A stretch of DNA of 64,000 bases from Candidatus Altimarinota bacterium (lineage in GTDB: Bacteria > Patescibacteriota > Gracilibacteria > UBA4473): positions 1 through 64,000 of the forward strand of contig JAIPIF010000004.1 in the NCBI GenBank assembly GCA_021734785.1, written 5' to 3'. Position numbers and translations under genes: made by a program. Shown piece by piece: positions 1-64,000 of the stretch. The notes under the pieces are model-generated. The model made no database searches and was not told the DNA's origin. It was given only the letters and a program-made list of their open reading frames with translations. Numbering within the stretch: position 1 is the stretch's first letter; every line of letters starts with the position of its first letter.

Positions 1-374
1 CGCACAAAGTAGGAATACTGCTTTTGCCAGTTGGGACAGGTGGCCCCGCAGATCTCGACGCTCGAAAACATCGGAAATACCAAGTCCCCCGTTTCCAATG
101 CGCCTCCCCCATTGCTCACCATATTTGCCTGAGTCAGCACGTCACTCATGTTTACACGTGGCTGGACATCCGTCGCTGCAATTTCATCAGACAGCTGAAG
201 CTCATACCGCAGCACATCGCCCGGGCGAGCGGACACCGCCGTTCCATCTTGATTGTCCCGAGAGACGTTTTTGACGGAAAAATCCACCTCAATTTCACCT
301 GGCGTTCCCTGAGCATACAGCGGGGCACCAAAAAAGAAGAACCCGCAAATGAAGACGAGGAGTATTTTTTTCAT
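1..374 (-). CDS. Secreted DUF11-like protein, N-terminal part (cut by window edge)
   Basis: The minus strand opens with ATG at 374 and stays open to base 1, so only about 124 N-terminal residues are visible. The start MKKILLVFICGFFFF and the end of the hydrophobic stretch near APLYAQG form a clear signal peptide. The mature part contains PGDVLRYELQLSD followed by a Gly-rich stretch and ETGDLVFP, which resembles the conserved DUF11 repeat of bacterial surface proteins (a beta-sandwich adhesion-type domain). Two cysteines (CGATC) follow. It lies 96 nt downstream of recO on the same strand. A possible promoter (TTGACC, 15-nt gap, TACAAA) lies at 412-438. No Shine-Dalgarno sequence is visible. 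The exact family is inferred from a short stretch only. Confidence 0.7.
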   Translation of the reverse strand, partial: MKKILLVFICGFFFFGAPLYAQGTPGEIEVDFSVKNVSRDNQDGTAVSARPGDVLRYELQLSDEIAATDVQPRVNMSDVLTQANMVSNGGGALETGDLVFPMFSSVEICGATCPNWQKQYSYFV

Positions 375-470
375 TTTTTTGAACACAATTTGTACGAACT
401 GCTGAACAAATTTTGTACCCCACAACGATTTGGGTCAACCATTTTATCTTGCAGAAATCGGTGAAATGTT

Positions 471-1133
471 TTATTCGCAGAAAAATTCTATCCGATGTAC
501 CAACGCTTGTACCTGTGAAAAGTCCTCGGCAGCGAGTGTTTTTTGTTTTTTGAGAATGTCGGCAACAGGGGTCCGGCGCAGGAATTCAAATCGTTGACGA
601 TCGCGGTTTGAGAGCAATTCAGCGCCGGTGAAGTCGTCGGCGGAAACTTTTTGTGTCTCGGGAGAAAAAAAACAATTTCCCCGTACTCGATCCAGCTGGG
701 GGCATTGCCCGCGCCAGTCCAGGAGACGCAGACAAAAAAGCGCATCAAAGAGGGGCAATTGTGCCGGATCCAGTGCCCCAAAAATTTGCTCGAGAACTGG
801 AAATACCTCCGCGGGGGGAGGTGCTTCTTCAAATTTTTGTGAAAACCGCTCCAACCACCCAAACCCCATCTCACTCGCCGCGTAGCTTTTGAGAAAAGCG
901 GGAAATATGCGCTTGGTGCTCACGTCTCGCAGGGAACGACTCTGTCGACCCTGAAAGATTTCCAGCTCCAGCAGCCGAAAAAAATCAAGATCTGCTCGTT
1001 TTTTGGAGCGAGAAAATTTTTTGACAAACAGGGAAATTTTTCCCCATTTTTGCGTAAAAAATTCAAGCACCGCATCATCGTTTGCTAGGACGGTTCGCCG
1101 CAAAAGAAGCGCCATCGTTTTTTCATTGCCCAT
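471..1133 (-). CDS. recO: DNA repair protein RecO
   Basis: This 220-aa protein matches the RecO layout: an N-terminal OB-fold with the FFTQKWGKISLFVKKFSRSKKR stretch near residues 25-46 (the family signature of Gly-Lys-Ile followed by a basic loop), then a helical C-terminal half. RecO helps RecR load RecA onto SSB-coated single-stranded DNA during recombinational repair. The start at 1133 is preferred over the ATG at 1115 because the Thr at residue 6 aligns with the conserved Thr just before the first beta strand in RecO proteins. It begins 1 nt after the ftsX stop, so the two are probably translationally coupled. The usual RecO zinc-finger cysteines are not evident, which is common in the family. 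Confidence 0.85.
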   Translation of the reverse strand: MGNEKTMALLLRRTVLANDDAVLEFFTQKWGKISLFVKKFSRSKKRADLDFFRLLELEIFQGRQSRSLRDVSTKRIFPAFLKSYAASEMGFGWLERFSQKFEEAPPPAEVFPVLEQIFGALDPAQLPLFDALFCLRLLDWRGQCPQLDRVRGNCFFSPETQKVSADDFTGAELLSNRDRQRFEFLRRTPVADILKKQKTLAAEDFSQVQALVHRIEFFCE

Positions 1134-1134
1134 C

Positions 1135-1983
1135 TCAAGAAGTTGCCAGTTTCCCGCGGAGATATTTTTGGACAGAAATCCATGCTCCCAGTGCTCCTAC
1201 CACTGCAGACAAGACAAGTTCCCAGACAAAAATATGATTCCACAGATACAGAAAAATGGGCCCACCCGGCAACACCGTGATCTCACGAAGCGCGAGCACA
1301 AAAAGAATCATCGCCACCAGGGCTGAAATCAGGCCGAGAAAAATGCCTTCCACCAGAAACGGTCCCGCGATAAACCCCCTCCCCGCCCCGACCAATCGGG
1401 CAATGGCGATTTCCTGCCGACGAGAAAAGAGGGCGATCCGAAACGTGTTGATCATGAGCAAAACGCCTCCTGCGATGAAGAGAATTACCAGCACGCGCGC
1501 GGCAGACTCGACTGTTTTTCGCAGACGCAAAAGATTTTCAATGACCGTAATAAATTCTCGCTCTCCCTCTCTGTCCCAGGTGCCCACAACCTCGGTGTAC
1601 CGGGCACTCCGAAAGACGGATAAAACCGGTTCGACCTGTGTGAGGTCCTGAAAACGGATGTGAAACCGCTGGGGCAAAGTCACTCCATCACGCTCTTCAG
1701 CAGAAAGAATCTGCCATTCCACTGCGTACTGCTCGAGCTGATTTTGGAGCGCTTCGAGCTCAAACATGTCCGGTGATTCTCGCAGCGGGATAGAAAAATC
1801 CGCCCGTTGCTCGAGGGATTCCAGTGAGTCCGTGGCAAAAAACTGGATGGAAAACACAAAGTTTAAGAGAAGCAAAATCAGCACCCCAAGCCCCACTGTG
1901 GTGAGCGAGAGAAAAGTATTGCGCCCCAACTGCACCACCCCCTCCCCCAGGCTGCGCACGAGTAATTTTTGGAATCCACTCAT
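1135..1983 (-). CDS. ftsX: Cell division protein FtsX (ABC-type permease)
   Basis: This 282-aa membrane protein has the FtsX topology: a TM near residues 25-50, a large extracytoplasmic loop (about 50-165), then three TMs in the C-terminal half (about 165-190, 210-235, 255-275). The intracellular loop motif RRQEIAIARLVGAGRGFI is the FtsX/MacB-type coupling region that contacts the FtsE ATPase. FtsEX regulates peptidoglycan hydrolases at the division site. No ftsE gene lies next to it in this window, which is unusual. The ATG at 1983 is chosen over TTG at 1986; it overlaps the upstream stop in a TGATG arrangement. It is the third gene of a minus-strand run starting at 4139. Confidence 0.88.
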   Translation of the reverse strand: MSGFQKLLVRSLGEGVVQLGRNTFLSLTTVGLGVLILLLLNFVFSIQFFATDSLESLEQRADFSIPLRESPDMFELEALQNQLEQYAVEWQILSAEERDGVTLPQRFHIRFQDLTQVEPVLSVFRSARYTEVVGTWDREGEREFITVIENLLRLRKTVESAARVLVILFIAGGVLLMINTFRIALFSRRQEIAIARLVGAGRGFIAGPFLVEGIFLGLISALVAMILFVLALREITVLPGGPIFLYLWNHIFVWELVLSAVVGALGAWISVQKYLRGKLATS

Positions 1984-2396
1984 CAAAACGAAGTGTAGCG
2001 GAATCGGGCACTTTTGAAAAATTCAGGCGCAAAGGGGTCGGCGCGCTCGATCCGCAGTGTGGGAAATTGTTTTTGAACGGCAGCAGGATCAAGTCGCTGA
2101 TCATAGCCGAGGAGCAAAATGTCAGGCGATTCTTCGCGGAGCGTCTGGAAAAAATCTCCGTCCCTTCGACCCAGCCGGACCTGCGTGTGCGGCAGATTTT
2201 CGGCACACACGCGGGAGAGACGTTCGTTTTCGAGAAACCGCGGCATCTGTTTTTTGTAGCGGAGAACCGTCTCATCTCGCGCCACCACCACGACCATTTC
2301 ACTGGCAAGAGAAACTGCATTCCAGAGAAAAAACTGGTGCCCCACATGCAGGCCATCAAAGGTCCCTCCGACGAAAACTTTTTTGGCAGAACTCAC
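1983..2396 (-). CDS. Cytidylyltransferase-like nucleotidyltransferase
   Basis: This 137-aa protein is a minimal cytidylyltransferase fold. FVGGTFDGLHVGHQFFL near residues 8-24 carries the HxGH nucleotide-binding motif, followed by a strand rich in Val and the basic stretch RYKKQ. The size and motif fit the group of glycerol-3-phosphate cytidylyltransferase and archaeal-type FAD synthase (RibL), which move a nucleotide onto a phosphorylated substrate and release pyrophosphate. The sequence alone does not decide the substrate. The C-terminal ISSTS-type motif of the group is weak here. It lies 9 nt after the upstream gene and overlaps ftsX by one base, so it is probably cotranscribed. Confidence 0.75.
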   Translation of the reverse strand: MSSAKKVFVGGTFDGLHVGHQFFLWNAVSLASEMVVVVARDETVLRYKKQMPRFLENERLSRVCAENLPHTQVRLGRRDGDFFQTLREESPDILLLGYDQRLDPAAVQKQFPTLRIERADPFAPEFFKSARFRYTSF

Positions 2397-2405
2397 ACAG
2401 GCAGT

Positions 2406-4139
2406 TTACACTTTTCCCTCGACAACGTTCAATATGTTTTCATATGCCCGTGTCCCCAAAAAGTTGCTGGAGGCTTCGAGTTGTTTGTCTGTGGCTCGAA
2501 GCGTCCGAGGAAAATCCTGCGGAACCTTGAGGAGATGCCCTTCTGCCCAGAGGAAGTGAAAAACAGCTTCTGCACGGCTCTTTTTTGTTCTAAAATCCAT
2601 GGAAAACTTTTCGGTTTCTGCTCCTCCTTTATAAAACTTTCCAAATTTTTGATGACTTCTCCACCCAGGAGTTTTGCGAAAATCCCCCTTGAGAGATTTC
2701 GGAAATTTCATTTTCTGGGGCAAAAAGTCCTGCGTTGTTTTTTCGACATACCGTTGCTCATACTGCTGCAAAAAGCTCTCAATGTGCTGCAAAATTTCTT
2801 CTCGGGCCATCATGCTCTCCATCCGAGAAAAATGCTGCGCAAAATTTCGAAGCTCCATCATAAAATGCCCGCCGGACGTTTTTTCATTTTCATTGTTTTT
2901 GTGATTTGACTCTGTCACATACTGAATTTCAAATCCAAACTGAGATTTTTTCGTCTTGGAATCCAGGAATCGTATTTTTTGAGACATAGCCCGATATTCT
3001 CCCCCAGAGCTCTGATTAAATTTCTCGAGAGGGAGCACCATTTTTTGTACCATGCCTGAGAATTGATTTTGCCCTGGTAGTTTCTCATTAAAAAAAAGTT
3101 TTCTCTGTGTTGGGGTGAGATAATTTTTATCCCGAGACTCTACATCAACATCGTATGGTTCCGCTGATTTTTGTATCTGATGTTCCACATTCATCATAAT
3201 GTCCAAAAGTTCCAACGCTTCATCTTCTTTTGCTACTTTTTCATCGTCCAAAATAACGCGAATCCGAAAAAGATCATCCAATTTTTCTGCTGCTACTTTT
3301 CCGCCTCGTTCAAGTTTGTCGATGGCTTTTCGAGAATCCTTCAGGCCGATCTCCACTCGTTTGATTGCCGCATGAGGAGGCTTGCCTTCAAAAGAGAGAA
3401 CCGGATTTTCTACAAACTTCCCTACCGCCAACCAATTATAAAATTCTTCTCCTGCAACCTGCTCTCTTTTTTCCACCCGAGAAAAAAATTCATCAATGTC
3501 TTCTGGATGTCCATGAATTCCTGACAAAACACCCCCTTCTTCTTTTCCCCCTGGAATCGGCTGTCGACCAAAAAGATATTCTGCCCAGTCTCGAAGAGAG
3601 GTGATGTGTTTTTCGGCCGCAAAAAGAGCAAGAGATCGTTTCAAAACACGACAGGCACTGTACCGCTCGTGTCCTTTTTTTCCTTTTTTTTCGTCTACGA
3701 GAAAATCATCTCCAAAATCTTTTTGGTCACAGGCCACAAACTGAAAAAACTGCTGCACTTCCCGAAGGGAAGAAAATCCACGTTCAATCTGCTGCCACAC
3801 ACTTCGGGCGAGTTGTTTTTCTGAGGAAAATTGAAGCTTTCCAGACTCAAGGCTCTCCAAACCCAGTCGCAAATATCGAGTAAATTTTTCAAAATCTTCC
3901 TCTGTTTCCAGCGGAAAAAATTCCTTTTCAAACCAAAGTTTCAAAATGAGTTCCCGCTTGGCCAGATCAGCAGGAAACGCGTGCATATCCATGACTGTGA
4001 GCGTCCGGTCTTCTAGGATTTGCATTACGCTCTCGTATGCCGAATTGATGGCAGACTCTACTCGCTGCTTTCCTGTTTCTGGAATCTTTTCCGGACGAAG
4101 AACCGAATGAATAATTTTTTCTGGCTCTGCATTTTTCAT
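2406..4139 (-). CDS. Large protein with divergent RelA/SpoT-like nucleotidyltransferase domain
   Basis: This 577-aa soluble protein is mostly helical and charged. Between about residues 270 and 430 it shows spaced motifs that resemble a RelA/SpoT synthetase fold: KLDDLFRIRVILDD (288-300; compare DLxGxRV), RDKNYLTP (333-340; compare KDYI.xPK), GGEYRAMSQKIRF (about 377-389; compare GYxSLHT) and FGFEIQYVTES (398-408; compare vEvQIRT). Canonical catalytic spacing is not fully kept, so activity is uncertain. The reading frame is open back to 4433, but the ATG at 4139 is chosen because the extension is Arg/Cys-rich noise that overlaps murB. It is the first gene of the run leading to ftsX and recO. 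The function of the rest of the protein is unknown. Confidence 0.6.
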   Translation of the reverse strand: MKNAEPEKIIHSVLRPEKIPETGKQRVESAINSAYESVMQILEDRTLTVMDMHAFPADLAKRELILKLWFEKEFFPLETEEDFEKFTRYLRLGLESLESGKLQFSSEKQLARSVWQQIERGFSSLREVQQFFQFVACDQKDFGDDFLVDEKKGKKGHERYSACRVLKRSLALFAAEKHITSLRDWAEYLFGRQPIPGGKEEGGVLSGIHGHPEDIDEFFSRVEKREQVAGEEFYNWLAVGKFVENPVLSFEGKPPHAAIKRVEIGLKDSRKAIDKLERGGKVAAEKLDDLFRIRVILDDEKVAKEDEALELLDIMMNVEHQIQKSAEPYDVDVESRDKNYLTPTQRKLFFNEKLPGQNQFSGMVQKMVLPLEKFNQSSGGEYRAMSQKIRFLDSKTKKSQFGFEIQYVTESNHKNNENEKTSGGHFMMELRNFAQHFSRMESMMAREEILQHIESFLQQYEQRYVEKTTQDFLPQKMKFPKSLKGDFRKTPGWRSHQKFGKFYKGGAETEKFSMDFRTKKSRAEAVFHFLWAEGHLLKVPQDFPRTLRATDKQLEASSNFLGTRAYENILNVVEGKV

Positions 4140-4201
4140 TTGTATTCTTTTTAGTCTATTTTCCAGAAAAGTCAAGTCTTGCCCCCACTCTTTTTTCTGG
4201 C

Positions 4202-4207
4202 ACAATC
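4202..4207 (+). promoter_or_regulatory. Extended -10 element of murB
   Basis: CACAAT is preceded by TGG, giving an extended -10 arrangement six bases before the murB start codon. This implies a leaderless transcript. No strong -35 box is visible. Confidence 0.4.
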
Positions 4208-4213
4208 GGCACG

Positions 4214-5101
4214 ATGCCTGTCGAGATTTTGCAAAAACAGCCGCTTGGGAAATTCTCTTTTTATGGGATCGGTGGCCCAGCGGACGAGCTGATCCGGGTG
4301 GGAGAAACCGAAGATCTGGCAAATCTTTGGGCGGAGACCTGTCGCAAAAACATTCCGAAGTTTGTCCTCGGCAGCGGATCAAACACCGTCTTCGCCGACA
4401 CCGGTTTCCGCGGACGCGTGTTTTTACTGACAAACCAAACGATTGAGAACTCCGAAAACACCTGGTGGGTCAGTGCCGGCGTGGAACTGCAAAAACTTGT
4501 GGAAGCCTCGGCCGCAGCTGGATTTGCTGATCTACAAAACTTGAGCGGCATCCCCGGCACTGTCGGCGGTGCGGTCCGGGGCAACGCCGGGGCGTTTGGG
4601 AGTGAAATTGGCGACGTAATCGAGCAAGTGGAATTTGTGGACGAGACGGGCACAATACGGGTTTTGGAAGGAAAAGACGGGCAGTGGCAGTACCGTAGCT
4701 CCGTGTTTAAAAAAAATCCGAACTGGTGCGTCACGCGTGTGCAAATGCGATTTAAAAAGAAAGACGATCCCGAGAAACTCAGCCAAGAAGTCCGACAGCT
4801 CAAAGCCGACCGCTGGAAAAAATATCCCCCGGGACGATCGGGCGGCAGTTTTTTCAAAAACCCCGAGGGAAATTATGCGGGCAAACTGCTCGAAGACGCG
4901 GGAGCCAAGGGGGACCGCATCGGGGACATTGAAATTTCAGACCGCCACGCCAATTTTTTTCTGAACCTGGGAAATGGCAAACAGTCTGATCTCTTGCAAT
5001 TAGCCCGCAAATGGCGAGACATCGTCGCAGAGAAATGGGGCGTCACCCTCGAGCCGGAAGTGATGCTGGTAGATGAGCGGGGGGATCGAGTAGAATTGTA
5101 A
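4214..5101 (+). CDS. murB: UDP-N-acetylenolpyruvoylglucosamine reductase
   Basis: MurB reduces UDP-GlcNAc-enolpyruvate to UDP-MurNAc with NADPH and FAD in the cytoplasm, the second committed step of peptidoglycan synthesis. This 295-aa protein has the FAD-binding motifs FVLGSGSNTVFAD (about 50-62) and LSGIPGTVGGAVRGNAGAFG (about 113-132). GGSFFKNPEG (about 214-223) supplies the catalytic Ser, and LEPEVMLVDE near the C terminus supplies the catalytic Glu. Its length is normal for the family. It is transcribed divergently from the RelA/SpoT-like gene. It stands apart from the ftsW-murG group 10 kb away. Confidence 0.95.
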   Translation: MPVEILQKQPLGKFSFYGIGGPADELIRVGETEDLANLWAETCRKNIPKFVLGSGSNTVFADTGFRGRVFLLTNQTIENSENTWWVSAGVELQKLVEASAAAGFADLQNLSGIPGTVGGAVRGNAGAFGSEIGDVIEQVEFVDETGTIRVLEGKDGQWQYRSSVFKKNPNWCVTRVQMRFKKKDDPEKLSQEVRQLKADRWKKYPPGRSGGSFFKNPEGNYAGKLLEDAGAKGDRIGDIEISDRHANFFLNLGNGKQSDLLQLARKWRDIVAEKWGVTLEPEVMLVDERGDRVEL

Positions 5102-5130
5102 AAAATTTTCCCAAAAAACTCCATTTCGCC

Positions 5131-5158
5131 TTGAATTCGGTCAGGCAATTTTTACAAT
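5131..5158 (+). promoter_or_regulatory. Promoter of first GNAT gene
   Basis: TTGAAT and TACAAT are separated by 16 nt, and the start codon follows 9 nt after the -10 box. The transcript is probably leaderless. Confidence 0.55.
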
Positions 5159-5167
5159 CCCCGCCGC

Positions 5168-5653
5168 ATGAAAATCGAAGTCCCCTCTCCGGACGACGCG
5201 GCAGAAATATTTTTTGTCCAGCGCCAGACCTGGCACGAATCCTACACCCGGTACCTCACACACGAGGAAATTGAGCACCGCTTCACCGATGCTCCCGAAC
5301 GAATCGAACAGATTCGAGAAGGAATAAAAGTGCAAGAGATCGCGCAGTATTTCGTCGCACGAGACGCGGGCAAAATTGTCGGGTTTATTTCACTCGCCCG
5401 CGAGCCAAAAAATGAAATTCGATCCCTGTACGTTCTGGAGCAGTGCCAGGGACAGGGCGTGGGAAGAAAACTCCTCCAAAAAGCATTTGACTGGTTTGCT
5501 GGTGAGCCAATTTTTGTCCACACCGATGAGCAAAATGCTGAGGCTCAGGCATTCTACAAAAAATTCGGATTTGAGTTTGTTCAGAGACTCCCCTCTTCCG
5601 AAAGAGAAGGATTTACATTGCTCGAGTTTCAAAAACCACTCGCGGCTGCGTAG
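5168..5653 (+). CDS. GNAT-family N-acetyltransferase (copy 1)
   Basis: This 161-aa protein is a GNAT acetyltransferase, which transfers acetyl from acetyl-CoA to an amine. The acetyl-CoA pyrophosphate-binding loop is LYVLEQCQGQGVGRKLL (about 84-100; the QGxGxG-type motif is intact). The C-terminal FYKKFGFEFVQRLPS is the usual beta5-alpha4 motif of the family. The N-terminal FFVQRQTWHESYTRYL stretch is shared with the next gene, which is a close paralogue. The substrate is not predictable. It has its own promoter just upstream and no ribosome-binding site. Confidence 0.85.
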   Translation: MKIEVPSPDDAAEIFFVQRQTWHESYTRYLTHEEIEHRFTDAPERIEQIREGIKVQEIAQYFVARDAGKIVGFISLAREPKNEIRSLYVLEQCQGQGVGRKLLQKAFDWFAGEPIFVHTDEQNAEAQAFYKKFGFEFVQRLPSSEREGFTLLEFQKPLAAA

Positions 5654-5666
5654 ATTTCAAAAAGCA

Positions 5667-5694
5667 TTGCGTCGCGTCTCAAAATTCTTAGAGT
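5667..5694 (+). promoter_or_regulatory. Promoter of second GNAT gene
   Basis: TTGCGT and TAGAGT are separated by 16 nt, and the ATG lies 9 nt downstream. The same geometry is seen at the first copy. Confidence 0.45.
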
Positions 5695-5703
5695 GTCTCT
5701 GAA

Positions 5704-6204
5704 ATGCTTTTGATCACCGAACCCGACCCCGACGACGCTGGAGAAATATTTTTTGTGCAACGCCAAACCTGGCATGAATCCTACACGCATGAGATCTCAC
5801 ACGAGGAAATCGAACACCGGTTTGCCGATGCCCCCGAGCGGATCGAGGCAATGAAAGAACGAATCGCTGAGGAGAATCCCGAGGAAAAATTTTTTGTAGC
5901 ACGAGAACCCGACACAGCAAAAATTGTCGGATTCATCTCCATGACCAAACAACCGGAAAACGAAATCCGGTCCCTGTACGTGCTGGATCGCTACAAAAGT
6001 CGTGGCATTGGCAGTCAGCTGATCAAAGAAGGCTTTCGCTGGTTTGGAAATGAAGAAATCGTCGTGCACGTCTCCACCGAACCGGAAAACAAACCCGTCC
6101 TCCGATTTTATCGCAAAAAAGGTTTTCGCCCGATCCGGTCGCTGCCTTCAGAGGAATGTGCTCCTTTTGAAATGATGGAGATGCGCCGCAAACCGCAAAA
6201 ATAA
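5704..6204 (+). CDS. GNAT-family N-acetyltransferase (copy 2)
   Basis: This 166-aa protein is a tandem paralogue of the preceding gene. Both share FFVQRQTWHESYT, EEIEHRF, DAPERIE, KIVGFIS and NEIRSLYVL. Its acetyl-CoA loop reads RYKSRGIGSQLI, so the first Gln-Gly pair is changed to Ser-Arg-Gly, but the Gly-x-Gly core is kept. The C terminus FYRKKGFRPIRSLPSEE aligns with copy 1. The local duplication followed by divergence suggests related but distinct substrates. It has its own promoter. Confidence 0.85.
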   Translation: MLLITEPDPDDAGEIFFVQRQTWHESYTHEISHEEIEHRFADAPERIEAMKERIAEENPEEKFFVAREPDTAKIVGFISMTKQPENEIRSLYVLDRYKSRGIGSQLIKEGFRWFGNEEIVVHVSTEPENKPVLRFYRKKGFRPIRSLPSEECAPFEMMEMRRKPQK

Positions 6205-6232
6205 CGAAAGACTTCTTCCATGGCTCTCCCCA

Positions 6233-6262
6233 CTTGCAATCTGTTATTTGCAATCTGTAATT
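6233..6262. repeat. GTAAT/GCAATCTG-type intergenic direct repeat
   Basis: Short imperfect direct repeats (TTGCAATCTGT and TTTGCAATCTGTAATT) fill the gap between the second GNAT gene and the truB stop. Similar patches occur at 7784-7807 and 63511-63594. Confidence 0.5.
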
Positions 6263-6263
6263 T

Positions 6264-7115
6264 TCACAACACCACTCTCGGCTGCAGTTTTCCCGCACGG
6301 ATCTCTCCGAGTCCCATTGTTTTTCCGCCAATAAGCACGAGCAGCTTGTCTCCCTCCATTCCCGACCAGTCAAAAGCACGACCCGCAATGAAATCCTGTG
6401 TCCGCCCCGTCGGGATTTCGACCTGCGGGAGGCTCGTTAAAATAAATTTTGGATCGATCGGTTCGGCACATGCCTCCGGGGGGAGTGCATCCTGAACGGA
6501 TAAAGTGCCAACGTGTGTGCGACGCAGCTCGGAGCAAATACCTCCTCCCGCTACTTTTTTTCCCAGATCGCGAGCCAGCGCCCGCACATAAAATCCCGCC
6601 GCTACTTCCAACTCCAGGATGAGGTCGGGATAATCGTATTCCAAAATTTCTGCGCGAAATACTTCCGTGGCTCGGGGCTTCAGGTCAACTTTTTCTCCTC
6701 GTCGCGCCAGATCACAAGATTTTTTTCCGGCAATTTTGATCGCCGAAAACTGTGGCGGGGTCTGAGAAATTTTACCGGTAAACTGCTCGGAGAGAATTGC
6801 TTCCACCTCCGATTTTGTGGGAAATTGTTTTTCAAACGTCGGCCAAGTGTCTGAAACCTCTGATTCTGGATCATGCGTGGGAGACTCTTTTCCGAATACA
6901 ATTTTTGTTCGATATGTTTTTCGCGCCTTTTCGAGGAAGGGAATCAGTCGCGTACACTTCCCCACTGCGACGACCAGCAGTCCCGTGGCAAAGGGATCAA
7001 GCGTCCCCGTGTGCCCGACTTTCTTGATCTGAAACTGCTTGCGCAGACGTGCACAGACGTCAAAACTCGTCCAGTCTTTCGGCTTGTCCACAAGATAAAA
7101 TCCGTCGAAGTGCAT
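6264..7115 (-). CDS. truB: tRNA pseudouridine(55) synthase TruB
   Basis: TruB converts U55 to pseudouridine in the T-loop of tRNAs. The protein (283 aa from ATG 7115) has KVGHTGTLDPFATGLL with the catalytic Asp at residue 40. It also has the KTY segment, the SQTPPQFSAIKIAGKK block and the RALARDLG motif typical of the family. The C-terminal part (about 215-283) resembles the small PUA-like TruB C domain. The start at 7115 is preferred over ATG 7121. A TTGACA-16-CAAAAT promoter ends at 7123, which leaves only one base before 7121 but seven before 7115, so 7115 fits a leaderless start. It is divergent from rpsF. Confidence 0.93.
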   Translation of the reverse strand: MHFDGFYLVDKPKDWTSFDVCARLRKQFQIKKVGHTGTLDPFATGLLVVAVGKCTRLIPFLEKARKTYRTKIVFGKESPTHDPESEVSDTWPTFEKQFPTKSEVEAILSEQFTGKISQTPPQFSAIKIAGKKSCDLARRGEKVDLKPRATEVFRAEILEYDYPDLILELEVAAGFYVRALARDLGKKVAGGGICSELRRTHVGTLSVQDALPPEACAEPIDPKFILTSLPQVEIPTGRTQDFIAGRAFDWSGMEGDKLLVLIGGKTMGLGEIRAGKLQPRVVL

Positions 7116-7122
7116 CGGCATG

Positions 7123-7150
7123 ATTTTGCCGATCTCCCAAAAAGTGTCAA
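7123..7150 (-). promoter_or_regulatory. Promoter of truB
   Basis: Minus-strand TTGACA (7145-7150) and CAAAAT (7123-7128) are separated by 16 nt. The -10 box sits 7 nt before ATG 7115. Confidence 0.55.
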
Positions 7151-7156
7151 AAAAAC

Positions 7157-7184
7157 TTGCGCCCGAAAGTATTTCTCGTACAAT
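7157..7184 (+). promoter_or_regulatory. Promoter of rpsF-rpsR
   Basis: TTGCGC and TACAAT are separated by 16 nt. Transcription would start near 7191, giving a leader of about 68 nt. That is one of the few long leaders in the window. Confidence 0.5.
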
Positions 7185-7190
7185 CCCGTC

Positions 7191-7258
7191 GCTTTGCTCT
7201 TGGGAACGTCCCGAAACGCACCCCGAGGGCCGTGAGACTTCTTCACCGACCACAAAGC
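7191..7258 (+). promoter_or_regulatory. Possible autoregulatory leader of rpsF
   Basis: The leader holds a GGGA/TCCC hairpin with loop ACG (7202-7212) and an ACCGA box (7245-7249) shortly before the start codon. In many bacteria an S6:S18-binding RNA with a CCG-containing element precedes rpsF. The resemblance here is loose and was not folded or aligned. Confidence 0.25.
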
Positions 7259-7777
7259 ATGAAAAAATATGAATTGATGGCGATCATCGCCAATGACCTG
7301 GACGAAAAAAAAGCCGTCTCTCAAGTCAAAGAATCACTTGCAGACAAAATTACCGAGCAAAAGGGTTCGGTGACCTTTGAGGATTTCTGGGGCGCCAAAG
7401 GATTTGCCTACAAAATTCACGGCCAAAAATGGGGGTACTACGTCGTCCTCCAGTTTGAACTGGATCCCGAAAATCTGAGCGAACTCGAACGCGAGTGGAA
7501 CATCGACCCAAAGGTCGTGCGCTTCCTCGTGAGCAAGGTCGATCCTCGTGCAGGAGATCCCGTCACCCAGGCGGAACGAGTCAAAGAGATGGAGGCCCAG
7601 AAAAAAGAAGACGAAATCGCAGAAATGGAGGCAGAAACAAAGAAAGCGGCTTCTGTCAAAAAAGCAAAATCCGAAGATGCCGCATCCAAAACAGAGGAAA
7701 AAGACTCCGAAGGGAAGAAGGATGCGGTCGATAAAAAACTCGATCAAATCCTCGACGACGCTTCTCTTGACCTTTAA
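7259..7777 (+). CDS. rpsF: 30S ribosomal protein S6
   Basis: S6 binds 16S rRNA in the platform together with S18. The first ~95 residues are the S6 fold: KKYELMAIIANDL at the start, GAKGFAYKIHGQKWGYYVVL in the middle and a NIDPKVVRFLVSK strand. The remaining ~75 residues form a Lys/Glu/Ala-rich tail that is longer than in most S6 proteins. The ATG at 7259 is chosen because the upstream-extended frame begins inside the leader and lacks S6 similarity. rpsR follows; the ssb gene that often sits between them is absent. Confidence 0.93.
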   Translation: MKKYELMAIIANDLDEKKAVSQVKESLADKITEQKGSVTFEDFWGAKGFAYKIHGQKWGYYVVLQFELDPENLSELEREWNIDPKVVRFLVSKVDPRAGDPVTQAERVKEMEAQKKEDEIAEMEAETKKAASVKKAKSEDAASKTEEKDSEGKKDAVDKKLDQILDDASLDL

Positions 7778-7783
7778 TTTTTC

Positions 7784-7807
7784 ATTCGTCATTTGTAACT
7801 TGTAATT
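7784..7807. repeat. GTAATT-type intergenic direct repeat
   Basis: The 24-nt patch contains ATTCGTCATTTGTAAC and then TTGTAATT. It is nearly the same as 63571-63594 (about three differences by eye). It fills the rpsF-rpsR gap. Confidence 0.5.
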
Positions 7808-7814
7808 GATTTCC

Positions 7815-8039
7815 ATGCCTCCCAAACCAAAAAAATTTATCTGCACGTTCTGCCGAAGCAAGGTCGATCACATCGACTACAAAGATGCAGCGACTCTCGC
7901 GCAGTACATCACCTACTACCGGTCGATTCAGAGCCGATTTCATACGGGCATCTGTCTCAAGCACCAAAAAAGGCTGAGCAACGCTATCAAAAAAGCCCGA
8001 TTCATGGGACTTCTTCCCTTCGTGCGATACGAAAAATAA
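7815..8039 (+). CDS. rpsR: 30S ribosomal protein S18
   Basis: This 74-aa protein has the S18 core IDYKDAATLAQYI, followed by RFHTGICLKHQKRLSNAIKKARFMGLLPF, which binds 16S rRNA next to S6. The N-terminal FICTFC plus the Cys in TGICLK give three cysteines, reminiscent of the C+ (zinc-ribbon) form of S18 but with one ligand missing. The ATG at 7815 is chosen over TTG at 7806. No ribosome-binding site is visible; the upstream gap is a low-complexity repeat. It is cotranscribed with rpsF. Confidence 0.93.
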   Translation: MPPKPKKFICTFCRSKVDHIDYKDAATLAQYITYYRSIQSRFHTGICLKHQKRLSNAIKKARFMGLLPFVRYEK

Positions 8040-8134
8040 TCGACCATTTGCAGAGGAAATGACGCTTTAAAATTGTCTTGAAAAAAATCGAGCGTTTTTT
8101 GCGGGAAAAAAATTAGCCTTGAAGTCTTTTTTTT

Positions 8135-8143
8135 TGCTACAAT
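8135..8143 (+). promoter_or_regulatory. Extended -10 promoter of the pilus operon
   Basis: TGCTACAAT is an extended -10 box. The same nine bases occur before ftsW at 14783. The start codon lies 35 nt further on. Confidence 0.45.
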
Positions 8144-8178
8144 TGAGCAAAACAGACATCCAAATAAAAATATTCCCC

Positions 8179-9360
8179 ATGCCCGACGTCCCCAAAAAGC
8201 CCGATACCGCTTCTACTCCGGAAGAAAAGGATTCTTCGGCTGATCCAACGACGCCGATTATTCCCCAAAAACCGGAAGAGGAAACGTCCGAATCTTCTCA
8301 AGAGACGGAAACCGGAGACGCCCAAACTCCGGAAACGGTTTCTGAGCCCCCGGAAAAGGAAAATACGGAAGACGCTCCAGAAAAAGACACCGTCCCAGCG
8401 GCACCTCAGAAGCCGGAAAAAAACGATTCAGTGCCCCTCCCCAAAAAACCAAAGAAAGACGAAAACACCATGGCTTCTCAAAATAATCCCATCAGCACAA
8501 AGCTCTCTGCAGATGAACGCGAAAGTCTTCGTGCCCAACGACGCAAAAGCAAAAGACTCCTCTCTCTGTTGCGAAAAATAGCGATTCTTTTGTTGGTGAT
8601 TATCACGGGAAGTTACTTCTGGTTTCAGTTTAATCTGAACAAGGATTCCAATCCCCTTTCTGTGTTTGGTGTTTCCGAGAATTTGGGAATGAAGCACAAA
8701 CATCTCAAACAAAAAACACGCCTCTTGGAATCTGAGAAAATGGGGATTGATCGAGAAATATCCCGACTTCAGCATAAGCTGGAAAATAAAGAATTTACCG
8801 TGTTTTCTCCTGAAATCGAAAAACTGCGAAGTCAACAACTCACCTGGTTTGATCGTGTGGATGCAAATGGCAATCTCGAGTTTGGAATGATGGAAGCCGT
8901 GCCACGAATGGCAAAGTTCTTCAATGATCGAGAGTATCAAGATGACGCTCAGATTATCGCAGGACGGCCAGGACAAATCGAAATTTCGAATGTCGTGGTA
9001 GATCGCTCAGGCATAAATTTTAATGTCTCCGGCGCGGAGCTGTTTGGAAACGTATTTTTTCTCAATCTTGAATTTGTGAAAATGGTAAACGCCTTTCCTT
9101 TCTTAAAAAACGGAGAGCTTCAGACCTTTTCTAAACGAGAAAATCAAGAAGGAGAGCCTATGATGGAGTACGCCGTAAAATTGGAATACCAAACACCAGA
9201 CGAAGAAGACCCGCATGATGCTTTGTTTCAAAAATATCTTGATTGGCTCGCACAAGACGAAGCCGGAACTCTTTCCGAGGAGGAAGAACGTACAAATGCT
9301 GATGCGCAATCCTCTCCCCGAAAAGTCCGTACTTCTGACAATGACAATTCTTCCTCATGA
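8179..9360 (+). CDS. PilN-like type IV pilus inner-membrane protein with acidic N-terminal tail
   Basis: The 393-aa protein begins with about 110 residues of Pro/Glu/Lys/Thr-rich, probably disordered sequence containing repeated PQKPE and PKKP motifs. A single TM follows near residues 130-152 (KIAILLLVIITGSYFWF), then a coiled coil (about 165-210) and a globular domain. This one-TM plus coiled-coil layout, together with the next gene, matches the PilN/PilO pair of the pilus alignment complex. The long N-terminal tail is atypical. It overlaps the next gene by ATGA. The PilN call rests mainly on context, since sequence similarity is weak. Confidence 0.55.
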   Translation: MPDVPKKPDTASTPEEKDSSADPTTPIIPQKPEEETSESSQETETGDAQTPETVSEPPEKENTEDAPEKDTVPAAPQKPEKNDSVPLPKKPKKDENTMASQNNPISTKLSADERESLRAQRRKSKRLLSLLRKIAILLLVIITGSYFWFQFNLNKDSNPLSVFGVSENLGMKHKHLKQKTRLLESEKMGIDREISRLQHKLENKEFTVFSPEIEKLRSQQLTWFDRVDANGNLEFGMMEAVPRMAKFFNDREYQDDAQIIAGRPGQIEISNVVVDRSGINFNVSGAELFGNVFFLNLEFVKMVNAFPFLKNGELQTFSKRENQEGEPMMEYAVKLEYQTPDEEDPHDALFQKYLDWLAQDEAGTLSEEEERTNADAQSSPRKVRTSDNDNSSS

Positions 9361-10028
9361 ATGCTTCTTCTCTCCGGCCACAGACAAAACGAAAACTCCC
9401 CCTGCTGATCTGGGGGCTCATTCTGATAGGACTTCTCGCCTTCTTGGTCCTTCGCGTGCTGCCACTCGCACAAGCCTGGCAGCAAACACAAAGAGAAGTC
9501 ACGCAACTCGAACAAAAAGTCACCCTTCTAAAAAGCGAAAAAGAAATGGCACAGAAGCGACTCGAAACACTGCAGGCAGAGTTTGATGCTGCAGCTGAGC
9601 CCTTTCTCGCAGAAGAACGGCAACTCCTGCCAAAAAACTTTGATGTAGAAAAAGTTTCCAAAGTTCTGGAGCAGTACTCGCTCCAGCTCCCTCTCCTCGA
9701 CCCAAATTCAACGCTTTGGATTCAGAATCTTTCTTTTTCTCAGGGACGCAAAGAACCAGGAGAAAAATTTGCCCGAACGTCTGTTTCGCTCACGATGGAA
9801 ACGACCCAAAAAGACCTCCGAACCTTTTTAGATTTTTTGCAAAACGGAAAATTAACCGAAGATTTTGAAATAGGAAAGGCTCAGGGACGCATCAGCCCCG
9901 CGGTATACCGATATCTCACAGAAAATCTTTTGCCCCTGGCCCACATCCAGTCGATTCATATTTCCGAAAAACAAGATTCTGATCTGATTGATGCACGTCT
10001 TCAGGTGACTTTTTTCTCTCAAGAATAA
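9357..10028 (+). CDS. PilO-like type IV pilus assembly protein
   Basis: The 223-aa protein has a short basic N terminus, a TM near residues 17-38 (LLIWGLILIGLLAFLVLRVL), a coiled coil (about 42-80) and a C-terminal domain. This is the PilO/GspM-type architecture. PilO dimerises with PilN and links the inner-membrane ring of the pilus machine to the periplasm. It starts inside the last codons of the previous gene (ATGA overlap) and is followed 12 nt later by pilB, so the operon order supports the assignment. Confidence 0.6.
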   Translation: MNASSLRPQTKRKLPLLIWGLILIGLLAFLVLRVLPLAQAWQQTQREVTQLEQKVTLLKSEKEMAQKRLETLQAEFDAAAEPFLAEERQLLPKNFDVEKVSKVLEQYSLQLPLLDPNSTLWIQNLSFSQGRKEPGEKFARTSVSLTMETTQKDLRTFLDFLQNGKLTEDFEIGKAQGRISPAVYRYLTENLLPLAHIQSIHISEKQDSDLIDARLQVTFFSQE

Positions 10029-10040
10029 TCCGAACTCTCC

Positions 10041-11282
10041 ATGGCTGAAGATACTCTCAAGCAACTCCAAGAAACCATTGTCGCTGGAAATATTCCCGAT
10101 CTGATTGATCTGTGTATGCGGTATGCACTCGAAAAAAGTGCTTCAGATATTCATATCGAACCCAGTAAAAGTTTTACACGCATTCGCGTCCGCATCGACG
10201 GAATTCTGCGGGTTATTGTCGAATATCCACTCAACCTTCACGCCGGCGTCGTCTCAAAAATTAAAATCATGTCCAACCTGAAGATTGATGAAACCCGCAT
10301 TCCTCAGGACGGACGGATTACGACCTTTGTGGGAGAAACAGAAGTGGATCTCCGTGTCTCTACTCTCCCCACACCAAACGGAGAAAAAGTCGTGATGCGT
10401 ATTGTGGATAAATCAAAGAAAATTCCAAAACTCTCAGAGCTGGGAATTGTCGGACACAACTACAAGCTTTTTGAAAGTGCCATCAAAGAGCCCAATGGCA
10501 TCATCCTCACTTCCGGACCCACCGGATCAGGAAAAACAACAACCATGTATTCGGCGATGAGCGTCCTCAACCGACAAGAGGTAAATATTTTGACATTTGA
10601 AGATCCGATCGAAAACCAGATGGATGGACTCAACCAAAGTCAGGTGCGATCAGATATCGGCTACACATTTGCCAACGGACTGCGTACAGCCCTGCGCCAA
10701 GATCCAGACATCATCATGGTCGGAGAGATCCGAGACAAAGAAACAATTGACATCGCCATCGAGGCCTCGCTGACAGGACACTTGGTGCTCTCGACAATTC
10801 ATACAAACTCCGCCATCGAAACCATCACCCGTATCCTCAACATGAAGGTGCCGGACTTTTTGCTCACCGCTTCGGTCAATCTGATCATGGCACAGCGTCT
10901 TGCTCGACGGGTCTGTTCCAACTGCCGCGTTGCTCAACCGCTCAGCACTGATGCGCAAAAAAAATTGCAGGATGCTTTTACGACATTTGAACCGTATGAG
11001 GGATTTGATATGGATGCCCTCAATGATCCTGTTTTTTATACTCCCAACCCAAAAGGCTGTGATGAGTGCGAAGGCAAAGGATACAAAGGACGTGTCGGGA
11101 TTTACGAAATCCTGGACATGGGATCCGAAATAAATAATGGCATTCTCAAAGGGCTTCCTTCGTTTGAACTCCGAGAAATTGCCCAAAAAGAAGGCATGAT
11201 TACCCTCGAACAAGATGGGCTCATCAAAGCTGCCCAAGGCGTGACAACGCTCGAGGAAGTTTATAAATTGGTGAAAAACTAA
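10041..11282 (+). CDS. pilB: Type IV pilus assembly ATPase PilB (GspE family)
   Basis: PilB hydrolyses ATP in the cytoplasm to drive pilin polymerisation. The 413-aa protein shows SASDIHIEP (the family signature) and Walker A GPTGSGKTTT (about 159-168). It also has the Asp box and Walker B DPDIIMVGEIRD (about 221-232), a conserved HTNSA His box, and a C-terminal zinc site made of CSNC (about 293-296) and CDEC (about 341-344). The zinc site marks the extension ATPase group rather than PilT. It lacks the long N-terminal MshEN/GspE-N region of typical PilB, so it is a short form. It is followed 3 nt later by pilC. Confidence 0.9.
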   Translation: MAEDTLKQLQETIVAGNIPDLIDLCMRYALEKSASDIHIEPSKSFTRIRVRIDGILRVIVEYPLNLHAGVVSKIKIMSNLKIDETRIPQDGRITTFVGETEVDLRVSTLPTPNGEKVVMRIVDKSKKIPKLSELGIVGHNYKLFESAIKEPNGIILTSGPTGSGKTTTMYSAMSVLNRQEVNILTFEDPIENQMDGLNQSQVRSDIGYTFANGLRTALRQDPDIIMVGEIRDKETIDIAIEASLTGHLVLSTIHTNSAIETITRILNMKVPDFLLTASVNLIMAQRLARRVCSNCRVAQPLSTDAQKKLQDAFTTFEPYEGFDMDALNDPVFYTPNPKGCDECEGKGYKGRVGIYEILDMGSEINNGILKGLPSFELREIAQKEGMITLEQDGLIKAAQGVTTLEEVYKLVKN

Positions 11283-11285
11283 ACC

Positions 11286-12506
11286 ATGGATCTCCCAAAA
11301 GTACCCCAAAAACCATCAATGGCAGAAAATAGCGAAGAAATTCTCTTGGATATCAAGGGAGGAGATGCTGAACCACGCAGCAAAAAACACAAAAAACAAG
11401 CGGCAAGAAAAAAAGGCGGCTTGATGGATTTGTACAATGAGCTCAACCAACAAGTTGCTGAACTCTCTCCGGTTTCTCTGAAGGAAAAACTTATCTTTTT
11501 TGAACTGTTTGTCGCCACGCTCAACGCAGGCGTTCCCGTCGCGGAAGCACTCCGAATGCTCGAGACCCAGAGCCAGAATCCAAAAATGCAACGAGTCGTG
11601 CGAGACATGCGCCATTCGATTGAAAGTGGGGATAGCCTGGCACAGGCCCTGCTGAATTCTGATGGAGTTTTCGACGAAACGACTGCCTCCATCGTTGCCG
11701 CTGGTGAAAAATCCGGAAAGCTCAATGATGTGATGAAAGAGCTTGTTCGACAGTATGAGCGAATGGATTCTATTCAAAAAAAGGTCAAAGGCGTCATGAC
11801 CTACCCCATCATTGTGGTTGTGGTGATGATTTTAATGGTTATCGTTGTGATGGTGGCGGTTGTGCCAAAACTTGTCAGCGTCTTTGAGGGGGCTGAAAAT
11901 CTCCCCCTTCCGACAAAAATTCTTATCGCGGGAAGTGATTTCTTTCGGAATCAATGGGGACTCTTCTTACTCATTCTCGGAATCGTTGTTGGGGGGGTTC
12001 TCCTCTGGAAACGCTCTCCTGCTGGGAAAAAACAATGGTCCACTTTTTTATTGTCTATTCCAATCGTCGGTGATTTTATCCAAAAGGCCGTCCTAAGTCG
12101 CATGACCCGCATTTTTTCCTTTTTGATTTATTCCGGCGTTCCGATCATCGACGGTCTCCGCATCTCCGCCAAAGTCGCCGGGAATCCAGTATACAAACGG
12201 AAAATTTTATTGGCAGCAGATGACCTCACTCGTGGAATTGAAATTTCGGAAAACTTTTCCGATGATCCCAAGCTTTTTCCTCCTATGCTGGTAAAAATGA
12301 TTTCTGTGGGAGAAAAAACAGCGTCACTGGGTCCAGTGCTTGAAAAAATTGCGGATTTTTATGACGAGGATCTAGAACGAAAAATTAAAATGCTTTCGAA
12401 GTTAATTGAACCGTTTATCCTTTTGCTCATGGCAGGAGGCGCGGTCTTTCTTATTCTCGCGATTTATCTGCCGATTCTCAAAATGAACGACAAAGTGTTG
12501 GGATAA
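11286..12506 (+). CDS. pilC: Type IV pilus inner-membrane platform protein PilC (GspF family)
   Basis: PilC is the membrane platform that couples PilB to the pilin polymer. The 406-aa protein starts with about 55 polar, Lys-rich residues. Two GspF-type helical domains follow (about 70-190 and 270-395), each with the FxxxFxxLxxAGVP-like signature; FVATLNAGVPVAEAL and FLIYSGVPIIDGL are the visible copies. TMs lie near 172-196, 222-243 and 376-400. It is the last gene of the pilus operon. Confidence 0.9.
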   Translation: MDLPKVPQKPSMAENSEEILLDIKGGDAEPRSKKHKKQAARKKGGLMDLYNELNQQVAELSPVSLKEKLIFFELFVATLNAGVPVAEALRMLETQSQNPKMQRVVRDMRHSIESGDSLAQALLNSDGVFDETTASIVAAGEKSGKLNDVMKELVRQYERMDSIQKKVKGVMTYPIIVVVVMILMVIVVMVAVVPKLVSVFEGAENLPLPTKILIAGSDFFRNQWGLFLLILGIVVGGVLLWKRSPAGKKQWSTFLLSIPIVGDFIQKAVLSRMTRIFSFLIYSGVPIIDGLRISAKVAGNPVYKRKILLAADDLTRGIEISENFSDDPKLFPPMLVKMISVGEKTASLGPVLEKIADFYDEDLERKIKMLSKLIEPFILLLMAGGAVFLILAIYLPILKMNDKVLG

Positions 12507-12576
12507 AAACGCTTTCTTTTTGCAGAGATTTGCGTACCCTTGCCGCCGATTTTTTGAGAGAACCTCCCCAAAAAAC

Positions 12577-13212
12577 ATGGAATCTTTTTTCTTGGAGTAC
12601 GGCATCTGGGCACTGGCGATCATGATATTTGTCGATGAAATAGGGCTTCCAATTTTTCCCAATGGCATTGCCCTTTTTTTTGCTGCAGCACTCGCACGAA
12701 CGACCGAATCTGCCTCTCCCTGGGCTTTCTTTGCCGTGGCTGTCATCGCCGCACAGCTGGGAAATGCGATTCTCTTTTGGGGGGGACGACACGGGCTACA
12801 AGATCGACTTGTTTCTCGAAAATGGAGACTGCTCCCCTCTCCCGAACGCTGGGAAAAATTACAGAAATTTTTTGCCTGTCGTCATGGAAGTTTTACCATT
12901 TTGGGCGTTTCTTGTCTGACCGCTGTGCGCCCATTTGCTGCCCTGATGGCAGGATCGTGTCAAATGAAGCCGCTCCGATTTTTTCCATTTAATTTCCTCG
13001 GGATTGTTCTTTGGGCCGGAACCGTCACCCTGGCAGGATATTTTTTGGGAACCCCTCTCCTGATTGCCGCCAAGCAAGACTGGAAAATGGCTGTATCTAT
13101 TCTTGTCGTTTTGGCCGCATACTGGTATTTTGGATGGCGATTTCCCTGGAAGTATTTTCGCAACAAAACGAATGAAAACCAATGTCCTCGTCCTCGGAAA
13201 TGGCGGCCGTGA
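12577..13212 (+). CDS. DedA-family membrane protein
   Basis: The 211-aa protein begins MESFFLEYGIWALAIMIFVDEIGLPIFPNG, which matches the DedA/SNARE-associated domain start with the E-G/x-P motif. Later parts, such as GNAILFWGGRHG and RPFAALMAGSCQMKPLRFF, correspond to the family GR-F-P-R-x-F-x-AG signature. Four to five TMs are apparent. Bacterial DedA proteins are implicated in lipid carrier or phospholipid translocation and membrane homeostasis. The C terminus turns Arg/Pro-rich where it overlaps the first 41 nt of purD in another frame. Confidence 0.82.
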   Translation: MESFFLEYGIWALAIMIFVDEIGLPIFPNGIALFFAAALARTTESASPWAFFAVAVIAAQLGNAILFWGGRHGLQDRLVSRKWRLLPSPERWEKLQKFFACRHGSFTILGVSCLTAVRPFAALMAGSCQMKPLRFFPFNFLGIVLWAGTVTLAGYFLGTPLLIAAKQDWKMAVSILVVLAAYWYFGWRFPWKYFRNKTNENQCPRPRKWRP

Positions 13213-14509
13213 GCACGCCATCTGTACGGCACTTACCCGATCCAAGCAGCTGGGAACGCTCTGGACTCTCGGGACAGCGGTCAACCCGGGTATTGAGAGC
13301 CTGGGAGCAAAAATAGGCCTCACCGATTCGCTCGAAGATTTTGAAAAACTCGGGCGCATTTTGGAGATTGGAAAAATTGATCTGGTGATTCCTGGACCAG
13401 AGGCACCCCTTGCCGCCGGGGTAACTGATTTTTGCTGGCGAAACGGAGTGGCGTGCTTTGGACCAACAAAAGAAGGTGCTCAGCTCGAGAGTTCAAAAAG
13501 CTGGACACGGGACCTCCTGCAAAAGCACGGAGTGGGCGATGCCTGTCCAGACTACCTCATCTCGACAAAACGGGATGATCCAACGCGAAAAAAGTTTTTT
13601 GAGAAATGGGACGGACAGATCGTGGTCAAAGCGGACGGATTGCTCGGCGGCAAAGGGGTAATCGTCGCCGGAGACCACTTCAAAACGCTGGAAGAAGCCG
13701 AAGATTTTGCCAAACAATCGGTGGAACAATTTGGCCGGGTGGTGCTGGAGGAGAAACTGATCGGAGTCGAATTTAGCCTAATCTCTCTTGTCGATGGAAA
13801 AACGGTTCTCGACTGTCGCGCCTGCCAGGATCACAAGCGCGTTTTTGAAAATGATACGGGTCCTCAAACCGGCGGTATGGGGGTGATCTCAGATGAACGG
13901 GGCAAGCTCCCCTTTTTGACGGAGGAAGACTTGGAAAGAGCCCACGACATCAATGTGCGATCCATGAAAGCCGTGGAGGCTGAGACCGGACAAAAATTTC
14001 TCGGTGTTTTGTACGGTGGATTTATCGCAACCAAATCGGGCGTGCAGCTGATTGAGTACAATGTCCGTTTCGGGGATCCGGAGGGGTTAAATATTCTCGC
14101 CACGCTGGAATCTGATCTGGTGGAAGTCTGTCGACTCGCCTGTGAAGGAAATTTGGACAAAGTCGGCATGCTGCAGTTTGCCCCGGTAGCCACAGTGCAG
14201 AAATATTTGTGTGCCCCTGGGTATCCGGAGGATCCGCAAAAGGGCGGCATGATAAAGCTCCCCGAGGTGCTGAATGATGACACGGTGCAGACGTTTTTTG
14301 CGGGGATCAAAAAAGAGAGCGGAACATTCAAAATCTCCGGCGGCCGATCGATCGGTGTGGTGGGCCTCGGGAAAAATCTAGACGAGGCAAATGCGAACTG
14401 TGAAAAACAGATCGCCAGGCTTGAAGGCGAGTTTCACTACCGGCCCGACATCGGCACGAACAAACTCACCCAGTCACGAGTGGAGATGATGAAAAAAGTG
14501 CGGGGATAG
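13172..14509 (+). CDS. purD: Phosphoribosylamine--glycine ligase
   Basis: PurD makes glycinamide ribonucleotide from phosphoribosylamine, glycine and ATP. The 445-aa protein has the N-terminal nucleotide-like fold (LVLGNGGREHA, residues 5-15) and GPTKEGAQLESSK. The ATP-grasp region follows with KADGLLGGKGV, EEKLIGVEFSL, TGPQTGGMG and RFGDPE. The start at 13172 gives a perfect PurD N terminus but overlaps the DedA gene by 41 nt. No other purine-synthesis gene lies nearby, so purD stands alone here. Whether the organism has a full pathway cannot be judged. Confidence 0.93.
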   Translation: MKTNVLVLGNGGREHAICTALTRSKQLGTLWTLGTAVNPGIESLGAKIGLTDSLEDFEKLGRILEIGKIDLVIPGPEAPLAAGVTDFCWRNGVACFGPTKEGAQLESSKSWTRDLLQKHGVGDACPDYLISTKRDDPTRKKFFEKWDGQIVVKADGLLGGKGVIVAGDHFKTLEEAEDFAKQSVEQFGRVVLEEKLIGVEFSLISLVDGKTVLDCRACQDHKRVFENDTGPQTGGMGVISDERGKLPFLTEEDLERAHDINVRSMKAVEAETGQKFLGVLYGGFIATKSGVQLIEYNVRFGDPEGLNILATLESDLVEVCRLACEGNLDKVGMLQFAPVATVQKYLCAPGYPEDPQKGGMIKLPEVLNDDTVQTFFAGIKKESGTFKISGGRSIGVVGLGKNLDEANANCEKQIARLEGEFHYRPDIGTNKLTQSRVEMMKKVRG

Positions 14510-14528
14510 ATTTCCCAAAAAGCACGGC

Positions 14529-14708
14529 TCAATCATCAATTCCTTCCTCCCAGTGATCCGCGTTGAAATCCAATACGTCTTTCGTCTCTTTTCTTGTATC
14601 TTCTAAAATATCTTCCTCATCAAAAGAGCCTTCATTTTTTGGAACTCGCTCTGGATCCAATCCCCAGAGAACTAATTTATTTCCCCAATCACTTCGATTT
14701 TCTGCCAT
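14529..14708 (-). CDS. Small acidic hydrophilic protein (59 aa)
   Basis: The reading frame encodes 59 residues rich in Asp, Glu, Asn and Trp, starting MAENRSDWGNKLVLWGLDPE and ending in EEGIDD. No known motif is recognised. A good minus-strand promoter (TTGACA, 16-nt gap, TAAATT at 14735-14762) lies 26 nt upstream of the start, which supports a real gene. It is convergent with purD and divergent from ftsW. Similar tiny polar proteins occur at 15938, 53590 and 53820. The function is unknown. Confidence 0.55.
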   Translation of the reverse strand: MAENRSDWGNKLVLWGLDPERVPKNEGSFDEEDILEDTRKETKDVLDFNADHWEEGIDD

Positions 14709-14734
14709 ACTCTTGTCCGTTTAAAACAATTTAA

Positions 14735-14762
14735 AATTTAATTATTTAAAAAAGGCTGTCAA
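14735..14762 (-). promoter_or_regulatory. Promoter of the 59-aa gene
   Basis: Minus-strand TTGACA (14757-14762) and TAAATT (14735-14740) are 16 nt apart in an AT-rich stretch. Confidence 0.5.
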
Positions 14763-14782
14763 CTTTTTTCAAAACTATTTTC

Positions 14783-14791
14783 TGCTACAAT
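14783..14791 (+). promoter_or_regulatory. Extended -10 promoter of ftsW
   Basis: TGCTACAAT ends 7 nt before the ftsW ATG, which implies a leaderless mRNA. It is identical to the box before the pilus operon. Confidence 0.5.
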
Positions 14792-14798
14792 CTTTCAG

Positions 14799-15908
14799 AT
14801 GAAAACGATCGATCGAGGGCTACTGATCGCTGTGATTGGACTAACGATTTTTGGACTGGTGATGATGAGTTCGATGTCGATTGCTTCGAGTTTTGAAGTA
14901 ACGGGGAGAAATGATTTTTATTTCTGGCGACACTTCTGGCACATCATCGTGGGAATCCCGCTCTTTTTGGTCGCCCTCAACTTCCCCCTCGAAAAACTCC
15001 GAAAACTCGCAATCCCCATTTTTTTTGTGGGCATTGTTTTTCTGATTCTCACACTGGCCATCGGGACCGACTTTGGGACATCGGCCAAACTGTGGCTCCA
15101 GCTGGGGCCCTTTTCGTTTCAGCCAGTGGAGCTGACCAAGCTCGCCGTCATTATCTTTCTTGCCGCAATTTTTTCGAGTGGAAAACTCACTCCTGACACG
15201 GTGGAGGGAGGCTTTTTGCCTTTTGCTGTGGCACTCAGTATCCCCGCTCTTCTTTTGGTCATTCAGTCAGATTTTGGATCCCTACTGGTGTTAATTTTGA
15301 CTGCCGCGGCAATGTACTTTGTCGCCGGAGCAAATCTAAAGCACTTTTTTGGTGGCGGTGCTCTCCTCGCCCTCTGTGGGACAATTGTTGCTCTCGCTGT
15401 CCCGTACATCGGTCGGCGAGTCCGTGTGTTTCTCGATCCAGAGCTCGACCCGCTGAACACAGGCTTTCAGATCAAACAGGCCTTGATTGCCATTGGATCT
15501 GGCGGACTGTTTGGCCGAGGATTTCAAAACTCTGTCCAGAAATTTGACTACCTCCCGGAGGTACAGTCCGACACGATTTTTGCCGCGATTTCGGAGGAAC
15601 TCGGATTTTTTAGAATTTTGTTTCTCATCGCTGTGTACGGATTCATCGCCTGGCGGGGGTTTGACATCGCCATGAAAGCAAAAGATGCCTTTGCCAAATT
15701 TCTTGCGATCGGCATCACGACCTGGATTGTGGGGCAGGCATTTATCAACATCGGCGTGAATCTGGCACTCCTGCCAAACACCGGCATTACGCTTCCCCTG
15801 ATTTCGTACGGCGGCAGTTCGATGCTTTTCACACTGATGGCCTTGGGAATTCTCCTCAAAATTTCAGCAAACCTCCCACAAAAAAACCGCCGCCGGTGGT
15901 ATCACTGA
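14799..15908 (+). CDS. ftsW: Lipid II polymerase FtsW/RodA (SEDS family)
   Basis: SEDS glycosyltransferases polymerise lipid II during septation or elongation. The 369-aa protein has about ten TMs. It has the family motifs FSFQPVELTKLAVIIF (about 107-122), the loop LDPELDPLNTGFQIKQALIAIGSGG and the C-terminal LPNTGITLPLISYGGSSML. FtsW is preferred to RodA because murG lies less than 1 kb downstream, as in dcw clusters, but the two are hard to separate by eye. The start is leaderless. Confidence 0.9.
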   Translation: MKTIDRGLLIAVIGLTIFGLVMMSSMSIASSFEVTGRNDFYFWRHFWHIIVGIPLFLVALNFPLEKLRKLAIPIFFVGIVFLILTLAIGTDFGTSAKLWLQLGPFSFQPVELTKLAVIIFLAAIFSSGKLTPDTVEGGFLPFAVALSIPALLLVIQSDFGSLLVLILTAAAMYFVAGANLKHFFGGGALLALCGTIVALAVPYIGRRVRVFLDPELDPLNTGFQIKQALIAIGSGGLFGRGFQNSVQKFDYLPEVQSDTIFAAISEELGFFRILFLIAVYGFIAWRGFDIAMKAKDAFAKFLAIGITTWIVGQAFINIGVNLALLPNTGITLPLISYGGSSMLFTLMALGILLKISANLPQKNRRRWYH

Positions 15909-15937
15909 CGACGGTTGATTTTTGATGTGTTTGAAAA

Positions 15938-16111
15938 CTAACACATCTCTCGACAGTCTGCTGGACTTGGGGCAGAAGCATTTTCTGAAAGATTGTTGTC
16001 TCTCCACTCTTCCCATTTGTTCCACTCCTCCTGTATTTTTTTGTTGAGAGAATCGAGATCCTTTCTGTGAGAGGAATTATTTGAGCCTGAATTTTTTTCA
16101 AGAGTACTCAT
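15938..16111 (-). CDS. Small Ser/Asn-rich hydrophilic protein (57 aa)
   Basis: The frame encodes 57 residues starting MSTLEKNSGSNNSSHRKDLD, with a middle KIQEEWNKWEEWRDNN and an end CREMC. It has no hydrophobic core, so it is probably a small helical or disordered protein. No motif is recognised. It is one of four tiny polar genes in the window. It lies 109 nt after the 107-aa gene on the same strand and could share its transcript. An alternative overlapping frame reaching into ftsW is less credible. Confidence 0.45.
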   Translation of the reverse strand: MSTLEKNSGSNNSSHRKDLDSLNKKIQEEWNKWEEWRDNNLSENASAPSPADCREMC

Positions 16112-16220
16112 GTGTAAAAAAGTGATTAAAAAAATAAAAAATTATGAAAAATAACGGGGACAAATCAGCCACTCTCGTGGGAGGGGGAGCAATCGTTTTC
16201 GGTTTCGGAAAAAAGCACGG

Positions 16221-16544
16221 TTATTCATCGTCCGGGGGTTCACAAAAAGAAATCTGGAATCCAAATCTTCCCACCCGCTCTTGTATCTGGTGAAGTGTTT
16301 CTTCCGAAAGCTCTCGCACAGAAAGTTCAAACTTTTTGGGATACAAATTTTTATTTCTTCCCACCTTTTTAAACTGGTCTCTTCCGTTTCGAAAATACCA
16401 ATCAGCCGATCGTTCCTGATCAGGACGAATCCCGAGGATTTGGCGCACACGGCTGAGAACCGTCTGAAAAGAATCTTTGACGGACTCCTCCAGTGCCGCG
16501 TCATTGTCTTTGCTGGGAACGATCCAAATTTTTTGAGCTTCCAT
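16221..16544 (-). CDS. Hypothetical protein behind an attenuator-like leader (107 aa)
   Basis: The protein starts MEAQKIWIVPSKDNDAALEE and is a mixed, fairly polar alpha/beta sequence. Aromatic and basic residues dominate the middle (DWYFRNGRDQFKKVGRNK), and the end is EPPDDE. It lacks signal peptide and TM segments, so it should be cytoplasmic. I do not recognise a family. It begins 10 nt after an intrinsic terminator and is preceded by a structured leader with its own promoter (16554-16717), so it appears to be regulated by transcription termination. It is transcribed opposite to murG. Confidence 0.65.
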   Translation of the reverse strand: MEAQKIWIVPSKDNDAALEESVKDSFQTVLSRVRQILGIRPDQERSADWYFRNGRDQFKKVGRNKNLYPKKFELSVRELSEETLHQIQERVGRFGFQISFCEPPDDE

Positions 16545-16553
16545 GGAAAAAGA

Positions 16554-16580
16554 ATAAAAAAATACCGGCTGTCTGCCGGT
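16554..16580 (-). terminator. Intrinsic terminator just upstream of the 107-aa gene
   Basis: On the minus strand ACCGGC and GCCGGT form a perfect 6-bp stem (16575-16580 with 16564-16569) around loop AGACA. It is followed by A and seven T residues. The T-run ends about 12 nt before the ATG at 16544. Confidence 0.75.
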
Positions 16581-16683
16581 CTGAGCGTGTGGGAGTTTTG
16601 AATTTCAAATCATATCCTGCTCAGCCGACAGTTCGTCGAAGAAAGAATAATCTGAGCAATGATGTTTCGGCTGAAATTCATCG
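16581..16683 (-). promoter_or_regulatory. Structured leader with alternative stems (riboswitch/attenuator candidate)
   Basis: Several complementary segments lie between the predicted start near 16683 and the terminator. GAATTTCA (16672-16679) pairs with TGAAATTC (16600-16607). TCAGCCGA (16667-16674) pairs with TCGGCTGA (16621-16628). TGCTCAG (16652-16658) pairs with CTGAGCA (16618-16624). The segment CGGCTGAGC can instead pair with GCTCAG-A-CCG (16577-16586), which would tie up the 5' arm of the terminator. These mutually exclusive pairings are the hallmark of a termination-controlled leader. I do not recognise a known riboswitch class. Confidence 0.5.
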
Positions 16684-16689
16684 GGCTCC

Positions 16690-16717
16690 AGTGTACGGAG
16701 CAATGCGGGACTGTCAA
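16690..16717 (-). promoter_or_regulatory. Promoter of the structured leader
   Basis: Minus-strand TTGACA (16712-16717) and TACACT (16690-16695) are 16 nt apart. It overlaps the divergent murG promoter region. Confidence 0.65.
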
Positions 16718-16723
16718 ATTTTT

Positions 16724-16751
16724 TTGCAATTTGAAAAATCTGCCCTAGACT
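16724..16751 (+). promoter_or_regulatory. Promoter of murG
   Basis: TTGCAA and TAGACT are 16 nt apart. The second of two tandem ATG codons (16759) lies 7 nt after the -10 box, which fits a leaderless start. Confidence 0.45.
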
Positions 16752-16758
16752 CCGGATG

Positions 16759-17778
16759 ATGAAAGTCTTGCTCGTGGGAGGCGGCACCGGCGGCCACATT
16801 TTTCCACTCCGCAATCTCGCGGATGAGCTGGTCACACAAAAAGCCGATGTCGAACTTCTGGTTGCAGAGGCACCACTGGATCGCCGGATTGCCAAGCAAA
16901 ATTTCTCGGACATCACCACCCATTTTTTGCGTACTGGAAAAATCAGGCGGTATTTTTCTCTCAAGAATTTTGTTGCACCATTTATCATTCTACAATCAAT
17001 TTTTGCTGCGCGAAAAATCCTGCGAAAAAACAAGCCTGACGTTCTTTTTTTCAAAGGAGGGTTTGTGGGATTTCCCATTCTCGTGGCAGCGAAACTCTTT
17101 GGATTTCGGGGAAAGATTGTTTCCCACGAATCCGACATCTCCCCCGGCGCACTGACGCTTTTGGTACGAAAATTTGCCCATCAGCATTTCGAAAGCTTTG
17201 GAAAAACACCGACTCCCCTCTTTTTTGAGACAAAGAAAAAAACCGCACCCAAAAAGGCTTCTCCCACTCCCCCGGGCGGAAAAATTCTTTTTTTGGGTGG
17301 CTCTCAGGGAGCAAATTTTCTCAACATTCTCTGCAAAAATCACGTTCGGCAATTGGTCAAAACTCGTCATGTCACTGTCATTACTGGGGTGGGAAAAGCT
17401 GTAAATTTTCGCCACAAAAATTTTGAACAGTATGAGCTCCTCCCCGCGGAAGAACTTTCCCGTCGCCTCAAACACGCAGACCTCGTAATTTCTCGAGCAG
17501 GAGCCAACACGCTGTTTGAAGTCATTGCCGCCAAAAAGCCCAGCATCGTCATCCCCCTTCCCTCCTCTGCACGAAATCACCAATGGAAAAATGCGCAATT
17601 TTTTGCGCAAAAAAATCTCTGTCGGGTTTTCCCCCAGAATTCACGTAAGAGCTTTCTCAAGGCCGTCACTGCCGCCCAAAAAGATCACCAGATGAAAACC
17701 GCACTCCAAAAAAGTCAGATCAAAAATGCCGCCGGAAAAATTGCCGAAACCATTTTGAATTTTGAGAAAAAAAACTAA
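16759..17778 (+). CDS. murG: UDP-GlcNAc:lipid I GlcNAc transferase MurG
   Basis: MurG adds GlcNAc to lipid I on the cytoplasmic face of the membrane, giving lipid II. The 339-aa protein begins with the Gly-rich loop LLVGGGTGGHIFPL. It has FFKGGFVGFPILVAA, HESDISPG and LFLGGSQGANFLN (the second Gly-rich loop, about 175-187). The donor-site motif SRAGANTLFEVIAAKKPSIVIPLP follows near 242-265, all typical of the family. It is somewhat short and Lys/Phe-rich. A start at 16756 is equally open, but the promoter spacing favours 16759. dnaX follows 12 nt later, with its own promoter inside the murG end. Confidence 0.93.
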   Translation: MKVLLVGGGTGGHIFPLRNLADELVTQKADVELLVAEAPLDRRIAKQNFSDITTHFLRTGKIRRYFSLKNFVAPFIILQSIFAARKILRKNKPDVLFFKGGFVGFPILVAAKLFGFRGKIVSHESDISPGALTLLVRKFAHQHFESFGKTPTPLFFETKKKTAPKKASPTPPGGKILFLGGSQGANFLNILCKNHVRQLVKTRHVTVITGVGKAVNFRHKNFEQYELLPAEELSRRLKHADLVISRAGANTLFEVIAAKKPSIVIPLPSSARNHQWKNAQFFAQKNLCRVFPQNSRKSFLKAVTAAQKDHQMKTALQKSQIKNAAGKIAETILNFEKKN

Positions 17779-17781
17779 ACT
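17755..17781 (+). promoter_or_regulatory. Possible promoter of dnaX
   Basis: TTGAAT and TAAACT are 15 nt apart, overlapping the end of murG. The dnaX ATG lies 9 nt downstream. Confidence 0.35.
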
Positions 17782-17790
17782 GTCGCCGAC

Positions 17791-19437
17791 ATGACGACAT
17801 TGTTTTTAAAATATCGACCCCAGGTTTTTGCCGACATCGTAGGACAAGAAGCCGTCGTCCGCACGCTGCAAAACGCCCTCAAATCAAGTCGCCCCGCACA
17901 CGCGTATTTGTTTGCCGGCAGTCGGGGCACCGGAAAAACATCGACCGCGCGAATCTTTGCCAAGGGGCTCAATTGCGCCGAAGCAAGCGCTGGCGAACCC
18001 TGTGGAAAGTGTGAAATTTGCAGGACAACGGCCGATGGATCACTCGTGGACGTGATTGAAATCGATGCCGCATCCAACCGAGGGATCGACGAAATTCGCG
18101 ATCTGCGGGAAAAGGTAAACTTCATGCCAAACATTGCCTCGCGAAAAATCTACATCATTGATGAAGTCCACATGCTAACGAAAGAGGCGTTTAATGCGCT
18201 CCTCAAAACGCTCGAAGAACCACCCGAGCATGCGTTTTTTCTCTTGGCAACGACCGAACTGCACAAGATCCCGGAGACGATTATTTCACGATGTCAAACG
18301 TTCACCTTCGGGCGGTTTACCATTGAACAATTGGTCGAGCGACTGGAGCAAATCGCCAAAACAGAAAAGATTTCCGCGGACACCGAAGCGCTCTCCCTGA
18401 TCGCAAAAAAAGCAGAGGGCGGACTCCGTGATGCAATTGGCCTGTTGGAACAGATTGCCGCCGAAACAGAAAATTCAATCACTTCTGAAAGTGTGCGAAA
18501 AAGCCTTGGCATTTCCTCATCGGAACAACTGGAAAACTTTTGGAATGCACTGGAGGAAAACCAGACCGCCGAGGCACTTACAATTTTGAAATCAGTCGCA
18601 CACGCGGGCGGCGACTTTCGCACCTTTGGGCATGATTTTTTGGGGTTCCTTCGGGAGCAGATGCACGCGCTCTTGCAGGAGGGAGCCTCACTGGGAACCC
18701 TCCTCGATACCATTGAAGAGATCGAAACCGCACTGGCTCGATGCAAAACCTCTCCGATTGTTGAACTCCCCTTCGAAATTGCCGTCATTCGATTGACGCA
18801 GGGAGCCCCAGTGCAGACCGGAAGAAAAAACCCAGAGACAAAACCGACAGAAAAACCGGCAACAAAAGCAGTTTCCCCCCCCGAACCCGCCCCCGACGCC
18901 GCAAAATCTGAAACGCCAAAAGCCGCTCCCGCAGCGAAAGCAGCTGACCCCGAACCTCCCGTTTCTGTCGAAAAAAAAGCGACTCCTCGCGAAGAAACTT
19001 CTGGATTTCTCTTTGACGACGCTCCCAGCCCATCAAATCCCATCGAGGAAAAAGTGCCGGTGTCGACGCCTCCGCCGGAAAAACCAAAAGAACAACCCCC
19101 AACTCCCGTGGAACATCAAACCGAACTCTCCGTCGCCGCAGTGCGAGAAAAAATGCCGCTGCTGGCAGAAAAAGCAGCTCTTCCCTCTTCCGTCAAAAAA
19201 AGCTTTCTTTCTTCCTGTACTCCTGAGCTGGCCGGAGACAAGATTCTGTTTCGCTCCAATTCCAATTTCCATCTCAATCAGCTCAACACTGCTGAAATAA
19301 AGCATAAATTGATCGGCGTAACCGAACTTATTTTTGGAAAAAAATGGATGGTAGATTTCGCCCATTCCAGCACCGTCACGCCGGCCGAAGAAAAGAAGGA
19401 TGGCGAAGCCACCGCTGATGATTTTTTGAAGTTTTAA
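17791..19437 (+). CDS. dnaX: DNA polymerase III subunit gamma/tau
   Basis: DnaX is the clamp-loader motor of the replisome. The 548-aa protein starts FLKYRPQVFADIVGQEAVV. It has Walker A GSRGTGKTST (about 44-53), a four-Cys zinc module including CGKCEIC, EIDAASNRGIDEIRDLR, the DEVHML Walker B box and ISRCQTF (sensor/Arg finger). Residues about 345-440 are Pro/Ala/Glu/Lys-rich linker. The last ~100 residues form a compact tau-type C domain. A run of eight A residues at 18971-18978 in the linker may allow production of a shorter gamma form. It is followed by secE with its own promoter. Confidence 0.95.
   Translation: MTTLFLKYRPQVFADIVGQEAVVRTLQNALKSSRPAHAYLFAGSRGTGKTSTARIFAKGLNCAEASAGEPCGKCEICRTTADGSLVDVIEIDAASNRGIDEIRDLREKVNFMPNIASRKIYIIDEVHMLTKEAFNALLKTLEEPPEHAFFLLATTELHKIPETIISRCQTFTFGRFTIEQLVERLEQIAKTEKISADTEALSLIAKKAEGGLRDAIGLLEQIAAETENSITSESVRKSLGISSSEQLENFWNALEENQTAEALTILKSVAHAGGDFRTFGHDFLGFLREQMHALLQEGASLGTLLDTIEEIETALARCKTSPIVELPFEIAVIRLTQGAPVQTGRKNPETKPTEKPATKAVSPPEPAPDAAKSETPKAAPAAKAADPEPPVSVEKKATPREETSGFLFDDAPSPSNPIEEKVPVSTPPPEKPKEQPPTPVEHQTELSVAAVREKMPLLAEKAALPSSVKKSFLSSCTPELAGDKILFRSNSNFHLNQLNTAEIKHKLIGVTELIFGKKWMVDFAHSSTVTPAEEKKDGEATADDFLKF
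18971..18978 (+). other. Possible slippery A8 tract in dnaX
   Basis: Eight A residues lie across codons GAA AAA AAA of dnaX at residues 394-396, at the start of the tau-specific part. A -1 shift there would read 12 more codons and stop at TGA 19014-19016, giving a gamma-like product of about 408 aa. A short GCGA/TCGC stem follows directly. Confidence 0.35.
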
Positions 19438-19477
19438 AAAAAGCACTCCGTCTGCAGGACGCTTAGATGAAAAACTT

Positions 19478-19505
19478 TTGACAAAACTGAGGAAATCCAG
19501 ACAAT
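19478..19505 (+). promoter_or_regulatory. Promoter of secE-nusG-rplK-rplA
   Basis: TTGACA and GACAAT are 16 nt apart. The -10 box overlaps the ATG at 19504, so translation more likely begins at ATG 19525. Confidence 0.5.
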
Positions 19506-19524
19506 GCCCGCGAACTCTTTTGCT

Positions 19525-19695
19525 ATGGAAAAGTTTCTTTCTGACCGCGTCAATGAGCTTCGTGCTGTCACCTGGCCTACTCGAAAACAGGCGATCCATT
19601 CGATGATTACTGTCATCACGATCATGCTGCTCGTGGGACTGGGGCTGACACTGACCGATTCGCTCCTCAATCAGATCATTCTCAATCTCCTCTGA
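19525..19695 (+). CDS. secE: Preprotein translocase subunit SecE
   Basis: SecE clamps the SecY channel in the inner membrane. The 56-aa protein has the signature VNELRAVTWPTRKQAI (about 9-24). One TM follows (MITVITIMLLVGLGLTLTD). The upstream ATG at 19504 overlaps the -10 box and is therefore not chosen. The stop overlaps the nusG start as TGATG. The order secE-nusG-rplK-rplA is the standard bacterial arrangement. Confidence 0.93.
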   Translation: MEKFLSDRVNELRAVTWPTRKQAIHSMITVITIMLLVGLGLTLTDSLLNQIILNLL

Positions 19696-20243
19696 TGGCC
19701 AAACAAGACCTTTCTGCCGGTCGCAACTGGTATGCTGTACACACGTACTCTGGGTACGAGGACACGGTCAAACAGGCGATCGAGCAACGTATCGAGTCGA
19801 TGAACATGCAGGATCATGTGTTTGAGGTGGTCGTGCCAAAAGAAAAGGTCGCCGTGATCAAAAATGGAAAACGCGTGATTGTAGAAAAAAATCTTTTTTC
19901 TGGATATGTCCTCGTAGACATGATCGTCACAGACGCGTCCTGGTTTATGATTCGGAATACTCCCAACGTGACCGGATTTGTCGGCTCGGGAAATATCCCT
20001 GTCCCCGTGCTTCCGGAAGAATTTGGAATCATAAAGAAACGAATGGGGGAAGCCACTCCTACCACCGATATTAAATTATTGGTCAATGATCTGGTCAAGA
20101 TTAAAGAGGGACCTTTTGCCAACTACGAAGGGGTCATCTCTGAAGTCAACAAAGCCAAAGGAAAGGTCACCGTTATGGTCTCCATTTTCGACCGCGAAAC
20201 TCCCGTCGAACTCGACTTTGATCAGGTGATCAAAAAAATATAA
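19695..20243 (+). CDS. nusG: Transcription antitermination/pausing factor NusG
   Basis: NusG binds RNA polymerase and links it to ribosomes or Rho. The 182-aa protein has the NGN domain ([20 protein letters not shown] and GYVLVDMI, then [11 protein letters not shown]). A linker and a C-terminal KOW domain ([19 protein letters not shown]) follow. Length and motifs are fully typical. It is coupled to secE by a one-base overlap and followed by rplK after 19 nt. Confidence 0.96.
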
Positions 20244-20262
20244 TTCTGTAATTTTTTTTCGC

Positions 20263-20700
20263 ATGCCCCCCAAAAAACCGTTCAAATCAAAATTCAAAAT
20301 TCAGCTCCCCGCAGGAGGAGCGACTCCTGCCCCACCGGTAGGCCCCATCCTCGGACAGCACGGCGTCAACATTCAGGCATTTTGCCAAGAATTTAATGAC
20401 AAGACCGCGGATCTCAAAGGCTCCGGCCTCACCGTCCCGGTGATCTGCTACGTGTTTGAGGATAAATCTTTTCAGCTGGAGCCAAAAACGCCCCTGACCT
20501 CTGCCCTGATCAAAAAGGAACTGGGCATTCAGAAAGGTTCTGGAAAACCCAACACCGAGAAAATCGGAAAAATTACTCGGGCACAACTGGAGGCTGTGGC
20601 CAAACAGAAGATGCAAGATCTCAACGCCAACGATATGGATGCCGCGGTCAAAATTGTCGCCGGCACCGCCAAAAGAATGGGCCTGACGCCCGAGGTTTAA
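20263..20700 (+). CDS. rplK: 50S ribosomal protein L11
   Basis: The 145-aa protein has the L11 N domain ([20 protein letters not shown], then [16 protein letters not shown]) and the rRNA-binding C domain with the G-x-A-x-R-MG ending ([12 protein letters not shown]). L11 forms the GTPase-associated stalk base. The start ATG follows a T-rich gap without a ribosome-binding site. A GC hairpin separates it from rplA. Confidence 0.96.
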
Positions 20701-20719
20701 TTTCGCCCCTTTTGTGGGA

Positions 20720-20737
20720 GCCCCGCCTTTGCGGGGC
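20720..20737 (+). terminator. GC-rich hairpin between rplK and rplA
   Basis: GCCCCGC and GCGGGGC form a perfect 7-bp stem with a CTTT loop, followed by GCTTTCT. The T-tract is short, so this may be a partial terminator, an RNA-processing site or an L1-binding-like control element rather than a full stop. Confidence 0.5.
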
Positions 20738-20765
20738 GCTTTCTACCACTTTACCCCCTTTTCAG

Positions 20766-21452
20766 ATGGACAAACGTTCAAAAGCCTACCGATCGGCCCA
20801 GGAAAAAATTGATCGGAACAAGCTCTACACCACCGAGGAAGCCGTCAAGCTCTTGAAGCAGACGTCGTCGGTCAAATTTGATGCCACTGCCGAGCTCCAC
20901 GCCCGACTCAACATCAATCCCAAGCACGCTGAAGAGCAGGTTCGTTCGACTACATCCCTTCCGCACGGGACCGGAAAAACGGTGCGCGTGGCGGTGTTTT
21001 GTGAGGACGACAAAGTCAAAGCCGCCAAGGCCGCTGGCGCCATTGAGGCCGGCGATGATGCACTCGTGGAAAAAGTCAGCAAGGGCTGGCTGGATTTTGA
21101 TGTGGCTGTCGCCACTCCTGGCATGATGAAATCAATGGCAAAGGTTGCACGTGTTCTGGGTCCGAAGGGATTGATGCCAAACCCAAAAGCGGGCACGGTC
21201 ACCACGGATGTCGAAAAGACCGTCAAAGAACTGGCAGCCGGACGCATCGAATTTCGGAATGACAAACACGGCATTCTTCACACGGTATTTGGCAAACTCT
21301 CCTTCAGCGAAAAGCAACTCCAGGAAAACCTGGACACCCTGCTAGAAGCGATCAAAGCCGCCAAGCCCGCTGCCATCAAATCGACTTTTATCGAAAATCT
21401 GACGGTGACGTCCACCATGGGCCCTGGCATTCCGCTGGATCCGGGACAGTGA
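20766..21452 (+). CDS. rplA: 50S ribosomal protein L1
   Basis: The 228-aa protein carries the L1 pattern: SVKFDATAELHARLNINPKH near the start, VRSTTSLPHGTGKTVRVAVF and the signature KVARVLGPKGLMPNPKAGTV. ALIKAAKP-like helices and a STMGPG ending follow. L1 forms the mobile stalk at the ribosomal E site. The ATG at 20766 is chosen because the upstream extension is read through the hairpin. It lacks a Shine-Dalgarno sequence. It is the last gene of the operon; rplJ and rplL do not follow. Confidence 0.96.
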   Translation: MDKRSKAYRSAQEKIDRNKLYTTEEAVKLLKQTSSVKFDATAELHARLNINPKHAEEQVRSTTSLPHGTGKTVRVAVFCEDDKVKAAKAAGAIEAGDDALVEKVSKGWLDFDVAVATPGMMKSMAKVARVLGPKGLMPNPKAGTVTTDVEKTVKELAAGRIEFRNDKHGILHTVFGKLSFSEKQLQENLDTLLEAIKAAKPAAIKSTFIENLTVTSTMGPGIPLDPGQ

Positions 21453-21453
21453 T

Positions 21454-21481
21454 TTGACGCACGCGTGTGAAAAGATAGACT
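21454..21481 (+). promoter_or_regulatory. Promoter of the 123-aa membrane protein gene
   Basis: TTGACG and TAGACT are 16 nt apart, just after the rplA stop. Confidence 0.5.
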
Positions 21482-21505
21482 CATGACACTTTCTCATTTT
21501 TTCTG

Positions 21506-21877
21506 ATGGCAAAAAATCTCTCCTGGCTCTCGCATCTCATCAATCTCGGTGGCGCCCTGACGGGCATCATCCTCACCGCTGTCGGTGGCGTGATGGTCCT
21601 CAATGCCGCACTGAAACTCTACGTCTTTCAGTTTCAGGGGGAAGCATACCAGATCGTCACGACACAAGAATGCCAGTACGATCGAAATCTCGGCACCGAA
21701 GAGCCTCGTGAGCGCACTCCCGAAGAAATTGAGCAGTGCAAAGCCGAACGACGAGAAGAGCAAAAAATGCGATTCCGACGGCAAAAAGAAGAAAATATGG
21801 TCGACGGTCTCGCGATGCTACTCGTGGGAATCCCCTTCTGGATTATCTTTGACCGACGCCGAAAAGCACGGAAATAA
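21506..21877 (+). CDS. Small two-TM membrane protein of unknown function
   Basis: The 123-aa protein has a TM near residues 12-40 (HLINLGGALTGIILTAVGGV) and a second near 98-114 (GLAMLLVGIPFWIIF). Between them is a polar, Glu/Arg-rich cytoplasmic or external segment with two cysteines (ECQYD, EQCKAE). It resembles the many small uncharacterised membrane proteins of this lineage. No family is recognised. It has its own promoter and is convergent with the thioredoxin gene. Confidence 0.7.
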   Translation: MAKNLSWLSHLINLGGALTGIILTAVGGVMVLNAALKLYVFQFQGEAYQIVTTQECQYDRNLGTEEPRERTPEEIEQCKAERREEQKMRFRRQKEENMVDGLAMLLVGIPFWIIFDRRRKARK

Positions 21878-21956
21878 GTGTTCCCGCTTTGTATCCCCCA
21901 AGAAACTCCTTGCAAAACTCGAGTATTTTAAAAAGCTCCCTGTTTCAAAAGGTCAT

Positions 21957-22274
21957 TCAACTGTGCTTTTCCAGCAGCTTGATGATGTTGTCTCTTGGCT
22001 GCATGCCCATCGCCTCATCGACGACATCCCCGCCCTTGAAAACTTTGAATGTCGGGATGGACATCACCCCGTATTTGGAGGCGAGTTCGGGTGCCTGATC
22101 GATATCGAGCTTGACGATTTTTGCACCTTTAGGAATATCTTTTTCAACTTCTTCCAGGAGCGGCATCATCGCCTGACACGGCCCACACCAGGTCGCAAAG
22201 AAATCCACCAGCACCGGCCCCTCGTGCTGCAAGACTTCGGCTTCAAACTCGTCAGCGGTAATTGCTTTTGTCAT
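21957..22274 (-). CDS. trxA: Thioredoxin
   Basis: Thioredoxin reduces protein disulfides in the cytoplasm. The 105-aa protein has the redox motif WCGPC at residues 29-33 within FFATWCGPCQAMMPLLEE. It also has the DIDQAPELASKYGVMSIPT stretch with the cis-Pro loop and the usual C-terminal helix. The ATG at 22274 gives the normal length; a longer open frame upstream is not needed. A promoter lies at 22299-22327. It follows the TPR gene but is transcribed separately. Confidence 0.94.
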   Translation of the reverse strand: MTKAITADEFEAEVLQHEGPVLVDFFATWCGPCQAMMPLLEEVEKDIPKGAKIVKLDIDQAPELASKYGVMSIPTFKVFKGGDVVDEAMGMQPRDNIIKLLEKHS

Positions 22275-22298
22275 GAGAAAAGAAAAAAAGTCGCCAGA

Positions 22299-22327
22299 AT
22301 TGTACCCTGCGCGGAAAAAAGACGCAA
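22299..22327 (-). promoter_or_regulatory. Promoter of thioredoxin gene
   Basis: Minus-strand TTGCGT (22322-22327) and TACAAT (22299-22304) are 17 nt apart. Confidence 0.55.
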
Positions 22328-22339
22328 CTTTTTGAAGAG

Positions 22340-22942
22340 CTACTGCTCGGAGGTTCCCCGCTGTCGCTGCCGCAGCACATGGAGAAATCGACGGCATTCA
22401 TGCGCCTGTTCTGAGTCCGGAGAGAGGGCGATCACTTTTTCAAATAAATTACGCGCCTGCTGCCACTGACTCGAATTCATGTAGCATACCCCCAGATCGC
22501 AGAGAATGTTTGGATCCTCCGGCGAGAGATTTTGAGAGCGTTCGAGCAGCGCGACTCCTTGCTGTGATCGACGGTTTTGATTGTACACGCTCCAGCCCAG
22601 ACAGCGGAGAATTTCCGGATGATTGGGCGAAAGGTCGTCTGCTTTTTGAAGCATCTCCACCGATGCGAGCCACTTCTGTTGCTGGGAATACAAAAATCCC
22701 AGTAAATAATGAGCATTGGCGGATTTTGGGTGAATCTTAATTGCCTGCTCGAGCGCCTTTTGGGCTCGATCCAGCTGGCGCAGAGAAAGATAATTGTCAC
22801 CAATTTCTTCATACGCTTCGAAACAGGCCGGTTCCTCCAGAATAATTTTCTGAAGCAATTCAATCGCTTGTTGATATTCGCCAGACAGTTTGAGGTCTTC
22901 AGCCTGGGTCAGCAGATCGGTCACAAATTCATCGGAATTCAT
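22340..22942 (-). CDS. Tetratricopeptide repeat protein
   Basis: The 200-aa protein is built of about five TPR units with the W/L-G-Y-A-F-A-P pattern. Examples are GEYQQAIELLQKIILEEP, AHYLLGFLYSQQQKWLASVE and ILCDLGVCYMNSSQWQQA. TPR proteins act as scaffolds; no catalytic part is present and no signal peptide is seen, so it is cytoplasmic. A strong promoter ends at 22951, leaving 8 nt to the second ATG (22942) but only 2 nt to ATG 22948, so the leaderless start at 22942 is preferred. Confidence 0.85.
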   Translation of the reverse strand: MNSDEFVTDLLTQAEDLKLSGEYQQAIELLQKIILEEPACFEAYEEIGDNYLSLRQLDRAQKALEQAIKIHPKSANAHYLLGFLYSQQQKWLASVEMLQKADDLSPNHPEILRCLGWSVYNQNRRSQQGVALLERSQNLSPEDPNILCDLGVCYMNSSQWQQARNLFEKVIALSPDSEQAHECRRFLHVLRQRQRGTSEQ

Positions 22943-22950
22943 ATCCATGG

Positions 22951-22979
22951 ATTATACCGGAAAAGAAGGGTTTTTTCAA
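22951..22979 (-). promoter_or_regulatory. Near-consensus promoter of the TPR gene
   Basis: Minus-strand TTGAAA (22974-22979) and a perfect TATAAT (22951-22956) are 17 nt apart. This is the best sigma-70-type promoter in the window. Confidence 0.75.
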
Positions 22980-23052
22980 CTGTTTTTGTGAAATGATTGT
23001 CGAAAAGAGGGCACAAAAGTCAACCGGTTTTTTTGTTAGATGTGACAGTTTT

Positions 23053-26000
23053 TTAGCGTTTTGGAGAGGATTCCTGCACGGAAATATCTCCCCCATGGGG
23101 GACAAAGAATTCTGCCAGTACGTGATCCCCTTCTCCCAAAATTTCAAAAATCATTGGATCCGAAACCGTCTTTGCTCGTTTTGCCCGAAGAGAAACGCTG
23201 GGCGACTGTACATGAAAATTCCCAAACCGATCCAGTACTCCCAAGGTTTCCTGCATTCGCTCATCGACGAGTGCCGCCGATCCGGAAAATTTTGATTTTC
23301 GCTCTCCCAAGGATTCCCAAATAATAGCATCGGATTCGTTGCGATCGAGCACCTGCACCCCCCCTGTTGGAGCGGAAGTTTTTCCCTCCAGTGCCGTCCC
23401 ACGAATCAAAGAAACCGGCTCAATTCCCTCATTTTTTTGGGTGATCGTAGCCACTGTTTTCCCCGTTGAATCCTGAAGACGTATCTGCTGTGCTCCTTCT
23501 TTTTCGGCAGGAAAAACCGCGGCCGAGAGCAAGTCTGATTCGAGCAAAACTCGTCCACGAGCCGTCACTTCTCCTACTTTTTTGCCGGTTTCGGTTTCAA
23601 AAATCTCGACGCTGCCACCAGCAGAAGGATCTTCAAACTCAAAGACTCCTTGCGCATCGGTCTGCACCGATATCGGCAAAATGATTTCTCGTCCTTCGCG
23701 CTCTCGCTGAAACGAAATGATTTGCTCTGCCAACGGCGTTATCAACTTCCCCAATATTCGACCATCTCGTTCTGTGACTTCCATCAGTCGCGGCGTCGGA
23801 GCCTGGACAGAGAGCGAAAGAGACTCCACTGCTTCATTGCCCGAAAGATCTGTGACCGAAAGCGTCAACTCCATTTCGATGGGGCGTTCTTGGGGGGACA
23901 GTTCTATCTGAAGGGCTTTTCGTGGGTTTTGAAACACCGAAGGAAATTTTTCTCGGTTTCCGCTGTCAAGCAGGACCGTCTCTCCTCGGCGCCACACGAC
24001 ACGAGCAAATCCTTGCTCATCGGTCGTCTGCGTAGCATCGAGCTCGATGGGCTCTCCCAAAAATGCACGAAGTCGCGTCCCCTGCGCAAGTGTAATTTGT
24101 GGCGGGGTCGTATCATCTGCTCGCTGAGGATCGTGGAGAAGTTTGTGAATGTGATAGCTAGGATCCGATCCATCAAACCCCGTAAACAGGCCGTAGTGAT
24201 TGCCAGGAGGCAATGATTTGAAGTGCGCCAGCGCCTCCTCCTTTGTGTGAAAGAGATGGAGTTCGTAGGTTTCCCCTCCCGCAATTTCCTTTTCGGTTCC
24301 ATCAAAAAGTGTCAACACCACCCGATCCCCATCCCCCACCTCTAGACGCAGGTCATGAGCAAAATAGCCTCCCGCTGCCGCTTCCAGTTTTTGGAGCGTT
24401 CCAGGATCAGCGTACTGGACTTCGCCACGGGTCAGGCAGACTTCAGCGTAGTCGACAACAGTCTCCTCTCCGGCCCGGAGATCGATCTCTCGTCGCTCCT
24501 GCTGCTGACCAGGACGCGGCAGTGTTTGGATGATGAGTCGTGAATGTGCTGCTCGTCCCACAAAGACCGTTTCTTCGGCAAAAAATGGCTTTTCAGTTTC
24601 TGGAGCCAAACAGGCGTCTGAAGAGAGCAGCGGGAGTGTCTGCACCGATGCCCCGTACAAAATCGGCGATCCCTCGACCGTTGAAATCATTGAGGATACC
24701 GGGCGAATTTCATATTTTGCTGCCGGTGGACGCATGAGAAACGCAATGCGTTTTCGATGCTCCGACACCTTTTGTTTTGCCGGCATACTCGTCTCAAAAA
24801 TCTGATCCGGGCGCTCCGAGACTTCCCACTCGTAGTAGTTCAAATCTTTGTGAAATGGCGGAACAAACCGAACTGTCGCTCCGGCCGCAGAAACGGTGTT
24901 TTCAAAAGAAAATGTCGGCGCAAATCCAGCAGAAAATTCTTCAAAACTCATCGGGACAAACGCATCCATCGGAGCGGTGTACTCCTGATCCTTGATCTCC
25001 TGTGAAAAATTGGGCGCTGCTCGCCGTTTGAGATACAGCTCTTCTCCCACGGCATACCAAATCTCTTCTGTCCCATCTCGCTCGACATCTGCTAGTGTCC
25101 AGGTGTGGGACTGCGTCGCCAAATTGAGTGGAGTGATGGATTGGCTCGCTGCGGTCTCTGGATCAAAGAAAATCAGAGCCGGTTCGGGCTGGAGCTCGCG
25201 ATTTTTTTCGAGTTGCTCCTCGGTGTCGAAGTCATCAGGAATCTGGGTCGGAATGTCACTGGGATCGATAAAATCGGTGGAGACCACCCAACGCTGTTGC
25301 TGTGGCGAAAGCGCGGTCCACACCGGCGGCTGAGAGAGAAACGCCGTGAGGGTTTCTTGCTGGTGGGGAGACACCGATCGCGGCGTCTGCCCGAGCGCCG
25401 TAAAAAATTGTTCGAGCCACTGGGTGGTCTTTTCCTGGGAAGGCGTGAGGGCTGAGGCTCCGTCAAAAAACGTCACGATCCCTCCCCCAATATCAACTCC
25501 CTGAACGTCGTCGATGGACGGAATCTCTGTGGCCGGAATAACCTGCTCTGGAGAGGTCTCGTCAACAGAGGACTCACGAACTGCCGACTCCTGCTCGGCA
25601 CGCTGAGTCTTTTGGGTGGAAAAAATTACCGGCTCTGCAGAGGGGGAACGAGCCGATGTCTCTGTCTCGCTCACAGGAGACGTCTCTCCCGACTCTGTTG
25701 GCTGAAGCGAAGAGGGAGCCTCTTCGGTGGAAAACGACGAATTCTTTTTTTCCAGAGACGCAGAAGCATCTGTTCCATTTTCGTTTGAGAAATCTGTCTC
25801 CGAATATCCGGCACCCTTTTCTGTCGCTTGTGCGTTGGTGCCAAACTCTGAACCGGATCCAGAATCCGAAGAAGCATTCGAGCTAGATCCTGAACCTGAA
25901 CCTGAACCCGAACCGGAGCCCGAGCCCCCATTCCCCGTCGAACCGTTTTGGCCTTCCACCACCAGTGGCTCGCCTTCGGTGGCACAGGGCTGGAGATCTT

Positions 26001-29000
26001 TTGCGCCTTTTGACCGCGCATGCATCTGCTCGAGGACACAGGTCATTTTTTGCTGAATTTGATCCACCTGCGCATTCACAGAATCAAACAGTCCCTGCTG
26101 CAACGATTTTTCGAGACGCAGCATTACCTCAGAGGAAGAAACATCCGCGCTCATGCGCAACCCGACAAATTCCTCCGGCACAACGTCTGGGGTGGATTTG
26201 AGAGAAGAAAGAAGTGGGTTGGTGATACCGCTGGTTGAGGGCGGTTTTGGCAGCGAAAGAGACATCGCCGAGGGCACCATGTCCATCGGGAGAAGTGCTG
26301 TACGATTGGTCAGTGCCACCACCTGAGACGCCAGTTTCCATTCGGGAACGGGGATGATCGCGCCATTGAGCAGACAGAAAAAATTGAGCAGCGCTTTTGG
26401 GATCGTCAAAATCGACTGCAGCAACTGCAGAAAATTTGGGAGCTTCGGTGGCTCAATCAGCGTGGGCAGGGTCGGCACTCCCACAGAGAGATTGGGAAAT
26501 TGCAAGAGCGATTCAATGGGCGGCACAGGCGGGAGTGGCGGCACGGGCGGAATTGCCTGAGAGAGGGCTTCCATTCCAATCATTTCCAGAGATTGCAAAA
26601 GCTCCTGCACCGCCTGGTCAAAGCTTTGTGCGAGGAAGTTTTCTAGAAATGCAGCGAGCGATTGGGAAAAAGTTCCGTCCAAAATCTGCTGCACGAGAGA
26701 GGAAAGCATGTCAAATGTCATCGACAGGGCCACGATGCTCTGTCCAATCTGCTGGGCAAATGCCTGCATCATTGCGGCTACATTTACCTCTTGCAATGAG
26801 GGCAGTTTGGGGACGGCGAGCTCCACCGGCTGAAAAGAAATCTGAGGGATTTCCACTTCCATTCCGATTTTGACACGGCTGAGATCAAAGGTCACATCCG
26901 GAATCTGTGGTGCAGGAATAACCGGCAACTTGATGCCCGAAAGAAGCATCCGCAAGAGCCATTCCTCCAGCGTTCCCCGATTGACGGGACAGGTACCACA
27001 GTTTTGAGTGAAGCCACGGAAAATCTCCGGAATCGATTCCCAGAGTGACATGAGCTGATTGAAGTTTTGCCCAAAACGCTCCCATTTTTCGACCGCTCGT
27101 TGATTTTTTTCGCCCCAGTGTGCCCAGTATTCGTCCAAAAATTCATTGGTTTCGTCGATCTGTACCGTCAATTGTTTGAGCTTCAGGGGAAGTTCTTTGA
27201 GGTTTTTTCCAGCCTCGTGGTATGAAACTAACGCATCCATATTTTTCTCGATGGACACCATCTGGGTTTCGGCTTTGTCGATAAAAGTATCGACGGCTTT
27301 GGTCTGCTCCATTGACTGGGTCAGGGCTTCCTGTCGTGCGGCTTCGGCGTCCGGATCCTCTGCGCCCATTTCTGCTGCCAATGCCTGTGCTTCGGCCTTG
27401 CGTTCAGCCGCTTCGGCCGCTCGTTCTGCCGCTTTTTCTTCTGCTTCTGCCTGACGACCTGTCTCCCGTTCTTCTGCACTGTTTTGAATCGCTTCTCGTT
27501 CGGCTTCGCTCTCGGCCTGTGCAATTTTTGCTGCGTCCAGCTGATCCCAGAGGGCAAGAATGGTTTCCTGCTGAGCCGTTTCGGTTTGTTCGATCTGAGA
27601 AACTGCTTGCTGTGCAGCTGCGACGGCTGAAGCCGCCTCGGTGAGTGCTGATTCGGTTTGAGAAAGAATTTGCTGTGCCGAATCGCTGAGGAGTGAATCG
27701 GCGGCTCCTTCCAGTTCTGCTTTTTCTTCGGCAAAGAGTTCCTCTAGCAAGAGAATCTGATCGGCGGCCTCCTGCAACCGATCCACCACTCGCAGGGTTT
27801 GATCGTGCTGCGCTTCCCATTCCTTTTCCAGTGCCGAAATTTCCTCTTCTGCTTCAGCGAGTTCTCTTTCTCCTGTTTCAATGCTGGCAATCGTTTCGCT
27901 CGCTTCTGAAATCTGGGTGGCAATGTCTCGTTGTTCCGTAAAATTCTGATGTGCCTGCTGAAGTTCTGTGGCAAACTGATCATAAAATTCAGCCCGAACT
28001 CCAATTTTTTTCACACGAAAAAGGGTCGTGAGTCCCACCCCGCCTCCGGAAGCCGTATCACAATTTCCTTCATCTTCGGGGGCGCCCGCCTGCCAGACTC
28101 CCTCCTGGACAAGCTCACAGTCGGTACGACGAATGGATTTTTTGGTAGTGTGTTTCCAGGCGTCAAAGTCTTCGCGCCAACGCTCAAAATCCCTTTTGGC
28201 ACGGTCGATCTGAACTTTTGTAAAGCTCGGATACGGCAAAGAAACCGGACGTTTCTTGACCGCAACAAAGGGAGATTGTTCCAGACGACGCAGTGTTTTT
28301 TGGAATCCATCATCCTGCGCCATCCGGTATGTCCCCGGCGTCTGACCCGTCTGGACCATGGACGGCTCCGGCAGCGGCGGTTTCTTTTTGGGAAAAGCCG
28401 GTAAAATCATTCGAAAGCTCGGGAGACGGATTGTGTTTAGTTCTCGCAACTGCTGCTGCACCCACATGGTGATAATGTCGGCGGCAGAGATTTGTATGTT
28501 GTCTGGCTTGGCCACTGGTGTCGGAGAAAACGAACCCAACTGGAGCCCGTTGCCCGCAGCAAACATCGACTGCAGCGCCTGCCGAGCAGCCGCATCCGCA
28601 TCTGAAGCCCCAGAAAATCCACCCGGACAGGCGCCCAGGAGTTCCAGGAGAGGCGGAACCACGACGAAACACATGGAAGGATCCGGAAAAGGAGACCCCG
28701 TCGCCAGCATGGCCGGATTACTGGCATTCGGGTTGAGGCAAAATCCCAGCCCCACCTGAGCGGTCGTCGTCGGCATCACGTACAGCCGAAACTGCGAGGT
28801 CGGCATCGGCCCCGCCCCGACAAAAGGCGGATTGGGCCCCACCCAGAGAAGTGGCGCTCCCGGAGAGGGCGGCATCGGAAATCCAAACGGCGGGATGTAC
28901 AGCGACTGTGATCCCGGTGCCAAAAAGGCATATGACGGAATCGGCAGACCACAGTTTCCTCCACACTTGGCTTCATTGAGAGCCGCATCGATGGACGAAG

Positions 29001-32000
29001 TCTGATAGTATGGCGGCAGGGCTGAAGCCGTTCCATCCGTGTCTTTGAGCGTTTCCAAAATTTCTTCTGCCTGAGCTTCGGCATCAAAATCGGAGGGAAA
29101 ATTTTCGCCAAACGCATCGACGATCTCACGAGTATGTGTGGGCAGTACGAGAGACAACCGTGTGTCATCGGTCACATTTTCTGGATCCCCCGCTTCTGGA
29201 AAGCTGTGCGGTGCCTGATCGGATCGGAACCGAACAAGTTTTTTGGTGTCGTCGATTTCCCAAGCAACCGCCACATCATCGATTCCATCATTCCCGAGAA
29301 AATCAAAAGCCGAAAACGTGATCGGCGGCACTTCCTCGGTCTCCAGCTGCCAGGAGACCGTTCCTGTTTGCTGGGGAGAGAGATCAAATCCAGAAAGAAG
29401 AAATCCATTTTGACCCGCATCTACAGAAATATCTGCGGTTTCTAGGCTGGTCGAAAGCGAGTCCTCTTGCAGCGAAAATCCCGCAAACAACGGAATCCAG
29501 AGGCGAAAGTTTTCCAACGGTTCTGTCGAGGTGAGAGAAAGCGCTGCCTGCATCTGATCCCCCGGCTCGATGGTATTTTTGTTTCCCGCAAGAGAGAGAG
29601 AAAGACGGGCATCAAACACCTTATTCTCAGAAATGCGCAAAAAGTACTCGCCTCTCACGGTTTCCAGTCGATCGGTAAAAGTCGAATCCTCCACCCCGTC
29701 AAATGCCGCGAGCATCGTGGAGAGATGAGGGAAGGTTCGACGATCGAGTTTGTCTTCCTGAAGGCTCTGGTACGCGGCAAAATCATAGTCTTCCGAGAGG
29801 GGAACAAACGACGGCGCAAACTGATCAAGTTTTTGCACAGCAAAAAATCCGTTCGATTCGATATCAAACCCCGGGTCCTCGTCAGGCTCCAATTCTCGAC
29901 CGTAGCTGAAGTAAAGGGTGTTGGTCTCATCGAGGAGAATCAGATCTTCAAAAGCATCGCCATTCAGCTGTGCCGTTTGGACACGCAAGAGCGGATGCGG
30001 GATCCCCAGGTCCAAATATTCCCGGGTAAAGGTACCGTTTACATTTTTATGAAAGACGAGCTCTCCGGCATCATTCACCTGCAAAATCCAAAGCAGATCG
30101 CCCCAGCGATTGCGATACACATCCGTATCGTGCACCCCATCGGCAAATCGCAAGAGTGGTCCCACCGAGCGAAAATTGTCCTGCTCGTGTGAGACCTGGT
30201 ACAAAAGCTCTAGCGTTCGTCCGGTGCGCGCCATCACTTCTGATCGCTGGTCGCGATTGATATCCGCAACCAAAATTTCATCGATGGGGCCGGCACGACT
30301 TTTCCAAATCGGCTGTCCTACATCCGGCGGAATGTCGAGAGAGGAAGCGGCATTTTCTGTCTGAACCGAGAGGGTCGGATCTCCCAAAACAATCACGGCA
30401 TCCGAAGCGCCCCATTGGGTCGCCTCTCCCACCGATGATCCTGCGGCAAACAGCGTCGCCGGTTTCCATGCCGTTTCCCAACCCACCGAACGATCGATGT
30501 CCACATCCTCGGCAGAAAACTGCGGACTCCCGAGACTTTTTTGTGCTGATTCGGTTCGGGTTCGAGAAAAAAGCCCCACCCCCTGAGGATCACGCGTGGA
30601 GCCCCCTCCCCAGCTGAGAGCGACTTCGACTTCTGGAGAAAGCGATTGTATTTCCACACTGGCAGAAGAAAAACTCTCAGAAAGTGTCTCCACAGGCGAG
30701 AGGGTGAGAGACTCCAGCGCGATGGAAAGTTGTCCAAGTTTTTGCCCACGAAAGTACACCTCCCAATCCCAGAGCGAGCCTTCGTGCGGAAAGAGCTGAA
30801 CTGCGTTTGAAGCAAGGGACAATCCCCCGCCTGGCTGCAACGTCCAGAGCGGAAAGTCTCCGTACGAAAAGAGTCCTTTTGTAAGCGAAAACTCCGTGAT
30901 CGGCATTTCTGGCGCAAAGTACAAACCGGGTTTCTCCTTTTTTTGCGCACCGATAAAGAGCGTCGGGGAATCAGGAAACAACACACGCATCCGAGCCATT
31001 CGGCCGAGCGAACCCAAAATATCGGCTTCAAAAAACTCACCGGCGTGAAAAACATGCTGTGCCTGAGACAATTTTCCCTCCGCAGAAATCTCTCCCAGCA
31101 GTCGAGCCGGGCTGGGGTCAGAAATGAGTGTCGCCACCGCCTGAGTCTCTCCGTCGAAAAGGAATCGAGGCCCCAGAGAAGGCGCGTCCCATTTGCCGCC
31201 AGCAAATCCCAGCAGAAGCGTAAACAAAGAGGTCGGCGCCAGAGACTGAAAATCACTGCGTGCCAGCACCTTCGTGATCTGAAATTCAAAGGTTGCCGGA
31301 GCGATTTTGTCTTCCCCCGAAATGCTCGCAATCAAAAACCCTTTGCCGTGCTGCCCGTTGGAATAAATTTTGGCTTCTCCCGCTCCAGCAGAGAGAGAAA
31401 CATTTGCCGGTTCTAGACGGGCAAAATCCGAAGCTGTCTGTGATTGGCCTTCGGCAATTTTGTCATCGAGAAACGCCTGCAGTCCTGCATCGCCTTCGGA
31501 AATCATTCCCAATTCCTCCAGCGTTTCTCGATCCTGTGCCGTGACGGTTTCGGGCGGATTGAGCGTGAGCGATACTTTTTTCTGAAAGTCAGAGACGAGA
31601 TTGCCAAATGAATCCGTCACCCGCACCTGCAGATGGATGGGATTTGTCTGGGCAGAATTGAGCGTGGTTTTGTCCGGAATGAGTTCGATTTGGGTGGCCT
31701 CGCCGGCAGAGATTTCGAGCGAAAACTTCACGGGCGGAATCCCGGGAGCCGAGAGTCTCACGGTCGTCTCCCCTGCCTGTGTCCCCGCAGAAACGGGAAG
31801 AATTCCCATTCCATCCTGAAGGGAAAATGTCTCGGGGAAGATACCCACATCCTGCGGATCGGTGTGGACAAAAAGTTCTTGTTTTCCTGTCAGCAGTTCT
31901 CCCGCTGCATCCCGCAACTCAATCGGAATCTCCAGCAACTCTTCATCTCCAGCGGAAAATTTGGTCTCCGGAATCTGGAACGAAATCGGCGGCTCGGAAA

Positions 32001-35000
32001 CGCGACGAAAATCAATCCCAAACGCACGACCGGAAATCGATTCGGGCAACCACACCGCCAGATCAAATTGGTCTTTTTGGGACAGGGGCACACCCTGCAA
32101 TAAACGGGAACGGCTGCCGGCGGCAGCGGCGGTACTTTTTTCAGCGGTGTCCTCTGCGTCTTGAAACGAGGACCCTGTTTCTTTTCCGGCTTTTGAAACG
32201 GCGTCGCTCGTTTCTTTTTGTGCGGAGAAGTCGGAGGCCTGCTGCTCATCGTCTTTGAAAGATTCTTTTGGGGAAGTTTCACGTCTCGCCTTTTCTTCTG
32301 AGGAAAGGGGTGTGGAAGCTGTTTCTTCCGTTTCTTTTTTTGCCGGCTCCAATGAATCCACCAACGGATGATCATCAAACGATGCCGCTACTCCGTCAAT
32401 CACGGCATTGAAAAGCAGTGGGCGCAACGCGGAGAGAATCGATTTTCCGCGGGCAGAATCCGCAGGTGTTTTTTTTGAAGAAGCATCTGGAGCTGCATCG
32501 ATGGCGGGGATTTCCTGTTCAAATTCAGACGAACGGTTCAACGAGTTTTCTGTTTCTGCAGCGGGGGGGGCAAAGCGTTCCGGGGAAACCTGATCGGAAA
32601 TTTCTGTGTCTGAAAGTTTTGATTTTGCTGGCTGACTGCCGGCTTCTCTTTCTGCTGCCGATTTTTCTTGGCGAATCTTTCGGAGAAAAGACGGCACGGC
32701 TTCTTCTATCCGGTCGAGAAAGGGCTCGTCAAAAGACTCCCCCACTCGCACCTGACGAACCGATGGATCGCCTGTTTTTTGGAGTTCGAGTGTTTGTGCC
32801 CCCCACTGGAGAGCCGCCGCCAAGTCTGGATGCGGATTGCCAAAGCTGTCCTGCACCTCGGCCGTCACAGAAATCCAGTCTCCATCGACAATGAGGTCGG
32901 TCGCCTCAGGTGTCAAAACAATATTTGCTGGCGCATCGGGCACGATGTCAAAAAAGAGTTCTGTCGCTGCCAGGGGCAGATTTGTGTCCTGCGGTGTGAT
33001 GGAAACCGATGCCTCTCCTGCCACGGTCCCCGCGAGAAATGAAACCGATGCCTGTCCATCAGAGATGGAAGCAGTAGTCCCCTGTGGAAACAGTCCCCAG
33101 TCAGAGGAAAATTCAATGATTTCTCCCTCAAATTCTCGAGAAACGGTCTTGGTTTCATCCAAAACGGAAACCTGCACCTCCATCGGCTCCAGTGAACCAG
33201 CCGTCAACTGAAATTCCGAAGCCGTCGGTTCCAGTACAAACCGTGCTACACGCACGTCCAGCATGTCCGGATTTAAATCGGTGGACGCAAATCGGAGCGC
33301 AAATTTTCCCCCTACGTCACTGGTTTTGGGGAGGAGAAAAAAGGTCGCCTCTCCTCCATCGGCTCTCACAGAACGATCGGGAGAAACCGTAAAAAATCGG
33401 AGAGCGTCTGCCGAGAGCACTTCCAGGTGGACCGGCGTCTGAAAATCGGTTTCGAGTTTTTCGCCGTGTTGATCGAGGATTTCCACAACCACTTTTTTGG
33501 GCAACGTGTCCTGCGTCCCGAGAGAAAGAGAGTCTGGCAAAACACGAAGGCTCGTGGCAACTCGCTCTTCGTCTGGGGAAAGGTGTCCCGAGACGAGTGT
33601 GGTTTGGGAGGTGTCAGTGGCAAAATCGGAAAAATCTGATACGCCAGACCACGGCATTTCTGCATCAAATTTTAGGGGAGAAATTTCGGGAGTGATCTGA
33701 GAAATTTTCCCAAAAAAATCGGGGAGCTCCACCAACCACGGGATCAGACACTTCACCGGCCAGGCAAGCAAACTCGCATCCGAACAATCGGAAGATTCGG
33801 AAACGGTTTTGTTTGGATCGGCTTCGGTTCCTTCGCCCAAAACAGCGGTGCTAAATTTTTTATCCAAAAACTCCAGCGTGTCGGGGTCCGCTCCTAGTGC
33901 AACGGCGGCTTCTTTTGCCTGGGCAGTGCGAACGGTGTTATTGGGCGTCTCATCGCCGCGCTCAAAAGCAATTTCAATACTTCCTGCCGGCGTGGTTTCG
34001 GCTTCGTGACCGATGATCTCGATCAATTCATATCCCCGGAAATCCTGATTGCGAAGTGCCCGACGGCCTGCCGACCCCGAAGAAAGTGCGCCCGTAAACA
34101 TTTCAATGTTTTTGGTTTCCAGATCTTTGCCCAGCCACAAAATCGCTTCCTCCAGCTCTGATCGGTTGTACGTAGAAAACACCGTGTCGAGTAACTCAGC
34201 ATCCAGAGGGGTCCCTCCACCAGCCTGAGAGAGAATGGTGTTGATCTCAGAAATTTTGGCATCCAAAATCTGGTCGATCTGGGTTTCAATTTGGGATTCT
34301 GTCAGTCCCTGCTGATGGAGGGAAAAAAGGTCGGGAAACGTCACAAACTGAAAACTGTCGGCCTGATCATAAAAAGAAAATCCGTGCGGATCATCGATCG
34401 GCATGGCATTGGTAGACATTTCCTGCAGCTGCGCACGAATGGTGGAAATCGTCGGCTCGTTGTGGAGCATGAGCGATGGGATGGTGTTGGTCATTCCGAC
34501 TTCTTCTGTGTCCGTGAGAAAAGAGGCACAACCGCTCGCCCCTCGTGAGCCGGTGAAGACTTCTCGCGTCCCGCCCAGGTCAAAAATTGGTTCCGTCGGG
34601 CCGTGATGCTCCCAGTCCAAGGGGGGCAACAGAAGGGCACATTCCCATGCTCCAATTTCATTGCATTCGGGTTCCCAGTACGATCCTGAGCTACAAACAT
34701 CGTTTGTAATGACAAAGTCATCACCGATATCGATATTAATGGCACAACACCCTTCGTATACATCCATTTCTTTTTCCAGATTGCTGGCCTCCTCCCATTC
34801 GACACAATCCTGCAACGGACGGAGTAGTCCTTCATCAGCCGTGGAAAATTTGTACGCCCGATTGGCTTCGACCATCTGTGACATCGGGGAAGCAGTCGAA
34901 CGCGGTGTCCCGCGCAAAAGCGTACAGTCCTCGGGGCCGTCGATATCCATCCGGTTGATTCCATTCCAGTACAAATCTTTGGTGTAGGTCGTCACCGGTA

Positions 35001-36180
35001 CGTACGGCGGACCGGCAAGCAGTGTGTACTCCTGCTTGGCCTGGAGAATGATGTCTTTGTGGAGATCAGAAGCCTGCACTGCCTCCCAGAGGACTGCTTC
35101 AAGGGCATCATTCACCGATTTGATCAGCTCCGCCGCCCATTGATCTTTGCGGGAGACGAGAGAAATGGTGGTGTCGACTTCCGACGGCTGCCAACGCCCC
35201 GTACGGTCGGCACGGGTATTGAGTTGCTCGAGCTGATTGCGCGCGGCTTCAAAATACCGCTTGGTCATATTTTCAATAATATTTTTGGTGTGGACATCCG
35301 GCAGTCCGCCAAACGAAAGCGCTGTCGACTCATCTGGCCGCAGGTCTTCGTCGAGGATTTCTGGGGGGATGAGTTCTTCAAAATCGGTGTCGCCAAATAA
35401 ATCCTCAGCCCAGTGCTTGCTAAATCGCAGATACAAAATGTCATCCACATGATCGATCCAGTTTTGGTAGTGCTGCTTGAGTTCGACAGAAAGTCCCTCG
35501 CGCTGTCGCGGCAGATCGGCAAAAAATATTTTCTCTGGAAATTCCTCTTTTCCCTCGTGCACCCGATGATTGCGCTGAAAATATTCCCGCAATTCTTGGG
35601 CTCGAGAATCAGTATCGACCCGGTCAGAACGAATCACCCCGTGCCAGATTTCCGGCTCGTGATCCCCGTCCTGCCAGACGAAATGTTCTTCTTGCGGATC
35701 CCAGGCGTACACCGGAGATTCAAAATCCACATACGGAAAAATCGTCGGCCACCGACGGCCGTTTTTTTCAACCACAGGGAGGGGAACATCACCGATGAGA
35801 ACGGTCCCAACCAGCTGCGAGCGTTGATCATTTTCAAGACCGGAAAAAAACAGTTGTGCATTTCCTTCCGCGATTTCAAACACCGACGCGTCGGCGGGGA
35901 TGGGGATCAAAATGGCGCGGCCATTGACGGCAGATTGCACATCCATCGCGTAGCGCTGAATCTTGTCCGTGAGATCTCCATCGGACAATAAGGTTTCTTC
36001 GACAAGAACAGAAACCAACCGTACCCGTTCCACCTCCGGCGGCGGCGTGAAGGAGGCAAACGGCGTGCTTGCATTCCAGGAGGCCGCCTGGACGCCAGGA
36101 GCAAATACAGAAAATCCCATCGAAAAAAGCACCAGTGCACTGATGATTTTTTGAGAAATTTTTCTGTGCAAAAAATGCAT
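23053..36180 (-). CDS. Giant secreted multidomain surface protein (4375 aa)
   Basis: A signal peptide (residues 1-32, ending PGVQA) leads into an N-terminal domain with LIGDVPLPVV (near 127) and a Cys cluster (about 473-513). Invasin/Ig-like beta domains follow (about 880-1130 and 1390-1540), separated by a Ser/Glu/Lys-rich low-complexity stretch (about 1175-1350). FG-GAP/VCBS-like motifs (ADINRDQRSEV near 1970, LNGDAFEDLIL near 2070, FLGNDGIDDVAV near 2292, DVERDGTEEIWYAV near 3695) suggest propeller repeats. A Pro-rich block (2417-2520), a long Ala/Glu/Gln coiled coil (about 2740-3010), a Gly/Ser linker (about 3413-3443) and a PKD-like domain (about 4020-4110) complete it. No sorting signal or C-terminal TM is seen. 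It is probably exported by Sec and displayed or released; the role is unknown. The reading frame is uninterrupted over 13 kb. Confidence 0.8.
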   Translation of the reverse strand: MHFLHRKISQKIISALVLFSMGFSVFAPGVQAASWNASTPFASFTPPPEVERVRLVSVLVEETLLSDGDLTDKIQRYAMDVQSAVNGRAILIPIPADASVFEIAEGNAQLFFSGLENDQRSQLVGTVLIGDVPLPVVEKNGRRWPTIFPYVDFESPVYAWDPQEEHFVWQDGDHEPEIWHGVIRSDRVDTDSRAQELREYFQRNHRVHEGKEEFPEKIFFADLPRQREGLSVELKQHYQNWIDHVDDILYLRFSKHWAEDLFGDTDFEELIPPEILDEDLRPDESTALSFGGLPDVHTKNIIENMTKRYFEAARNQLEQLNTRADRTGRWQPSEVDTTISLVSRKDQWAAELIKSVNDALEAVLWEAVQASDLHKDIILQAKQEYTLLAGPPYVPVTTYTKDLYWNGINRMDIDGPEDCTLLRGTPRSTASPMSQMVEANRAYKFSTADEGLLRPLQDCVEWEEASNLEKEMDVYEGCCAINIDIGDDFVITNDVCSSGSYWEPECNEIGAWECALLLPPLDWEHHGPTEPIFDLGGTREVFTGSRGASGCASFLTDTEEVGMTNTIPSLMLHNEPTISTIRAQLQEMSTNAMPIDDPHGFSFYDQADSFQFVTFPDLFSLHQQGLTESQIETQIDQILDAKISEINTILSQAGGGTPLDAELLDTVFSTYNRSELEEAILWLGKDLETKNIEMFTGALSSGSAGRRALRNQDFRGYELIEIIGHEAETTPAGSIEIAFERGDETPNNTVRTAQAKEAAVALGADPDTLEFLDKKFSTAVLGEGTEADPNKTVSESSDCSDASLLAWPVKCLIPWLVELPDFFGKISQITPEISPLKFDAEMPWSGVSDFSDFATDTSQTTLVSGHLSPDEERVATSLRVLPDSLSLGTQDTLPKKVVVEILDQHGEKLETDFQTPVHLEVLSADALRFFTVSPDRSVRADGGEATFFLLPKTSDVGGKFALRFASTDLNPDMLDVRVARFVLEPTASEFQLTAGSLEPMEVQVSVLDETKTVSREFEGEIIEFSSDWGLFPQGTTASISDGQASVSFLAGTVAGEASVSITPQDTNLPLAATELFFDIVPDAPANIVLTPEATDLIVDGDWISVTAEVQDSFGNPHPDLAAALQWGAQTLELQKTGDPSVRQVRVGESFDEPFLDRIEEAVPSFLRKIRQEKSAAEREAGSQPAKSKLSDTEISDQVSPERFAPPAAETENSLNRSSEFEQEIPAIDAAPDASSKKTPADSARGKSILSALRPLLFNAVIDGVAASFDDHPLVDSLEPAKKETEETASTPLSSEEKARRETSPKESFKDDEQQASDFSAQKETSDAVSKAGKETGSSFQDAEDTAEKSTAAAAGSRSRLLQGVPLSQKDQFDLAVWLPESISGRAFGIDFRRVSEPPISFQIPETKFSAGDEELLEIPIELRDAAGELLTGKQELFVHTDPQDVGIFPETFSLQDGMGILPVSAGTQAGETTVRLSAPGIPPVKFSLEISAGEATQIELIPDKTTLNSAQTNPIHLQVRVTDSFGNLVSDFQKKVSLTLNPPETVTAQDRETLEELGMISEGDAGLQAFLDDKIAEGQSQTASDFARLEPANVSLSAGAGEAKIYSNGQHGKGFLIASISGEDKIAPATFEFQITKVLARSDFQSLAPTSLFTLLLGFAGGKWDAPSLGPRFLFDGETQAVATLISDPSPARLLGEISAEGKLSQAQHVFHAGEFFEADILGSLGRMARMRVLFPDSPTLFIGAQKKEKPGLYFAPEMPITEFSLTKGLFSYGDFPLWTLQPGGGLSLASNAVQLFPHEGSLWDWEVYFRGQKLGQLSIALESLTLSPVETLSESFSSASVEIQSLSPEVEVALSWGGGSTRDPQGVGLFSRTRTESAQKSLGSPQFSAEDVDIDRSVGWETAWKPATLFAAGSSVGEATQWGASDAVIVLGDPTLSVQTENAASSLDIPPDVGQPIWKSRAGPIDEILVADINRDQRSEVMARTGRTLELLYQVSHEQDNFRSVGPLLRFADGVHDTDVYRNRWGDLLWILQVNDAGELVFHKNVNGTFTREYLDLGIPHPLLRVQTAQLNGDAFEDLILLDETNTLYFSYGRELEPDEDPGFDIESNGFFAVQKLDQFAPSFVPLSEDYDFAAYQSLQEDKLDRRTFPHLSTMLAAFDGVEDSTFTDRLETVRGEYFLRISENKVFDARLSLSLAGNKNTIEPGDQMQAALSLTSTEPLENFRLWIPLFAGFSLQEDSLSTSLETADISVDAGQNGFLLSGFDLSPQQTGTVSWQLETEEVPPITFSAFDFLGNDGIDDVAVAWEIDDTKKLVRFRSDQAPHSFPEAGDPENVTDDTRLSLVLPTHTREIVDAFGENFPSDFDAEAQAEEILETLKDTDGTASALPPYYQTSSIDAALNEAKCGGNCGLPIPSYAFLAPGSQSLYIPPFGFPMPPSPGAPLLWVGPNPPFVGAGPMPTSQFRLYVMPTTTAQVGLGFCLNPNASNPAMLATGSPFPDPSMCFVVVPPLLELLGACPGGFSGASDADAAARQALQSMFAAGNGLQLGSFSPTPVAKPDNIQISAADIITMWVQQQLRELNTIRLPSFRMILPAFPKKKPPLPEPSMVQTGQTPGTYRMAQDDGFQKTLRRLEQSPFVAVKKRPVSLPYPSFTKVQIDRAKRDFERWREDFDAWKHTTKKSIRRTDCELVQEGVWQAGAPEDEGNCDTASGGGVGLTTLFRVKKIGVRAEFYDQFATELQQAHQNFTEQRDIATQISEASETIASIETGERELAEAEEEISALEKEWEAQHDQTLRVVDRLQEAADQILLLEELFAEEKAELEGAADSLLSDSAQQILSQTESALTEAASAVAAAQQAVSQIEQTETAQQETILALWDQLDAAKIAQAESEAEREAIQNSAEERETGRQAEAEEKAAERAAEAAERKAEAQALAAEMGAEDPDAEAARQEALTQSMEQTKAVDTFIDKAETQMVSIEKNMDALVSYHEAGKNLKELPLKLKQLTVQIDETNEFLDEYWAHWGEKNQRAVEKWERFGQNFNQLMSLWESIPEIFRGFTQNCGTCPVNRGTLEEWLLRMLLSGIKLPVIPAPQIPDVTFDLSRVKIGMEVEIPQISFQPVELAVPKLPSLQEVNVAAMMQAFAQQIGQSIVALSMTFDMLSSLVQQILDGTFSQSLAAFLENFLAQSFDQAVQELLQSLEMIGMEALSQAIPPVPPLPPVPPIESLLQFPNLSVGVPTLPTLIEPPKLPNFLQLLQSILTIPKALLNFFCLLNGAIIPVPEWKLASQVVALTNRTALLPMDMVPSAMSLSLPKPPSTSGITNPLLSSLKSTPDVVPEEFVGLRMSADVSSSEVMLRLEKSLQQGLFDSVNAQVDQIQQKMTCVLEQMHARSKGAKDLQPCATEGEPLVVEGQNGSTGNGGSGSGSGSGSGSGSSSNASSDSGSGSEFGTNAQATEKGAGYSETDFSNENGTDASASLEKKNSSFSTEEAPSSLQPTESGETSPVSETETSARSPSAEPVIFSTQKTQRAEQESAVRESSVDETSPEQVIPATEIPSIDDVQGVDIGGGIVTFFDGASALTPSQEKTTQWLEQFFTALGQTPRSVSPHQQETLTAFLSQPPVWTALSPQQQRWVVSTDFIDPSDIPTQIPDDFDTEEQLEKNRELQPEPALIFFDPETAASQSITPLNLATQSHTWTLADVERDGTEEIWYAVGEELYLKRRAAPNFSQEIKDQEYTAPMDAFVPMSFEEFSAGFAPTFSFENTVSAAGATVRFVPPFHKDLNYYEWEVSERPDQIFETSMPAKQKVSEHRKRIAFLMRPPAAKYEIRPVSSMISTVEGSPILYGASVQTLPLLSSDACLAPETEKPFFAEETVFVGRAAHSRLIIQTLPRPGQQQERREIDLRAGEETVVDYAEVCLTRGEVQYADPGTLQKLEAAAGGYFAHDLRLEVGDGDRVVLTLFDGTEKEIAGGETYELHLFHTKEEALAHFKSLPPGNHYGLFTGFDGSDPSYHIHKLLHDPQRADDTTPPQITLAQGTRLRAFLGEPIELDATQTTDEQGFARVVWRRGETVLLDSGNREKFPSVFQNPRKALQIELSPQERPIEMELTLSVTDLSGNEAVESLSLSVQAPTPRLMEVTERDGRILGKLITPLAEQIISFQREREGREIILPISVQTDAQGVFEFEDPSAGGSVEIFETETGKKVGEVTARGRVLLESDLLSAAVFPAEKEGAQQIRLQDSTGKTVATITQKNEGIEPVSLIRGTALEGKTSAPTGGVQVLDRNESDAIIWESLGERKSKFSGSAALVDERMQETLGVLDRFGNFHVQSPSVSLRAKRAKTVSDPMIFEILGEGDHVLAEFFVPHGGDISVQESSPKR

Positions 36181-36206
36181 GCTTTTTGTCTGTGTATGTC
36201 GGACAA

Positions 36207-36235
36207 ATTGTCGGTTTTTTTCACGAAAAATTCAA
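36207..36235 (-). promoter_or_regulatory. Promoter of the giant secreted protein gene
   Basis: Minus-strand TTGAAT (36230-36235) and GACAAT (36207-36212) are 17 nt apart, with about 20 nt of leader before the ATG. Confidence 0.5.
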
Positions 36236-36274
36236 GGACTTTCGCCAAGAAAGAAGGCTTTTTTTCTTGCCAAA

Positions 36275-39200
36275 TCAGGCGTCCATTCCCAAACCACCTT
36301 CTCCTGCATCCCCCTCTCCGCCACCACGCGTCTCCTCCATGCCGGGCGGCAGGTCAAGCCCAGGGCGGCCCATTGAGGCTCCCAGTTCAAATTTTCCCGC
36401 ATGAAACATCCGCTGGAGCTGCTTCCAGACAAGGTCTTTGTTTCGAAACATGGCGTCTCCCTCGGTTCCCTGGATGAGGGATTCTACTTCTTTGTGCACT
36501 TTTTCGGTCCGTTCTCCTTTTCCCTTGGGATCCAATCCTTCCTTTTTTCCGTTGAGGGACAAAAGGTAGCCGTATTTGGAATCCATTTTACTTTCTCGAA
36601 GAAATCCGCCCATAAAATCATGGACCATGTCTCGGATTACCGAAGCGCGAGAAGAATAATTACTGTCAAATTCCCATTCCTCGTCGGTAAAAGTCAGGCT
36701 TCCGTGATTGCCGGTGGTGAAGTTTCCAAGCAATGTCTGCACCGTCGCAAATGCTGCACGAAGCCGGTCCCCCACTTCGAGAATCATTTTGTCTCGTTTC
36801 TTTTGCCAGCGAGGATTTTCTCCGTACTGCTGGTCTCCATCGCGGATGATCTGGTACGTCTGCTGAAAGAAAAGGCGATATCCATCCAAAAATCGACGCC
36901 AAAAGTCGGTCGTCATTTTTTCTTTCTGCGAAGACTCCAGACTCAGCGAACGATTGACATCGTTGGTGGTAAATTCTGCCGAAAAGGCCTGCGCATCATC
37001 GTGATCAAACTTTGCCTGGGCTCCACGCACCGCACGGCGGACACGTCCATTGGCAGTTGGCGACTGGTGGATCACATCGTAAAAGAAACGAATCATGTTG
37101 GAATTCCCTGGTTCTTGTCGCACATCAAACGTCCCATTGGAATCGCCCAGCATCTCTGCCCACCCCAAATAATCCTCGTACGTCCATCCGCCTGGATGAG
37201 CGCCGGGCGTTCCCTCGGGAACAATGCGTCCATTGAGTTTCCAGGACTCTTTATCGGCAAAGAAATCCACATGCGGAAACAGGTACAGATATTCTCGGTT
37301 CATGCGCATCAGTACGTTGCGAGAAAGCAGTGGTTGTCCCTGTGGATTGCGACACGCAGCCCCCTGGATCAGGAACCAAAATCGCTGATCCGGCTGTCCG
37401 TTCATTTTTCCTGCGGCAAATGAATGCCAAATGAAAGCCTCAAAGCGAGCGGGGTCAACATTGGTCATGTCGCCCCGTTTCCAGCGACGGAGCATGTCTG
37501 TGAGAATTGCCGATCGGGCCTCGTTGTCATCTTCGTAGCTGCTAAATTCCATTTCATACGAATCGATGACCGATTTGAGCTTCTGAGGCATGCTGGTCTC
37601 CCACTCGCGAAATACCTCTTTGGACCAAACAAATTCAGCCGCATTCCGCACTTTATCGAGAATTTCTTTGTAGCTGAGCGTCTCCAGATCTCGCGGAGAA
37701 AAACGTTCGAGCGGTGGTTTCTGTTGCAATCGCTCCAGCGTTTTCCAGAGCTCAGGGTCATCCCATTTGAGATAGCCTCGTTCATTGAGCAAATTGATAC
37801 AGGCACGCGCTTCGTCGGCATCGTTACTTTTGTAGAGTCGATTTTTGATCGTCCATCCCTCCTGATCATGGTACTGCTGCTCAAATTCTTTGATACGCTG
37901 GGTTTCGGATTCCTCCAGTTTTCGGCGGAAATCTTTTCCCCATCCAGATCCTTCGCCAAAGAACTCTGTCCCCAGAGCCCCAATGGCTCGATCTGATTTT
38001 CGCTTGTGCCGGGTGTCATTGATCTCCACTGCCTGTTTGACCAGCGCATAAATATCGTAAAATGAAAAACGGGTATAGTTGTGCTTGAAGCGCGGCTGGT
38101 TCTTTTGTTTGTCGTATTCTGCAATCCACGTGTCAAATTCTGCCGCTGTTTTTTTGGCCTGCTCAGCGGTGTCTCCCAGTCGCTGAAAATCCCCAAGCCG
38201 TTCCAGTGCTTCGGCCCTGGCTTGATCGGATTCTTCGTATTTCTGCAGCCAGTCGGAGAGAAATTTTTGATCCAGAAATGGCTCAGCCTGCGAGCGGAAT
38301 CGAGCAGACTGATCCCGATGAAGCTGCAGGTTTTCTTCGATAAATTCTTTTTCAAATCCGTATTTTTGATAAAAGTCTTCCGTGTTCAAACTTCGAGCAT
38401 CCTTGCGAATTCTCCGCTCGATGGACCGCAGATTGTCTTCATAGTCTTTGAAGTGTTTTCGGTACGCGGCACGGATGGATTCAAACCGTTCACGAAATTT
38501 TTCTTTGCCCGCAGTCGTGTCAGAGAAAAAATCATTGCGTTCGAGAAAACCGGTCGCACGCTGTGATTTTTTAAACGATTCGTCCCAAGCATCAACCTCA
38601 TTGGCCATGTCGCCGTTGCGAAAATCCAAAAACGACTGGATGACCTGAAACTGTCGAGGAAAAACTTTCCAGAGAGATTCACGACCTGTGAATTCAAAGT
38701 CCCGTTTTTGTGCTTCTGCAGAGAGCGTATCAAACGCCTCATCGAGCTTTTTGATGGCCTGTGTGGGAAAGCGGAGATAGGTTTCGATAAAATTGTGTGG
38801 AGCAGATTCTGCAGGAATCACTGCCTCCATGATCGATCCCATTTCTCCCAAGAGATGCTGCAGCTCTCCTCGCATCTGAGGCCAGTCTTTGAGAATATCT
38901 CGCAGCTGTTCTTTTGCGCGGCGTCCCTGGAGGTATCGTTCTTCTTCATTTTTTTCCTGAGACATTCGACGATACATTTCTCCAATCTCTGAAAGTTCGA
39001 CTCGAAATTTTTCTGAAACCTGTTTGACTCCGTCAGTCACGACACTGGACTGAAGCGCGAGTTCTTCCAAAATTTCTCGCCCGGGCAGCCAAAATTTATT
39101 TTCTTTTCCTTCGGGCGTAAGTTCCGAAATATTTCGGCCGTGAAGGTATCCCTCTCGTTGGTACGCAAAAGTCCGTTCGAGTTTTTTTGCCTCAGCGATC

Positions 39201-41749
39201 AGGTGCTCCTTGAGCGCGGGATCGTCTGTTTCTTCGGCTTTTTTTCGAATGTTGTCGACAAATGCTTTGTGCTCCTGGTGCGTGTCCTCGAGGTGGTGAA
39301 TCATGTCCTTTTTTTCGGAAACATGTTTGCTGTACGCAGAGTTAATCGCCTCGATGTCTTTATTTTTGGAATGCAGTCCTCGGTGAATTCGATCCCATCC
39401 CGCGACAAACTCACGGCGTTCTTCGCTCGAAATATTGGGGAGAACCTGGTCCAAAATATCGCTCTGAAAGTGTTGAATCGCCCCCTCGAGTAGCTGCCCC
39501 AGCTGCTGTGGAGGGCCAAATTCTTTTCGCAGATCGAATCCCTCCGCTTTCAACTCGGTCAAAAGGCTGGAGTACGAGAGCTTCTCATCCAATGCCTGGT
39601 ACCAGGGCTGAAAACGGTCATCCCCTTGTCCCAGTTCTGGCAATGTCACCCCTTCGAAGAGTGAACCGATCACGCCGTGAAATTTCTGGCGGAATGCCTC
39701 GATCTTTTTCCATTCGGGCACGCCCTCGAGCGCTGAAAATTTTTCAGCCGATCCCTCTCGGATCTCCTCATCCCAGAGAATGCCAAAGTCCGCCGCATGC
39801 AGATTGTGTGTCTGGACACGATGTTGGAGCGAAGCAAAATAGGTATTTTGAATGCCTTCGGCTTGTTTTTTGGGCTGCTCAAAAGTCTCTTTCCATTCGG
39901 AGAACAGTGTCATCTCTTTCATTTGTGCCGCTCTCTGTTTTTCGAGGGTTTCCTGCTTGGTCTGCAGTTCTTCAATTTTTGCTGTGGTGGCTTTGGAAAA
40001 TGGAAATCCTTTTTTGGCCGCTTCCTGATCTTTTTCGATTTCTGATTTTTCAGATTTGTATTTTTCAAATGCCTTTTCAAACGCGGTAATCCACGGAAGT
40101 TCTTTGTGGAGACCTTCCCTGTTTTTTTGATACAGCAGGTGCATCGAGAGCTCCAGCTGAAATTGTTCAATCAGGGTTTCTTTTTCGTCTGTGGTAGAAG
40201 CCGCCGATACTTTTTCTTGAAAATCGGAAAACGATTTCTTGGTTTTTTCGAGTTGTTTTTTGTGCTGATCAATAATTTGAAGGCGATTGTCCTCAAATTT
40301 TTGAAATTCTTCTTCGGTAATTGTTCCGTCTTTTTTGGCCTGCCGCATTTGGGCAAGTTTTTGGACCCAGGTGTTTTCCACTGTCTTTTGGTCCCCCAAT
40401 CCTTCGAGCAGTTCGTTCAATGTTTCTTCGGAAAAAAACTGATCCCACAGGTCCTGCACAAGCGCTTCTTTTTTTTGAACTGCGTCTTGGTACATCACTG
40501 CATTGTCATTTTCTGGATGATCGGTGAGAAATTTTTTGATTTCAGCCGATTCCTGTTGTGTGTGTTCTTTTTTGATATCGTATATTTCTTTGCTCAAGCG
40601 GTTGACCTCCTGAGACAACGGAGAATATTCTTGCCAATCTGCCTCAGAAACCGGATCAAACAGCAGCGTGTCCGGATCCCGAAGGATCGCCTGGAGTGCC
40701 CGCAGGTGAGACGGGAGAAAGATCGGTTGCTTGCGCGCAAACTGGAGAAACTGTGCTGCGTTGCCGCGGGTGACAAATTTCTGAAGTTGCTCCTTTTTTT
40801 CCGGCGGAAGTTTTTTGCCCATCAGGGTCTCGCCGTCTTCCTGTAGAAACTCCGCCACCAGCTCCCAGGTCGCAAAGAGCTGTGGGTCGGCCTGAAGGGA
40901 CCCCTGCGTGTCAAAAATTTCCTGGATAACTCCCCCAGCCAGGGCTTCCCAGTCAGAAAAATGACGGGCATCACCCCACTCGGAGGCATCGGGAAACATT
41001 TTTTTGATCTCCAGGATCAAAATCCGGTCGGTCATCGTGAGCGGTTTTTTGTCTTCTTCTTTTTGTCCGATCACTTCCACGACTTTTCCACCGATGGTTT
41101 TGTACCGAGACAAAAGGTTTGCGGCGCGATCGATGAGTCGTTTTTCGATTTTTTCAAACTCCGGTCGGAGCTCTCCGCCCTGAGTCACGGATTCTTTGGA
41201 ACGAATCCGACGGTACAGGGTGCAGATTTTTGCTGTCTGGAGCGTGGTCCAAGCTTTTGGATTTTTGGCGGAAATTTTCTTGAGCGTCTGGATCTGTTCG
41301 TCCAGTTCAGACTCAATCTCTTTGCGCATTTTGGGTGGCAAGAGTTTCCAGAGTTTGCTCTGCTGTTTGGCCGCGACGAGCAGACGCGGCGGAGCGTCCT
41401 CCATGCCTTTTCCCCGTGCCAGGGTAAGTGCGTACCCGATCAGATCACGGTATTTGGTCTGCTGGGACTCGTCCAGCTGTGAAACATTTTTTTCGAGAAA
41501 CCGCAGCTCCCGCGCTGAGGTGTGGATGGGATTTTCAAGAATTTTATCGATTTGCTCCTTGAGTGTGTTTTCGGCCTCCTGATCCCGACGCGTACCGGAG
41601 GTCCCGGGCTGGTTTTCTGTGGAAGAACTGTTTTTGTTTTCCTCCTCGTCTCCCTCCGTGGACTCGGCACCCTCCGGTGTCCCCGCCAGCAGGACGAGCC
41701 GTGCCAGGCGTGGGTCGAGAGATGTCAGTCGGTGTCGGAGGAATTTCAT
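36275..41749 (-). CDS. Very large charged helical protein of unknown function (1824 aa)
   Basis: The protein has no signal peptide or clear TM. It is dominated by charged, Gln/Glu/Lys-rich helices with many coiled-coil-like stretches (for example residues 400-700). The N terminus holds a Glu/Ser/Asn-rich linker (EGDEEENKNSSSTENQPGTS, about 31-50) and the C terminus a Gly-rich tail (GGGEGDAGEGGLGMDA). No catalytic motif is recognised. It lies 94 nt upstream of the giant secreted gene and has its own promoter, and the TrbL-like gene precedes it. A structural or scaffold role on the cytoplasmic side is only a guess. The 1824-codon frame is intact, so it is a real gene. Confidence 0.75.
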   Translation of the reverse strand: MKFLRHRLTSLDPRLARLVLLAGTPEGAESTEGDEEENKNSSSTENQPGTSGTRRDQEAENTLKEQIDKILENPIHTSARELRFLEKNVSQLDESQQTKYRDLIGYALTLARGKGMEDAPPRLLVAAKQQSKLWKLLPPKMRKEIESELDEQIQTLKKISAKNPKAWTTLQTAKICTLYRRIRSKESVTQGGELRPEFEKIEKRLIDRAANLLSRYKTIGGKVVEVIGQKEEDKKPLTMTDRILILEIKKMFPDASEWGDARHFSDWEALAGGVIQEIFDTQGSLQADPQLFATWELVAEFLQEDGETLMGKKLPPEKKEQLQKFVTRGNAAQFLQFARKQPIFLPSHLRALQAILRDPDTLLFDPVSEADWQEYSPLSQEVNRLSKEIYDIKKEHTQQESAEIKKFLTDHPENDNAVMYQDAVQKKEALVQDLWDQFFSEETLNELLEGLGDQKTVENTWVQKLAQMRQAKKDGTITEEEFQKFEDNRLQIIDQHKKQLEKTKKSFSDFQEKVSAASTTDEKETLIEQFQLELSMHLLYQKNREGLHKELPWITAFEKAFEKYKSEKSEIEKDQEAAKKGFPFSKATTAKIEELQTKQETLEKQRAAQMKEMTLFSEWKETFEQPKKQAEGIQNTYFASLQHRVQTHNLHAADFGILWDEEIREGSAEKFSALEGVPEWKKIEAFRQKFHGVIGSLFEGVTLPELGQGDDRFQPWYQALDEKLSYSSLLTELKAEGFDLRKEFGPPQQLGQLLEGAIQHFQSDILDQVLPNISSEERREFVAGWDRIHRGLHSKNKDIEAINSAYSKHVSEKKDMIHHLEDTHQEHKAFVDNIRKKAEETDDPALKEHLIAEAKKLERTFAYQREGYLHGRNISELTPEGKENKFWLPGREILEELALQSSVVTDGVKQVSEKFRVELSEIGEMYRRMSQEKNEEERYLQGRRAKEQLRDILKDWPQMRGELQHLLGEMGSIMEAVIPAESAPHNFIETYLRFPTQAIKKLDEAFDTLSAEAQKRDFEFTGRESLWKVFPRQFQVIQSFLDFRNGDMANEVDAWDESFKKSQRATGFLERNDFFSDTTAGKEKFRERFESIRAAYRKHFKDYEDNLRSIERRIRKDARSLNTEDFYQKYGFEKEFIEENLQLHRDQSARFRSQAEPFLDQKFLSDWLQKYEESDQARAEALERLGDFQRLGDTAEQAKKTAAEFDTWIAEYDKQKNQPRFKHNYTRFSFYDIYALVKQAVEINDTRHKRKSDRAIGALGTEFFGEGSGWGKDFRRKLEESETQRIKEFEQQYHDQEGWTIKNRLYKSNDADEARACINLLNERGYLKWDDPELWKTLERLQQKPPLERFSPRDLETLSYKEILDKVRNAAEFVWSKEVFREWETSMPQKLKSVIDSYEMEFSSYEDDNEARSAILTDMLRRWKRGDMTNVDPARFEAFIWHSFAAGKMNGQPDQRFWFLIQGAACRNPQGQPLLSRNVLMRMNREYLYLFPHVDFFADKESWKLNGRIVPEGTPGAHPGGWTYEDYLGWAEMLGDSNGTFDVRQEPGNSNMIRFFYDVIHQSPTANGRVRRAVRGAQAKFDHDDAQAFSAEFTTNDVNRSLSLESSQKEKMTTDFWRRFLDGYRLFFQQTYQIIRDGDQQYGENPRWQKKRDKMILEVGDRLRAAFATVQTLLGNFTTGNHGSLTFTDEEWEFDSNYSSRASVIRDMVHDFMGGFLRESKMDSKYGYLLSLNGKKEGLDPKGKGERTEKVHKEVESLIQGTEGDAMFRNKDLVWKQLQRMFHAGKFELGASMGRPGLDLPPGMEETRGGGEGDAGEGGLGMDA

Positions 41750-41759
41750 GAGTTTGGGG

Positions 41760-41789
41760 AGTGTACAATGAGAAAATTAGTTTTGTCAA
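41760..41789 (-). promoter_or_regulatory. Promoter of the 1824-aa protein gene
   Basis: Minus-strand TTGACA (41784-41789) and TACACT (41760-41765) are 18 nt apart. The ATG lies 10 nt beyond the -10 box. Confidence 0.5.
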
Positions 41790-41796
41790 GAATGGG

Positions 41797-44241
41797 TTAA
41801 GTCAGAGGAGGAGTTTCTGCTTTTTCAAACATATTTTTGTCCTTTTTATAACCATAATCTCCTGTATTCTGTACACCAGCAGTTCCCAGAATCCTCGAAA
41901 CCAACGCAGAACCCGCATCTCCTGAAAGAGCTTCACGCTGCTCCGGAGCAAGAGATCCCAGAATGCTGTTTAATTTTTTAACTTTATTTTCATCTCCCTC
42001 TGTGTTTTTAATTTCATCTGTAATTAAAAGACGAATTGTGGAGTTTGTACTCGAGCCTTCAACAGAAAACTCACTTATCCCAGAATTTTCTACCGCTTCT
42101 TTATTGTTCTCCTTCAAAGCTGCCCAATCATTTTCATCAAAATTCTGCCAGTTTTTGCGAATATTTTCTCCCGTTATTTCTAGTTCTGTACCGTACACAG
42201 ACATTTTTCCTCCTGAAATCTTAACAGCTGATTGATCAACCTTTTTCGCTCCTTCTTTCCCGTCATCGGTCTTCGAAGAAGTTTCGCTCTTGCTGGCGGT
42301 TCCAGAGGCTGGAAGCTCTTTTGTTCGGTATTCTGTCAAGAACGGATCGCCTTTGGCGTTTTCCTGCAAGACGTATTCTGTGTTTTTGCTCCACTGTTCG
42401 GTACTCACGTCTTTAAACATCTCAAACCTCCCCTGCAAGAGCCGCAACACCGCCGCATCAGAAATAGCATTTCCTCCATGACGATACAGAGTGTCGTAGA
42501 TCATTTTTGGTGTTGGCTCTGCCGGCAACATTTCGAGCTCGTCCAGGGCGGTTTTGGTCACAGCACTCGGAGGCTCCCCCATCCCCAGTTGTTCTTGCCA
42601 GGTCTGGTATTCTTGTCGTTTCCGTCGGTTGAGACTGTCACGAGCCACCATTGGGATCTGCCCAAGCGATCCGATCGAAACTTTTTCCTTGCCTGTACCC
42701 ACCGCAAAGATCGGACGATAAATCGTCGCCGCTTCCGCTGTGGTCTTGCCCAGCATTTCGACACCACTCTTGATCCCGCTGGTAATTTTTTCGGCAATAT
42801 TTCCCTGAATCGCCCAGAAGGCCGCCATCCAAAAAATCACAATCGTCGCCAGCTGCCACAGGAGGGCGTATTCTCCCTGCCCGATCTGTGAGAGCGCCGG
42901 TCCAAACCAAAACGCCTGTCCACTGGCCTCTGCCTGGGTGGAAGAAAAGGTCACCATCGCCGACAGCATGACAAAACTGATCGCAAACGCCGCCGCGATT
43001 TTGAGCGGCATGATCAGATGCGTGACAAATTTGGTCGCGAGATCTCCCGAGCCGGCCTTGCCAAATCCCATGATACTGGCGGCCACCAGCAGCGGCGAAA
43101 ACACCAGCGCCAGCCACAAGACAATCAGTCGAGCGATCAGGGCGATAAAAATCACCACCAACGCCACCAGGTACGCGATAGCCATCAGGGCAGAAAACAA
43201 CGTGTTGTCCAGCACCGCCCCGAGATTATTGAGATTTGCCGCCAGCTGGGGCAATCGTTCCAGATGCATAAACGTCGTCCCAAACGCCATGAAGAGATTG
43301 CGTCCGGGGTCCGTCTTGGACTGGATCATCCCGTTGGTTTCATTTTCTGAAAAATAGCTCTCACTCATCATAAAGAGACAGTTGTGCTGATCCGCATCGT
43401 TATTAAACTTTTCTGGTGTTCTATCATCTTCGTACTCCCTCCACGAGGGACAAAACGTATCGTTGATCTGTGCCAGCGCACTCTCACAGGAAAAGAGCTT
43501 GTCGCCTTCTTCGACGAGCAATGTGTCGTTTGCCTCGTTTGCTTGATCTATCAAATATTCTTCTGAGTTTTTACATTTTGCCCCCACACCAAATCCAATC
43601 ACATTTCCCTGACTGATAAGCTTGTTACCGGCTCTGTTTTTCAACTCCTTTTTCTTGCTTTCACTGTTGACCGGGACCCAGCTTTTTTCGGTGATGACTT
43701 TGTTGAGGGAATCGGTATCCGTGCCCTCCAGTTTGGTGTCGGCGATGCCCAGGATCGCCACGGTGCCGACATTGATGGCATCGATCACCAGTCGAAACCC
43801 CAGCAGCGAAAAGTTGATCGCCACCAGCGAGATGATAATTTTGGGAAGTTTGTCTTTGATCGTCCAGTTGCTGCCACCTCCATCTCCACGGAAGGAAGAA
43901 AACAGATTGCTAAATGCCAAGAAAACCAACACGCCGACAAACACGATGTTGACGAGATTGCGTACCCACACCCACATGGGGCGGATCGCCATCATGGCTT
44001 CCGGGCCCGTGATCATGTCCGTCCCCAGGAGCTCACCACCGAAATTGAGGAGCACCAGCGAGAGAAACGTAAAAATATTGATGATCACCGCGGCAATCTC
44101 CGCGAGTCCCTGCAGACTCTCCGAGCCCACCAGGTCCTCCACACTCTGCGCTGCGACCGTCTCAGGCAAAAAGATCGACAGACACAGAACGCCCAGACAG
44201 AGGAGCGGGAGAAGGCGGGAAACGCGGGAAAAGATTTTCAT
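41797..44241 (-). CDS. Multi-TM membrane protein resembling TrbL/VirB6 of type IV secretion
   Basis: The 814-aa protein starts with a signal-like segment (LLPLLCLGVLCLSIFLPETVA). TMs follow near residues 48-70, 92-114 and 132-158. A polar Cys-containing loop comes next (about 165-340), then a dense block of TMs (about 350-480: LVALVVIFIALIARLIVLWL and neighbours). The long C-terminal tail is soluble (about 490-814). This pattern of a signal, five to seven TMs and a large cytoplasmic tail is that of TrbL/VirB6 channel proteins. No VirB4, VirD4 or PrgI gene is nearby, so the role in secretion is inferred. It sits between two proteins of unknown function in the giant-protein locus. Confidence 0.6.
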   Translation of the reverse strand: MKIFSRVSRLLPLLCLGVLCLSIFLPETVAAQSVEDLVGSESLQGLAEIAAVIINIFTFLSLVLLNFGGELLGTDMITGPEAMMAIRPMWVWVRNLVNIVFVGVLVFLAFSNLFSSFRGDGGGSNWTIKDKLPKIIISLVAINFSLLGFRLVIDAINVGTVAILGIADTKLEGTDTDSLNKVITEKSWVPVNSESKKKELKNRAGNKLISQGNVIGFGVGAKCKNSEEYLIDQANEANDTLLVEEGDKLFSCESALAQINDTFCPSWREYEDDRTPEKFNNDADQHNCLFMMSESYFSENETNGMIQSKTDPGRNLFMAFGTTFMHLERLPQLAANLNNLGAVLDNTLFSALMAIAYLVALVVIFIALIARLIVLWLALVFSPLLVAASIMGFGKAGSGDLATKFVTHLIMPLKIAAAFAISFVMLSAMVTFSSTQAEASGQAFWFGPALSQIGQGEYALLWQLATIVIFWMAAFWAIQGNIAEKITSGIKSGVEMLGKTTAEAATIYRPIFAVGTGKEKVSIGSLGQIPMVARDSLNRRKRQEYQTWQEQLGMGEPPSAVTKTALDELEMLPAEPTPKMIYDTLYRHGGNAISDAAVLRLLQGRFEMFKDVSTEQWSKNTEYVLQENAKGDPFLTEYRTKELPASGTASKSETSSKTDDGKEGAKKVDQSAVKISGGKMSVYGTELEITGENIRKNWQNFDENDWAALKENNKEAVENSGISEFSVEGSSTNSTIRLLITDEIKNTEGDENKVKKLNSILGSLAPEQREALSGDAGSALVSRILGTAGVQNTGDYGYKKDKNMFEKAETPPLT

Positions 44242-44259
44242 GACAAAATAAATCCCGCG

Positions 44260-44288
44260 ATTGTACCAGAAATATTGCGCAAAAGCAA
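44260..44288 (-). promoter_or_regulatory. Promoter of the TrbL-like gene
   Basis: Minus-strand TTGCTT (44283-44288) and TACAAT (44260-44265) are 17 nt apart, with an extended TGG before the -10 box. Confidence 0.55.
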
Positions 44289-44304
44289 GTCCGAAGCGTC
44301 TTTT

Positions 44305-46110
44305 TTAGTCTGAAACCTGAAGGAGAATCCGCTTTTCTTCTGGCAGGCTCGAAAAGAGTTGGTTGAATTCGTCTTTGGTAAATTCCAATTCCTCTCTTTT
44401 TTTCGGTTTTTCGCCCTTGGGGGCTGCCTTTTTTCGTTCTTCGTATTTGGCTTTTTTGTCATCCGCGATGGAAAAGAATTTTTTCTTCACGTCTTTTTTT
44501 TGAGAAGCTTTCAGCCCTTCAAATGTTTTGACCTGTTCATCACTCCAACCAAATTTCTTTTTTCCCCACTTTTTTATTTTTCGCTTAAAGCGTTTGAAGT
44601 TGTTTTTCAGGGAATCCAGGCTTTTGAAGGGCAAAAGAGAAAACTTTTTTACTTTTTCTCCTTTTTCCTTCCACCAGTCTCGCTGAATAATTCCTCGAAG
44701 CTTGACGATGCCGGAGGTGAGGAGAAACGTCAACACCGTCACCAACAGGGCATTTTTGGTCAGTCCCATCCCCAATATCCGGCGAATGCCGGTTTTTTCC
44801 TTTGTATTTAAATCTTGCAGATCTTCGTTGGAAATTTTCGTTTCATCCAAAACGTCCGTCTCCAGATCCAAAGTTTCCATTTCTCCATTTTGCTTTTTGG
44901 CCAATGCGAGAGAGAATTGCTTTTCAAATTCCTGCTGAAGCGCTTCTGGACGGTCCTCATGCAGAAAAAAGACCATGATCTCATTGTACGCAGAGGTCGC
45001 AATCATTTGCTTAATTTCATTGGGCGCAAACTGATCAGACAGCGTTCCTTTTCCTTCATTGATGCGACGGAGTCGATCATCAAATTCTTTGTCCGAAAGC
45101 TGAATCTCCTCTTCGGCCTTGACTACAAATTCAGCGGCTTTTTGGAGTTCATCTGCGGGAAAGGTCGGCGGCGTGTCAAAAACCGCTTCTTGTTTTTGGT
45201 ACAGCAAAATCGCATCGATCACACTATTGAGTTTGGGGTCCAGTGGAAATTCTTCTCGGAGACGAAAAATGTCTTTGTCCTCCAGCAATGTTTCTCGCTG
45301 CTGCTCCGGCACATCACTGCCATGCCGCAGAATGTCATACACAGAAGAGGCATTTTTATCCTGTTTGCTTTTTTCAATCGCTTTGAAAAAAGAACCCGGA
45401 TCGTCGATCATCCGGATGACAAGCTCTGGCGCCATCACGGATGCCCCCACTCCAATGGTATTTCCTGCTGCCCGTGCGAGATCACTAACTGTATTGGTAA
45501 GGGTCGGCTGCGTAAGAATCGCTCCCACGAGTCCCCATTTGATTGCTCCAGCCAGGCGGGCTTTTGTGCCGCCCTTGGTATCCATCCATCCCAGGGTCGC
45601 GGTGATGGCGGCGACTTTTGCATTATTTTCATCAAACAGTTTTCCCATTGCCTCTTGCCACGTTTTTTGGGCCGACACTCGATCAAGATGTTTGTTTAGT
45701 TTGCTCTCTTCCCAAAATTCTCCCAGAGCCGAATCTTCCCCCATGATGGCCTGAATTTTCTCTTCAAATAGTGCACTGGCATCCTTCGGTGTCATCGATT
45801 CAAAATCAATATTTTTGAGTTTTTCGATATTGGCTTCGGCACCGACTTTTCCAAACCACTCCTCGAGCCATCCAGTCACCATTTTGACCTCCGCTGCCTC
45901 CGCTGTCTCAGGGATGGTATCGGGAGCAGTCCCCGTTACCTCTTCCTTGAGCTTGTCTTTTTCAATATTTGTCCCCAAATCGGCAATGCCCCGGCTCGTT
46001 TTTTCGCCCAGAATATTGTCCACCGTTTCTGATGTTTTCTCCGCACCACTCTGTTGCCAGATCACCTGGGGAATGTGGGGAAAAGAAAATGGGGAAAAAA
46101 GTGTTTTCAT
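44305..46110 (-). CDS. Hypothetical protein with central hydrophobic segment and basic tail (601 aa)
   Basis: The protein lacks a signal peptide. The first ~190 residues are polar. A moderately hydrophobic, Gly/Ala-rich region lies at about 185-245. A TM is likely at about 443-465 (NALLVTVLTFLLTSGIV). The last ~130 residues are very Lys-rich (KKWGKKKFGWSDEQVK and similar). No family is recognised. It begins 4 nt after the stop of the PH-like membrane gene, so the two are cotranscribed. Its place next to the TrbL-like gene suggests a shared membrane machine, but nothing in the sequence proves this. Confidence 0.7.
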   Translation of the reverse strand: MKTLFSPFSFPHIPQVIWQQSGAEKTSETVDNILGEKTSRGIADLGTNIEKDKLKEEVTGTAPDTIPETAEAAEVKMVTGWLEEWFGKVGAEANIEKLKNIDFESMTPKDASALFEEKIQAIMGEDSALGEFWEESKLNKHLDRVSAQKTWQEAMGKLFDENNAKVAAITATLGWMDTKGGTKARLAGAIKWGLVGAILTQPTLTNTVSDLARAAGNTIGVGASVMAPELVIRMIDDPGSFFKAIEKSKQDKNASSVYDILRHGSDVPEQQRETLLEDKDIFRLREEFPLDPKLNSVIDAILLYQKQEAVFDTPPTFPADELQKAAEFVVKAEEEIQLSDKEFDDRLRRINEGKGTLSDQFAPNEIKQMIATSAYNEIMVFFLHEDRPEALQQEFEKQFSLALAKKQNGEMETLDLETDVLDETKISNEDLQDLNTKEKTGIRRILGMGLTKNALLVTVLTFLLTSGIVKLRGIIQRDWWKEKGEKVKKFSLLPFKSLDSLKNNFKRFKRKIKKWGKKKFGWSDEQVKTFEGLKASQKKDVKKKFFSIADDKKAKYEERKKAAPKGEKPKKREELEFTKDEFNQLFSSLPEEKRILLQVSD

Positions 46111-46114
46111 AGCT

Positions 46115-46633
46115 TCAAAGTTTGAGCGCCCGGATCCAGAGATCGGTCAGGCTTTCTTTTTTGTCTGGGAGTTCAGAAATTTCCATTTGGCGAAAATTCT
46201 GGCGAAAAAAATCCGGTCCGTGCTCCCCCATTTGCAGCGTCACTCGGGGCTGGGCACGGCTTTTGAGTTCGAGATTGACCACCGAAACCGTCCGGTCATA
46301 CACAAACCAGTACCCCTCGATTTGCTCGCGGGGAAAAACGCGTCCCCCAGCGACCACTCCGTTTGAAAATACTTCGATGTCCTGTTCTTCGCTGCCTTTT
46401 CGATGGCTCCAAAAATACAACGCCGCGGCCAAAAAAAGTACCGTCGCCGTCGTCCATCCCCACTGAGGATCATCGATAATCGCCCACAGTCCGCCGCCAA
46501 AGATCACCAGAGAAAAAAGACCAATCCAGATCCACCCCCGTTCGTGCGGATGGTAGTCAAACGCTCGCCACTCGAAGAGTTTTTCTCCGGGCTGGAACGG
46601 AACGTTTTTGGAGGCAGCAGAAGAGTTTTCCAT
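46115..46633 (-). CDS. Two-TM membrane protein with PH-like cytoplasmic domain
   Basis: The 172-aa protein has two TMs close together (about 33-51 GWIWIGLFSLVIFGGGLWA and 58-76). A soluble domain follows with alternating strands (DIEVFSNGVVAGGRVFPREQ and similar). This hairpin plus PH-like domain is common in small uncharacterised membrane proteins of this lineage. A related layout is seen at 61776. ATG 46633 is preferred to TTG 46645 because a TTGAAA-17-TACAAT promoter ends 15 nt upstream. It is the first gene of a two-gene unit with the 601-aa protein. Confidence 0.7.
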   Translation of the reverse strand: MENSSAASKNVPFQPGEKLFEWRAFDYHPHERGWIWIGLFSLVIFGGGLWAIIDDPQWGWTTATVLFLAAALYFWSHRKGSEEQDIEVFSNGVVAGGRVFPREQIEGYWFVYDRTVSVVNLELKSRAQPRVTLQMGEHGPDFFRQNFRQMEISELPDKKESLTDLWIRALKL

Positions 46634-46648
46634 GACAAAAGTCAAGAA

Positions 46649-46677
46649 ATTGTATCACAGACTCCGTTTTTTTTCAA
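46649..46677 (-). promoter_or_regulatory. Promoter of the PH-like/601-aa unit
   Basis: Minus-strand TTGAAA (46672-46677) and TACAAT (46649-46654) are 17 nt apart. Confidence 0.6.
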
Positions 46678-46696
46678 GCCAGAAAGCACGAAATCC

Positions 46697-47641
46697 TCAT
46701 GCGGAGAGCTTGGTCCCGGCCCGAATCAGTTTTTGATTGAGATCGAGTCCAGCCAGCCGACAGTCCTGATCGATCACGGAGCGAGAAATGACGCAGTTTT
46801 CAAGCCGCGTTCCCGGGTACACAATCACCTCGTGCAGTGTGCAATTTTTGACGACCGCTCCCTCTCCGAGAAACACTTTTCCTGAAAATCGATTGTTGTA
46901 CTGACGGACGTTTTGCCCCAAAAGAAGTGGCAGCAATTGCAATTTTTGGTGTGCCGCGAGGTAGGTATCAAAACTCCCTACATCAAACCATTCCCCCTCC
47001 ACTTCTGTGACCGAAACCGGGACGTCTGAACGCAAGAGTTCGGGAAAAATTCCCCCCAGGGCGTCTGGAGATTTTTTGGCAACGGAGTGAAGCGATTGCA
47101 GGAGCTGTTTTCCCAGGGAAAGAAAACCCGTGGAAACAAGCGTGGACGCGGGCTTCTCCGGTTTTTCAACGAAAGCAGTGACCCGACCTTCCTCCTGCTC
47201 GACAACTCCAAATTTTCGCGCTTCATCCAGCGAGTCCACGGAACGAACCGCTATTCGCGCTTCATCTTCTGAACAAAAAAGTTGTTCTATCCTGAGCTGC
47301 GGCAACAGATTGTCTCCTGCGAGAATAAGCAGCGATTCATCGATTTCAAGCTCCTTTGCCGCGGCAGAAATCGCTCCCAGTGCGCCGAGCTTTTGGCCCT
47401 CTGAATGCGCGTCCTCACAAAAAATAGTCGCCCGCGATCGGCCGATGCGGGAAAGTTCTTTTTGAAAGTCGGATTCAAATTTTGAATTGGTCAAAATCAC
47501 AGTTTCAATCTCTGGAGGAATTTTTTCAAGAATCTGTGCCAAGATCGTCTGACCATTGAGAAGAAGAAGCGGTTTGGCATGCCGCTCAGACAGCGGCCAG
47601 AGCCGTGTCGCAAACCCGCCAGCCAGCACAAAGGCTTTCAT
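46697..47641 (-). CDS. Sugar-phosphate nucleotidyltransferase (NDP-sugar pyrophosphorylase)
   Basis: The 314-aa protein starts MKAFVLAGGFATRLWPLSER, the nucleotide-binding loop of the family, followed by KPLLLLNG with the catalytic Lys. LILAGDNLL is the metal/NDP-binding motif, and FVEKPEKP and EGEWFDVGSFDTYLAA are typical later blocks. A left-handed-helix-like C terminus (hexad repeats such as EGAVVKNCTLHEVIVYPGTR) is short. These enzymes activate sugar phosphates with NTP. Mannose-1-P or glucose-1-P is possible, but the substrate cannot be chosen from sequence. The ATG at 47641 is chosen because the longer frame runs through a terminator. Confidence 0.88.
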   Translation of the reverse strand: MKAFVLAGGFATRLWPLSERHAKPLLLLNGQTILAQILEKIPPEIETVILTNSKFESDFQKELSRIGRSRATIFCEDAHSEGQKLGALGAISAAAKELEIDESLLILAGDNLLPQLRIEQLFCSEDEARIAVRSVDSLDEARKFGVVEQEEGRVTAFVEKPEKPASTLVSTGFLSLGKQLLQSLHSVAKKSPDALGGIFPELLRSDVPVSVTEVEGEWFDVGSFDTYLAAHQKLQLLPLLLGQNVRQYNNRFSGKVFLGEGAVVKNCTLHEVIVYPGTRLENCVISRSVIDQDCRLAGLDLNQKLIRAGTKLSA

Positions 47642-47667
47642 GCGCCGGGATTGTGCCAGACTTTGGG

Positions 47668-47707
47668 ACAAAAAAAAAGCCCACCCCCGCAGGGACAGGC
47701 TTTTTGA
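47668..47707 (-). terminator. Intrinsic terminator after the cysteine-containing secreted protein gene
   Basis: On the minus strand AAAAAGCC and GGCTTTTT arms enclose a GC-rich core (TGTCCCTGCGGGGGTG), followed by a long T-run. It lies between the secreted-protein stop at 47724 and the pyrophosphorylase start at 47641. The A-rich 5' arm may make it bidirectional. Confidence 0.7.
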
Positions 47708-47723
47708 GACAAATTCCTCTCCA

Positions 47724-48812
47724 TTATCGTGAACCTCCAAAGGGATCCACAAAGCGGAATTTCAATAATTTTTCGATGGCGCTGCGATTTTGGGTTTTCA
47801 CCTTTTGGACGCCTTCCGTCATGGGCATCATTTTCTTTCCCTCTGGGTTTGTCTGAATCTTGGTGCCACGAAAGGGCTGCCGTCGCAAGTACGATCGATC
47901 GCGCACTGGACGCTCAACTTCACCAGATTCAATCGTCGAGCGCTGAATGGGCTGTCGGTGTTTTTGGACAGGAATTTCCGTCGAGGACTCCAGCATTCCG
48001 CTTCCCTTACATGCCCAAATTGGACACCCTTTTTCATCCTTCCCTTTTGGATACAAGGCCCCTTTGCCAGCGGCACAGAAGTCTGAACTGGGAGAATTCA
48101 TACACATTGGTAACGTTTCTTTAGAAGGGTACACTTCTTCTTTTTCTTCAACGGCGATTGGAAGAACCTCATCCCGCGGCGGACGTCCAAGTTTTTGATG
48201 TTCTCGCTCATCAGAGAAATACTCCAAACATTTGGGTTCTTTTTTTTCAAAACAAAACATTTTTGTACAGGCCATCCTTCCGTTTTCGCCTATTTTACAT
48301 TTGTTACATCCATCAAAGTAAACCTGGCAATCATTCGGTATTTCTCCGGATGTATCATCCGTTCCCTCTTCTGAAGGGGGGAGAAGAAGCATCTTTGAGG
48401 GAGGCACTCTCCGCGGCGGCATCATATCCTGCCGATCTTTGGGGTTCATTTCTTTCCAGTCTTCTCGATACTCTGCCTGCGTTTCTTTGGCGTCTTCCCA
48501 GCGTTCTTTGAGATATTCTTTTTCTGTCTCTTTTCTTGATTCTTCGGCATCCTCTGCCCCAGTCAGGGCATCGTAGCGAGCCCGAATCCAATTAAAAAAC
48601 GTTTGTCTTTTGGCGTCTTCCTCTGCTTTTCGCTCTTCGGCACGTACCCGTCGATATCGGTCAAATTGGTCTCGATCGAGACGATCATAATAATCATACA
48701 GCGCTTCTGTCTCACCACGAACGGGAAGGTTGTGCGCTTCGTAGTCCAATGCCGACGCCAGGGAAGGAACCAGCATTGCTACCGCCAGAAACAAGGGGAT
48801 CATTTTTTTCAT
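47724..48812 (-). CDS. Secreted cysteine-containing protein of unknown function
   Basis: The 362-aa protein has a signal peptide (MKKMIPLFLAVAMLVPSLASA). A highly charged helical region follows (about 25-140, rich in Asp/Glu/Arg). Two Cys motifs come next: NDCQVYFDGCNKCKIGENG near 163-181 with MACTKMFCFEKKEPKC after it, and DFCAAGKG with KGCPIWACKG near 245-275. The Cys-rich parts probably form disulfide-stabilised small domains outside the cell. The tail is basic. I do not recognise a named family. ATG 48812 is chosen because it opens the signal peptide; a promoter lies at 48849-48879. Confidence 0.75.
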   Translation of the reverse strand: MKKMIPLFLAVAMLVPSLASALDYEAHNLPVRGETEALYDYYDRLDRDQFDRYRRVRAEERKAEEDAKRQTFFNWIRARYDALTGAEDAEESRKETEKEYLKERWEDAKETQAEYREDWKEMNPKDRQDMMPPRRVPPSKMLLLPPSEEGTDDTSGEIPNDCQVYFDGCNKCKIGENGRMACTKMFCFEKKEPKCLEYFSDEREHQKLGRPPRDEVLPIAVEEKEEVYPSKETLPMCMNSPSSDFCAAGKGALYPKGKDEKGCPIWACKGSGMLESSTEIPVQKHRQPIQRSTIESGEVERPVRDRSYLRRQPFRGTKIQTNPEGKKMMPMTEGVQKVKTQNRSAIEKLLKFRFVDPFGGSR

Positions 48813-48848
48813 GAGAGGGGGGGATAAAAAAGACGGTCTCACACAAAG

Positions 48849-48879
48849 AATATACAGCAAAACGCCCTTTTTGTGACAA
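48849..48879 (-). promoter_or_regulatory. Possible promoter of the cysteine-containing secreted protein gene
   Basis: Minus-strand TTGTCA (48874-48879) and TATATT (48849-48854) are 19 nt apart. Confidence 0.35.
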
Positions 48880-48882
48880 CTT

Positions 48883-51800
48883 TTATTGCAAAATCTTTGA
48901 AATTTCTTTTTCGAGCAGAGCTGTTTTTTGCAAACGAAACGGCAGCGTCACTGTCTGGCCATTGATCTGAACGCGTACAGAAACAGCCGAGGGGCTTTCC
49001 GATTTCTGCTGAAAAAGGAGTTTTTTGAGTGCGTCCACTTGTGATTTTTTTGTGTTGTGAGGGATGCGAATGAAAAAGGGTTTTGAAGCCGTCGTCTCCG
49101 AAGCCTGTTCTCCGGCAAAGGTATGTGTCCGCTGAACTTTTGTGAGATCTCCAGATTTGAGTTCGTCAGCGATGAGGTTCAAAACGCCATCGCGTTCTTC
49201 AATTTTGCCCCGTACACGCAGAAAGGCATCCACCTCAAAAACCGAAGAATGCGCGTGCTGATAGATCTGCGGAAATACCGCCACTTCGATTTTGCCCGAC
49301 GTGTCTTCAAGCGAAAGAATGGCCATCGGCTTCCCTTTTTTGGTCATGATGCGGCGGACATTTGTCACCAAGCCATGAATGGTGCGCTTTTTTTTCAAAT
49401 CTTCTTCGGGAGAAAGTTTGCCAATCAGCTTTCCAAATTTGTCGAAATATTCTGCCAATCCCTTGAGCGGATGATCGGAAACAAACAGTCCCAGACTCTC
49501 CCGTTCCCACTGGAGAATATCTTCTTTGCTGGCCTCTGAATCACGGAGGGTGAAATCCACCGCTGTCTCATCCGATCCACCAAAAAGCCCCATTTGTCCC
49601 GCCGTTTTCTTTTCCTGAAATTCACGAGCATACTGAGACAGATCGTCGAGCGAATCCACCACAGCCTTCCGATCTCCAAACGCATCAAACGCACCCGAAA
49701 AAGCAAGCGCTTCCAGCGTTTTTTTGTTCAAGAGTTTCTGAGGAACGCGCTTGGCAAAATCCTGCAAGGATTCAAACACGCCATTTCGCTGCCGTTCAAA
49801 AATGATTTGGTCAACGGTTTCTTCCCCGAGCCCCTTGATCGCGGTCAGACCGAAACGGATCTTTTGCTGCGTTTCCTCTCCAGAAATATTCGTTTGACCC
49901 GTCCCTGCTCCCTCGGAGACCACGGTAAAGTGCGAGCCAGATTCATTGACCGAGGGGGGCAAAACCTCAATCCCCATTTCGGTGCACTCATTCATCTCTA
50001 GGACAATCCGATCCGTATTACTGCGGTCAGTGGTCATCATCGCCGCCATAAATTCGACCGGATAATTGGCTCGCAGATAGGCGGTCTCGTACGCAATACG
50101 GGCGTAGCAGACAGCATGAGAACGATTGAATCCGTATCCGGCAAATGGAACGACAATTTCATCGAACATTTTGATGGCGAGCTTTTCGTCATGGCCATTT
50201 TTTTGGGATCCCTCAATGAATTTTTTGCGCTGCTCTGCCAAAAGTCCGACCTTCTTTTTTCCGATGGCTTTTCGAAGGATATCGGCCTGCCCGAGAGAAA
50301 AACCAGCAAAATCCTGAGCAATCCGCATCACCTGCTCCTGGTACACGGCAATGCCATAGGTTTTTTCGAGGATGGGCTCGAGTATCGGATGTAAATATTT
50401 TACTTTTTTTGTACCGTGTTTTCCCTCGATGTACGTCGGGATGTATTCCATCGGTCCGGGACGATACAGCGCATTCATCGCCACCAAATCTTCAAATTCC
50501 GTTGGCTTTAGCTCTTTCAGGTACCGACGCATGCCGGCTGATTCAAACTGGAAAACGCCCGTGGTCTCCCCCGCAGCAAAAATTTCAAACGTTTTTTGGT
50601 CATCAATCGGAATTTTGGGAAGATCAATTTCCGTGCCGGTTGTCACGCGAATGTGATCCATGGCTTTTTCGAGGATCGAGAGGTTTCGCAGGCCGAGAAA
50701 ATCCATTTTCAAGAGTCCCAGATGCTCCAGCTGCTGGTACGGAAATTGGGTAATTTTGACCGTCTCCGTCCCGGGCGCCCACTGCAGCGCTGTATGGGCG
50801 GTCAACTCTTCGTTGCCGATGATCACCGCACAGGCATGGACCGAGACATGGCGCACACAGCCTTCGAGCTTTCGTGCCACGTCGTACACTTTTTTGAGAT
50901 GGGATTTTGACCCGAGCAGTGTTTTGAAATCCGATACGTCCAGCGCCTCAGAGAGCTGAAATCCCGGGCGGTTGGGCAGGAGTTTTGTCAGCGCGTTCAT
51001 TTCCGCAAAGGGCACCCCGTGCGCCCGCCCGACATCCTTGAGGGCAGCTTTGGCCGACAGCGTCCCAAACGTACAGACTTTGGAAACTTTTTCCGTGCCG
51101 TATTTTTCGGTGACGTACTGAAGGACTTCTCCCCGACGCTCGTCACTGAAATCGATGTCGATATCCGGCATCGAGATGCGTTCGGGATTGAGGAATCGCT
51201 CGAAAAGGAGCTCAAATCTGAGTGGATCGACGGTGGTGATCTCGAGCAAGTACGAAACAATGGATCCTGCAGCCGAACCGCGACCTGGGCCCACCGCAAT
51301 TCCATTTTTTTTGGCAAACTGGATGAAATCCTGCACGATGAGAAAGTACGCATCAAACCCCATGTTGCTGATCACGGCCAGCTCATAATCCAGTCGTTCT
51401 TGGATGGTTTCACGAAACAGCGGTTCTTTTTGGATATCCTCGGCGTATAATCGATCGATGGCCAATTCACAGTTCTTGCGAAGCTGCGAAGCCTCTGTCT
51501 CTCCCTCCGGAACCGTGAAGTGTGGAAGCAGATTTTGGTCAAACGAAAGTTTCAGCGAAATGGACTCGGCGATCTGAAGGGTGTTTTTTCGAGCCTGTTC
51601 CCGCACTTCGGGGGAGATGCCTGAAAGATTTTTTTCCAATTCCTCCCAGGATTTGAACCAATTTTTTGTCAGAATTTTTTCACGTCCGTCATCAGAAATT
51701 TGCTGGTTTTTTCCGATGCAGTACAGCGTCTCGGCAGCTTCTTCGTCCTCAGGAAGTGCATACCGGGCATCAGAGGTAATGACGAGCGGGAGGGAAAATT

Positions 51801-52389
51801 TCTCAGCACTCTGAACACAAAAAGTATTCAACTCCTGTTGCTGCGGGTGATCGCGCCCCAGCAGCTCGAGAAAAATTTTGTCTGAAGGAAACACCTGCTG
51901 GAGTTTTTGGAGAATTTTTTCTGCATGCGCACTCCCCTGCTGGTACAGCGTCTGCCCGAGCAGTCCCGTCGTCGATCCCGTGAGCACGATGAGACCGTCT
52001 GAATATTTCTCCAGCGTCTCCCAGTCGGCACGGGGTTGCTGAAAAAATCCTTCCAGCGCGGCAATCGAGAGTATTTTGAGCAGGTGTTCAAATCCTGTTT
52101 GGTTCTGTGCGAGCAAGACAAGATTTCCTTCGCGACCATCCACTCCTGCTCGTTGCTCAAAACGAGAATCTTTTGCCACCGCAATCTCTGCGCCGAGAAT
52201 CGGCTGAACTCCTGCGGCAGAGGCCTGTTCGTAAAATTCCACGAGTCCATATCCCACATGCGTGTCGGTCAGCGCCACGGCCGGACAGTCAAGTTCCGCC
52301 GCACGAGCGAGAACTTTTTTGGGAGACATCGTGGCCTGCTGAAGCGAATAATGTGAGTGAGTGTGCAGGTTTACAAACGGCTTTGGCAT
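48883..52389 (-). CDS. dnaE: DNA polymerase III subunit alpha
   Basis: DnaE is the replicative polymerase catalytic subunit. The 1168-aa protein has an intact N-terminal PHP domain (NLHTHSHYSLQQA with metal-binding His residues, and ALTDTHVGYGLVEFY). It has the GPGRGSAAGSIVSYLL motif, the catalytic PDIDIDFSDERR, and the thumb/finger blocks KVCTFGTLSAKAALKDVGR and FAGYGFNRSHAVCYA. The tandem HhH region precedes a C-terminal OB domain (IHGLVTNVRRIMTKKGKPMA). All expected parts are present in order. The start is leaderless, with a -10 box 7 nt upstream. Confidence 0.97.
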   Translation of the reverse strand: MPKPFVNLHTHSHYSLQQATMSPKKVLARAAELDCPAVALTDTHVGYGLVEFYEQASAAGVQPILGAEIAVAKDSRFEQRAGVDGREGNLVLLAQNQTGFEHLLKILSIAALEGFFQQPRADWETLEKYSDGLIVLTGSTTGLLGQTLYQQGSAHAEKILQKLQQVFPSDKIFLELLGRDHPQQQELNTFCVQSAEKFSLPLVITSDARYALPEDEEAAETLYCIGKNQQISDDGREKILTKNWFKSWEELEKNLSGISPEVREQARKNTLQIAESISLKLSFDQNLLPHFTVPEGETEASQLRKNCELAIDRLYAEDIQKEPLFRETIQERLDYELAVISNMGFDAYFLIVQDFIQFAKKNGIAVGPGRGSAAGSIVSYLLEITTVDPLRFELLFERFLNPERISMPDIDIDFSDERRGEVLQYVTEKYGTEKVSKVCTFGTLSAKAALKDVGRAHGVPFAEMNALTKLLPNRPGFQLSEALDVSDFKTLLGSKSHLKKVYDVARKLEGCVRHVSVHACAVIIGNEELTAHTALQWAPGTETVKITQFPYQQLEHLGLLKMDFLGLRNLSILEKAMDHIRVTTGTEIDLPKIPIDDQKTFEIFAAGETTGVFQFESAGMRRYLKELKPTEFEDLVAMNALYRPGPMEYIPTYIEGKHGTKKVKYLHPILEPILEKTYGIAVYQEQVMRIAQDFAGFSLGQADILRKAIGKKKVGLLAEQRKKFIEGSQKNGHDEKLAIKMFDEIVVPFAGYGFNRSHAVCYARIAYETAYLRANYPVEFMAAMMTTDRSNTDRIVLEMNECTEMGIEVLPPSVNESGSHFTVVSEGAGTGQTNISGEETQQKIRFGLTAIKGLGEETVDQIIFERQRNGVFESLQDFAKRVPQKLLNKKTLEALAFSGAFDAFGDRKAVVDSLDDLSQYAREFQEKKTAGQMGLFGGSDETAVDFTLRDSEASKEDILQWERESLGLFVSDHPLKGLAEYFDKFGKLIGKLSPEEDLKKKRTIHGLVTNVRRIMTKKGKPMAILSLEDTSGKIEVAVFPQIYQHAHSSVFEVDAFLRVRGKIEERDGVLNLIADELKSGDLTKVQRTHTFAGEQASETTASKPFFIRIPHNTKKSQVDALKKLLFQQKSESPSAVSVRVQINGQTVTLPFRLQKTALLEKEISKILQ

Positions 52390-52396
52390 CGGAGAG

Positions 52397-52402
52397 ATTG
52401 TA
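52397..52402 (-). promoter_or_regulatory. -10 element of dnaE
   Basis: Minus-strand TACAAT ends 7 nt before the dnaE ATG at 52389. No convincing -35 box was found. Confidence 0.4.
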
Positions 52403-52467
52403 GCGGATTTCGGAAAAAATCACAGCCGGAAATGGCGCAATTTTGACTTGCTTTTTGTGAGAAAATT

Positions 52468-53535
52468 TTACTGAATGCCGTTGGCCGCCAAGATCGCTTT
52501 GAGCTGTTCGACATCATTGGCTCGATCCATCGCAATCTCTTTGGAAATACGTTCGGACATCACCAACCCCGCCAGAGACTGCTCAAATTCGACCATTTCT
52601 CCGGAATTATCTGTCTGGAGGACGTTTGGGATTTGAAAAATTTTGTTCTGACGAATGTGATTTTGGATAGCATAATTATTGGTCAAAATCTCATACGCCA
52701 AGGTCAGCCGTCCATCCACGGTGGGAATGAGTCGCTGAGAAATCACCATCGAGAGAGACGACGCTAGCTGTGACCGTACCTGGTCCTGCTGATCCGCGGG
52801 AAAAACATCGATGATACGCGCCACCGTCTGTGCCCCGTCATTTGTATGCAGCGTCGAGTACACCACGTGACCGGTCTCTGCCATGGTCAGTGCCGCGGAA
52901 ATCGTTTCGTGATCGCGCATCTCCCCCACCATGAGAATATCCGGGTCTTCGCGAAGACCCGCCTTGATTCCGGCTTTGAAATCTACCACATCGCGTCCCA
53001 CTTCTCGCTGGCGGATGATGCTTTTGTCAGATTGAAGCAGGTACTCAATGGGGTCCTCGATGGTAATCAGGTGCTCGGCGCGCTGGTTTGTCCGTTCTTT
53101 GAGAATGGAAGCCAGGGTGGTGCTTTTTCCCTGCCCGGTGGGGCCCACCACGAGCACCATGCCCGATTTTATCTTGAGCATATGTTCAAAAACGAATTTG
53201 GGAAATCCCAGCGTCTCAAACGGCCGGATGTCCTGCGGGATGATTCGAAAAGAAACCGCAATACCCGATTCTTCAAAAAACGCATTGCCACGGAGACGAA
53301 TCTTGTCCTGAACTTTGATCATAAAATCACTCTGTCGAAACTCTTGGAGGTGTTTTTTATTGCGCTCGGGGAGAAGGCTCATCAGCAGCTCTTCAATTTC
53401 CTTGTTTTCCAGAGGGGTGTCGCCCTGTGGTAAAAGATCGCGCGTGATACGAAAGTACGGAGGCAGTCCCACGGCCAGATGAATATCTGAGGCGCCTTTT
53501 TGGGAGGCATCGACGACGAGCTGTTCAAAATTCAT
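52468..53535 (-). CDS. pilT: Type IV pilus retraction ATPase PilT
   Basis: PilT drives pilus retraction by ATP hydrolysis in the cytoplasm. The 355-aa protein has GASDIHLAVG, a PAS-like N domain and Walker A GPTGQGKSTT (about 131-140; Gln replaces the usual Ser). The Asp box TIEDPIEYLL, Walker B DPDILMVGEMRDHETI and the TLHTNDGAQTV His box follow. There is no tetracysteine zinc site, unlike pilB at 10041. The AIRNLIRE-like motif of classical PilT is not obvious, so it may be a PilU-like or divergent member. It stands 42 kb from the pilus operon and after dnaE on the other side. Confidence 0.9.
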   Translation of the reverse strand: MNFEQLVVDASQKGASDIHLAVGLPPYFRITRDLLPQGDTPLENKEIEELLMSLLPERNKKHLQEFRQSDFMIKVQDKIRLRGNAFFEESGIAVSFRIIPQDIRPFETLGFPKFVFEHMLKIKSGMVLVVGPTGQGKSTTLASILKERTNQRAEHLITIEDPIEYLLQSDKSIIRQREVGRDVVDFKAGIKAGLREDPDILMVGEMRDHETISAALTMAETGHVVYSTLHTNDGAQTVARIIDVFPADQQDQVRSQLASSLSMVISQRLIPTVDGRLTLAYEILTNNYAIQNHIRQNKIFQIPNVLQTDNSGEMVEFEQSLAGLVMSERISKEIAMDRANDVEQLKAILAANGIQ

Positions 53536-53563
53536 ACGAAAAAAGGAGAGGAAATTCTCCCCA

Positions 53564-53572
53564 ATGGTAGCA
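53564..53572 (-). promoter_or_regulatory. Possible extended -10 of pilT
   Basis: Minus-strand TGCTACCAT resembles the TGCTACAAT boxes at 8135 and 14783 with one change. It lies about 28 nt before the pilT ATG. Confidence 0.3.
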
Positions 53573-53589
53573 AAAATCCGTGAGAGAAA

Positions 53590-53778
53590 CTATTTTTCTT
53601 TTCTTTCTTCCTCTGTTCGTAATTTCCGGAGAGTGGAGATTCTCTCAAGAAATTGTGCTCGAAGATTCCTTACTTCTTCTGGATCTTGTGTGTGTTGCCG
53701 CTCTCTTCTTTTCTCACAAAAATCAGGATCCGCTGCCGAATCTTTTATGTGCTGAAGGTTTTCTAAATTCCAAACCAT
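53590..53778 (-). CDS. Small charged protein (62 aa)
   Basis: The frame encodes 62 residues, starting MVWNLENLQHIKDSAADPDF and ending RTEEERKEK. The protein is rich in Arg and Glu and probably forms one or two helices (for example NLRAQFLERISTLRKLR). No family is recognised. It lies between pilT and another tiny gene on the same strand. AT-rich, poorly conserved-looking flanks contrast with the balanced codon use inside, which supports a real small gene. Confidence 0.5.
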   Translation of the reverse strand: MVWNLENLQHIKDSAADPDFCEKRRERQHTQDPEEVRNLRAQFLERISTLRKLRTEEERKEK

Positions 53779-53819
53779 TTTTTGTAAGCAAAAGTAATTT
53801 TATTCTCCTCTTTAAATTT

Positions 53820-53993
53820 TCAAATGTCTATTTGCTGAAAAAAGTTTTCTTTAAATTTCTGTGCAGCAAGCTTTGTGGCTTCTGGAAGTTCTTTTTGCGG
53901 TTCTTTTTCCTGAGAAGGCGTTTCTTTCAACTGCGAAGTCGGCTGGAGAATTTTCTTCCAATTGTTTTCTGAATTCTGAAAATCAAATGTCAT
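53820..53993 (-). CDS. Small charged protein (57 aa)
   Basis: The frame from ATG 53993 gives 57 residues, starting MTFDFQNSENNWKKIL. It has a Lys/Glu/Pro/Gln-rich middle and a helical end (KLAAQKFKENFFQQIDI). A longer frame starting at 54107 overlaps secA and is not credible. No family is recognised. It forms a tandem with the 62-aa gene 41 nt downstream and is divergent from secA. Confidence 0.45.
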   Translation of the reverse strand: MTFDFQNSENNWKKILQPTSQLKETPSQEKEPQKELPEATKLAAQKFKENFFQQIDI

Positions 53994-54058
53994 TTTCCAA
54001 AAAGTTACTGAAAACTGTCTACACCTTCTGTCAAGAAAATGCAAGTCTTTTTCCCACC

Positions 54059-54086
54059 TTGTTTTTTTGTGAAGAAATTTTACAAT
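54059..54086 (+). promoter_or_regulatory. Promoter of secA
   Basis: TTGTTT and TACAAT are 16 nt apart. The secA ATG lies 13 nt downstream. Confidence 0.5.
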
Positions 54087-54099
54087 CCGCCTGACCCAA

Positions 54100-56760
54100 A
54101 TGAGCACCCTTCAAAAAACATTTGAAAAAGTCTTTGGCTCGTACAACGAGCGCCAGATAAAAGCCCTGCAAAAACAGGTGCCTCCCATCAACGAGTGCGA
54201 AGCTGAAATGCAGTCCTGGTCGGACGAAAAGCTCAAGAAACAGTTTGCCGAATGGAAAGAAGAGCTGACGAAACATCCGGAAAAGGTCGATGAAAAAATG
54301 GTCGACGTTTTTGCTGCGGTCAAAAATGTGACCCGTCGGCTCGTGGGGAAACAATTTGAAGTGCGCGGCAAAAAACAAGCCTGGAACATGATTCCGTACG
54401 ACGTTCAGTTGATCGGCGGCATTGTCCTGCACCAGGGAAAAATTGCCGAGATGAAAACGGGAGAGGGAAAAACTCTCGTCTGTACGATGCCCGTGGTCTT
54501 GAATGCACTGACGGGAAAAGGCGTGCATGTGATCACCGTCAATGACTATCTGGCGCAGCGCGATGCCGAATGGATGAAGCCGATTTATGAGTTTTGTGGA
54601 CTCAAAACGGGCGTGATCGTCCACGGAAAAGATACCGAAGAACGCCGAGAAGCCTACGCCGCTGATATCACGTACGGGACCAACAATGAATTTGGATTTG
54701 ACTATCTGCGGGATAACATGGCCCAGGCAAAAGAAGATCTGGTCCAGCGCGATCTGCACTACACAATCGTGGATGAGGTGGACTCGATTTTGATTGACGA
54801 AGCCCGCACCCCGCTGATTATTTCCGCCCCGGCAGAAGAAAGCACTGAGAAGTATCAACAGTACTCCCGCCTGGTCCCCCAGCTCCAGGAAAACACGGAT
54901 TTCACTATCGATATTAAGCTCAAGGCTGTCACACTGACCGAGGAGGGCATCCGAAAAATGGAAAACTTTTTGGGGGTGAAAAATATCTACACAGAGGCCG
55001 GGTTTGACGAGGTACACCATATTGAAAACGCCCTCAAGGCCCACATCATTTTTGAACGGGACAAAGACTACGTCGTCCGCGATGATCAAGTGCTTATTGT
55101 CGATGAATTTACCGGCCGCCTGATGCCCGGTCGCCGATACTCGGATGGACTGCACCAGGCACTGGAGGCAAAAGAGAATGTCCAAATCCAACGAGAGAGC
55201 AAAACCCTTGCGACCATCACGTTTCAGAATTATTTCCGGCTGTACGAAAAGCTCGCGGGCATGACCGGGACCGCCGAAACAGAAGCCGAAGAGTTTGCGA
55301 AAATTTACAAACTCGACACCCTCGTCATTCCGACCAATGAACCGATCATTCGAAACGATTTTCCGGATAAAATTTTCAAAAACGAACACGGGAAATTTCT
55401 CGCCATTGCCCGGGAGGTCGAAGCGCTCAATCAACGTGGCCAGCCGGTACTGGTGGGCACGGTGTCGATTGAAAAATCCGAAGCGCTCTCTCACATGCTC
55501 AAATCCAACGGGATTCGGCACGAAGTTTTGAATGCAAAATTTCACGAACGAGAGGCCGAAATCGTCGCACAAGCGGGACAAAAAGGCGCCGTCACCATCG
55601 CCACCAACATGGCCGGCCGCGGAACAGACATCAAGCTCGGAGAGGGGGTCGTGGAGCTCGGGGGCTTGGCAATTATTGGAACCGAACGACACGAATCGCG
55701 TCGCATCGACAATCAGCTCCGAGGACGAGCCGGTCGCCAGGGAGATCCGGGGTTTACCCAATTTTTTGTCGCCATGACCGATGATCTGATGCGCCGATTT
55801 GGCGGTCAGCGAATGAGTGGACTCATGCAGCGCATGGGGGTCAAAGATGATGAAGCCATTCAGAATAAAATGATCAGCCGCTCGGTGCAGAATGCGCAAA
55901 AAAAGATTGAGGCCTTTCACTTTGATGCACGAAAACATGTGGTGCAGTACGACGATGTGATGAATGTGCACCGCGAAAAAATGTACCAGCGCCGACGAGA
56001 AATTTTATTTGCCACGACCGTGGACGAGGAGATAGAAAAAATTGCAAAAGTGTTTGTGCGAGAAATTGTAGAAACCCATTGCCCGCATCCTACCGTTGGG
56101 CAAGAGGCCGATCGAGCAGAAATTGCCGAGACCTTTCGCAGCATTTTTCCGCATCCGGATTTTGAGCAAAAAGAAATAGAGCGTTTCGAAGAACGAGAGG
56201 TCCTCATCGATCATATTCAAAAAACACTGCTCGAGAGCTGGAAAAAGCGCAAAAAAGAATTTCCCGTCGAGGATCCTGACGACATCGCGCGATATGTGGT
56301 CCTTCGATCGTTTGACGAACTGTGGCTGGACCACATCAATGAAATGACCAGTCTCCGTGATCGCGTCTCGCTCTCGGGGTACGCGCAAAAAGATCCCATC
56401 ATGGAGTACCGTCGCGAAGGATTTTTGATGTTCCGGCGCGTTCTGTTTGAAGTGCGACGGACCGCACTGTCCAATCTCTTTCGCGTGCAGGTGGCGCCAA
56501 ACTTTGAAAAGGAAACCACTGACTACTCCGACGCACAGACCAACGCCGATCAGATTCAGGAAAATCTGCGATCCGGTGGCGAAGCGATTGCGCAGGCTGC
56601 CGCCCAAGCCGGCGAACGCCTGTCACACCGCTCTGAGGCGCCCGGGCGATCCATTGTCGCGGAGAAGCTCGGGAAAAAATATGAAAACATTGGCCGCAAC
56701 GATCCCTGTCCCTGTGGCAGCGGTAAAAAATTCAAAAAGTGTCACGGTCAGAATCTCTGA
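54100..56760 (+). CDS. secA: Preprotein translocase ATPase SecA
   Basis: SecA pushes unfolded preproteins through SecYEG using ATP. The 886-aa protein has the N-terminal IKALQKQVPPIN region and Walker A MKTGEGKTL (about 118-126). It also has DEVDSILIDEART (about 225-237), the GTAETEAEEF preprotein cross-linking region and GRGTDIKLGEGV. It has RESRRIDNQLRGRAGRQGD and the C-terminal zinc motif CPCGSGKKFKKCHG (last ~20 residues). All domains are complete. It is presumably the exporter of the many signal-peptide proteins in this window. It is convergent with the small anchored-protein gene at 56773. Confidence 0.97.
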   Translation: MSTLQKTFEKVFGSYNERQIKALQKQVPPINECEAEMQSWSDEKLKKQFAEWKEELTKHPEKVDEKMVDVFAAVKNVTRRLVGKQFEVRGKKQAWNMIPYDVQLIGGIVLHQGKIAEMKTGEGKTLVCTMPVVLNALTGKGVHVITVNDYLAQRDAEWMKPIYEFCGLKTGVIVHGKDTEERREAYAADITYGTNNEFGFDYLRDNMAQAKEDLVQRDLHYTIVDEVDSILIDEARTPLIISAPAEESTEKYQQYSRLVPQLQENTDFTIDIKLKAVTLTEEGIRKMENFLGVKNIYTEAGFDEVHHIENALKAHIIFERDKDYVVRDDQVLIVDEFTGRLMPGRRYSDGLHQALEAKENVQIQRESKTLATITFQNYFRLYEKLAGMTGTAETEAEEFAKIYKLDTLVIPTNEPIIRNDFPDKIFKNEHGKFLAIAREVEALNQRGQPVLVGTVSIEKSEALSHMLKSNGIRHEVLNAKFHEREAEIVAQAGQKGAVTIATNMAGRGTDIKLGEGVVELGGLAIIGTERHESRRIDNQLRGRAGRQGDPGFTQFFVAMTDDLMRRFGGQRMSGLMQRMGVKDDEAIQNKMISRSVQNAQKKIEAFHFDARKHVVQYDDVMNVHREKMYQRRREILFATTVDEEIEKIAKVFVREIVETHCPHPTVGQEADRAEIAETFRSIFPHPDFEQKEIERFEEREVLIDHIQKTLLESWKKRKKEFPVEDPDDIARYVVLRSFDELWLDHINEMTSLRDRVSLSGYAQKDPIMEYRREGFLMFRRVLFEVRRTALSNLFRVQVAPNFEKETTDYSDAQTNADQIQENLRSGGEAIAQAAAQAGERLSHRSEAPGRSIVAEKLGKKYENIGRNDPCPCGSGKKFKKCHGQNL

Positions 56761-56772
56761 GTTTTAAAAGCA

Positions 56773-57198
56773 TCACTCAAGGCAGACATCTTTTGTATCC
56801 TGGATCAAACACGTTTGGTCAATATTTCGGTGAATTTTTTTCAGTTCTTTTCGGATATCCTGCAGGACGTGGAGAAAGGCTTCCAGTTGCTTCACCTGTT
56901 GATCTGTGTCCTGATTGGTGGCAAGCGTTTTGCCAGGGCGAACGGTTTCTTCCGCCGTGACAGATCCGACCCAGTGGGCTTTGAGTGCCTGCCAGTCCTG
57001 GTGGGCAAGAGAAAAAGCATCGAGTGTTTTTCGCTGGCGACTGTATCCCAGATATCCCGCGGACGGAGCGGCTTCTTCGATCTGCTCCGACCAGTGGTAC
57101 TGAAAAAGGGATGCGAGCAAGTTCCCCGACTCATACCAGACCGCTCCTGCCGCCATCAGCAGTGCCAGAAGGGTGATCACGATCACGCGAAGTTTCAT
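56773..57198 (-). CDS. Membrane-anchored protein of unknown function (141 aa)
   Basis: A short positively charged start leads into one TM (VIVITLLALLMAAGAVWY, about 5-22), so the protein is anchored with its bulk outside. The rest is helical and polar (KQLEAFLHVLQDIRKELKKI, about 103-122) and ends in two cysteines (TCLIQDTKDVCLE). No family is recognised. Its start overlaps the previous stop by ATGA, and it is the last gene of a four-gene operon with a glycosyltransferase. Confidence 0.7.
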   Translation of the reverse strand: MKLRVIVITLLALLMAAGAVWYESGNLLASLFQYHWSEQIEEAAPSAGYLGYSRQRKTLDAFSLAHQDWQALKAHWVGSVTAEETVRPGKTLATNQDTDQQVKQLEAFLHVLQDIRKELKKIHRNIDQTCLIQDTKDVCLE

Positions 57199-58445
57199 TT
57201 GCGGGGTTTTTGGAGAAACGAGGAAAAACTTTCATTCCAGTTTTCGAGCTGCGTGAGCATTTCCTCAAAATACTGGGAGAAGGAAGAGAATGATCCTGTC
57301 CACATGCCGTGATTGCGAATCCGTTCGGACTGCCAGTGCTGCGTCCGTGCGGTAGATAAAATTTCATCGATGTCTGCCTGCTGCAAGACTTCACTCCGAC
57401 GAATAAATGCCAACGCATCCTCTTGCGACTGATTTTCGAGATCTCGAGAAACGGTTTCTGATGCGGATTCGTACTCTTCCATCCATCGGCGCTGTGCCTG
57501 AGTCAAAGGATCATTGAGAATAAATTCTGACTGAAAGGCCTGCCAATCTTTTTCGTTGAAAAGGTCGACAGCCATTCCGGACCCACCCGCCGGCATTTGT
57601 CCTGCTCCTGCCAGATCGTGAACCTGTGAAAACGCAGGCATGGGCACCGGCGACTCCCAGATGCTGGCATTGATGACTTCTGCTGCGAGCGGAAAGGGAT
57701 TCAAATGATCGGCAAAAAGACTCACGAGCTCCTGCAACCGGCCCGCGATCGAGGGGTCGTTTTTGGAATACGGATTTTTGGGAGACTGTTTTGATTCTGA
57801 CTGATCAAATGTCTCCTCCTCGTCTGCGGCATATTCCTGGGATTCGAGCACGGGAGAAATTTCTTTTTCTTCGGCGTACTCCGCTTTTAAATCTGTCGAC
57901 TTTTGGCCAAATAAAATCTCGTCCATCGCGTGCAAATCCTGCACCAGATCAAACGGAGCATTGGATTCTCCATCCCAAAAGAGCGATCCCACATACGCCT
58001 GCAGTATCTGTCGCTCTTCCTGTCGGAGCCAGTCGCCCTCCCCCGCCAAAACAAAATCGAGAAACTGCTGGTACGTGATAAATCCAGAGGTGTTTCCCTG
58101 ATCCGGAGAATAGCGACTAATCTTTTCGGTCAGTTGTTGTTTGAGTTCTTCATCAATTTCTCCCTCGGAAACTTTTTGAAAATACTCGTACAATCCGCCC
58201 TTCATGCCCAGCTGTTCGAGCTGCCGGAGTGTGGACTGATCGTCCGTGGTCAGGCTTTCACAGAGTTCTCCCGTCTGACAGACGCGCTCGATCAATAAAT
58301 CCGTGTCCTCGTCCGAGACGCGATCGTGAACGGTAAAATACAGCCCCCGCAGATCGCCGATTTTTTCAAAGGTCGGTCGCTCCGCCGCCAAAGTCTGTCC
58401 CAGCAGGAAAGCCATCCCGAAGACGATCCAGAGAAATTTTCTCAT
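57195..58445 (-). CDS. Secreted protein of unknown function (416 aa)
   Basis: A signal peptide (FLWIVFGMAFLLGQTLAAE) is followed by a long acidic, mostly helical sequence rich in Gln, Glu and Asp. No TM is present after the signal, so the protein is likely exported. Only two or three Cys are visible (VCQTGELCESL near 60-70). No motif is recognised. The ATG at 58445 is preferred to longer frames because it opens the signal peptide and overlaps the previous stop by 4 nt. It is the third gene of the operon. Confidence 0.7.
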   Translation of the reverse strand: MRKFLWIVFGMAFLLGQTLAAERPTFEKIGDLRGLYFTVHDRVSDEDTDLLIERVCQTGELCESLTTDDQSTLRQLEQLGMKGGLYEYFQKVSEGEIDEELKQQLTEKISRYSPDQGNTSGFITYQQFLDFVLAGEGDWLRQEERQILQAYVGSLFWDGESNAPFDLVQDLHAMDEILFGQKSTDLKAEYAEEKEISPVLESQEYAADEEETFDQSESKQSPKNPYSKNDPSIAGRLQELVSLFADHLNPFPLAAEVINASIWESPVPMPAFSQVHDLAGAGQMPAGGSGMAVDLFNEKDWQAFQSEFILNDPLTQAQRRWMEEYESASETVSRDLENQSQEDALAFIRRSEVLQQADIDEILSTARTQHWQSERIRNHGMWTGSFSSFSQYFEEMLTQLENWNESFSSFLQKPRK

Positions 58446-59317
58446 CCGGGATAGGTCATGGGATAGAGAAATTTGGCCGGCCATATATTTATTTTGTCGA
58501 CGGCTTTTTGGATCTGGGATCGAATGTGTTCGAGTTCCACCTGCAGCGCGACCAGCCACGCATGCTGTCGGTACTGTGGCTGAAAGTGGTGATAAAACTC
58601 CAGCATCGTCGTGATCGCAGCAGACGTGTGCTCCCATTCGGCTTGATATCTTTGCTGCTGTGTATTCCAGCGTTGCGTCCGCCCGCGTTTGGTGTCGGCA
58701 TCGCTGTTTTCGCGGACAAAGGACTGATAATCCCGCATCTTTGCGAGGAGAAATTGCTGGTATCCGCACCACTCATTGAGGACCGTCTCTGACACCCAGC
58801 AGGACGAGTACACCGGGCGGGCACCGTCGCCCGTATCGCAGATCTGGAGAAATTTTTCCGGCGCTCCCGCAAGCGCTTTTTTCTTCAAGCGTTGCTGCCT
58901 GCGCTGAATGTCCGGCAAAAGGATGTCAGCACAGTCATCCGTGCGAGGAGAAAGATTGCCGTCGATTAAATTCAGCTTGCGAAGCGTTTTTTTTCGCATC
59001 TCCCCCGCATCGGCAGCTTTTTTTACTTCTTTGGTCACTCCCTCCACGGCTTCTCGAAGAGCATCATTAAAAAGACAATTCATCGTGCGATGAAACTCCG
59101 TGGATTTGCCTTCGTGAAATTCCCCCGCTTCATCCGTCCAGTCAAACACCCGATCATCCACCGCGTACGGGATGGTCGCAAAACACACCTGCGGCACAAA
59201 CGTCGAAAACTGCTCCCGAAACGGCGGATGCAGCTCCGTTCCCTGCGCGGAAACCGCTCCCAGCGGCAGCAGGAGAGTGATGAGAAGAACCGTCGCAATA
59301 ATTTTGTGTGTGTTCAC
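58442..59317 (-). CDS. Secreted cysteine-containing protein of unknown function (291 aa)
   Basis: It starts with GTG in a GTGA overlap with the glycosyltransferase stop. The signal peptide is TVLLITLLLPLGAVSAQG. The mature part has several Cys (VCFATIP, MNCLFND, DDCADILLP, QICDTGDG, SSCWVSE, EWCGYQQ) that may form disulfides, followed by a helical C-terminal half. No family is recognised. It is cotranscribed with a second exported protein and an anchored one, so these may act together at the cell surface. Confidence 0.7.
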   Translation of the reverse strand: MNTHKIIATVLLITLLLPLGAVSAQGTELHPPFREQFSTFVPQVCFATIPYAVDDRVFDWTDEAGEFHEGKSTEFHRTMNCLFNDALREAVEGVTKEVKKAADAGEMRKKTLRKLNLIDGNLSPRTDDCADILLPDIQRRQQRLKKKALAGAPEKFLQICDTGDGARPVYSSCWVSETVLNEWCGYQQFLLAKMRDYQSFVRENSDADTKRGRTQRWNTQQQRYQAEWEHTSAAITTMLEFYHHFQPQYRQHAWLVALQVELEHIRSQIQKAVDKINIWPAKFLYPMTYPG

Positions 59318-60441
59318 GTGGGAAATTGTACCACGCTCCCGTACACGCGCAATGTCTCGGCCGCACTCTGATCCCAGTCAAATTTCTTGATGCGCTCCTG
59401 CCCGCGGGCAATCAGCCCAGCGCGAAGCTCGGTGTCCTGGAAAATTTCTTCCATTTTGCGTGCCATGTCCTCCGGAGAGCGGGAATTGAAAAAATGTGCC
59501 GCCTCCCCGCAGACCTCGGGGATAGCCGAAGAATTGGAGGCCGCCACGGGCGTCCCTGCGGCCATTGCTTCCAGCGGTGGCAGCCCAAAGCCTTCGTAAA
59601 AACTCGGAAACACGTACACGGTCGCCGCCGAGTACAGGGCCTGCAGGTCCGGAAAATCGACGAGACCCACACACTTCACCGATTCAGAAAGTCCCAATTC
59701 TCGGATGGTCGAAAGCACCTCTGGGTAGTGTGGATCTTCGCGACCGGTGATGACGAGTTGGAGGTCGGGATGGGAGGATTTGAGAAGGGCAAACGCTCGC
59801 AGGAGTCCGACCAGATTTTTGTGCTCACGCCAGACACCGGTGTACAGGAGAAACTGCGGCGAGAGCTGAAATTTTCGGCGAACTCTCTCGTGCTCAGTTT
59901 CAGAGCAAGGATGAAAATCTGTGCCGATGCCATTCCAGATGGGGATGACTTTTTCTCGGGAAACTGAGAAGAGTTTTTGGACGTCTGCGGCGGTGTTGTG
60001 AGAAACAGTGATCACTTTTTTTGCTCGAGAAATGGCTCGGGAAATCACGAGCCGGTACGCAGCCCGACGCCACCAGCTTTTGAATTTTTTTCCGGGGAAA
60101 AATGAGATCGTCGTGTCGTGGATGGTCACGACAAACTTACCCCGGTAAAAAAGTGGCACATTGAAATGTGTGAAATGCACCAGGTCACATTTTTCGCGGG
60201 TTAAGAGACGGAGAAAGCGCGTCTGCTCCGCAAACGAGTAGTGCGGTGCGTTGACCCGGACTTTGCGCACGTTTGCAGGAAAATCAAACTGCGAGTACTG
60301 CGGTTCATTGAGAAACAGCACCCACTCCACGTCCGGATGCATTTCAAAAAATCGGTGTGTGAGCTCGTACGTGTACCGCCCAATCCCCGTAAATGCGTCG
60401 GAAAACATCCGCGCATCGATGCCGATTTTGACCGGTTTCAC
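59314..60441 (-). CDS. Glycosyltransferase family 4 (group 1)
   Basis: The 375-aa protein has the GT-B fold of family 4. The N-terminal motif is KIGIDARMFSDAFTGIGRYT and the acceptor-side block is HFTHFNVPLFYRGKFVVTIHD. The donor-binding part is YTGVWREHKNLVGLLRAFALL, then FPSFYEGFGLPPLEAMAAGT with the E-x7-E motif. It transfers a sugar from NDP-sugar to a glycan or lipid; the substrate is not predictable. The GTG at 60441 is chosen over longer frames: it precedes KIGIDAR and lies 7 nt after a TACACT -10 box, fitting a leaderless start. It heads the four-gene overlapping operon. Confidence 0.88.
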   Translation of the reverse strand: MKPVKIGIDARMFSDAFTGIGRYTYELTHRFFEMHPDVEWVLFLNEPQYSQFDFPANVRKVRVNAPHYSFAEQTRFLRLLTREKCDLVHFTHFNVPLFYRGKFVVTIHDTTISFFPGKKFKSWWRRAAYRLVISRAISRAKKVITVSHNTAADVQKLFSVSREKVIPIWNGIGTDFHPCSETEHERVRRKFQLSPQFLLYTGVWREHKNLVGLLRAFALLKSSHPDLQLVITGREDPHYPEVLSTIRELGLSESVKCVGLVDFPDLQALYSAATVYVFPSFYEGFGLPPLEAMAAGTPVAASNSSAIPEVCGEAAHFFNSRSPEDMARKMEEIFQDTELRAGLIARGQERIKKFDWDQSAAETLRVYGSVVQFPT

Positions 60442-60448
60442 AGCAGAG

Positions 60449-60454
60449 AGTGTA
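60449..60454 (-). promoter_or_regulatory. -10 element of the glycosyltransferase operon
   Basis: Minus-strand TACACT lies 7 nt upstream of the GTG start at 60441. Confidence 0.4.
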
Positions 60455-60508
60455 GCGCAAAACGCCGCAAGTGAGAAACCCACGAAACGACTTCTGTTTT
60501 TTGTCCCC

Positions 60509-60674
60509 GCGCAGGAGCCGTTTCACAGTGGAAAAAAATGCGTCGTGAAACCACGTGTCTGAGTCCCGCCAGGGCGGGACGAGTTGTGGTGAAACAGTAT
60601 TTTTTTGCTCCTGTGATCGGCGACGAGCATTGGGACTCGATTTTTTGGTTCTTTTTTGTCGACCAAAAAAGAAC
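60509..60674. repeat. Structured dispersed repeat, copy A
   Basis: This 166-nt segment is very similar to 63626-63793. It contains the hairpins GTCCCGC/GCGGGAC (60563-60580) and GTTCTTTTTTG/CAAAAAAGAAC (60648-60674), and a possible long-range pairing GTTTCAC (60520) with GTGAAAC (60589). Frames are not conserved between copies, so it is non-coding. It fills the gap between the glycosyltransferase operon and tRNA-His; the 308-nt gap holds nothing else except the tRNA promoter. Confidence 0.65.
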
Positions 60675-60709
60675 ATTCCGAAAACTTTCTGAAAACTTTC
60701 TTCTGAAAG

Positions 60710-60737
60710 TTGATTTTTTCCAGGAAAAAAGTAGAGT
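60710..60737 (+). promoter_or_regulatory. Promoter of tRNA-His
   Basis: TTGATT and TAGAGT are 16 nt apart and end 12 nt before the tRNA 5' end. Confidence 0.45.
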
Positions 60738-60749
60738 CGCCTCCGTCGC

Positions 60750-60825
60750 GGCGGACGTAGCTCAGTGGTAGAGCAACTGGTTGTGGTCCAGTAGGCCGTG
60801 GGTTCAATCCCCATCGTCCGCCCCA
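60750..60825 (+). tRNA. tRNA-His (anticodon GTG)
   Basis: The acceptor stem GCGGACG pairs with CGTCCGC. The D arm is GCTC/GAGC, the anticodon arm ACTGG/CCAGT has loop TTGTGGT, and the T arm is GTGGG/CCCAT with GTTCAAT. The anticodon GTG is at 60783-60785. The extra G at -1 (60750) faces C73, the His-specific identity pair, and is encoded rather than added later. The CCA end is also encoded (60823-60825). Confidence 0.95.
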
Positions 60826-60831
60826 TCCTTT

Positions 60832-61713
60832 TTATATTCTGGCTTTTTGGATTTCTTCCTTCTCACAAAACGCCCGTACCTTGTCCGCGTACGGCTCCCG
60901 CAGGAGGTGTGTTTGTGCGCTCAAAAGGTTTGCTAAAATCAAAAAGTGCAGTCGCTCCCCCACCGCCATCTCCGCAGAAGCAAAAAGCCCCAGCGCTTCG
61001 GCCGCGGTGAGCGGGCAGATCGTCTGCCCCTCCCATTTGGCTGGAGCAAATCGCGCATCCCCCAGCTCCATCGCGAGAAAGATCTTTTCGTGGTCGGGAT
61101 ATTTTTTTACAATATCAGAAAAATCAGCCCGCGAGCGAGCATTGAGCAGGAGTCGTTTTTGGGACGCTTTTTTTTCACTCTTGGAAAGCCAGGTTTCAAC
61201 GCGATCCCCGGCAAGGAAACTCTCGATACCCAGCGATCGCAAAACTTCAGATGAAGCCGCGTCTCGCACGGATATTTTTGCGGCATTTCGGAATGTTTTT
61301 TTGAGAATCCAGCGCTGAAAAAAATTTCGTGGCCGGTCAATCCCCTGGTGCTCGAAATGAATCTCGGCTTCCGGGAAATATTTCCGCAGCCACCAAACCG
61401 TCATCCCCCAGATCCAAAATGCCCGCGAGCGAATGGAAAACAGTCCCCCCCCCGGAAACACCACCGCAGAAACCTGTCCGCGCAGGGCCCAGAGCTCGTG
61501 GCGAAATTTGGGAGAGCACCAAAATCGAAGAAAACTCCGCAATCCTGTGGGAAACGGACGGATGGTGGGAAATTGTCGTCCGACAAAGTGCTGGGAAAAC
61601 GTGGGATCCGCCGTCGCCACCACGGCATCGGGGTGTGCTTCAAGTGCGGAGGTCAGGATCAGTTCGTCCCCGACATTCCGCGCCCCAAAGTTGCCGATGA
61701 GGAGGGTTTTCAC
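60832..61713 (-). CDS. Polysaccharide pyruvyltransferase-like protein (CsaB family)
   Basis: The 293-aa protein begins KTLLIGNFGARNVGDELIL, the signature start of the polysaccharide pyruvyltransferase family. It contains VVFPGGGLFSIRS (the Gly-rich core) and FEHQGIDRPRNFFQR, ISVRDAASSEVLRSLG and VGERLHFLILANLL near the end. These enzymes add pyruvate ketals to cell-wall or exopolysaccharides, often to anchor surface-layer proteins. GTG at 61713 is chosen: an upstream ATG would overlap the divergent gene, and a TTTACA-17-TACGTT promoter lies 7 nt before the GTG. Its last base is only 7 nt from the tRNA-His 3' end, on the opposite strand. Confidence 0.82.
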   Translation of the reverse strand: MKTLLIGNFGARNVGDELILTSALEAHPDAVVATADPTFSQHFVGRQFPTIRPFPTGLRSFLRFWCSPKFRHELWALRGQVSAVVFPGGGLFSIRSRAFWIWGMTVWWLRKYFPEAEIHFEHQGIDRPRNFFQRWILKKTFRNAAKISVRDAASSEVLRSLGIESFLAGDRVETWLSKSEKKASQKRLLLNARSRADFSDIVKKYPDHEKIFLAMELGDARFAPAKWEGQTICPLTAAEALGLFASAEMAVGERLHFLILANLLSAQTHLLREPYADKVRAFCEKEEIQKARI

Positions 61714-61763
61714 GGAGGGAAACGTACTGGTTTTGAATGTTTTTGTAAACTCGGGAAACCGAG

Positions 61764-61769
61764 TACAAT
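61764..61769 (+). promoter_or_regulatory. -10 element of the 148-aa membrane gene
   Basis: TACAAT lies 6 nt before the ATG at 61776, so the mRNA is probably leaderless. Confidence 0.45.
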
Positions 61770-61775
61770 CTCCGC

Positions 61776-62222
61776 ATGAAATATTCCCACACCCAGATCG
61801 GCACACTCATGATCGTCGTCCTCATCATCGTCTGCGTGATATTTGGCATCATCGGGACACAACAAGAAATGCCGCCCATCGCGATCGCCGTTCTTTTATT
61901 GGTACTGGTGATGATGTCGTCAATGCTGACCCTCACCGTAAAAATCGATGAGCAGTATTTGCGGCTAAAATTTGGATACGGGCTTTTTTGGAGAAAATGG
62001 AAACTCGAGACCCTCGCCGCTGCCCGCCCAGCGAAACATGCCTGGTGGCACGGCTGGGGCATCCGATTTGTCCCGTGGAAAAAAATGTGGATCTACAATC
62101 TCTCTGGATTTGATGTGGTGGAGGTCACAACCAAAAACGGGCGACGGTTTCGCGTCGGCACGGATGAACCCCAGCGTCTTGCGCAAGAAATCGAGCAGGC
62201 AATTCGAGAAAAAAACTCTTGA
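61776..62222 (+). CDS. Two-TM membrane protein with PH-like domain (148 aa)
   Basis: Two TMs (about 8-27 IGTLMIVVLIIVCVIFGIIG and 34-52) are followed by a compact PH-like domain: TVKIDEQYLRLKFGYGLF, KLETLAAARP, WHGWGIRFV, MWIYNLSGFDVVEV and RRFRVGTDEPQRLA. This layout is that of small bacterial membrane proteins with a PH-like cytoplasmic domain. The role is unknown. It is divergent from the pyruvyltransferase-like gene and related in layout, not clearly in sequence, to the gene at 46115. Confidence 0.75.
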   Translation: MKYSHTQIGTLMIVVLIIVCVIFGIIGTQQEMPPIAIAVLLLVLVMMSSMLTLTVKIDEQYLRLKFGYGLFWRKWKLETLAAARPAKHAWWHGWGIRFVPWKKMWIYNLSGFDVVEVTTKNGRRFRVGTDEPQRLAQEIEQAIREKNS

Positions 62223-62251
62223 CATTTTTGTGTGAAAGTGCAGTGTAAAAA

Positions 62252-62260
62252 TGTTATAAC
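62252..62260 (+). promoter_or_regulatory. Extended -10 promoter of the 80-aa gene
   Basis: TGTTATAAC is a clear extended -10 box that ends 9 nt before ATG 62270. A TTGACA further upstream (62219) is too far away to act with it. Confidence 0.6.
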
Positions 62261-62269
62261 TTTTTTGCC

Positions 62270-62512
62270 ATGGAAACACTTGAAATTCCTGTCGCCAATC
62301 CGAGGGTTCTCGAAAAAAAGAATGCCATTCAGCTCTTTCGTGCTTCGGGTGACGCAGAGGACCCAGAAAGTGGTTATCCCTGTGAAGTTGTCCACACACC
62401 GGGAGAAAATGGAGAAACGGATTCCGCAATCCTGGTGATCAAAAATGTGCCAGAAGCAGAACAGGACGCGGTGAGAAAAACGGTCACCAAAAATCTCGGG
62501 GTACAAAACTAG
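62270..62512 (+). CDS. Small acidic protein of unknown function (80 aa)
   Basis: The 80-aa protein starts METLEIPVANPRVLEKKN and contains strand-like stretches (CEVVHTPGE, AILVIKNVPE), followed by a Glu-rich helix. It lacks signal and TM segments, so it is cytoplasmic. No family is recognised. The promoter directly upstream implies a leaderless mRNA and supports a real gene. Confidence 0.65.
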   Translation: METLEIPVANPRVLEKKNAIQLFRASGDAEDPESGYPCEVVHTPGENGETDSAILVIKNVPEAEQDAVRKTVTKNLGVQN

Positions 62513-62597
62513 GTTTTTTTCGTTGTTTTGAATTCCTGATTTCTCCGTTTTGCCGTACACTGTCGGGGCATTTTTTTGCACGGCTAAAAATTATTGC

Positions 62598-63233
62598 ATG
62601 AAACATCCCCGACTCCAGATTTTATTTGCCCTCTTCATCGCGCTCCTGATCGGCATGAATCTGCTGGGAAGCAAAATCACCACGCTGGTGGGGATCTCGG
62701 TCTCGGTGGGGATTTTTATGGTGCCGCTGACTTTCCTCATCACCGACATCGTCGAGGAAGTCTACGGAAAATCAACCGTCAAATATTTTATCATCGGTGG
62801 CGTGCTCTCGCTGGCGGTGACTTTTCTGTTTACGAGCCTGTTTGTGATTCTCGAACCCCACGAGCGGTACAGCTTCAACGAAGAATACCGGACGATTTTT
62901 GGCAGTTCGCTCCGGATCATCATCGCCAGCATCACGGCTTTTGCCCTGGCGCAGGTGCACGACGTGTTTGCGTTTGAGTGGTGGAAGAAAAAAACCCACG
63001 GCCGCGCGCTCTGGCTGCGCAATAATCTGTCGACCTTTGTCTCGCAATTTATCGACACGATGGCATTTATGATGATTGCGTTTTGGCAGATCACACCGAA
63101 ATTCACGTTTGCCTTTATCCTCTCCCTGGCGATCCCGTATTATATTTTCAAAATTGTCTTCGCCGTGATCGACACACCCCTGGTGTACCTGGGCGTGCGC
63201 TGGCTGCGGGCAGAAAAGGAGAAAAGTTCGTAA
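62598..63233 (+). CDS. VUT-family queuosine precursor transporter
   Basis: The 211-aa protein has six TMs and the family pattern: LIGMNLLGSKITTLVGI near the start, PLTFLITDIVEEVYGK (the D-x-x-E-x-YG motif, about 54-69), then WLRNNLSTFVSQFIDTMAFM and YYIFKIVFAVIDTPLVYLG. Members of this family (COG1738, YhhQ-like) import the queuosine precursors preQ0 or preQ1. ATG 62598 is chosen because upstream codons lack the membrane pattern. Queuosine is placed on tRNA-His, -Asp, -Asn and -Tyr, and a tRNA-His gene lies 1.8 kb away, but that proximity may be chance. Confidence 0.88.
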   Translation: MKHPRLQILFALFIALLIGMNLLGSKITTLVGISVSVGIFMVPLTFLITDIVEEVYGKSTVKYFIIGGVLSLAVTFLFTSLFVILEPHERYSFNEEYRTIFGSSLRIIIASITAFALAQVHDVFAFEWWKKKTHGRALWLRNNLSTFVSQFIDTMAFMMIAFWQITPKFTFAFILSLAIPYYIFKIVFAVIDTPLVYLGVRWLRAEKEKSS

Positions 63234-63259
63234 TTTAATTTTTCTCGAAAAAATCTTTT

Positions 63260-63268
63260 TGTTATAAT
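63260..63268 (+). promoter_or_regulatory. Extended -10 promoter of the Gly/Phe-repeat gene
   Basis: TGTTATAAT is a perfect extended -10 box. The coding start lies 31 nt downstream of it. Confidence 0.65.
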
Positions 63269-63299
63269 TTCCTCCGTCTGTTTTTTAGAATATGAAAAA

Positions 63300-63452
63300 A
63301 TGAAAAATCCTCCCCCTCGTTCTCTCGGCTATCTCGGATTTCTCGGTTTGCTCGGCCTGATGGGTATGATGCCAGAGCATGCGGGGATGTTTGGATTTTT
63401 TGGGTTTTTCGGTTTCTTTGGATTTTTTGGCGCTAAAAAAGACAAAAACTGA
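63300..63452 (+). CDS. Tiny Gly/Phe/Leu-repeat membrane-like protein (50 aa)
   Basis: The frame encodes 50 residues with two Gly-hydrophobic repeat tracts: GYLGFLGLLGLMG and FGFFGFFGFFGFFG, ended by a basic tail (AKKDKN). The spacing of Gly every third residue suggests a membrane-inserted helix with a Gly face. A perfect extended -10 promoter precedes it. A three-codon ORF (ATG AAA AAA TGA at 63292-63303) overlaps its ATG, so translation may be coupled. Function is unknown; it resembles small Gly-rich hydrophobic peptides seen in other bacteria. Confidence 0.55.
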   Translation: MKNPPPRSLGYLGFLGLLGLMGMMPEHAGMFGFFGFFGFFGFFGAKKDKN

Positions 63453-63510
63453 GACGCCCTCCCTGTTTAAAAATTTCAGCTTCCGAATTTTTCCGCTTTT
63501 CAGCTTTTCC

Positions 63511-63594
63511 ATTTGTAATTTGTAATCTGTAATTTTTATTTTCCCTTCTTTTTCCTTCAAAACTTCCTCCATTCGTCATTCGTAATTCGTAATT
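63511..63594. repeat. Two GTAAT-type direct-repeat patches
   Basis: ATTTGTAATTTGTAATCTG (from 63511) and ATTCGTCATTCGTAATTC (from 63571) are short-period repeats related to the patches at 6233 and 7784. No gene is seen from 63453 to the window end; the 548 nt hold only repeats. Confidence 0.5.
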
Positions 63595-63625
63595 GAAAAT
63601 TGCTCTCCCTCTTTCTCCCGTCCCT

Positions 63626-63793
63626 GCGCAGGAGCCATTTCACAGAGCAAAAAAATACGTCGTGGAGCGACGTGTCTGAGTCCCCGCCAAGGCGGGACGA
63701 GTTGTCGCGAAATAGGATTTTTTTGTGTGCTGTGAGTGGCGACGAGCATCCGGACGGCGGTTTTTTCGTCCTTTTTTGGCGGCAAAAAAGGAC
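63626..63793. repeat. Structured dispersed repeat, copy B
   Basis: This 168-nt segment is the second copy of the repeat at 60509-60674. The hairpin GTCCTTTTTTG/CAAAAAAGGAC (63768-63793) keeps pairing by a compensatory change relative to copy A. The long-range pair also changes from G-C to A-T (63637 with 63713). The central hairpin is kept with one bulged C. Confidence 0.65.
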
Positions 63794-63834
63794 AACTGTT
63801 TGGAAAATCCGAACCCGGGAAAAATATCACCCCC

Positions 63835-63853
63835 ATTCCGCTTCCAGCGGAAT
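63835..63853. repeat. Perfect 8-bp palindrome
   Basis: ATTCCGCT and AGCGGAAT flank a TCC loop. It is the first of three close palindromes. Confidence 0.6.
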
Positions 63854-63855
63854 CT

Positions 63856-63878
63856 CCCCCTCTTAATCTAAGAGGGGG
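63856..63878. repeat. Perfect 10-bp palindrome
   Basis: CCCCCTCTTA and TAAGAGGGGG flank an ATC loop. Confidence 0.6.
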
Positions 63879-63897
63879 CTGGGGGGTGTTATTTCCT

Positions 63898-63924
63898 CGT
63901 CATTGCGAGCGAAGCGAAGCAATC
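63898..63924. repeat. ATTGC/GCAAT inverted repeat with GCGAAGCGAA core
   Basis: The motif CATTGCGAGCGAAGCGAAGC ending in AATC is one I recall from intergenic regions of many unrelated bacterial genomes; this was not checked. Confidence 0.5.
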
Positions 63925-63929
63925 TTTCC

Positions 63930-63948
63930 CCCCCTTTTTCAAAGGGGG
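63930..63948. repeat. Perfect 8-bp palindrome
   Basis: CCCCCTTT and AAAGGGGG flank a TTC loop. Confidence 0.6.
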
Positions 63949-64000
63949 ACGGGGGGATTTTTCTTCAAAACTTCCCTGCTTCCCTACTTCTCAACTTCTC

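Follow-up and report, generated by a model that had tools for sequence, protein, structure and literature searches.

A possible transcription attenuator upstream of an orphan gene in an uncultivated member of the Gracilibacteria

Background

Does the unusually long interval between ftsW and murG in one Gracilibacteria genome hold a leader that decides whether the gene behind it is transcribed, and if so, what would such a leader respond to? The question arises from an earlier note on this DNA, which proposed a riboswitch or attenuator on the minus strand ahead of a 107-codon open reading frame (ORF107). The window analysed here comprises bases 1-64000 of contig 2 from the 1.06-Mb draft genome of an uncultivated member of the Gracilibacteria, and the controls combined this window with six 20-kb stretches of the genome (184 kb in total). 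The literature on how such reduced bacteria regulate genes at the RNA level is sparse.

Alternative folds of the leader

The intrinsic terminator of the minus-strand leader (ACCGGC-AGACA-GCCGGT followed by seven T residues; 16557-16580) and the ATG downstream of it at 16544 both lie where the earlier note had placed them. The self-complementary leader that the note described folds into a rod (16600-16679), in which the proposed outer stem of GAATTTCA (16679-16672) and TGAAATTC (16607-16600) encloses an inner stem of GCTCAG (16657-16652) and CTGAGC (16624-16619), the latter being the upstream pairing of CTGAGC type already suggested there. This fold is better than those of dinucleotide shuffles (z = -2.7, and z = -3.0 in a second calculation); when random segments of equal length were drawn from the window, about 1.7% reached a z of -3.0. 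No further copies of the terminator core were found in viral contigs.

A downstream pairing that would compete with the terminator had been placed at 16577-16586. The pairing is present in the sequence and competes in the folding calculations, but it is longer than noted, joining the 5' arm TGTCGGCTGAGC (16630-16619) to the 3' arm GCTCAG-A-CCGGCA (16586-16574) in a helix of 12 bp with one bulged A. This alternative helix takes up nearly all of the terminator's 5' arm and competes with the rod as well, so that it may be regarded as a candidate anti-terminator, with GCTCAG at 16657-16652 as the predicted anti-anti-terminator arm that masks it in the rod. Its energy of -23.5 kcal/mol was reached by none of 2000 dinucleotide shuffles of the leader. 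When scored against shuffles it ranks first among the 52 terminator-like sites of the window (z = -4.74; next -2.89) and first among 69 such sites in 184 kb (z = -4.72; next -3.38). The claim that it is an outlier rests on this shuffle-corrected score, because by raw energy it is only second of the 52 window sites. The second-best outlier in the larger set (z = -3.38) is a terminator, GCGAG-CAAGAAT-CTCGC, with an upstream complement on the minus strand of contig C1 at about 161558.

Energies and shuffle controls thus support the mutually exclusive stems that had been proposed ahead of the terminator, with exclusion of the terminator by the anti-terminator being complete before the terminator is finished and partial afterwards. 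In stepwise equilibrium folding the rod dominates at 87-102 nt (0.99), the anti-terminator is fully formed at 111-117 nt (1.00), and from 120 nt onwards the terminator appears (at least 0.95) together with the rod. Terminator and rod also dominate the full-length leader (0.96). The anti-terminator state is 4.2 kcal/mol less stable than the minimum. The modelled order of rod, anti-terminator and terminator is that expected of an attenuator with termination as the default.

Structures of this kind may also be incidental, if a recently gained stretch carries inverted and direct repeats (GCTCAG twice, CTGAGC once) that fold by chance beside an unregulated promoter and terminator. The locus is indeed unique and unconserved, the region was chosen for its appearance, and within the window a fold z of about -3 is no rarer than 1 in 60. 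However, the anti-terminator (z = -4.7) tops 69 sites and is accompanied by the best promoter and by a gene-like ORF, and we consider a chance fold unlikely.

A leaderless-type promoter and a 23-codon ORF

The promoter reported for the minus strand is present at its place and is near-perfect, with TTGACA (16717-16712) and TACACT (16695-16690) separated by 16 nt and 10 of 12 positions agreeing with the sigma-70 consensus. Among 44 promoter-like sites in 184 kb it is the only one that combines a complete -35 box (6/6), a TACACT -10 box and a short ORF at leaderless distance. The promoter of murG (TTGCAA-16-TAGACT, plus strand, 16724-16751) stands back to back with it, and in a relative of the same genus a TTGAGT-16-TACACT promoter was read from the sequence 8 nt ahead of the murG ATG.

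Leaderless initiation looks common in this genome, since the ATGs of ORFs of at least 100 codons cluster 7-10 nt past a TANA(A/C)T box in the 184 kb; distances of 7, 8, 9 and 10 nt are represented by 12, 6, 3 and 3 cases, respectively, and most other distances by about 1-3. A full-text literature search returned incidental mentions only and no published account of leaderless starts in Gracilibacteria, and nothing for "candidate phyla radiation" combined with leaderless and promoter. Elsewhere on the minus strand of the window, two giant ORFs are adjacent (23053-36180, 4375 codons; 36275-41749, 1824 codons), the second of which carries a leaderless-type promoter, TTGACA-18-TACACT.

The leader itself opens with an ORF placed in the same manner. 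Although the earlier note recognised no leader peptide, a 23-codon ORF, MNFSRNIIAQIILSSTNCRLSRI, runs on the minus strand from an ATG at 16681 to a TGA at 16610, and its start lies 8 nt past the -10 box, a spacing that fits the leaderless rule of the genome and makes it a candidate leader peptide, if it is translated. At 10 promoter-like sites an ATG follows at 5-10 nt; nine of these ATGs open ORFs of 156-1824 codons, and the sole exception is the 23-codon ORF of the leader. Isoleucine occupies its codons 7, 8, 11 and 12. Four isoleucines within 7 codons were met in none of 20000 coding samples, while random DNA of matching composition showed them in 0.8% of cases. The cluster was, however, picked post hoc, and an equal density is reached by some amino acid in about 10% of random cases. 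Codon use of the short ORF is not gene-like.

Two ways in which the 23-codon ORF might belong to a longer product were discarded. Reading through one TGA would lead into a 120-codon frame (16504-16142), which scores -0.237 in codon use, next to a null of -0.229. As for a frameshift into ORF107, that frame is closed by the TGA at 16607-16605, which lies past the stop of the short ORF.

The orphan gene and its setting

The minus-strand leader and ORF107 lie between the plus-strand genes ftsW (14799-15908) and murG (16756-17778), which are separated here by 847 nt (15909-16755). In all 15 relatives with an intact junction the spacing is 3-102 nt, and the leader and ORF107 region is absent from the junction in each of them. 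The nearest relative, from the same genus, has a gap of 63 nt and a MurG identity of 61%. An interval of this kind may reflect either an addition in this lineage or loss elsewhere. Given 847 nt here against 3-102 nt in the relatives, the minus-strand unit (the leader, ORF107 and perhaps the ORF57 described below) would most simply be an addition in its own lineage. A 10-nt inverted match (15889-15898/16785-16794) was considered as the ends of a mobile element and rejected, as it falls within the coding sequences of ftsW and murG. A perfect hairpin, GATGTGTT/AACACATC (15917-15944), separates ftsW from ORF57 directly after the stop codon of ftsW and has no T-run behind it on either strand.

ORF107 (16221-16544, minus strand) has no Shine-Dalgarno sequence and is probably a real gene, because its codon score of 0.082 exceeds the wrong-frame null (-0.229, s.d. 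0.123) and is just under the minimum of trusted genes (0.087). ORF57 (15938-16111, minus strand) is a possible second gene of the unit and is uncertain, with a codon score of -0.084, about one null s.d. above the null mean; no homologues of it were found in 144 other genomes of the class.

The protein that would be controlled had been called unknown in the earlier note, and ORF107 indeed fits no family in Pfam, NCBIfam, PHROGs or PADLOC. No homologues were detected in 98 relatives or the genome collection, in 352 other genomes of the class (where one match at E = 0.0099 with an internal stop was put down to chance), in 379 others from the phylum, or in viral contigs and plasmids. The sole phage match, to a tail tape measure protein of a Klebsiella phage (E = 0.05, 30% identity), was likewise regarded as chance. 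Matches to polyubiquitin (E = 2.6e-9) were set aside as the sum of repeats; no single stretch passes, and di-ubiquitins reach about 0.15. A single-sequence structure model (pLDDT 68.7, pTM 0.60) suggests a ferredoxin-like arrangement. Searches with this fold gave at best a Foldseek E of 0.009, to a designed protein, and Z scores up to 5.9, some of the matches being ACT-type domains; these are too weak for naming a family. ORF107 shows no link to isoleucine and matches no family.

A model for control and its rivals

From its sequence and modelled folds, we tentatively interpret the leader as a transcription attenuator of the orphan ORF107, probably one that works through a leader peptide, and we give this interpretation somewhat less than an even chance. 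RNA polymerase would start near 16683 and a ribosome would load at the 5' AUG of the 23-codon ORF. A ribosome pausing at about codons 5-15, where the isoleucines at 7, 8, 11 and 12 lie, would cover GCTCAG at 16657-16652 and free 16630-16619, which could then hold the 5' arm of the terminator and let polymerase read into ORF107. A ribosome that reaches codon 17 or beyond would instead cover 16630-16619, the terminator would form and an RNA of about 125 nt would be released. Rod and terminator should also prevail if no ribosome has loaded. Whether the signal would be slow translation at the isoleucine codons or slow translation generally is a guess.

Masking of the ribosome footprint in the folding calculations bears on this model. 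With the ribosome at codons 5-15 the anti-terminator can form while the 3' arm of the terminator is still unmade, the competing arm is also covered from about codon 6, and a ribosome at codon 17 or later blocks the anti-terminator. The switch point therefore lies between codons 15 and 17, with the isoleucine codons on the anti-terminator side, and this modelled pattern matches classical attenuation, for which the isoleucine codons would be suitably placed. Against the model, the GCTCAG half of the anti-terminator is compatible with the finished terminator, which for this reason keeps a probability of at least 0.61 at every ribosome position, and control would consequently have to be kinetic.

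The strongest rival is a standalone sRNA gene, complete with promoter and terminator, that yields an RNA of about 125 nt, while ORF107 is expressed through low read-through or a weak separate promoter; it ranks first among the rivals because read-through into ORF107 is only predicted. Promoter, compact rod and terminator make up a complete sRNA gene, the dominance of terminator and rod at full length (0.96) suits such an RNA, and independent sRNA terminators are a known source of false positives for attenuators (PMC2965389). However, this reading leaves both the anti-terminator outlier and the AUG at leaderless distance unaccounted for, and no good separate promoter serves ORF107, whose ATG is preceded at 6 nt only by a TATTCT that lacks a matching -35 box. 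We regard it as somewhat unlikely.

A further candidate is control by a ligand that favours one of the two states, either in a riboswitch or through binding of a protein, for example ORF107 itself, to the leader. The 4.2 kcal/mol between these states is within the range that ligand binding could bridge, the rod contains internal loops, and the ORF107 model resembles the ferredoxin-like fold, among whose members are RNA-binding and ACT domains. Yet the match to this fold is weak (Z of 5.9 at best), no aptamer could be defined, and a second copy of the leader turned up neither in the genome nor in 98 relatives. The earlier note had recognised no T-box or known aptamer, and the leader has no match in Rfam either: at gathering score the 64-kb window holds no family except a tRNA, and among matches with E up to 10 in 16400-16800 there are only chance-level snoRNA and CRISPR models. 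We judge this alternative distinctly unlikely and see no evidence for a new riboswitch class. Of the two possibilities that the note had left side by side, the attenuator is favoured and the riboswitch is unsupported, as the short leaderless ORF with its isoleucine-rich stretch suggests that a leader-peptide attenuator is the more economical explanation.

Known structured RNAs were also considered. The leader does not match 6S RNA (RF00013), and the 6S-like RNA of this genome sits elsewhere (C1:178755-178912; 43.9 bits, E = 5.9e-8, just under the Rfam cut-off of 46.4), with similar sub-threshold matches in six relatives. Models of SRP RNA (RF00169 and RF01854) gave no match at E = 0.001 in 21 genomes of the class Gracilibacteria, 17 of them at least 90% complete, while controls were detected; the SRP RNA of these 21 genomes seems to be either very divergent or missing. 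That the leader might itself be an SRP RNA was set aside only on the grounds that it is unconserved and has no Rfam match.

The stems were not seen in related genomes, from which the whole leader region is missing. Among all genomes searched, ORF107 and the leader are confined to this one, which leaves no homologues that could show covariation of the stems or conservation of the peptide. Attenuation of ORF107 is a plausible best single explanation, and the lack of relatives prevents a stronger claim. A broader proposal is that of a lineage-specific sensing leader in Gracilibacteria. It might represent a new class that senses a ligand or a protein and controls an orphan protein of ferredoxin fold, or else a leader-peptide attenuator of leaderless type; we judge this proposal distinctly unlikely. 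The literature search returned no description of a leaderless leader-peptide attenuator in the candidate phyla radiation. If the device works, it would show the first AUG serving as a built-in sensor of translation in a genome dependent on leaderless initiation, but its reach is limited, the locus being a single unconserved case ahead of an orphan gene.

Comparison with known systems

Type III toxin-antitoxin loci of the ToxIN kind have the order promoter, structured RNA, terminator and gene, and this order is common to the present locus. Such an assignment was rejected here, as there are no tandem RNA repeats in 16600-16680 and ORF107 has no Pfam or PADLOC match (ToxN, CptN, TenpN). The locus also resembles the 5' terminators and attenuators predicted in many bacteria in having an intrinsic terminator between promoter and ORF (PMC2965389). 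The sensing parts of attenuators are diverse and evolve fast, and a terminator in 5' position may be that of an independent sRNA; the survey removed sRNA terminators by synteny, which is inapplicable to an orphan locus (PMC2965389).

In mycobacteria, leaderless cysteine-rich upstream ORFs have been proposed as attenuators (PMC4633059). As in that group, the short ORF here would be a leaderless first cistron, and leaderless initiation seems common in the genome that carries it. The mycobacterial peptides are conserved and precede cysteine genes, whereas the present one is isoleucine-rich, unconserved and followed by a gene without family. Later work on the mycobacterial leaderless cysteine-rich ORFs was reportedly carried out by Canestrari et al. 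in 2020.

The closest described case, and a direct precedent, is the ilvBNC attenuator of Corynebacterium glutamicum, in which the AUG of the leader peptide MTIIRLVVVTARRLP lies one nt from the transcription start and three overlapping hairpins share arms (PMC11857589). There the operon encodes enzymes of isoleucine and valine synthesis, and the peptide is conserved and has been tested, in contrast to the unconserved leader described here, which is known from sequence alone and precedes an orphan gene. Both leaders nevertheless have an AUG at the transcription start, which is predicted in the present case, and a short ORF, here a candidate, for a peptide rich in branched-chain amino acids, and in both the anti-anti-terminator, anti-terminator and terminator share arms and a short terminated RNA is to be expected.
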